25,277 nt of DNA from a virus: IMG/VR virus record IMGVR_UViG_3300012666_000016, positions 1-25,277 of that record; one strand, written 5' to 3'. A program made the translations under genes and the position numbers. Of this stretch, positions 1 through 25,277 are shown piece after piece (within the stretch, counting starts at the first letter, position 1; every line of letters starts with the position of its first letter). A model generated the notes under the pieces. The model had not been told where the DNA came from, ran no database searches, and worked only from the letters and a program-made list of their open reading frames with translations.

Positions 1-360
1 ACAGGCGTTCAGCTAGAAAAAGGCTCAACAGCAACGAGCTTTGATTACAGACCTTATGGGACAGAGTTGGCGCTTTGTCAGCGGTACTTTTTCCAATCTA
101 CTGCAACGTCAATTGGACGCGCCTCAAGCGGGGCTGCTACTTATTCAATTGGGTTTTCACTTCCTGTTGTTATGCGGTCTAAACCTTCAATATCTTCAGC
201 AAGTTTTACGGTTAATACAGGCTCTTCGGGAACAGCTGCAATTGACCCTGTTTCTTCAGCAACAACAAACACAAACTTTGTGACGCTGCAAAATACAGAT
301 AACAATTGGACTACCAACGCTTATATTGCTTTTACTGGAGGCGTTAATGCAGAACTTTGA
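1..360 (+). CDS. Tail fibre / receptor-binding protein, C-terminal end (5' truncated by window edge)
   Basis: Frame 1 is open from the first base to a TGA at 358-360, giving the last 119 residues of a longer protein. Near its start it carries the segment FDYRPYGTELALCQRYF, which is typical of the end of many phage tail-fibre and side-tail proteins: a (V)QLE-G--AT-FeyRPyGtELaLCqRYy signature leads into a beta-rich terminal domain. The rest is Ser/Thr/Asn-rich with alternating hydrophobic residues, as in a terminal beta-sandwich or carbohydrate-binding tip. It would sit at the distal end of a fibre and contact the host surface (inference from family and from the fibre genes that follow). The next gene starts inside its last codons, 14 bases before the stop. 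The length and N-terminal attachment domain cannot be seen. Confidence 0.75.
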   Translation, partial: TGVQLEKGSTATSFDYRPYGTELALCQRYFFQSTATSIGRASSGAATYSIGFSLPVVMRSKPSISSASFTVNTGSSGTAAIDPVSSATTNTNFVTLQNTDNNWTTNAYIAFTGGVNAEL

Positions 361-538
361 TTACAAACAAGCAAAGTATGTGGATGGAACAATAAGCATT
401 TCTGCTATTTTGCGTTCAGATGGCACATCAATCCCCTTCGACCCCGACAACACCGACTACCAAGCCTACCTAAAGTGGCTTGAGGCTGGCAACACACCAT
501 TGCCAGCAGATAATCCCCCACAAGGAGAAACACCATGA
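347..538 (+). CDS. Small tail-fibre-associated protein, possible assembly chaperone
   Basis: This 63-residue protein starts at the ATG at 347, preceded at five bases by GGAGG (337-341). An earlier in-frame TTG at 326 lacks such a site. Its C-terminal half has the pattern SIPFDPDNTDYQAYLKWL followed by GNTPLPAD, a short module that I recognise from many small phage proteins and from the C-termini of tail-fibre assembly proteins. It begins inside the previous fibre gene and its stop overlaps the ATG of the next fibre gene (ATGA, 535-538), so the three are translationally coupled. That position between two fibre genes fits a chaperone or small fibre component. No membrane segment or enzyme motif is visible. 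The reading frame is secure; the function is only inferred. Confidence 0.75.
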   Translation: MQNFDYKQAKYVDGTISISAILRSDGTSIPFDPDNTDYQAYLKWLEAGNTPLPADNPPQGETP

Positions 539-1599
539 GCAGTTCATATTCATCAAGCCTGCGGATCGAACTGATCGGTTCGGGCGACCAAGCCGGTGCG
601 TGGGGCGCAACCACAGACAGCAACCTTGCTTACGTCTTGGACACAGCGATTGCTGGGTATCAGGCGGTCACCGTCTCGTCCACATCCCAAGCTCTGACGT
701 ACGTCAACGGGCCATCCTCCAGCGCAGCACTGAACCAATCGGTGTACGCCATGTTGAAGTTCAACAGCGCGGCGGCAGCCTCTGCCATCTATGCGCCGCC
801 AGTGTCCAAGCAGTACATCATCTGGAATAACTCAGGGTACACCCTTACCATCTACAACTCTACGGTCATCGGCAACACAACAGCCGCAGGCACTGGAATT
901 GCAATTGCCAACGGCGACAAAGTTACCGTATGGTCTGACGGCACAAACTTCTACGATACCAAGAGCGGGGGCATCACAGGAACAGTGGCTGTTGCCAACG
1001 GCGGTACAGGAGCCACTACAGCTTCTGGCGCAAGAACAAACCTTGGCTTGGTGATTGGCACAGATGTGGCTGCAATTGCTTCACCTGCGTTTACAGGCAA
1101 CCCCACTGCGCCGACTCCTACGTTTGGTGACAACGACACATCTATTGCTACTACGGCGTTTGTGCAAGCTGCACTTGCAGCTATTTACCCAGTTGGCTCA
1201 ATCTATACAAACGCCACTGTTGCAACAAACCCCGGCACACTGCTTGGCTTTGGCACATGGACTGCATTTGGTGCTGGTCGTGTCATGGTTGGTTTTGACT
1301 CAAGCAATGCATTGTTTGACACTGCTGAAGAAACTGGCGGTAGTGCAAATGCAATTGTTGTAACCCACACCCACACGGCAACAGTAACAGACCCCGGACA
1401 CTTTCACACGCAGGACGCATACAACCAGCCCGGAATTGGAAACGCTGGCGGCGGCGGTGCAAGGGTAACTAACATTGGAGGAAATACTGGAAGCAAAACT
1501 ACCGGCATTACCGTGGCAAATAGCACAACAGGTTCTTCTGGTACAGACGCAAACCTTCAACCATATATTGTTGTGTATATGTGGGAACGCACCGCTTGA
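535..1599 (+). CDS. Tail fibre protein with phage tail-collar-type tip
   Basis: 354 residues with AAGGAG (522-527) seven bases before the ATG. The N-terminal part (about 1-150) is a virion-attachment-like region beginning with LRIELIGSGDQAGAWG. Around residues 150-175 is the linker GTVAVANGGTGATTASGARTN, a very common shaft motif of phage fibres. From about residue 215 comes the collar-type domain: YPVGSIYTN, then a FGTWTAFGAGRVMVG block, a Gly/Asn-rich loop and the ending LQPYIVVYMWERT. Two HxH pairs (H278/H280 and H289/H291) lie in THTHTATVTDPGHFH; HxH clusters in T4 fibre tips hold metal ions, so a metal-bound trimer is plausible here. The protein would form the outer fibre that selects the host. 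It is translationally coupled to the 63-residue gene upstream, and the next gene's ribosome binding site overlaps its stop. Confidence 0.85.
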   Translation: MSSSYSSSLRIELIGSGDQAGAWGATTDSNLAYVLDTAIAGYQAVTVSSTSQALTYVNGPSSSAALNQSVYAMLKFNSAAAASAIYAPPVSKQYIIWNNSGYTLTIYNSTVIGNTTAAGTGIAIANGDKVTVWSDGTNFYDTKSGGITGTVAVANGGTGATTASGARTNLGLVIGTDVAAIASPAFTGNPTAPTPTFGDNDTSIATTAFVQAALAAIYPVGSIYTNATVATNPGTLLGFGTWTAFGAGRVMVGFDSSNALFDTAEETGGSANAIVVTHTHTATVTDPGHFHTQDAYNQPGIGNAGGGGARVTNIGGNTGSKTTGITVANSTTGSSGTDANLQPYIVVYMWERTA

Positions 1600-1601
1600 G
1601 G
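1598..1601 (+). promoter_or_regulatory. Ribosome binding site that points to an ATT start codon
   Basis: GAGG at 1598-1601, overlapping the TGA of the fibre gene (1597-1599), lies six bases before ATT at 1608. No ATG, GTG, TTG or CTG exists in that frame between the in-frame TAG at 1602-1604 and the ATG at 1701, and the 1701 ATG has no good purine-rich site before it. The spacing is ideal for initiation at 1608, which decides the start chosen for the next gene. Confidence 0.6.
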
Positions 1602-1607
1602 TAGAAA

Positions 1608-2303
1608 ATTGATCCGATCAGCCTCCTCTTTGCCGCCAATGCCTGTGTCGCAGCCATCAAGGAAGGTTGTGAGCTATACAAGCAGGCGAAGACTTCTTTC
1701 ATGGAGGTCAAAAGCACTGTTGACGAGGCTGTTGGCGTTTATAGGGAAGTTACTGGATTTTGGAGTAACTTTAGTAACTTCTTCAAACCCAAGGCAAAGC
1801 AGTCAACACCCAAGCCTGTGGCGAAAAAGAAAGACAAGTTCGTTGCCGTTGACGAAACCGAAGTCATGGTTGGGGTCGTCAAGCAGCTTACCGAGTTCTT
1901 CAAGATTCAAGAGCAGTTAGCTGCACACATTCGGGAAGAGGAGGAGAAGTCCAGAAACGTCTACGAACCTGACCAAAATCAAATGGAAGCCGCATTGAAG
2001 CGGGTCATGGCGCAGGATCAGATGGCGGAGTTGGAGAAGACAATAAGGGAAACGATGGTGTATCAAAGCCCTCCCGAAATGGGTGCGCTGTACAGCAAAG
2101 TGTTTGAGATGCGGGATGTCATAGCCGCTGAACAAGAAGCTGCCAGACTTGCACAGGAACAACGGGAGCGAAGATTGAGATGGCAACGACACCAAAGGGA
2201 AAGAAGCCAAAACCTGCGAGCAGGAGCAGCCGTCCTAGCCCTTATTCTTATCCTGTACCTGTGGACGTGGTTCCTGTGGTTGAAACAACTGAGGAGCTTG
2301 TGA
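1608..2303 (+). CDS. Tail-anchored membrane protein of the lysis region, apparent ATT start
   Basis: From ATT at 1608 this reads 231 residues; from the first ATG at 1701 only 200. The 31 extra residues (initiator-DPISLLFAANACVAAIK, then EGCELYKQAK) look like a conserved phage N-terminus of the (M)DP-I-L--A---A--AIK type, which is why I prefer 1608. The middle (about 85-190) is strongly charged with long Glu/Arg/Lys/Gln helices, probably coiled coil. It ends in a single hydrophobic segment at about residues 205-225 followed by a short basic tail, so it is probably anchored in the inner membrane with its bulk in the cytoplasm. It opens the run of small membrane proteins before Rz and the endolysin; a part in lysis or membrane binding is inferred from position only. 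Its TGA overlaps the next ATG (TGATG). The ATT could also be a base-calling error for ATG. Confidence 0.7.
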   Translation: MDPISLLFAANACVAAIKEGCELYKQAKTSFMEVKSTVDEAVGVYREVTGFWSNFSNFFKPKAKQSTPKPVAKKKDKFVAVDETEVMVGVVKQLTEFFKIQEQLAAHIREEEEKSRNVYEPDQNQMEAALKRVMAQDQMAELEKTIRETMVYQSPPEMGALYSKVFEMRDVIAAEQEAARLAQEQRERRLRWQRHQRERSQNLRAGAAVLALILILYLWTWFLWLKQLRSL

Positions 2304-2521
2304 TGGGAATGGTGGGCTGGGTGGTAGCGGTTTTGTTGGTGGCCCTCATGCTGCCGTTGTTGGCGTTCATGTATCTGGACATACTGGAGACAAAAAACGA
2401 TGCCAAACAGCAGTTGGAGAAGGTAGAGAAGTTGAGACGGGAAATCGATAGGAAGAATCGGGACAGTCCGAAAGAATTCACGGACAACCCCATTTTTGAC
2501 CGGAGGGAGAAACATGAGTAA
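2303..2521 (+). CDS. Small single-span membrane protein of the lysis region
   Basis: With the ATG at 2303 this is 72 residues, preceded by GAGGAG (2291-2296) at six bases and sharing TGATG with the upstream gene. It begins with a hydrophobic segment (about residues 3-23, ending in LPLLAFMYLDIL), followed by a charged helix rich in Lys/Glu/Asp. The frame stays open upstream to an ATG at 2180, which would add 41 basic, proline-rich residues (start MATTPKGKKPKPA) and overlap the previous gene by 124 bases. That longer form looks protein-like, but its upstream GGGAG is eleven bases away, so I chose 2303. The one-span shape with a cytoplasmic helical tail occurs in many small phage proteins near holins; no specific function can be assigned. 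Its last eight bases overlap the next gene. Confidence 0.65.
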   Translation: MGMVGWVVAVLLVALMLPLLAFMYLDILETKNDAKQQLEKVEKLRREIDRKNRDSPKEFTDNPIFDRREKHE

Positions 2522-2840
2522 GCAACTTGAGAAAGACTCAACCTACAACGAATTCGACACCGACCACGACGGCGTGGTGACGGACACGGAGTTAGCTCGC
2601 TCTGAGCGCATGATGCAGATTGAGAACATGGACAAGATGGCCGACCAGCAGAGGATCATGGCTTGGGCAGCTTTGGTTGCACCGCCTGTACTCATTGCTT
2701 ACTTGGCATCTGAACTGGTTGCACTGGAGAAGGTCAATGCCCTGAATGGTTTGGTGACCACCTACTGCGCTGCAATGGGTACGATTGTGGTGGCGTTCAT
2801 GGCGGCAACTGCCTACGTCCGTGGAAAGACCAACGAATGA
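2514..2840 (+). CDS. EF-hand-containing two-span membrane protein, holin-like
   Basis: 108 residues from the ATG at 2514, with GGAGGGAG just upstream (2502-2509); an upstream in-frame TTG at 2496 is less likely. Residues 15-26 read DTDHDGVVTDTE, matching a canonical 12-residue EF-hand calcium loop: Asp at 1, 3 and 5, Gly at 6, a hydrophobic residue at 8, Glu at 12. After a charged linker (about 30-50, with QIENMDKMADQQRIMAWAAL) come two hydrophobic helices (about 52-68 and 76-100) and a short basic end. Two spans, small size and position immediately before Rz/Rz1 and endolysin fit a class II-like holin. Whether the loop binds calcium and whether the protein makes the lethal hole are inferences. 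The stop overlaps the Rz start (ATGA, 2837-2840). Confidence 0.75.
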   Translation: MSKQLEKDSTYNEFDTDHDGVVTDTELARSERMMQIENMDKMADQQRIMAWAALVAPPVLIAYLASELVALEKVNALNGLVTTYCAAMGTIVVAFMAATAYVRGKTNE

Positions 2841-3304
2841 CTTTGCTCAACCCATATGTCTTGCTTGGCATCGTACTTGCCCTACTTGGCAGTTTTGGGG
2901 CTGGGTATTACAGTGGAGAGCAAGACGAATATGAGCGCCAGCAGGTGGAGATCGCCCGTTTAAACGAGCAGGCACGGGAGACAGAACAACGCATGGCAGA
3001 GGTTGCCCAGACCTACGCCCAGACCTTGAAGAAAGCCAACGATGTTGCACGGATTAAAGAAATTAAGCTTCGTACTGATCTTGCCTCTGGCGAGCGCAAG
3101 TTGTTCATTCCTGTCAAAGCGCCCGACTGCCCCGTGTCAGTGTCCGAGCCATCCACCCCTGCCAGTGGAGATACAGAAACAAGAGCCGAGCTTGACGGAC
3201 GAGTTGCTCAAGCTCTTGTCGATCTCACCGCCCGAGGCGATCAAGCCATCCGGCAACTCAACGCCTGCATCGACCAGTACAACCAAGTGAGGAGCATGAA
3301 ATGA
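2837..3304 (+). CDS. Rz-like inner-membrane spanin
   Basis: 155 residues, starting in an ATGA overlap with the EF-hand gene. Residues 8-26 form an uncleaved signal anchor (LLGIVLALLGSFGAGYYSG), followed by a long charged periplasmic helix (about 27-85, with EQARETEQRMAEVAQ) and a C-terminal region with a conserved-looking Cys and helix (DQAIRQLNACIDQYNQV). This is the layout of Rz-type i-spanins, which join an outer-membrane lipoprotein partner to fuse the two membranes at the last step of lysis in Gram-negative hosts. The partner is encoded inside this gene in another frame (3042-3290). The stop overlaps the endolysin ATG (3301-3304). Confidence 0.85.
   Translation: MTLLNPYVLLGIVLALLGSFGAGYYSGEQDEYERQQVEIARLNEQARETEQRMAEVAQTYAQTLKKANDVARIKEIKLRTDLASGERKLFIPVKAPDCPVSVSEPSTPASGDTETRAELDGRVAQALVDLTARGDQAIRQLNACIDQYNQVRSMK
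3042..3290 (+). CDS. Rz1-like outer-membrane spanin lipoprotein, nested in Rz
   Basis: 82 residues from the ATG at 3042, wholly inside the Rz gene in the +1 frame. It begins with a short lipoprotein-type signal: two Lys (K6, K7), a hydrophobic core (FVLILPLAS) and a Cys at position 21 (LASASC). The -3 residue is Ser instead of the usual Leu, a weak point in the lipobox. After Cys21 the chain is proline-rich with more Cys (RPTAPCQCPSHPPLP), then PPEAIKP and a Ser/Thr end. Size, lipid-attachment Cys, proline content and embedded position match Rz1-type o-spanins of lambda-like embedded pairs. The mature protein would be about 62 residues, anchored to the inner leaflet of the outer membrane and binding the Rz helix across the periplasm. 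Confidence 0.75.
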   Translation: MLHGLKKLSFVLILPLASASCSFLSKRPTAPCQCPSHPPLPVEIQKQEPSLTDELLKLLSISPPEAIKPSGNSTPASTSTTK

Positions 3305-3765
3305 ACCTGACCGCCAATTTCTCCCTGCACGAACTGACCAAATCTGAGACCGCCCTGCGCATGGGTTTGGACAACACCCCCGGCCCAGTTGAAACCGAGT
3401 ACCTCAAAATCTTGGCTGAACGTGTTCTCCAGCCTATCCGCGATCACTTCCAAAAAGGTGTCAAGGTGAACTCCGGGTATCGCTCTCCTGACTCAAATGC
3501 AGCGGTAAATGGGTCTCGTACCTCAGACCATTGCAAGGGCCAAGCAGCCGATATAGAGATTCCCGGCGTACCAAATGCGGAGTTGGCGCAGTGGATCATG
3601 GATAATCTGGACTACACCCAGTTGATTCTGGAGTTCTACACCCCCGGCATTCCTGACAGTGGTTGGGTGCATGTGAGTTACAACCCAGACAACTTAAAGA
3701 AGCAGGAGTTGACCGCCATGAAAGTCGCTGGTAAAACGCAATATGTTCCCGGACTTGTAGCTTAA
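3301..3765 (+). CDS. Endolysin, peptidase M15A-type (D-alanyl-D-alanine carboxypeptidase-like)
   Basis: 154 residues with GAGGAG (3289-3294) six bases before the ATG, which itself overlaps the Rz stop. The motif SDHCKGQAADIEI supplies zinc ligands H77 and D84; WVHVSY supplies the third ligand H124; E111 in LILEFY is the probable catalytic base region. The N-terminal NFSLHELTKSETA and the NSGYRSPDSNAAVNG stretch are also typical of this single-domain family. It cleaves peptide stems of peptidoglycan in the periplasm after holin action. There is no signal peptide or separate wall-binding domain, so release depends on the holin. The length is normal for the family, and its place after the spanins completes the lysis cassette. 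Confidence 0.93.
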   Translation: MNLTANFSLHELTKSETALRMGLDNTPGPVETEYLKILAERVLQPIRDHFQKGVKVNSGYRSPDSNAAVNGSRTSDHCKGQAADIEIPGVPNAELAQWIMDNLDYTQLILEFYTPGIPDSGWVHVSYNPDNLKKQELTAMKVAGKTQYVPGLVA

Positions 3766-3767
3766 TC

Positions 3768-6005
3768 ATGCCACTCCAGAAATTGCTGTTCAGACCCGGT
3801 GTAAACAGAGAAAACACCTCCTACTCTAACGAGGGTGGTTATTACGCCTCCAACAAAATTCGGTTCCGCTCAGGTCAGCCAGAAAAGATTGGCGGGTGGG
3901 CAGCCGACACGGGAACAACTGTATCTGCGTTAAAACCCCCAACGGGTACGCTTTGGGGTGTTGCTAGGGGTATGTGGAACTGGCTTAATTTGACGGGCTA
4001 CAACCTGTTGGCGATAGGCACAAACCTCAAATACTACATCCAAAACGGGCCAAACGGCTTGGTGTACGACGTTACCCCGCTGCGCTTTACCACTGGCGCA
4101 GGCGAAGCCACCTTTGCCGCAACCACTGGGTTGCCAATCATCACAGTCACGGACATTGCTCACGGTGCGCAGGCAGGGGACTTCGTTACGTTTAGCGGCG
4201 CGGTATCTTTGGGTGGCAACATCACTGCCGCCATCTTGAACGCAGAGTTCCAGATCACCAGCTACGTCAGTTCAAACTCATACACCATCACAGCTTCAGT
4301 CAATGCAACCGCAGGGGACTCGGGCAACGGCGGAGCATCAGTGGTTGCCGCATATCAGATTACAACGGGTGTAGATATTTACTCTCTGAATGTGGGCTGG
4401 GGCGCAGGCACTTGGGGCGGTATTGTTTTTGGTACAGCAACAAACCAACTTGACGGCTCAATAAACAACTCCGTCACCACAATTACAGTTGATTCAACAG
4501 CAGCGTTTTCAGCAGCCGGAAACATCTTGATCGACTCAGAGAACATCTCTTACACAAGTAAAAATTCAACGCAATTCTTGGGATGTACCCGTGGGTTGAG
4601 TGGGACGGGTTCAGGCGCAGCCGCCTCCCACGCCGACAATGCAATAGTGACGCAGTCCACCACATTCACGGGCTGGGGTTCTCCTGCGGCTACAGGGATT
4701 GGCATTCAGCTTCGTTTGTGGAGCCAGTCAAACTTTGGCGAAGACCTGATCTTCAACCCCCGTGGCGGTGCGTTGTACTACTGGGCAAACGCAGCATCTG
4801 CCAGCACATTCAACCGAGGCCAATACCTTGGCCCAAGCACCGCTGTTGTTACAAAGTCCGGGACAATTACCACTGACTCATCCTGCCCGACGGTTGCCAA
4901 CTTTGTTATGGTGTCGGATGCCTCAAGGTTTGTCCTTGCGTTTGGTGTAAACGACTACGGCACTACCGTCCAAGACCCCTTGCTGATACGTTGGTCTGAC
5001 CAAGAAAGTTTTGCTACATGGATTCCGGCTGTAACAAACCAAGCGGGTAGCTACCGACTGAGTCATGGCTCACAGATCGTGACTGCCATGCAGACCCGCC
5101 AAGAGATTTTGGTGTTGACGGATTCAGCCATTTATTCCATGCAGTACCTTGGCCCACCGTATGTCTGGAGTTTCCAGATCATGGGCGACAACATATCTAT
5201 TGCTGGGCCAAATGCGATAGCAACCGCTAACAACATCACCTACTGGATGGGTACAGACAAGTTTTACATGTACTCTGGTCGGGTGCAGACCTTGCCGTCT
5301 ACCCTGCGTGAATACGTGTTTAACGACATCAACCTTGAGCAAGCGTTTCAGTTTTGCGCGGGAACAAACGAGGGTTACAGTGAAGTATGGTGGCAGTATT
5401 GTTCTGCCAACTCATCCGTGGTTAACCGCTATGTGATCTACAACCACTTGGAAAACACTTGGTATTACGGCGACTGGGACAACTACCAGAATCTAAACCA
5501 AGGCCGCACAGCATGGTTGGACAGTTCCCTTCGCTCATTCCCAATGGCAACCACATACGGCGTGGCAGGTGGCAACTCAAACGCACAGCTTCTGTACCAT
5601 GAGAGCGGAGTGGATGACGGCACAGTGAACCCGTCCGTGCCAATTGTGGCGCAGGTGACTTCTTCTGATTTTGACATTGGGGATGGACACAACTTTGGGT
5701 TTGTCTGGAGATTGATCCCTGACCTGACGTTTGACGGATCGAATGTGAACCAGCCGACCGCCATGTTTACGGTACTGCCCCGCGCCAACTCAGGTGCGCC
5801 TTACGGGAACTCAAACAATCCTGAAGTGGTCAGTACGCAAAACTACCAGAACACCAGAACCTATGCAATCCAAGAGTTCACCCAACAGGTGTATGTACGG
5901 ATACGTGGTCGTCAGATGGCGTTCAAGGTGAGTTCAACCGAGCTTGGTGTTCAGTGGCAGTTGGGTGTGCCTCGGATTGACATCAGACCAGACGGCAGAC
6001 GTTGA
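3768..6005 (+). CDS. Large beta-rich phage structural protein (tail tube / stabilisation type)
   Basis: 745 residues. It starts MPLQKLLFRPGVNRENTSYS and continues with EGGYYASNKIRFRSG and PEKIGGW, an N-terminus I recognise from a widespread family of structural proteins of aquatic podovirus-like phages. The middle has LRLWSQSNFGEDLIFNPRG and WSDQESFATWIP, and near residue 500 NITYWMGTDKFYMYSGRVQ; these repeated short beta blocks suggest a propeller- or tube-like fold. Residues about 224-295 look like an inserted module (TITVDSTAAF and LGCTRGLSGTGSGA). The protein probably forms part of the tail tube or the connector-stabilising ring; family function is inferred, not proven. No strong ribosome binding site is visible before the ATG, and only two bases separate it from the endolysin stop, so it may rely on translational coupling. 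The TGA overlaps the next ATG. Confidence 0.82.
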   Translation: MPLQKLLFRPGVNRENTSYSNEGGYYASNKIRFRSGQPEKIGGWAADTGTTVSALKPPTGTLWGVARGMWNWLNLTGYNLLAIGTNLKYYIQNGPNGLVYDVTPLRFTTGAGEATFAATTGLPIITVTDIAHGAQAGDFVTFSGAVSLGGNITAAILNAEFQITSYVSSNSYTITASVNATAGDSGNGGASVVAAYQITTGVDIYSLNVGWGAGTWGGIVFGTATNQLDGSINNSVTTITVDSTAAFSAAGNILIDSENISYTSKNSTQFLGCTRGLSGTGSGAAASHADNAIVTQSTTFTGWGSPAATGIGIQLRLWSQSNFGEDLIFNPRGGALYYWANAASASTFNRGQYLGPSTAVVTKSGTITTDSSCPTVANFVMVSDASRFVLAFGVNDYGTTVQDPLLIRWSDQESFATWIPAVTNQAGSYRLSHGSQIVTAMQTRQEILVLTDSAIYSMQYLGPPYVWSFQIMGDNISIAGPNAIATANNITYWMGTDKFYMYSGRVQTLPSTLREYVFNDINLEQAFQFCAGTNEGYSEVWWQYCSANSSVVNRYVIYNHLENTWYYGDWDNYQNLNQGRTAWLDSSLRSFPMATTYGVAGGNSNAQLLYHESGVDDGTVNPSVPIVAQVTSSDFDIGDGHNFGFVWRLIPDLTFDGSNVNQPTAMFTVLPRANSGAPYGNSNNPEVVSTQNYQNTRTYAIQEFTQQVYVRIRGRQMAFKVSSTELGVQWQLGVPRIDIRPDGRR

Positions 6006-6649
6006 TGGCAACCATCATCAACCGATATCGCCCAGTCGTCCAGCCACGACTGCCAGCGGCTCCGAACGAGTACAACGCCGAGTTTATTGAGCAGTACTCA
6101 AACATCCTGCGTCTGTACTTCAACCAGCTTGACAACCTGACCGGGGCGCTTTTGGGTGAGTCCGGCGGGCGGTTTATTCGCTTCCCGTACGGGGCGTTCT
6201 CCAGCGACCAAGATCAGGTAACCACGGCAAACACAGCCACGTTGATGACGCTTAACACCACGGATTTTTCCAATGAGGTGTCGATTGCTACATCCAAGAT
6301 TACAGTAGCCAATTCAGGTATATACAACCTTCAGTTTAGTGCGCAGTTTCAAAACACAGACGTGCAACTGCACGATGTTTATATTTGGCTGAAACAGAAT
6401 AACGTAGACATCACAGGCTCAACCGGATTTGTCTCAATCCCCAACAGCCACGGTGGTACACCCGGTCACTCAATCATTGGCTGGAATTATTTCTTGGAAA
6501 TGGATGCAAATGACTATGTAGAAATTTACTGGTCGCCAACCGATGCCGCTGTAACCATCCAGCATTTAAACGCTTCTGGTACGCCAACCAAGCCGTCTAC
6601 CCAGTCTGTGGTAGCCACACTTTCGTTTGTCTCGGCACTCTCAACATGA
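6005..6649 (+). CDS. Beta-sandwich (C1q/jelly-roll-like) virion protein
   Basis: 214 residues from the ATG at 6005, sharing TGATG with the upstream gene; a TTG one codon earlier is less likely. The first 60 residues (IINRYRPVVQPRLP, then YNAEFIEQYSNILRLYFNQLDN) look like a virion-binding and trimer-forming helix. The rest alternates hydrophobic and polar residues: ATSKITVANSGIYNLQFSAQ, VYIWLKQNNVDI, NDYVEIYWSP, ATLSFVSAL. That pattern resembles C1q/TNF-like jelly-roll domains, which occur in small fibres and decoration proteins of aquatic phages. It probably decorates the head or forms a short fibre. The assignment rests on pattern and context only. Confidence 0.72.
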   Translation: MATIINRYRPVVQPRLPAAPNEYNAEFIEQYSNILRLYFNQLDNLTGALLGESGGRFIRFPYGAFSSDQDQVTTANTATLMTLNTTDFSNEVSIATSKITVANSGIYNLQFSAQFQNTDVQLHDVYIWLKQNNVDITGSTGFVSIPNSHGGTPGHSIIGWNYFLEMDANDYVEIYWSPTDAAVTIQHLNASGTPTKPSTQSVVATLSFVSALST

Positions 6650-6683
6650 TACGATCAACCACCCCTGTTTACACGAGGCTAAT

Positions 6684-7901
6684 ATGAGTCTACAGCAAGC
6701 TGCAAAACATCTTGAAAGGCATGGACGCAACGGCGACGACATGCTCGTTCACATGTCCAAAGGGGAAGTAAAAAGCCTGAACGACATCGCTATGGCGCAT
6801 GGCGGGCAGTTAACCATTAATCCGCAGACTGGCCTGCCTGAAGCAAATTTTTTGAAGCGTATGCTTCCGATGGTCATTGGCGCTGGCTTAGCCGCTACTG
6901 GTGTTGGCGCGCCCGTAGCTGCTTTGATGGTCGGTGGTGGGTATGCGGCAGCAACTGGAGACATCAAAAAAGGTTTGATGGCTGGCTTGGGTGCTTATGG
7001 TGGCGCTGGAATTGGTAGTGCATTGGCAACTTCTGGCGCTGCTGCGACTCAAGCCGCAACCCCTGCTGTATCCTTGGCGGAAGGAGCGGCAGCAGCAACA
7101 CCCCCCGCACCAATCCCTCAAACCCCTCTTACAAATTCAATAACCCCAACAATACCTGACGCTGCACAATCAGTGGTTGTAAAACCCAATTTAGTTAACA
7201 ACTACGGATATGCACCGCAGCCGGGGCCAAACATAATGACTGGGAATATGCCTATACCAGCCAACAGCCCAATGGTTGGCATCAGAACCACCGGCAACCA
7301 AATGTTTGAAGGTGTAAAAAGTCTTGGTTCAGAACCCGGACGCGCAGCTTTTATGAAAAATCTTGAAGCTGTACCCGGCACATTTGGGGCAAAGACCACG
7401 CTTGGCGCAGCCGCATTACCACTGCTTATGCCTGACGAGCAAAAGCAAGAGGAGGTGAAGACTGATTCTGACCCCGGTCAGCAATACACATACGCTGCAA
7501 ACCCAGCCAATCCATTCCCAGAACCTGATCCGTATGGGCGCGAGCGTCGATACTTTAGCCCAGCATACACGCCAAGGGCAGCGGCTGGCGGCATGATGGC
7601 TTCCGGCGGCATCTCTCATCTTGGCGATTACTCAGACGGTGGTCGGTTGCTGCGTGGCCCCGGTGACGGTGTATCTGATTCCATCCCCGCAGTCATTGGC
7701 AAAAAGCAGCCTGCACGTTTAGCCGACGGTGAATTTGTGATACCTGCGCGTATCGTGTCCGAGTTGGGCAACGGCTCGACTGAAGCTGGCGCACGTAAGC
7801 TGTACGCCATGATGGACAGGATTCAGAAGGCTCGCGGCAAGACTGTGGGCAAGGGCAAGGTCGCCAAGAACAGCCGCTCCGAGAAGTATCTACCGGCATG
7901 A
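6684..7901 (+). CDS. Gly/Ala-rich virion-associated protein, possible ejection protein
   Basis: 405 residues from the ATG at 6684, with GAGG (6675-6678) five bases upstream. The frame is open further back to a TTG at 6627, but that would overlap the previous gene without a good site. The first 50 residues are polar (MLVHMSKGEVKSLNDIAM). Residues 60-120 are a long Gly/Ala hydrophobic stretch (MVIGAGLAATGVGAPVAALM) able to enter membranes. A Pro/Asn-rich middle follows, and the C-terminal 70 residues carry GPGDGVSDSIPAVIGKK and ARLADGEFVIPARIVSELGN, a block I recognise from structural proteins of marine and freshwater phages. Its place among virion genes suggests an internal protein ejected with DNA (inference). 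Its stop overlaps the next ATG. Confidence 0.75.
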   Translation: MSLQQAAKHLERHGRNGDDMLVHMSKGEVKSLNDIAMAHGGQLTINPQTGLPEANFLKRMLPMVIGAGLAATGVGAPVAALMVGGGYAAATGDIKKGLMAGLGAYGGAGIGSALATSGAAATQAATPAVSLAEGAAAATPPAPIPQTPLTNSITPTIPDAAQSVVVKPNLVNNYGYAPQPGPNIMTGNMPIPANSPMVGIRTTGNQMFEGVKSLGSEPGRAAFMKNLEAVPGTFGAKTTLGAAALPLLMPDEQKQEEVKTDSDPGQQYTYAANPANPFPEPDPYGRERRYFSPAYTPRAAAGGMMASGGISHLGDYSDGGRLLRGPGDGVSDSIPAVIGKKQPARLADGEFVIPARIVSELGNGSTEAGARKLYAMMDRIQKARGKTVGKGKVAKNSRSEKYLPA

Positions 7902-8326
7902 TGGTGTCTTTGATACCACCGGGCATGGTGGCTCAAACGATACCGGGGTTGCTCCCTCTTTTAACAAAATCCCAAGAATGGACAAGAGGCAGGGCAACGG
8001 TAGACGACATCTTACGGTTTGTTTTTAATGGTCAGATGCAGTTGTGGATTGGGCATGAAGAAGGCAAAATCTACGGTCATGTGATTACGGAAGTAAAAGA
8101 TTACCCACGGCGCAGAATGCTGGTTGTTCAGTACTGCGCAATGGAGCCAAGCCATATGCAGTATATGGATGATGAAATATTCGACCTGCTCAACAGGTTT
8201 GCTAGAGATGCTGGTTGTTCCGGCATTGAGTTCGTTGGTCGTCCCGGCTGGCGTAAACAGGCTGATAAGTATGGGTTTGAGGTACAGAGTGTGGTGTACC
8301 AAAAATTCTTTAAGGAAGAAACATGA
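7898..8326 (+). CDS. GNAT-like fold protein of the virion gene cluster
   Basis: 142 residues; the ATG at 7898 overlaps the upstream stop (ATGA) and a second ATG follows directly. The order of elements fits a GNAT acetyltransferase fold: an N-terminal helix pair with TVDDILRFVFNGQM, a strand with QLWIGHEEGKIYGHVITEV, a central strand RRMLVVQYCAME, then a helix IFDLLNRFARDAGCSGIEF and a last strand VQSVVYQKFF. The usual acetyl-CoA pyrophosphate loop (Q/R-x-x-G-x-G/A) is not visible; GRPGWRKQADKYGFE occupies the later helix region. Related small proteins recur next to internal virion genes in aquatic phages. It may be a catalytically inactive structural or assembly factor. Function is unknown. 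Confidence 0.7.
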   Translation: MMVSLIPPGMVAQTIPGLLPLLTKSQEWTRGRATVDDILRFVFNGQMQLWIGHEEGKIYGHVITEVKDYPRRRMLVVQYCAMEPSHMQYMDDEIFDLLNRFARDAGCSGIEFVGRPGWRKQADKYGFEVQSVVYQKFFKEET

Positions 8327-10860
8327 GTCGCAATTATCAACGTCAATTGGCCTTATTGGATACGCCCGCTGGCGATCTACGTGCGTTTAAAAAAGAAGGC
8401 GGAAAAATAAGGCTGTACGACATGGGTGGCTCTCCAAGCACGCCCGAGAAAACCACACAAGTTGTTGAACTGCCTGACTGGGCCAAAGGCTATGCCAAAG
8501 ATACGTTGGCAAAAGGCGCGGCGCTTACTGATATAAGTAAAAACCCGTACCAACAGTACGGCGGTGAGCGGATTGCTGGGTTCCAACCTTTGCAACAAAG
8601 AACATTTGAGACAGCAGAGCAGATGCAGCCCTCGCAACAAGTAGGGCTTGGTTCTAGCATTGCTGGCATGGCGGGTCTCGGTGCGCTCGGTACAAATTAC
8701 CAAGGTGGTAGATTTTATGGCGGTCAATTTAACGAACAAGCCGCTCAAGATTACATGGATCCATACGCTAAAAATGTGGTGGATTACCAGAAAGCTCAGG
8801 CTTTACGGGATTTTCAAATCGCTCAACCGATGCGTCAAGCCCAAGCAGTACAACAAGGTGCGTTTGGTGGCAGCAGGTCAGCAATCATAGATGCTGAAGC
8901 ACAGCGTTCTTTAAATTCTCAACTTCAAGGCATTGAGGCTACAGGTCGGCAAGCTGCGTTTCAAAACGCCCAGCAGCAATTTGAACGTGATCAGGCTCGG
9001 CGTTTACAAGCTCAAGGCATGGGTGAGCAGTCACGCCAGTACGGCGCTGGTTTGGGTATGCAAGGTCTTCAGACCGGGCTACAAGCCGCAGGTCAGTTAG
9101 GTCAACTTGGTCAAACCGAGTATGGTCAAAGAATGGGTATCACTCAGTTGCAAAGTCAATTGGGCGCACAGCAGCAACAGCAAGCTCAGCGTCCGCTGGA
9201 CATGGCGTATCAGGACTTCATCAACCAGCAGAACTACCCGTATAAACAGTTGGGCTTTATGTCCGACATGATCCGTGGCTTGCCGCTGGGCCAACAATCA
9301 ACTCAATCGGTTTATGGAGGTTCAGGGCCGGGCGCAATACAGACTTTGGCGGGCTTGGGTGGCGCTGCTTATGGCTTTGGTAAATCTGGTTTATTTGGTA
9401 GTGAGAGCAAAGCCGCTGAAGGTGGTTTGATGGGGTACGCCGACGGCGGCGTAACAAGCGACCAAAACGTAGAGAGCATTATTGGCGATCTTAGCGATCA
9501 ACAACTACAACAGGCCAAAGAAGCGGCGTTGAATCGTCGTGATGTTGAACAAGTTGCAATGATTGACGCAGAAATGGCTGAACGTGCTTCAATCCGTAGC
9601 GGTCTTGGCGGTGCGTTCAACCAAATACCTGTAGAGCAGCAAGAAACAATGATGGCTGCTAACGGCGGTATTGTTGCGTTTGCCCCGGGTGGAGCTGCGA
9701 AAAGTAAAGATACCTATGGAAACAGGTTTGAGCAAAGTTTGACCGACTTAAAAGCAATGTCTAATCAAGCCCCGGCGGAACAGACCCCAGAACAAAGAGA
9801 TGAAGCTATTTCTGCTCGTATCCCAATGCTGGAAAAACGCTATGGCCCAGATGTTACTGCGCCGTACTTGGAAGAGACCAAAACCAAACGGGCCGGACTG
9901 GCTGATCAATTTGAGAAAGACAAAGGACTTGCTATTGCAATGGCAAGTTTGAAGTTGCTAAGCCCAAGTAAGAATGTTCGCGGTCGTAGCGAAAAAGACC
10001 AGCTTCTTTCCGGTATCGGTGAAGCGGGCGAGGCATTTGTTGGTGAAGTTGGTCGTCTCAAGAAAGAAAAACGTGAGGTTGACGACAAGCTGCGTCAGTC
10101 TGAAATTTTGTTGGTCACCGCACAACAATCTCGTAAAGAAGGTTTGATTAACAAAGCAGATGCTGAAGAGACTCGCGCACAAGATTTGAAGAGGGATGCT
10201 TTCAAAACTCGAGTTAACATCCAAGAAAAAGTTGCGCAGCTTGAAAGCGGATTGGCCTCGACTGAGATGTCGGGTAAAACACAGAAAGAAATTGCGGCTT
10301 TGGACGCAAGAGTTAAACGCGAAACAATGAATAAGCCCGGTGAGTTGGAACGCATAATGGCCGACGTAGAAGCTATTCGCTCGGGCAAGAAATCATTTGC
10401 TGGTAAAACTGGGGAAGAAGGCGCTCAAGCTTATAAAGAAACTCTTAGCCAAGTTGGTGAAGCAAGGGGCGGCTACAGGTACTTGGGGCCAGATAAATCA
10501 CCAGAACAGGCCGCAGCAATTAGAAAGCAAGCTTTGGATGACGACCGAGTGAAGGACGCTGGGCTTGCAATAATTGCGGCTGGTAGTGACCCCGCCAAAA
10601 AGCAAGCCGCACGAGAAAATTACGACCGTATTTTGCAGAGCGTTGAGCAGGGACTTAGAGATCAGGCGGCGCAAAGTGGCAGGGCACAACGTGGCTCTGC
10701 TGATGCGACTACCGCACCGGCTAAATCTGCTGCGGCGGTGGGTAGAACTCCACCCCCAGCGGCTGTAGATTTACTAAAAAGAGATCCGTCAGCAACAAAC
10801 AGACGTTATTTCGATGATACATTTGGGCCGGGAGCAGCAGCCAAAGCATTGGGGCAATAA
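8323..10860 (+). CDS. Large Gln/Ala-rich internal virion protein
   Basis: 845 residues, ATG at 8323 overlapping the previous stop, with AGGAAG just upstream. Residues about 130-290 are rich in Gln and Ala (AQALRDFQIAQPMRQAQAVQ, ARRLQAQGMGEQSRQYG), suggesting long helices. A block MAYQDFINQQNYPYKQLGFM (about 300-320) is shared by many phage virion proteins. Two Gly motifs, EGGLMGYADGG (366-376) and NGGIVAFAPGG (447-457), resemble one in the upstream 405-residue protein. The second half is charged coiled coil (VGRLKKEKREVDDKLRQSE), ending with an Ala-rich low-complexity tail. Size, composition and position before the giant gene fit a T7 gp15/gp16-like ejected internal protein; this is an analogy, not a homology claim. 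Confidence 0.75.
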   Translation: MSRNYQRQLALLDTPAGDLRAFKKEGGKIRLYDMGGSPSTPEKTTQVVELPDWAKGYAKDTLAKGAALTDISKNPYQQYGGERIAGFQPLQQRTFETAEQMQPSQQVGLGSSIAGMAGLGALGTNYQGGRFYGGQFNEQAAQDYMDPYAKNVVDYQKAQALRDFQIAQPMRQAQAVQQGAFGGSRSAIIDAEAQRSLNSQLQGIEATGRQAAFQNAQQQFERDQARRLQAQGMGEQSRQYGAGLGMQGLQTGLQAAGQLGQLGQTEYGQRMGITQLQSQLGAQQQQQAQRPLDMAYQDFINQQNYPYKQLGFMSDMIRGLPLGQQSTQSVYGGSGPGAIQTLAGLGGAAYGFGKSGLFGSESKAAEGGLMGYADGGVTSDQNVESIIGDLSDQQLQQAKEAALNRRDVEQVAMIDAEMAERASIRSGLGGAFNQIPVEQQETMMAANGGIVAFAPGGAAKSKDTYGNRFEQSLTDLKAMSNQAPAEQTPEQRDEAISARIPMLEKRYGPDVTAPYLEETKTKRAGLADQFEKDKGLAIAMASLKLLSPSKNVRGRSEKDQLLSGIGEAGEAFVGEVGRLKKEKREVDDKLRQSEILLVTAQQSRKEGLINKADAEETRAQDLKRDAFKTRVNIQEKVAQLESGLASTEMSGKTQKEIAALDARVKRETMNKPGELERIMADVEAIRSGKKSFAGKTGEEGAQAYKETLSQVGEARGGYRYLGPDKSPEQAAAIRKQALDDDRVKDAGLAIIAAGSDPAKKQAARENYDRILQSVEQGLRDQAAQSGRAQRGSADATTAPAKSAAAVGRTPPPAAVDLLKRDPSATNRRYFDDTFGPGAAAKALGQ

Positions 10861-10862
10861 AC

Positions 10863-13800
10863 ATGGCAAACCCTTTCGCAAAATTTGCTCAGCCAGAGGT
10901 AGAGCAAAACCCGTTTGCTCAGTTTGCCCGCCCGCAGGAAGAAACAGCTGCGCCTCAAAAACCAACACAACCACAAGAAACTACATCAAACCCACTTATT
11001 GGGTTGGTTGGTCGCACGGCTTCTTTGACCGGCGCTTTTGTGGATTCTGTAGCCGAGGTTGCCGAGCGGGTTGGCGATAAGCTGGAATTGGCTATGCCGT
11101 TGTCGGGCATACCAGCAGAAGACATCAAAAATAAAAAACAACTTCAACCCTTGTTTGACTGGGCTAAATCGCTAAAAGATTATGGTGAAGGCTTGGGCTA
11201 TCAACCAAGCACGCAACTTAAAGAGTTAGGCAGCAACCCACTTAATACTATTCCTTTTGTTGCCGAGCGGGTAATAACTTCTGTGCCCGATATGGTTAGC
11301 GCAGTAAGAGTACCTGTTGCTTACGTCATGGCGCGTACAAAAGAAATTTTAGATGAGCGTGTTAAAAACGACGAAAAAACACTTGACGATGCTACTGTCG
11401 CAGATGTAACCGCTGCGGCTACCGCTGCTGTCATTGAGTCCACACTTGAACGTTTTGCCACCAAAGGTTTGTTCAAACCTACTACTGCCAAAACAGCCAC
11501 AGGTAGGATCGCCAAAGAAACAGGTATTCAAGCAGGTACTGAAGTTGCCGAAGAGGAAGCTGCATACCTTGGCGAAGCCGCAGGAACTAAAAAAGGTCTT
11601 AGCGCGGAAGAAGCACTGACTCGCGGCGCTGAAGCCGCAATCGTCGGCGGTGGTTTGGGTTTTGGCGTGCAAGGGACAAAAGAACTTTTTGCGTCAACAA
11701 CACCGCCCACTACTAGCGAAGAACAACGCCAAACAATTCTTGACAGTTTGGCCTCCCAAGAAACAGGAGAACCCGCCGGTCTATTTGCAGACCAAGAAGG
11801 CGGTCAACCCGCTGGGGAACAATCCAAAGTTGACCTTTACGCAAAGCGGGCTGCGGATGCGTTGGAATCAACAAATGCTGTTGTAGGGAGAGGTTCTACT
11901 GTATCTTCAAAGTACGGTGACGCTGACCAAACGCTGCCGCCGTCCGATGAACCACCCGGTTTGTTTGAAGACGTAGATACCGGCGCTGCCGCCGCAGCAA
12001 CTCCAAGCGCACCTGCTGCTCCTGCCGCACCTGCGTCTGCGCAAACCATTGAAGCCTATGGCGATTTTGTACGTCAGTACACCGACCTGAGAGACGAATA
12101 CAACTCTCTACCTATGGGCCGCATAGATCAAGCGGGCATGAACCAGCGCGGATTGATCCTAAAAGACTTGGCGCAAGTTGTGGACGCAAACATGGATTTG
12201 ATCCGCAGCAGAGGGTTGGCTCAGCAACTTAAAAACCCAATGTTTGACGGGTCAAAAGCATTGGCCAAACTTGAGCCAAATGTTGGCCAGCCCCGTGCAA
12301 TGCGGGGTGATTTGTTTGGGCTTTATCAAGCTGCCGCTCGTCGCATGAAGAATGCAATGGCGCTGTCTGGGCAAAGCGTGGACGGAGCGATTGCAGAGTT
12401 GGAAGACAACCGCGCCCGCGTCCAAGAGAAAGTTGATTCCGACGGGTACACCGACGCAATGATTATTAGTATGCGGCCCGCCAATATGTCGTCTGGTCAA
12501 GCACTCAAGAACAAAGACTCGATTATCCAGAATTACTTGCAGACATCGAACGCTGAGATTGATCAAGCAATTGATATGTTGCGTAGAGGTGTTGGCCAGC
12601 CACGCGCTATGCAGGGTGATGGTGTAAAGAAACCTCTAACGCCGGATCAAATGTATTTTGGTCAAGAAGAAGCAAACTTAACTGCTAAAGCTGAAGATGC
12701 CCAAGCAATGGCGGACAGAGAACAAGCCAAAGTTGACAGCGTTAAGGAAAAGATTGCCCGCGGTATATCTATGGATCAAGGACTTGTAGATATTTTGGCG
12801 GAGCAAACAGCTTGGCTTCAAGGAGAAGCAGATAAAGCCAAAGTTAAATTAGAACAAGTTCGCGAGCACTTACGTGAAATTGGTCATCCCCGGTTTACAA
12901 AAACGTCGGGTACTCCTCGTGCGATGCAGGGTAATTTGTTTTCTTCGCAACAGCGGGCGGATACGCTTGAGGCAGAAAAATCTCGTATCACAAAAGCACT
13001 AAACAACGCCCGCGCAGAGTTGACGCGTCTAAACAATTTAGCTTCCCGTTCAGCCGATGAAACTGCTCCAAGACCCTCTAAAGAAGAATTTGCCAAAGTT
13101 AATGACACCATAGCTTCTTACGAACGCAACCTCTTGGGTGTAGAAAGAGATTTACAAAAAACTCAACAAGATGTAGCGGCTGGTGTAGAACCCACTATTG
13201 GTCGTGAAAGAGAAGAAACGCCCGCGCAAAGTGAATTGTTTGATACCGCTGAATTGCAACAAGAAAATACTCGTGTTATGCGCGAGCGTAGAGCAGCTGC
13301 TGGAGAAGAACCACGCGAAGTTACTGACCGGCGTAAACGGGCAGAAACTACTGTAGATGAATACGCTGACTTAGAAGAAGAGAAGACAGCTGAGACTGTT
13401 CGCCAAGGCGTCCCGCCAAAAGAAAGATTTGAAAAGGCCCCCGAGGTAGACACAGAACACGTTGTGCAAACGGAAGAAGGCGGCAAGATCAAAGATTTCT
13501 TTGACTCTATCCAGTCTAGCTCTGACTCTCCTGCGGAGCAGGAACGCCACGGTAATTCCAAGAACACCGCTGCTGACACCATGCTGGAGTTTGATATTGC
13601 CCAGCCGGGCGAAACCACCAGCGCTGGTTCAAAGCAGATGCTCGACTACCTTGCCCGCCGTGTTGGTGGGCTAGAGAAGTTCAACAAACTTCTGGCTGCA
13701 TTAAAGAATGCGTCGCCAGATGCGCAGTCGCGGCTCCTTACAAACGCGGGATTACCAGACCTAACCACACGCCGTGGTATGGATGAGTTCAGTTCGCAAG

Positions 13801-16800
13801 TACAAAAATATGTAGACCAGATGTTGGCCACAGGGGAAGGCCCACTGTTCAATATAAGAACAAGCAGGATGCGCCCATCCAAAGTCACTGGGACAAACCT
13901 GCCGTATCAAGAGACGATTACCACCACCGCTACAGTTACACAAGCGTTTGACACCCCACTTGGTGTAAAACCTCGACGCCCAAACCAAGCCACTAAAGAA
14001 GTGGTGCGTGATATTAACGATAACAAATTGCGTGCGGCTGCATTGATCCTCAAGCAGATGACGGGGAAAATTTCTCCGCAAGCGCAGGCCGCTATTACGT
14101 ACCTGACCAACTTGAACCGCACCACATTTGGTGATGCGATCAGGGACTTGGCGTTCGATCTTGCGTACTTTGAAATAAACCCAAAAAATTACGGTGCTGG
14201 TTCTACGTTCTATAAAGAAGGTGGTAAGTACGCACAAGACTTCCGCGCATGGATTGAGGCTAACCTCGACGCTAACACCGTTGATTTGCTTAATGAACTG
14301 GTGGCGGAGAACAAACAAAATGCCGCAGAAGCCGCAAAGTTTGAAAGCGCAATAACTGTTTACAACGAATTGTTAGATATTGCGGCAGAGAAAAACCGTA
14401 AGAAAGCCGAAGAGCAAGGGGCCAAGCTGCCTAAAGCACCCCGGAGAAAAAAACCAGCCAAAGAACGCCTTTCCAAAATGCAAGAAGAGGCGGAGACCGA
14501 AGCGGGCGAAGGTGAAGAAACCCAAGAACCATTCACAGAAGTCAGCACAAAGAATTTACCTACTGTTGAGATGCTCACTGAGGTGCATCCGGCCATCCGT
14601 CGTTTGCTGATCGAAGGCAAGACTCGTGAAGCTCTTGAACTGCTTGCGCAAACAAAGAACAACAAGTACTACGCTGAACTGGCTCAACGCATACTGGATA
14701 CAGGCTTTACGGCTGAGACACGTTTAATTGATCCCGACACTATGGAGTCGTTGTCAAACGACCCGCAAGTTAAAGAGTCACTAGACGAACGCCTGCGTTC
14801 GTTACGTGATCTAGTTGTGGCGCTCTATCCGCAAGAACAACAGGCATCCATTATTGATGGACTGCAATCTGGAAAGTTGCGCAACTTGGTTTTTGCTGTT
14901 GATACCATGCAGGACACGCTAGAGCAGAACGGTGGGACTGAGTCCAACCAGATGTTGCTCGACAGCGTGGCGCAGTTGGTTAATGAACAATTTGCGTGGA
15001 ACGGCAAGTATGACCCAGCGACGGATAAGATTGTCATGCGCCAAGGTTCTGGCCACCTCACAAACCACCTGTTGCTGCACGAAACTTTGCACGCAGCCGC
15101 ATCTCATCTGATAGACAACAAAGATCGACTTGTTGGTATACAACGCCAAGGTTACGAAAGACTTGATGAGTTGTATCAGTACTCCAAGAATATTTTCTCG
15201 CAGAAGGGCATAGACTTGTCTACCGTGTACGGTTTGCAAGACATACACGAGTTTTTGTCTGAGTCGCTCACAAACCCAGAGTTCCAAGCACTGTTGCGCT
15301 CTATCCGGTACAAGGCTTCACCGTTCTCTTTGTACAACCGCTTTACTGATGCGGTAAGAAAACTGTTCAACGTAAAGCCGGGCGCACCAAGTAACGTGAT
15401 GGTTGAAGTCATGTTTGCTGCTGACGCAATGATGGCCGGTACGATGTCTTTGGAGGGCATGCAAGTAACCACCGGGCCGAAGGCGATGGCCACTAAGCGG
15501 CCACCCCCTTCCAAAATTGTCCCCAAGGGTATGCCAAATCAGCCGTCCACAATTAAGCGCTGGATGATGGCCAGCACATGGACAAAGAATAAGATGCGTG
15601 AGATACGCAGCATGGATTCGGCTGCACGCGGCGCGTATCTGGGTATATTGACGCTGCGCCAAATCAATGACTTGGTGGCTGGGCGTATACCGCAGATCAA
15701 CAACTTTATTAACGTGGCGGAAAAGTTTCTGTCGCGCAAGTCACAGATACTTAAAGAGTCTGGTGACATATCTCGCAAGTGGGAACGCCTGCAAGCAGCT
15801 GATCCAGACATGTCACGCCAACTTGGTGTTGTGATGCACAGCGCCACAATTTTGGGGGTTGATCCGGACATAGCAACAGCGGCTCAAAAAGCAAAGAACG
15901 CCAAGTTGATGAATGACTGGAAAATGTTAACTCCAGAAGCACGAACTATATATAGAGATGTGCGCAATTTTTACGAACGTAGGTACGGACAATACAAAAG
16001 ATTGATGCGCAATCGCATCAACACCATGCGTGGACTTGGGCCGTCTAATTACCAACTCACTAAGATGCTGGCGAGCATTGAGGGCGTTCCAGAAAATGTT
16101 TTGGCCCGTATTGAAAATTACAGTCCTTCTGAGGACACGTTAAACACTTTACTACGTTCTGGGTTCACCAAGAAAGTACAAAGTGATCTCGCGTCTGGCG
16201 GCGCGGACGCAAAGACTATTTTAGATATACGTAATGAGTTTGAAAAAGCAAAAATCAAAGGGCCTTACTTCCCGTTGATGCGCTTTGGCCAATATTGGTA
16301 TCAGATTGGTAAAGGGGCAAACCGTGAGTACTACATGTTTGAATCGCAGGGCGCAAGAGAAGCGCACTTGCAAGCCCGCCTAGATCAAGAACCTAATAAA
16401 GCTGCCCGCGACGCTTTGGAAAAAACTATTGGTACAAATATTGGTAATGACTATCAGCAACAGATGGACTTGCACGCACGCCAATCTGAATTTTTAAAGG
16501 ATTCATTTGCTGCCGTAGATAATTTGAATATGGCGGGCCTAACACCAGTTGAAGCTGCTAATCGAAAGTCTGAGCTAAAGGATAACCTGTACCAAACATA
16601 CTTGGCCAATCAGCCAGATCGCAGCATACGCAACGCTTTCATACACCGTAAAAGTGTTGCTGGTTATTCTGAAGATGCGCTGCGCAGTTTTGCGTCTTCA
16701 TCATTTAGCATGGCTTATCAGATGTCACGGTTGGAGTACTCCCCAGAGATGTTTTCCCAGCTTGATGCCGCACGGTCGCAGATTAAGGGCCGCTTCACCC

Positions 16801-18578
16801 CCGGCGCAAAATACGATGAAACGCTTACCGCTGAGAATGACGAACTGCGTAGTTATGTTCGGGAAATTGATAACCGTCTCGGCGCAATACTCAACCCAGA
16901 AGATACCGGCAAGTGGACGTCGTACTTCTCAAACATAGGGTTTGTTTACTACCTGACTTCGATTGGCTCCGCGCTTGTCAACGTTATGGGCGGTGTGATG
17001 ATTGGTGCACCAACGCTGATCGGTCAACAGGTTCGTGCAAATCCCGGCATGAGTTACGCAAGGGCCACTGGCCGGGTTCTATACAACATGGGCAAAACAA
17101 CTGCCGAGATCATGGCTACTGGTTTTGGTGTTGAAGCTGGCGGGCGTGTAATAGACTCACGATTGTTATCTCCTTCGCTTGAAAGATCAAAAAGTCTGTC
17201 AGCGATGGACAAGGCTGCATATAACCGTTTTGTTGCTGACGGCATTATTGATATAACCGCAGCTTATGACCAGTCAGGTTTGGCGGCTAATCCAACCTCT
17301 GAATACAACAGCATACCTAACCGGGCCATGCAGATCGTGGCCTACGCATTCCATCATGCTGAGCGGTTTAACCGTGAAATCATGGCCATGTCTGCTTTTA
17401 GATCGGCTATGGAGAAGCGGGCAAACTACCCCAACAAACAACAAGCGTTTGCAGAGTCAATTGCCGAAGCCAAAGACTTAACCCAACGGGCCATGTTTGA
17501 TTACTCGTCAACCAACAAGCCACGTTTCTTGCAAAGTTCTTTGGCCAGAATTGTTCTCCAATTTAAACAGTTCCCGCAACAGATGACTTGGTTCTTGGCC
17601 CGCAACGCTTGGAACACGTTTGGCAATTTACCCGAGGCGGAAAAACGTGAAGCCCGCGCCCGCTTTGTTGGCACGATGGGCATGGCGGCTATCTTCTCTG
17701 GGGTCACTGGTCTCTGGGGCTTTTCAACTGTGGCTTTTATTGTTGAGGCTTGTGCGGCCTTTGGCGACGATGATGACGAACCACCGTTTGATTTTGAACT
17801 TGAGTTTGCAAACTGGGCGGTCAATACGTTTGGTGAAAACATGGGTACTATGCTGTCACGCGGTATAGGTAACGCCGCTGGCGTTGACCTGCATAGCCGT
17901 TTGAAACTCGATGGTATGTGGTTCAGAGACGGGCGGAATAATTTAGACGCGGAGGCTCAGGTAGAAGCTTTTCTGGTAGGCATACTGGGGCCAACTATTG
18001 GCCTTCTACCAACCGCTGCCCGTGCCGTAGATTTATACAAGACAGGCCATGCTGATAGGGCAATTGAAACAATGTTGCCCGGGTTTGTTAAACAACCCGT
18101 AATTGCTGCACGTTATGCGGATGAGGGCGCTAGAACCCTGCAAGGCAACATCATGAAACAAGAGTTCACTCCTTTTGAGTTGATGATGCAGGGATTGGGC
18201 ATACGACCCGCTGACCTCGCAGAGATTCAGTTCCGAAACATTAAGGTAAAAGGGCAGGAGCAGGAGATACTTAAAAAACGTCAGACTGTGTTAGACATTT
18301 TTGGGTTGACTATCATGACCAACGATGAAGAGGGAACACAGGCGGCGATCGAGAAAATAATAAAATTCAACACCAAGTATCCTACGCTCGCAATAGACGT
18401 GGACACTCTCTTCAAGTCTATAGAAGGCAAGTTCGAAAAGTCAGCGCAGACCGATCATGGTTTGTATGTTGACCCTAAGCTGCGGTACTTATTTACGGAC
18501 ACTTACATCCAGAAAATAACCGAGAAAAATAAAGAAGACCCTACTGAAGAAAATCCTTTCCTAAAGTACGTGCAATAA
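10863..18578 (+). CDS. Giant polyvalent virion protein: HExxH metallopeptidase-like site, PLxRFG domain
   Basis: 2571 residues; ATG two bases after the previous stop, weak ribosome binding site. The N-terminus has two NPFAxFAxP repeats (residues 3-10 and 16-23). Residues about 330-850 are charged linkers and coiled coils with three PRAMxG repeats (477-482, 580-585, 685-690) and two QxxLF motifs (689-693, 789-793). LLLHETLHAAASH gives H1406, E1407 and H1410, with a possible third zinc ligand E1463 or E1467 in DIHEFLSE, as in gluzincin-like zincins. PLMRFG (1804-1809) is an exact match to the PLxRFG signature of a domain found in phage polyvalent proteins. Hydrophobic segments lie at about 2020-2050 and 2268-2305, the latter followed by GDDDDEPP. 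Such proteins are packaged and injected to act on the new host. The domain calls are mine from motifs; the order and the function of the peptidase are inferred. No frameshift is seen. Confidence 0.85.
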   Translation: MANPFAKFAQPEVEQNPFAQFARPQEETAAPQKPTQPQETTSNPLIGLVGRTASLTGAFVDSVAEVAERVGDKLELAMPLSGIPAEDIKNKKQLQPLFDWAKSLKDYGEGLGYQPSTQLKELGSNPLNTIPFVAERVITSVPDMVSAVRVPVAYVMARTKEILDERVKNDEKTLDDATVADVTAAATAAVIESTLERFATKGLFKPTTAKTATGRIAKETGIQAGTEVAEEEAAYLGEAAGTKKGLSAEEALTRGAEAAIVGGGLGFGVQGTKELFASTTPPTTSEEQRQTILDSLASQETGEPAGLFADQEGGQPAGEQSKVDLYAKRAADALESTNAVVGRGSTVSSKYGDADQTLPPSDEPPGLFEDVDTGAAAAATPSAPAAPAAPASAQTIEAYGDFVRQYTDLRDEYNSLPMGRIDQAGMNQRGLILKDLAQVVDANMDLIRSRGLAQQLKNPMFDGSKALAKLEPNVGQPRAMRGDLFGLYQAAARRMKNAMALSGQSVDGAIAELEDNRARVQEKVDSDGYTDAMIISMRPANMSSGQALKNKDSIIQNYLQTSNAEIDQAIDMLRRGVGQPRAMQGDGVKKPLTPDQMYFGQEEANLTAKAEDAQAMADREQAKVDSVKEKIARGISMDQGLVDILAEQTAWLQGEADKAKVKLEQVREHLREIGHPRFTKTSGTPRAMQGNLFSSQQRADTLEAEKSRITKALNNARAELTRLNNLASRSADETAPRPSKEEFAKVNDTIASYERNLLGVERDLQKTQQDVAAGVEPTIGREREETPAQSELFDTAELQQENTRVMRERRAAAGEEPREVTDRRKRAETTVDEYADLEEEKTAETVRQGVPPKERFEKAPEVDTEHVVQTEEGGKIKDFFDSIQSSSDSPAEQERHGNSKNTAADTMLEFDIAQPGETTSAGSKQMLDYLARRVGGLEKFNKLLAALKNASPDAQSRLLTNAGLPDLTTRRGMDEFSSQVQKYVDQMLATGEGPLFNIRTSRMRPSKVTGTNLPYQETITTTATVTQAFDTPLGVKPRRPNQATKEVVRDINDNKLRAAALILKQMTGKISPQAQAAITYLTNLNRTTFGDAIRDLAFDLAYFEINPKNYGAGSTFYKEGGKYAQDFRAWIEANLDANTVDLLNELVAENKQNAAEAAKFESAITVYNELLDIAAEKNRKKAEEQGAKLPKAPRRKKPAKERLSKMQEEAETEAGEGEETQEPFTEVSTKNLPTVEMLTEVHPAIRRLLIEGKTREALELLAQTKNNKYYAELAQRILDTGFTAETRLIDPDTMESLSNDPQVKESLDERLRSLRDLVVALYPQEQQASIIDGLQSGKLRNLVFAVDTMQDTLEQNGGTESNQMLLDSVAQLVNEQFAWNGKYDPATDKIVMRQGSGHLTNHLLLHETLHAAASHLIDNKDRLVGIQRQGYERLDELYQYSKNIFSQKGIDLSTVYGLQDIHEFLSESLTNPEFQALLRSIRYKASPFSLYNRFTDAVRKLFNVKPGAPSNVMVEVMFAADAMMAGTMSLEGMQVTTGPKAMATKRPPPSKIVPKGMPNQPSTIKRWMMASTWTKNKMREIRSMDSAARGAYLGILTLRQINDLVAGRIPQINNFINVAEKFLSRKSQILKESGDISRKWERLQAADPDMSRQLGVVMHSATILGVDPDIATAAQKAKNAKLMNDWKMLTPEARTIYRDVRNFYERRYGQYKRLMRNRINTMRGLGPSNYQLTKMLASIEGVPENVLARIENYSPSEDTLNTLLRSGFTKKVQSDLASGGADAKTILDIRNEFEKAKIKGPYFPLMRFGQYWYQIGKGANREYYMFESQGAREAHLQARLDQEPNKAARDALEKTIGTNIGNDYQQQMDLHARQSEFLKDSFAAVDNLNMAGLTPVEAANRKSELKDNLYQTYLANQPDRSIRNAFIHRKSVAGYSEDALRSFASSSFSMAYQMSRLEYSPEMFSQLDAARSQIKGRFTPGAKYDETLTAENDELRSYVREIDNRLGAILNPEDTGKWTSYFSNIGFVYYLTSIGSALVNVMGGVMIGAPTLIGQQVRANPGMSYARATGRVLYNMGKTTAEIMATGFGVEAGGRVIDSRLLSPSLERSKSLSAMDKAAYNRFVADGIIDITAAYDQSGLAANPTSEYNSIPNRAMQIVAYAFHHAERFNREIMAMSAFRSAMEKRANYPNKQQAFAESIAEAKDLTQRAMFDYSSTNKPRFLQSSLARIVLQFKQFPQQMTWFLARNAWNTFGNLPEAEKREARARFVGTMGMAAIFSGVTGLWGFSTVAFIVEACAAFGDDDDEPPFDFELEFANWAVNTFGENMGTMLSRGIGNAAGVDLHSRLKLDGMWFRDGRNNLDAEAQVEAFLVGILGPTIGLLPTAARAVDLYKTGHADRAIETMLPGFVKQPVIAARYADEGARTLQGNIMKQEFTPFELMMQGLGIRPADLAEIQFRNIKVKGQEQEILKKRQTVLDIFGLTIMTNDEEGTQAAIEKIIKFNTKYPTLAIDVDTLFKSIEGKFEKSAQTDHGLYVDPKLRYLFTDTYIQKITEKNKEDPTEENPFLKYVQ

Positions 18579-18606
18579 AAAACGCCCCGCTTTTTACGGC
18601 GGGGCG
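18577..18606 (-). terminator. Rho-independent terminator of the leftward operon
   Basis: A perfect 8-bp stem (CGCCCCGC at 18583-18590, GCGGGGCG at 18599-18606) with an 8-base loop. Read on the minus strand, it is followed by six T (the complement of the A-run 18577-18582), giving a classic terminator for the replication operon. The T-run overlaps the stop codon of the giant rightward gene (18576-18578). On the plus strand the hairpin is followed by AAAACC, not a T-run, so it should not be efficient for rightward late transcription. Confidence 0.85.
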
Positions 18607-18627
18607 AAAACCAAAAGGAGAGAGCAA

Positions 18628-18849
18628 CTACAAGTTGCGCTTTGATTGTACGCGCTTAACCCGCCACACGCGCAATCCCCTTACGCCATCTTCTATTACT
18701 AGCTTACTGATTGTGGTGTAGCCCAGACGCCGCATCTTACGGTCTACCCGGTCTCGTGCTTCTACATCATTGAGACATGGCACGAAGAAGGAACTACCAA
18801 CTGTAAATTCTTCCCAGTTAAGTTGGTACGTTACGCCATCAATCCTCAT
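18628..18849 (-). CDS. Small hypothetical protein ending the replication operon
   Basis: 73 residues from the ATG at 18849, preceded by AAGG in the last codons of the primase-helicase gene, with which it overlaps by 11 bases. The longer open frame reaching back to 18939 lies inside the primase gene and is rejected. The sequence starts MRIDGVTYQLNWEEFTVGSS, followed by FFVPCLN, then a charged helix (DRVDRKMRRLGYTTIS) and a very basic end (RVWRVKRVQSKRNL). The GSSFFVPCLN-type block recurs in short phage proteins of unknown function, and the net positive charge would suit nucleic-acid binding. No catalytic motif is visible. The terminator follows 21 bases after its stop. Confidence 0.72.
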   Translation of the reverse strand: MRIDGVTYQLNWEEFTVGSSFFVPCLNDVEARDRVDRKMRRLGYTTISKLVIEDGVRGLRVWRVKRVQSKRNL

Positions 18850-21676
18850 TGCCTTGCAGGTCAATACTGGGTGCGACACCCAACAGATCGGAATCAAACT
18901 CCAACGCCACCACTGGCGGGGCGCTGATGTCCGTGCCAATATCCAGTCGGGTACGAACCTCGGAGATGAACGCGCCCGTCTTGTTCAAGGCGGTCAGCAG
19001 ATCGGTAAAGGTGACCTGCTTTAGTACGCAGAAATCCTTGAGCGACTGGCGGATTATGTATATACGTCGTGTATCTGGTTCGTACCGGACAACCAACGCA
19101 CCACGGGGCAACAACAGCGGGGTGGCGGCAATACCTGACTTGGAACTGCTGTACTTGTTGACCACCAGAATGTTCAGGTTGTGCTTGAGCAGGAACTCGC
19201 CAACGATGGTGGCGTAGTCGTTGAACGACAACCGTGTGGCCGACTGCATGTCAGAAATCTCGGCCACCGCCCAGTCAAATACCCGTTTGTGGTTTATGTT
19301 GTGCAGCCCCAGCTTGTGGGCAATCAGTCCGCCTGTCAGATTTGCGCCCGCCATGCCTGACCAAAATCGTTCTCGGGTGTCTATCTTTACAGCCTGATCA
19401 AACCGGGCCTGTACTTTCAGCGCGGTCTCCACAACTTCCTCAAGATTCTGCACAAGGTACTGGGCGTACGGCAGGCCAGCCAAACCGTAGTTGCTGTGCA
19501 ACCGGCCAAAGACATGCTTGGCTGTGGCTTTGTCGAGGTTGTTGGTTGGGTCAATCTTGTACTGCATCAGACGCATCAACTCGCCCTCTGACGTTGACTT
19601 CAAGGACTCCAGCTTGTCGGTCATACTGGAGTTGGACGTGGCCACCATCATGGTTGCCCAAAAGCCTTGGGACTCACGCTCCTCGTTGGAGGATGCTTTC
19701 ATACGGCGGCGCGGTGCGCCCTGCGTTACGCTGTAGGCCAGATCAGAGAAGTCGTCCCCGCTCATCTTTGTGATCTCGTCCACACCCAGCGGTAGATTGC
19801 ACATGACTGCCATGCGGTGGAGCTTGACGTTCAGGGTATCTTTCCATTGCAGCATCAACTCATCGGGGTGGCCCCACACGCTGTTCATAACCTGAAGTAT
19901 GGTTGACTTGCCTGTTCCAGATTTATTATTTATAAGGTTGATGATGCCGCCCTTGATACCCATAAATTTGATAAGCGGTGCGCCAAACGCAGAAAACACA
20001 GCAAAGGCATGCGGCTCAAAGTTCGGCATGTCGTAGACATTGATGATGTCTTTCCACTCGTCCAGCGACCCAACAGGGCGTAAGGCGTGGGCGATGTCCC
20101 GTGTTGCCTTGGACGGTGGACTGTATTTGACATAGCTCGCCCCGATCTCTCTGTTCCCCAAAATAAACTTCTCGTCGTCATCTGCCCAACCAAATTGCAA
20201 CCTCATCATCTCCACCTCTTGTGTTACTTGTAGTTCTTTTGCACATTGCATCAAGTAATCCAGAATCAAGGCCATCTGGGCCACGCCCGCAATGACACCG
20301 TGAAAAGAAACGGTTTTCCTCAACTCATCCTTACTCAGTGCATCTACCAACGGCACAGAGAATTCCTTGGCCCCATCCCTCGGAAGCACCCGACGAATCA
20401 GAATCGTCTCGCCCAATGCAGGGTCGTACATCCGCTTGGTGACAAACAGGTCGTACTCGTATACAAGAGCAACAGCGGGGCCGTCGCCTTCTTCGTTCTC
20501 TTCTTTCAGATGTTTGTAAACACCACCGTTCTTACCGCGAAAATACCGGTTTGGTAACTTTGGTACTACGAATTCAACGGGTGCAGCGTCCTTGCTTGTG
20601 GACTGGTACTCAATAATTTCACCAGCTTCGGATTTGGCGATCTCATGGCCCAACACAATAGGAGATTTGATCTTGCCTCGGTGCATACACTTGTCGCACA
20701 GCCCCGGTGCAAACGAATCAAACGTGTCGCAGGTGTATGGGCCTTTGATTTGATTGGCCTTGCGTTCTGTGGCAGCTGCGTCGTACTTTGGGTGATTCTT
20801 GGATATCAGGTGAATCGCCTTGCCACGGTCTACGCAATGCTGGGCAACGGACAGTCCCGCCCGCCACAATGGTTCTTCGATGTTGGGTTGATCCTCAACG
20901 ATCAGACGCATCTGTTCACACCCAACGCCATCAGCGGTCTTCTTCAGGATGGTGCGAAACCGTGATTGCTTATTACCAATAACAGCTTTTGTAAAGTCGT
21001 CTAATTCCTTGGGGGCATAAGGCTTCTTCACGTCTACCAACGGCCCCATGCGTTCGGCAAAGTCATCGAACGTCATTGGCTGAGACAGGTGCATCAGGAC
21101 AACGTCATGCGGTGGGGTGTCCTTGAAGTTCTTTGTCCCCGGAATCCGCAACACCCGCGCTGCATCTGCTGGTACAGCAGGGTCAACAATAAACTTGTGT
21201 TCAAGGCACTTGGCTTTGAAAGTCTCAGCTACAGGTAACCACTTATCTTTGGCCACAGCTTCAGTCAGCGGCCAGTAAACGTGCCAGCCACGGCCAGAGT
21301 TAACGACGGTCGGCCTTGGCAGGTTCAGAGTTTTACACAATTCTTTAAGTGCTTGCAGTCCTGTGGCTTGATCTATGTACCCTCTGATACGCCCACGCTT
21401 GTCCGGCTTGGCCTTGTCTTCCCCGCAATCAATGTCCAAGAAGAACGACTTCATCAAGCCACAGTTGGCGGCATCCCGATTCTCGTCGGTGATGAACTTA
21501 CCGCATCCAAAGAATACATCTATGCCGTTGGCCACCAAACGGTCGGCTTCGGCTTCTAATTCTTCTATTGTTTTGTGGTGAGTCTGTGAATGGTGTGTGC
21601 CATTCTTCAACCCCAGTACACAGTAGAACCCTTCTTCTGAAGGGACGACTGCTTCAAGCAAACGAACATCCGCCAT
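18839..21676 (-). CDS. Primase-helicase fusion (AEP-type primase plus DUF927-like ATPase)
   Basis: 945 residues from the ATG at 21676; an in-frame GTG at 21691 adds five residues but has no ribosome binding site. N-terminal primase: FFLDIDCGED has the metal-binding DID (81-83), NSGRGWHVYW (126-135) the nucleotide-binding His motif, and VDPAVPADAARVLRIPGTKN (164-183) the third acid and arginine motif of archaeo-eukaryotic-type primases. A Cys cluster follows (C316, C327, C330 and H332 in LCDKCMHRGKIKSPI), probably a zinc site. C-terminal part: GWADDDEKFILGNREIG and the Walker A NNKSGTGKST (K590), then a Walker B-like VDEI (632-635), typical of the DUF927 helicase family. It would prime and unwind DNA at the phage fork. 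The gene follows a 92-base gap containing a GC hairpin. Confidence 0.9.
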   Translation of the reverse strand: MADVRLLEAVVPSEEGFYCVLGLKNGTHHSQTHHKTIEELEAEADRLVANGIDVFFGCGKFITDENRDAANCGLMKSFFLDIDCGEDKAKPDKRGRIRGYIDQATGLQALKELCKTLNLPRPTVVNSGRGWHVYWPLTEAVAKDKWLPVAETFKAKCLEHKFIVDPAVPADAARVLRIPGTKNFKDTPPHDVVLMHLSQPMTFDDFAERMGPLVDVKKPYAPKELDDFTKAVIGNKQSRFRTILKKTADGVGCEQMRLIVEDQPNIEEPLWRAGLSVAQHCVDRGKAIHLISKNHPKYDAAATERKANQIKGPYTCDTFDSFAPGLCDKCMHRGKIKSPIVLGHEIAKSEAGEIIEYQSTSKDAAPVEFVVPKLPNRYFRGKNGGVYKHLKEENEEGDGPAVALVYEYDLFVTKRMYDPALGETILIRRVLPRDGAKEFSVPLVDALSKDELRKTVSFHGVIAGVAQMALILDYLMQCAKELQVTQEVEMMRLQFGWADDDEKFILGNREIGASYVKYSPPSKATRDIAHALRPVGSLDEWKDIINVYDMPNFEPHAFAVFSAFGAPLIKFMGIKGGIINLINNKSGTGKSTILQVMNSVWGHPDELMLQWKDTLNVKLHRMAVMCNLPLGVDEITKMSGDDFSDLAYSVTQGAPRRRMKASSNEERESQGFWATMMVATSNSSMTDKLESLKSTSEGELMRLMQYKIDPTNNLDKATAKHVFGRLHSNYGLAGLPYAQYLVQNLEEVVETALKVQARFDQAVKIDTRERFWSGMAGANLTGGLIAHKLGLHNINHKRVFDWAVAEISDMQSATRLSFNDYATIVGEFLLKHNLNILVVNKYSSSKSGIAATPLLLPRGALVVRYEPDTRRIYIIRQSLKDFCVLKQVTFTDLLTALNKTGAFISEVRTRLDIGTDISAPPVVALEFDSDLLGVAPSIDLQGNED

Positions 21677-21702
21677 ATTGTGTCCAAGCACGTCAAGAGA
21701 AA

Positions 21703-21759
21703 GGGGGGCAACGGGGGCTGACGGTTACCCCGTTCGCTCCGTCGAGCTAGTCGCCCCCC
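21703..21759 (-). other. GC-rich nested hairpin between the HTH gene and the primase gene
   Basis: GGGGGGC (21703-21709) pairs with GCCCCCC (21753-21759), and inside it AACGGGG (21710-21716) pairs directly with CCCCGTT (21728-21734), leaving 21735-21752 as a second loop. On the minus strand the outer stem is followed by TTTCTCTT, an imperfect U-rich run, and then by the primase start 27 bases later. It could act as a leaky terminator or attenuator, or as an mRNA structure limiting primase synthesis. The absence of a good ribosome binding site for the primase fits a regulated start. Pairing is visible; the role is inferred. Confidence 0.6.
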
Positions 21760-21767
21760 GAAACGAT

Positions 21768-21992
21768 TTACTTCAAGTTCAAGAAAGTGGAGATGTGTTT
21801 CTGGTGATCTTTGCTGGGTATATGGGTTCCAGAGAACCAGTTGTACACCGTCTGCCTAGTCACGTTGAAAAGCACCATAACATCGGTAACAGGGACGTCG
21901 TGGGAAATGCAGTACCTTCCCAAACGAACACCCAAGTTTTTGATGCTGGCCCCTTTGTTGAGTTGAGCAACTCTTTGGCTGTATCCAATCAT
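21768..21992 (-). CDS. Small helix-turn-helix DNA-binding protein
   Basis: 74 residues from the ATG at 21992, which overlaps the stop of the upstream gene (ATGA). Residues 33-54 read VPVTDVMVLFNVTRQTVYNWFS, a clear helix-turn-helix: a first helix, a turn at FNVT, and a recognition helix RQTVYNWF, followed by GTHIPSK, as in Cro/C1-like and similar phage regulators. The N-terminal half (NLGVRLGRYCI) would be the supporting helices. At this size it is a DNA-binding domain with little else, probably a dimeric regulator of the early genes or a replication accessory factor. It is cotranscribed with the probable single-strand binding protein and followed by the GC hairpin. Confidence 0.78.
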   Translation of the reverse strand: MIGYSQRVAQLNKGASIKNLGVRLGRYCISHDVPVTDVMVLFNVTRQTVYNWFSGTHIPSKDHQKHISTFLNLK

Positions 21993-22879
21993 TTGTCGTC
22001 GTCGCCCCACTCGTCGACCAGCGCAGAGAGGTTCTGCTTGGGCTTGGGTACAACAACAACTTTCTTCTTCTCGACCCGTACAGTGGGTTCTTTGGCCTCT
22101 TCCTCTTCTTTTATGCTGGCGGCGGCAGACCCAGCAGGTGCGACCAACTTGGGAATAGCAGGGGTTTCCTGTTTCTTGGTGAAGTTCATCTTGCCCGCAT
22201 TGACGGCAACTTGCGTCTGCCCTTGGGCTACCGCGACTTGGTAGGTTTCTTTGTCGAGAAACTCCGCGTTGCTGAAGACCAGCTTGGGGAAATCGCTGTC
22301 GGTGTCAAACGTCAAGCGTGTGGCCAACATGTTCAAGTTGTAGCCTGAACTGGCAACATACTTGGCGTATTGCAAGAACGGCATGTGGTCAACATCACCA
22401 GTACCAAAAATACTTTTCTGTGGCAGGATCAATTGGAAGATGTCACCGCCCACGTTGTTTCGCAGCGTAACGCCCAAGCGCCATGAATAACGGCAAGCTG
22501 CACGACCGGGGCCACCTGTACCTTTGATGGCTTGGGGGCAGTCTTTACAGATAGAGCCTTGTGGGTTCTCAACATCTGCGTCAGGACGCTCGCCATCACT
22601 CGACCAGCAGTCAGGAATGGAGGTCTCTTCAGAGTTGTACTCAGCGGCGTAGTACGACTTTTGCACACTGCGGCTACCACTGACGATCACAACGTCCATG
22701 TGTGAGTCAGTGTTCTTGGCAATCTCTTTGCCGCCATCAACCAGACGGAAGACACGCCCGCGCAGTGTGATGCGCTTGACGCTACCGCCTGATGCAGTAA
22801 AGGCTTTTGTGAAGTCATCCAACTCTACGTTTTGCAGGTGGGCGGGAAGGTTCTCACGGTATGTAGTTACGTTGCTCAA
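21989..22879 (-). CDS. Probable single-strand DNA-binding / replication protein, TTG start
   Basis: 296 residues. The start is TTG at 22879, fixed by AAGGAG six bases upstream; no ATG lies near. A globular part (about 35-230) has alternating strands (VKRITLRGRVFRLVDGG, SHMDVVIVSG), then CWSSDGERPDADVENP and a four-Cys set (C91, C111, C114, C129), probably binding zinc, and FQLILPQKSIFG. The tail (about 235-296) is low-complexity Glu/Lys with a final acidic DEWGDDDK, the arrangement by which single-strand binding proteins such as T7 gp2.5 recruit partners. I recognise the WSxDGxRPD...C--CP layout from phage proteins placed next to replication genes. Position between the HTH and coiled-coil genes supports a fork role. 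Single-strand binding is an inference. Confidence 0.75.
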   Translation of the reverse strand: MSNVTTYRENLPAHLQNVELDDFTKAFTASGGSVKRITLRGRVFRLVDGGKEIAKNTDSHMDVVIVSGSRSVQKSYYAAEYNSEETSIPDCWSSDGERPDADVENPQGSICKDCPQAIKGTGGPGRAACRYSWRLGVTLRNNVGGDIFQLILPQKSIFGTGDVDHMPFLQYAKYVASSGYNLNMLATRLTFDTDSDFPKLVFSNAEFLDKETYQVAVAQGQTQVAVNAGKMNFTKKQETPAIPKLVAPAGSAAASIKEEEEAKEPTVRVEKKKVVVVPKPKQNLSALVDEWGDDDK

Positions 22880-22885
22880 TTTTCT

Positions 22886-22891
22886 CTCCTT
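22886..22891 (-). promoter_or_regulatory. Ribosome binding site setting a TTG start
   Basis: AAGGAG on the minus strand, six bases before the TTG at 22879 and overlapping the stop codon of the upstream 139-residue gene (22890-22892). Its strength and spacing establish the TTG as the start of the probable single-strand binding protein. Confidence 0.8.
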
Positions 22892-23309
22892 AGAATGACG
22901 ATGGTTTGCGTTTGACAGTGACAGCGTAACGGCTGTCGACGTTGAGACCCTCGGGGTACTCGTCTGGATGTTCCTCCAGAAAATCTTTCATGTTTGTATC
23001 GTGAATGCGTTTGTGCAGTAAACCAAACGCTTTGTGTTTGTCAACCAAACGGTAGACGGCCTCCCAGTTGGTGGGGTTGTACCGTTTCAACACCCGCTTA
23101 ATGACAACCGTCTTTTCGGTCGACATGCTTGTTGTGTTGTCGGCAAGCATGATCTGGATGAGTTTGTGCTCAATTTCTGCAAGCTGTTGCTCAAAGACTT
23201 TGTCTACATCCTCAAACTTTTCCTTGAGTACTTCTCGCTCCGTTCGGATTCTGATGTACTCTGTAGACAAGTCGTCTACTGATTCAGTGGTAGCTTCGCT
23301 CTCTTCCAT
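22890..23309 (-). CDS. Coiled-coil protein of unknown function, first gene after the early promoter
   Basis: 139 residues; ATG at 23309 with AAGGAA seven bases upstream and a consensus promoter 31 bases upstream. An acidic N-terminus (MEESEATTESVDDL) leads into a long charged helix (about 15-55: YIRIRTEREVLKEKFEDVDK), then a compact domain with TVVIKRVLKRYNPTNWEAVY, KHKAFGLLHKRIHDTNMKDF, EEHPDEYPEGLNVDSRY and a last strand AVTVKRK. I have seen this strand-plus-helix domain in phage proteins close to single-strand binding and recombination genes, without a known function. As first gene of the operon it should be made early and in quantity. It has no enzyme motif. Confidence 0.75.
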   Translation of the reverse strand: MEESEATTESVDDLSTEYIRIRTEREVLKEKFEDVDKVFEQQLAEIEHKLIQIMLADNTTSMSTEKTVVIKRVLKRYNPTNWEAVYRLVDKHKAFGLLHKRIHDTNMKDFLEEHPDEYPEGLNVDSRYAVTVKRKPSSF

Positions 23310-23339
23310 TTGAAGTTCCTTTTGGTTGTTGTGGGGGTT

Positions 23340-23368
23340 ATTATATGGCTTGTACTAGACTTTGTCAA
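23340..23368 (-). promoter_or_regulatory. Exact-consensus sigma-70 promoter for the replication operon
   Basis: On the minus strand TTGACA (23363-23368) and TATAAT (23340-23345) are separated by exactly 17 bases, a full 12 of 12 match to the host housekeeping consensus. Transcription should start near 23333, giving a leader of about 24 bases before the ATG at 23309. The -35 box overlaps the TGA stop of the SNF2 gene (23365-23367). It would drive the coiled-coil, single-strand binding, HTH, primase-helicase and 73-residue genes using host RNA polymerase. Confidence 0.9.
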
Positions 23369-24744
23369 GTATCTGCCAATTCTTTTTTGTAGAGATCAAC
23401 CACTTTTTCGTGGTTTGTTATGTTGCTCTGCAACATGGCGTATAGCTTACGCTCGATGGGGCTTCCTTCGATGTGCACTATGGTCATGTTGTTGCGTTGT
23501 CCCGGCCTGTTGATGCGGGCGTTCGCTTGCAGATACGTCTCTGTGGACGTCACCGGAGCGTACCAGATAACGACATTGGCAGCGGTCAGGGTTACCCCGT
23601 GTGCCGCCGCTTGCGGTTGTATCACCAGTACTCTTGGGTCTTTTGTTTCCTGAAAGTTTTTGAATATCCTCGTCCGTGAATGGACAGGCACATCACCATT
23701 GATGACTTCGCAAGTAATACCTTCTTTGGTAAGGAACTCACTGAGCAATGTTATGGTGTGCTTGAACGGGGCAAAAATCAGCACTTTGTGGCTGGCCTCT
23801 TCAATCACTTCTTTCACAGCGTTCAAACGGTTGGACACATCGAACTCTACAACTGCCCCGTCGTCGGTGTAAACCGAACCACATGAGATTTGCAGCAGTT
23901 TGTTCATCTTTGCCGCAGCATTAACCGAACTGATCTCCTCGCCCGCTGCCTCAATGAGCATTTGATCTTTGAGCATCTTGTAGTACTTGGATTGCGACGG
24001 GCTGAGCGGCGCAAACCTACTGATGTGCATCACTTCTGGGAGATCAAGACACTCATCTTTGGTGAACCGAATCGCTGGCTGGAGCATGTCGAACACAATC
24101 TGCTCAGCGTTGGGGCGTGGTATCCAGCGGTACATACTGAACTGTTGCATGACTGATTCACGGTAGTCACCGAAAAACCTTGGTGCTTTCTGTGGCACAC
24201 ACAGGCGACCCAGCCCGTACGCATCAAGCGGCGACTGCGAAGCAGGTGTTCCGGTCAGCATCCACAACCGAGTGTTTGGTGTGACCAGCTTGTGCATCAG
24301 CTTCCATCGTTTGGTCTGGACGTTTTTGTAGGCGTTGGCCTCGTCGATGACAATCAAATCAAAGCTACCGTTGTTTAACAACTCGTCAGCAATTGTGGCC
24401 AGACCATCGTAGTTAATGACAATGAACTGGGCCTTGCCTGTAACAATCTTCGCCCGCTTCTTGGCATCTCCGTACGCTACGTCTACAGACCTGTGTACTG
24501 CAAACTTGAACAGATCAGCCTGCCATGCAGATTGCATGATGGACAACGGACACACAACCAAGACACGCTTGACTATGCCCGCATTCATAAGCTGATCAGC
24601 AGCCCATATTACAGATGCAGTCTTCCCAGTACCTTGTTCATTAAAGCAGAACGCCCGATGATTGGCTACAAGGAAAGACGTTGTTTTCTTTTGGTGGTCA
24701 AAAGGCTCAAACCCCATAGGGCGCGGCCACATGTAAGTCTGCAT
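23365..24744 (-). CDS. SNF2-family helicase / DNA-dependent ATPase
   Basis: 459 residues, ATG at 24744, three bases after the stop of the HNH-like gene; ribosome binding site weak, so coupling is likely. Helicase superfamily 2 motifs in order: the Q-motif region FEPFDHQKKTTSFL (12-25), Walker A NEQGTGKT (35-42), motif Ia VLVVCPLSI, Walker B DEAN (134-137), motif III LTGTP (163-167), motif IV VLIFAPFKHT, motif V around AAAHGVTLTAANVVIW, and motif VI QANARINRPGQ. The two lobes without extra domains and the overall length are usual for phage SNF2-type helicases, which translocate on double-stranded DNA and help recombination, replication restart or clearing of bound proteins. Its neighbours are replication genes. 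Confidence 0.92.
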   Translation of the reverse strand: MQTYMWPRPMGFEPFDHQKKTTSFLVANHRAFCFNEQGTGKTASVIWAADQLMNAGIVKRVLVVCPLSIMQSAWQADLFKFAVHRSVDVAYGDAKKRAKIVTGKAQFIVINYDGLATIADELLNNGSFDLIVIDEANAYKNVQTKRWKLMHKLVTPNTRLWMLTGTPASQSPLDAYGLGRLCVPQKAPRFFGDYRESVMQQFSMYRWIPRPNAEQIVFDMLQPAIRFTKDECLDLPEVMHISRFAPLSPSQSKYYKMLKDQMLIEAAGEEISSVNAAAKMNKLLQISCGSVYTDDGAVVEFDVSNRLNAVKEVIEEASHKVLIFAPFKHTITLLSEFLTKEGITCEVINGDVPVHSRTRIFKNFQETKDPRVLVIQPQAAAHGVTLTAANVVIWYAPVTSTETYLQANARINRPGQRNNMTIVHIEGSPIERKLYAMLQSNITNHEKVVDLYKKELADT

Positions 24745-24747
24745 TGG

Positions 24748-25002
24748 TTATTTCATTGATGAGTCGGAGTTGCGTTTAAAGGATCGGTTTTTGCTGGGCG
24801 GCTCAAGTCTGACCCCATCTTTGTTTGATCCACCTTTAGATAAAGCTTTGACGTGCGCAACATCTTTTCCGCTGCGATCGACACCTTTGGCGTCAAGTTT
24901 TCTTCTGGCTCGTTGGCGCTCCATCCGGTCAGGCAACTCACCTCGCTGTGTTTGTTGTTCATATTCTTTCTTGTACGGTCTGGGTTTGTTTACGTAAGGC
25001 AT
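24748..25002 (-). CDS. Small HNH-like protein
   Basis: 84 residues; ATG at 25002 with AGGAG seven bases upstream. Very basic. The core KDVAHVKALSKGGSNKD followed by SKNRSFKR matches the second half of HNH nucleases (D-x-D-H-x-x-x-L-S-x-G-G-x-N ... N-R-S), with H50 and N72 at the expected places. The Asp-His pair is changed to AH and the Cys pairs of many HNH proteins are absent, so catalytic competence is uncertain. Short forms like this recur beside phage replication genes, where they may act as nickases or DNA-binding proteins. It overlaps the upstream 73-residue gene by 44 bases. Confidence 0.75.
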   Translation of the reverse strand: MPYVNKPRPYKKEYEQQTQRGELPDRMERQRARRKLDAKGVDRSGKDVAHVKALSKGGSNKDGVRLEPPSKNRSFKRNSDSSMK

Positions 25003-25180
25003 TTTGGTTCTCCTGTGAAGGGTTAAAACTCTCGGTGATCATAGCAATTCTTTGATTTTTTATCATCGCTCTGAGCCATTTATTGCCCCCTAGAGCCATG
25101 TAAGTCTCATGCTCCCATGCAGACATTCGCATGCCCATTGATTTTCCAGAACCTGTTATTTCACTCTTGGGCCTTGGCAT
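24959..25180 (-). CDS. Small hypothetical, possibly DNA-binding, protein
   Basis: 73 residues; ATG at 25180 with GGAGAGGA seven bases upstream. The N-terminal half (MPRPKSEITGSGKSMGMRMS, then WEHETYMALGGNKWLRAMI) recalls short phage proteins with a ribbon-helix-helix-like shape: a strand with alternating residues, then two helices. The second half is Gln/Asn-rich and polar. It overlaps the next gene by 44 bases, longer than other junctions here, but both have strong ribosome binding sites and protein-like sequence. It is the first visible gene of the leftward block; its promoter is probably in or beyond 25181-25277. Function is unknown. Confidence 0.65.
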   Translation of the reverse strand: MPRPKSEITGSGKSMGMRMSAWEHETYMALGGNKWLRAMIKNQRIAMITESFNPSQENQNALRKQTQTVQERI

Positions 25181-25218
25181 TTGTGATCCTCTCCAGCTGA
25201 CTTGGTTAAAAATATAAG

Positions 25219-25229
25219 GTAACAGTTAC
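25219..25229. promoter_or_regulatory. Possible operator: short perfect palindrome upstream of the leftward genes
   Basis: GTAAC-A-GTTAC is a perfect 5-bp inverted repeat 39 bases upstream of the ATG at 25180. A TATATT (-10-like on the minus strand) lies at 25211-25216, but no matching -35 box is seen at normal spacing. The remaining sequence of 25181-25277 holds no gene that I can see. An operator for the operon's HTH protein is conceivable, but short palindromes are common, so this is weak. Confidence 0.2.
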
Positions 25230-25277
25230 TGCACCGCCATACAAGACCTTCTTGCACGACCGTTCTGCGCTCCCCGT

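Follow-up and report, generated by a model that had tools for sequence, protein, structure and literature searches.

Gene context and domain architecture

What does a phage protein of 2571 residues do when its gene lies directly behind that of a DNA ejection protein, and by what means would the two products recognise each other? The window analysed here is the whole of IMG/VR record IMGVR_UViG_3300012666_000016 (25,277 b) and is probably a piece of a genome of about 60–65 kb, as in relatives. Loci are given L numbers below where they have to be told apart. The gene, its upstream neighbour and its C-terminal domains are as follows.

8323–10860 (+): upstream tunnel-type ejection protein, 845 aa (phrog_4287 DNA ejection protein, E 8e-25)
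10863–18578 (+): giant polyvalent/ejection protein, 2571 aa (ORF with ATG start; relatives at 60 IMG/VR loci)
15615–16019 (+): LPD39, residues 1585–1719 (Pfam, E 3e-17)
16260–18482 (+): PLxRFG 'tail-700' domain, residues 1800–2540, with PLMRFG at 1804–1809 (NCBIfam NF032893, 461 bits)
16953–18029 (+): region with three TM-like hydrophobic segments (hydropathy only)

The giant gene starts at 10863, directly following the end of the ejection-protein gene at 10860, which is the gp16-type (last) position. The first-pass annotation had described its product as a polyvalent-type protein with an HExxH site, a PLMRFG signature and hydrophobic C-terminal segments, and this description holds. HETLH (residues 1406–1410) and PLMRFG (residue 1804) are both exact, LPD39, the PLxRFG 'tail-700' domain and a conserved zincin-like site are present, and three TM-like segments were found at residues about 2031–2054, 2274–2301, and 2365–2389 (hydropathy only). 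Of the two neighbouring ejection proteins that had also been proposed, the one at 8323–10860 is supported by its match to phrog_4287, while the candidate at 6627–7901 had no family match. About 95 residues in the C-terminal part of the 6627–7901 product are 77–97% identical among otherwise divergent relatives, and its remainder is variable.

The zincin is the one enzyme-like domain recognised in the giant protein. Residues ~290–1310 had no family match in Pfam, PHROGs, or NCBIfam, and the same three collections revealed no methylase, helicase, lysozyme, transglycosylase, or other effector domain; more distant cultured relatives do possess a methylase/helicase or a transglycosylase. The 'DarB-like antirestriction' family phrog_10089 of PHROGs matches the giant protein at residues 1579–2537 only and the methylase-helicase dyad is absent, so that a DarB-like antirestriction identity was rejected. 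Distant relatives of the tail occur in Rhodobacterales, Hoeflea, and gammaproteobacterial assemblies. The structure model of the tail (pLDDT 67) gave no significant Foldseek match in the PDB and its profile matched nothing there, and homology of the body to gp16 is therefore unproven.

Zincin-like domain

14793–15467 (+): zincin-like domain, residues 1311–1535 (AlphaFold2 pLDDT 85.6, pTM 0.71; profile matches)
15078–15092 (+): HETLH (H1406, E1407, H1410), invariant in 44/44 sequences
15249–15251 (+): E1463, third-ligand candidate, invariant in 44/44 sequences

An HExxH motif is expected by chance about 0.01 times in a protein of this composition. H1406, E1407, H1410, E1463, and F1464 were invariant in all 44 distinct relatives that contain the zincin region, down to ~22% identity. 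Of the two glutamates previously suggested as third ligand, E1463 stood and E1467 did not; since the latter is not conserved among the 44 sequences, E1463 is the third-ligand candidate. Structure prediction, as had been proposed for 200-residue segments, placed HExxH and E1463 on two successive helices behind a two-stranded sheet (AlphaFold2; layout helix-strand-helix-helix, two strands, pLDDT 85.6). The model had no significant Foldseek match in the PDB, and the zincin fold is thus deduced from sequence. Profile searches against the PDB retrieved 9sfn_G ('Internal virion protein', E 8.5e-17), 8vb2_A (PhiM1 tetrameric ejection protein gp48, E 5e-11), and 23sg_S (gp10, E 6e-4), and weakly anthrax lethal factor (E 0.11).

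By its invariant residues and its profile matches to ejectosome core proteins, the giant protein is a polyvalent protein that carries a zincin-like domain and is encoded where T7 and P22 have gp16. Metallopeptidase activity is plausible given the residue conservation, and the domain may act in self-processing or on a host target. Zincin-like MPTases occur in about 36% of the polyvalent proteins treated by Iyer et al., who proposed self-processing (PMC5512222). Ejection of the giant protein into the host, suggested in the first-pass annotation, is very probable judging from its gene context and its ejectosome homologues: the gene lies directly 3' of that of an ejection protein, the zincin profile matches ejectosome structures, and the end tags described below pair with the neighbour.

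N-terminal module and linkers

10983–11732 (+): N-terminal module, residues ~41–290, exchanged between proteins
12291–12947 (+): linker motif PRAM[QR]G(xLF), three copies at residues 477, 580, and 685 (spacing 103 + 105)

Residues ~1–290 are 65–85% identical to the N-terminal modules of L048, L050, L056, and L058, whose C-terminal half is only ~25% identical to the giant protein, which shows that the N-terminal module was exchanged. The linker motif (residues 477–695) is retained in most close relatives, where it surrounds a small domain. Its Q..LF resembles a beta-clamp-binding motif; alternatively, the linker motif may be a site of processing.

Matching tags at both ends of the giant protein

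The end tags and the cognate C-terminus of the upstream protein bear most on the mechanism and were absent from the first-pass annotation. Three copies of the tag can be read from the sequence of the giant gene.

10869–10892 (+): N-terminal tag copy 1, NPFAKFAQ, residues 3–10
10908–10931 (+): N-terminal tag copy 2, NPFAQFAR, residues 16–23
18552–18575 (+): C-terminal tag copy, NPFLKYVQ, residues 2564–2571 (the last eight)

In most relatives the extreme N-terminus is likewise a short aromatic motif in two to three copies, with a sequence that varies by relative. Eleven tag types were distinguished: NPFAxF, GPWxxY, NFFDQF, DYAxLA, IVDPF, WWxxAP, FDPDxYL, SPEEWL, GFSFA, DFSKY, and SFVPLEE. Within the clade of the window the C-terminal tag, ~7.5 kb away from the N-terminal copies, is of the same type as the N-terminal one in 13/13 proteins comprising four types (0/20,000 permutations). 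In a tree of the C-terminal core the types are intermingled (GPW-tagged L006 falls within NPF, and NPF-tagged L008 is sister to GPW-tagged L016), and both ends have therefore switched together several times. At the DNA level, L003/L006 and L008/L016 differ in islands of ~60–90 bp at the C-terminal tag and are 93–100% identical just downstream. The codons diverge between the tag copies of one gene; it follows that the protein motif is what selection keeps, and DNA gene conversion between the copies is unsupported. Given the C-terminal copy in this clade, the two ends of the chain would meet partners of one type.

A second subclade (L048, L116, L118, and L128) repeats its own IVDPF tag internally, at residues ~436–548. 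This copy lies about 1500 residues before the C-terminus. Partners of the tags elsewhere on the same contigs were considered and discarded, as regular expressions located the tags in little else than the giant protein, on contigs many of which are partial. The cultured giant relatives LASTA, Pavtok, Atu_ph08, and Mwe-JY07 have no obvious tag pair.

Cognate C-terminus of the upstream ejection protein

10750–10857 (+): proposed docking domain, formed by the upstream protein's last 36 aa (..AVDLLKRDPSATNRRYFDDTFGPGAAAKALGQ), NPF-cognate by type matching

Each tag type is associated with one type of upstream ejection-protein C-terminus of ~30 residues.

NPF tags: ..AAVDMLKSDPS..FDEIFGPGAAAKALG
NFF tags: ..ALRADPS..EFDAYYGPGSAARALGG
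GPW tags: ..GTIxDGxRFKGGDPxNPxxWEKV
DYA tags: ..APDGKTYRFKTQAEADKFRQQIGG
IVDPF tags: ..FLxAARxANPGVSDAxLxAYYxxxY
WW, FDPD, SPEW, and GFSF tags: further distinct types

NPF and NFF are alike in their tags and alike in their upstream partners. The tag types had been fixed from the giant-protein N-termini alone, before the upstream C-termini were inspected. Among 52 pairs of sequences related to one another, 50 were testable, and the nearest neighbour by the last 36 aa of the upstream protein had the same tag type in 50/50, as compared to 29/50 by the upstream body. Discrimination of matching tag types gave an AUC of 0.985 for the upstream C-terminus versus 0.708 for the body (0/5000 permutations). 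As the 52 pairs are related sequences, tests that are independent of phylogeny weigh more. Between L009 and L023 both proteins show 96% identity, but the last 36 aa of the upstream protein only 50%; L009 carries GPW tags and L023 WW tags, each with the upstream end of the corresponding type, and a single block of ~200 bp, covering both ends of the gene junction, was exchanged between them. The upstream body was rejected as determinant of tag type, since it predicts the type in 29/50 only and L009/L023 as well as L008/L016 are similar in the body and differ in the tag. Searches with the docking elements against the PDB and Pfam (three alignments, nine elements) yielded nothing significant.

Pairing across unrelated phage proteins

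IMG/VR was scanned with a DNA pattern that encodes GPWxxY in tandem; with all counts taken among the matches listed, this recovered at least 81 complete proteins in 26 groups without detectable similarity outside the tag, 66 of the 81 starting with MxGPW. A C-terminus of the form xGG[DN]P..W was located immediately upstream of the GPW tags in 112 of 116 matches listed versus 37 of 1041 random positions, using a regular expression that had been loosened once after its misses were viewed (strict version, 66/116). Two of the four remaining misses are apparent spurious ORFs, L133 has the motif ~0.6 kb upstream, and the fourth is L162. The upstream partners of the GPW-tagged proteins fall into at least 34 unrelated groups among the matches listed. 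Some of the tagged bodies belong to a DNA ejection family, others to a transglycosylase/DNA-transfer family. In the reciprocal scan, which started from NPGVSDA C-termini, the next gene was IVDPF-tagged in 20 of 21 real cases with the gene present, and had a PPIDLSGL tandem in the remaining one. Among cultured phages, Pseudomonas phage F116 pairs GYRFKGGNPADQNNWEKV with KPWEEF twice, phage IME_EC2 pairs ..YGFLP with NIFDQFD, and phage Kc259 has an NPFAQF tag. At L287 the protein that comes after an NPGVSDA-type end has 3634 aa and an N-terminus with PPIDLSGL in tandem, which may be one more tag type.

P22-like phages

Published hybrids of P22 and Sf6 bear on the same gene pair. P22 gp20 combined with Sf6 gp16 is non-functional, though Sf6 gp16 is packaged, and P22 gp16 combined with Sf6 gp20 is non-functional as well; Sf6 gp16 and gp20 together are functional, and P22 gp20 without its last 33 residues gives non-functional virions (PMC10883804). 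From the hybrid data we predicted a different cognate pair for Sf6 before the P22-like sequences were compared. In P22, APSE-1, and BTP1, gp20 ends in YTSKSGIxFxVE and gp16 starts with MKVTAxGKTFxFPxGT, while in Sf6, HK620, CUS-3, ST64T, ST160, and UPF_BP1, gp20 ends in FSSLWGD and gp16 starts with MAxAWKDVxASxxYQAL. The gp20 C-end type thus equals the gp16 N-end type in 9/9 P22-like phages. ST160 has the second end type, yet is 74% (gp20 body) and 81% (gp16 body) identical to P22, and APSE-1 has the first, yet its gp20 body is only 30% identical to that of P22; end type thus does not track the bodies. This pairing fits the published lethality of the P22/Sf6 gp16/gp20 hybrids. In the PDG type (L007, L036, L108, L110, L111, L294, and L297, which is P22) the roles look inverted: here the upstream protein has a short, strand-like peptide at its C-terminus, and the downstream protein a small domain at its N-terminus.

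Proposed mechanism and alternative explanations

The giant gene would encode the last and largest ejection protein (T7 gp16/P22 gp16 position), and the 845-aa upstream protein would be a tunnel-type ejection protein (T7 gp15/P22 gp20 position). From its N-terminus onwards, the giant protein would consist of docking tags and an N-terminal module, both of them swappable, then linkers with small domains, the zincin-like domain, an LPD39/PLxRFG body with membrane-type segments, and a matching C-terminal tag. The last ~30–36 residues of the upstream protein would form a small docking element that recognises the aromatic tags, and the C-end of the tunnel protein would in this way catch the N-end of the next protein. 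Tag and docking element would exist in many mutually exclusive cognate types that are exchanged as cassettes, so that a matched pair would be kept in each phage. The pair would most likely serve, while the DNA is being delivered, to connect the tunnel in the periplasm with the inner-membrane/cytoplasmic protein. We consider it quite likely, from the sequence comparisons, that a swappable docking code of this kind holds together the tunnel protein and the giant ejection protein of the inner membrane/cytoplasm.

From the pairing we infer physical binding between tag and docking element, and timing after ejection instead of a function in packaging. Docking during DNA delivery is suggested by three observations: the N-terminal 'tape' of T7 gp16 binds and stabilises the gp15 C-terminal region after ejection (PMC8954989), P22 gp16 and gp20 are packaged independently of each other (PMC8402733), so that docking is not needed for packaging in P22, and the P22/Sf6 hybrids behave as described above. 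By analogy with PhiM1, one may speculate that a chain has two tags to suit a tunnel-to-giant ratio of 8:4.

Four other explanations have to be weighed against docking during delivery. If the gene junction were one recombination cassette, tag and upstream C-terminus could covary by hitch-hiking and the tags could have other partners, e.g. scaffold or portal. L009/L023 did exchange one ~200-bp block over both ends, the pairs are nearly always adjacent, and scaffold is needed for P22 E-protein packaging (PMC8402733). Tag and docking element are usually encoded at most ~300 bp apart, and part of their covariation could thus be linkage. Linkage alone is argued against by the C-terminal tag, ~7.5 kb distant and of the same type in 13/13 proteins, which needs a separate event, and by the persistence of the pair on 34 × 26 unrelated bodies among the matches listed. 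The IVDPF-type subclade also retains an internal copy of its own tag, the codons of the tag copies diverge, and of the P22/Sf6 swaps the single ones are dead and the double one is alive with Sf6 gp16 packaged (PMC10883804), which together make hitch-hiking distinctly improbable. The same hybrids bear on a role of the tags as capsid-loading signals, whereby the upstream docking element would load the giant protein into the procapsid. A pair of N-terminal tags on each chain would fit a PhiM1-like 8:4 tunnel-to-giant stoichiometry and a role inside the virion (PMC11440229), but Sf6 gp16 is packaged in non-functional hybrids (PMC10883804) and each P22 ejection protein is packaged without the others (PMC8402733), and we regard capsid loading as unlikely.

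The first-pass annotation had viewed the giant protein as an injected multi-tool against host defence, with a protease that attacks host proteins. Such a function has been predicted for polyvalent proteins as a class (PMC5512222), and a DarB-like antirestriction PHROG matches the C-terminal half. This match is limited to the shared C-terminal body, however, and since no methylase, helicase, lysozyme, or other known effector domain was detected with Pfam, PHROGs, and NCBIfam, the multi-tool is unsupported. The zincin is conserved in ejectosome core proteins, and a structural or self-processing role suits it at least as well; an anti-defence function thus appears very unlikely. The zincin might cut its own chain or the tunnel protein at linkers, for example at the repeated PRAMQG-xLF motif; on present sequence data this is a tentative possibility, and a somewhat doubtful one. 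The linker motif recurs 103–105 residues apart around a small domain in the window's clade, and autoprocessing was proposed for P1 DdrB (PMC5512222); against this, the same source has N4 vRNAP, which contains a zincin, packaged unprocessed, and distant relatives have the zincin without the linker motif.

Beyond the window, consecutive ejection proteins of podophages are likely to be matched by a docking code that is general and modular, made up of a ~10–35-residue C-terminal element and a short N-terminal (sometimes internal or C-terminal) tag. It would comprise at least a dozen exclusive types that are cassette-swapped across unrelated proteins, would explain the P22/Sf6 gp16–gp20 incompatibility, and would require both ends of the giant protein to share a type. 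Such a code would bear on mutual recognition among podophage ejection proteins and on their reassembly in the cell envelope. If true, the interface could be named in many phages from sequence alone, the published P22 hybrid lethality would be explained, the tag could help to spot, in viral genomes, ejected proteins whose function is unknown, and there would perhaps be a modular handle for fixing cargo to the ejection apparatus.

Relation to known systems

Exchangeable cognate pairs of C- and N-termini are familiar from the docking domains of modular megasynthases, which are unrelated to the phage ends and similar by analogy only. T7 is set apart by description, as we know of no short tags or exchangeable C-terminal docking element in its gp15/gp16; the type of contact, between the gp16 N-terminal tape and the gp15 C-terminal region, is the same (PMC8954989). 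Polyvalent proteins are giant, combine an HExxH + Glu MPTase with LPD-type and PLxRFG domains, and are encoded beside virion genes (Iyer et al. 2017, PMC5512222). The window's protein differs in that a second effector enzyme was not detected, and matched end tags with a cognate neighbour C-terminus were not found described in the available portion of PMC5512222. P22 gp20 and gp16 likewise have adjacent genes, a type-specific gp20 C-end and gp16 N-end, and incompatibility by type (PMC10883804, PMC8402733). The P22-like types have other sequences (GI[KQ]F.VE paired with an N-domain of the PDG type; FSSLWGD paired with AWKDVIAS..), and P22 gp16, with 609 aa, is without zincin and without a visible C-terminal tag copy. 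The PhiM1 ejectosome (TEP gp48, OEP gp49; PMC11440229, PDB 8vb2) shares the gene order and a zincin-profile match at TEP residues 376–511, but the TEP is half the size of the giant protein and no end tags were seen.

Keyword searches of the literature returned no account of such a code, part of which could be mentioned by Casjens and Thuman-Commike 2011 (Virology; P22-like mosaicism), and the tag strings did not occur in the literature searched. The docking code looks new; the giant protein itself is of an already known kind.

Additional observations

The replication genes of the window (18839–25180, − strand; DUF927 primase/helicase-like and SNF2 helicase) are convergent to the structural genes and, unlike the upstream ejection protein, are 89–97% conserved in close relatives. 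The match of the HExxH/Glu zincin profile to PhiM1 gp48 (8vb2_A residues 376–511; locus L249:12198-15989; E 5e-11) falls within TEP residues 268–528, an endolysin/exotransglycosidase-like domain according to the authors of the structure (PMC11440229), and suggests that this region holds a zincin-like domain. In the F116 record, the annotated start of F116p59 (L065:5600-6100) is apparently in the wrong frame. The start with an SD in front of it, MADTSKPWEEF..KPWEEF, is in a different frame, which soon runs into a stop; this suggests a frameshift or sequencing error at F116p59.
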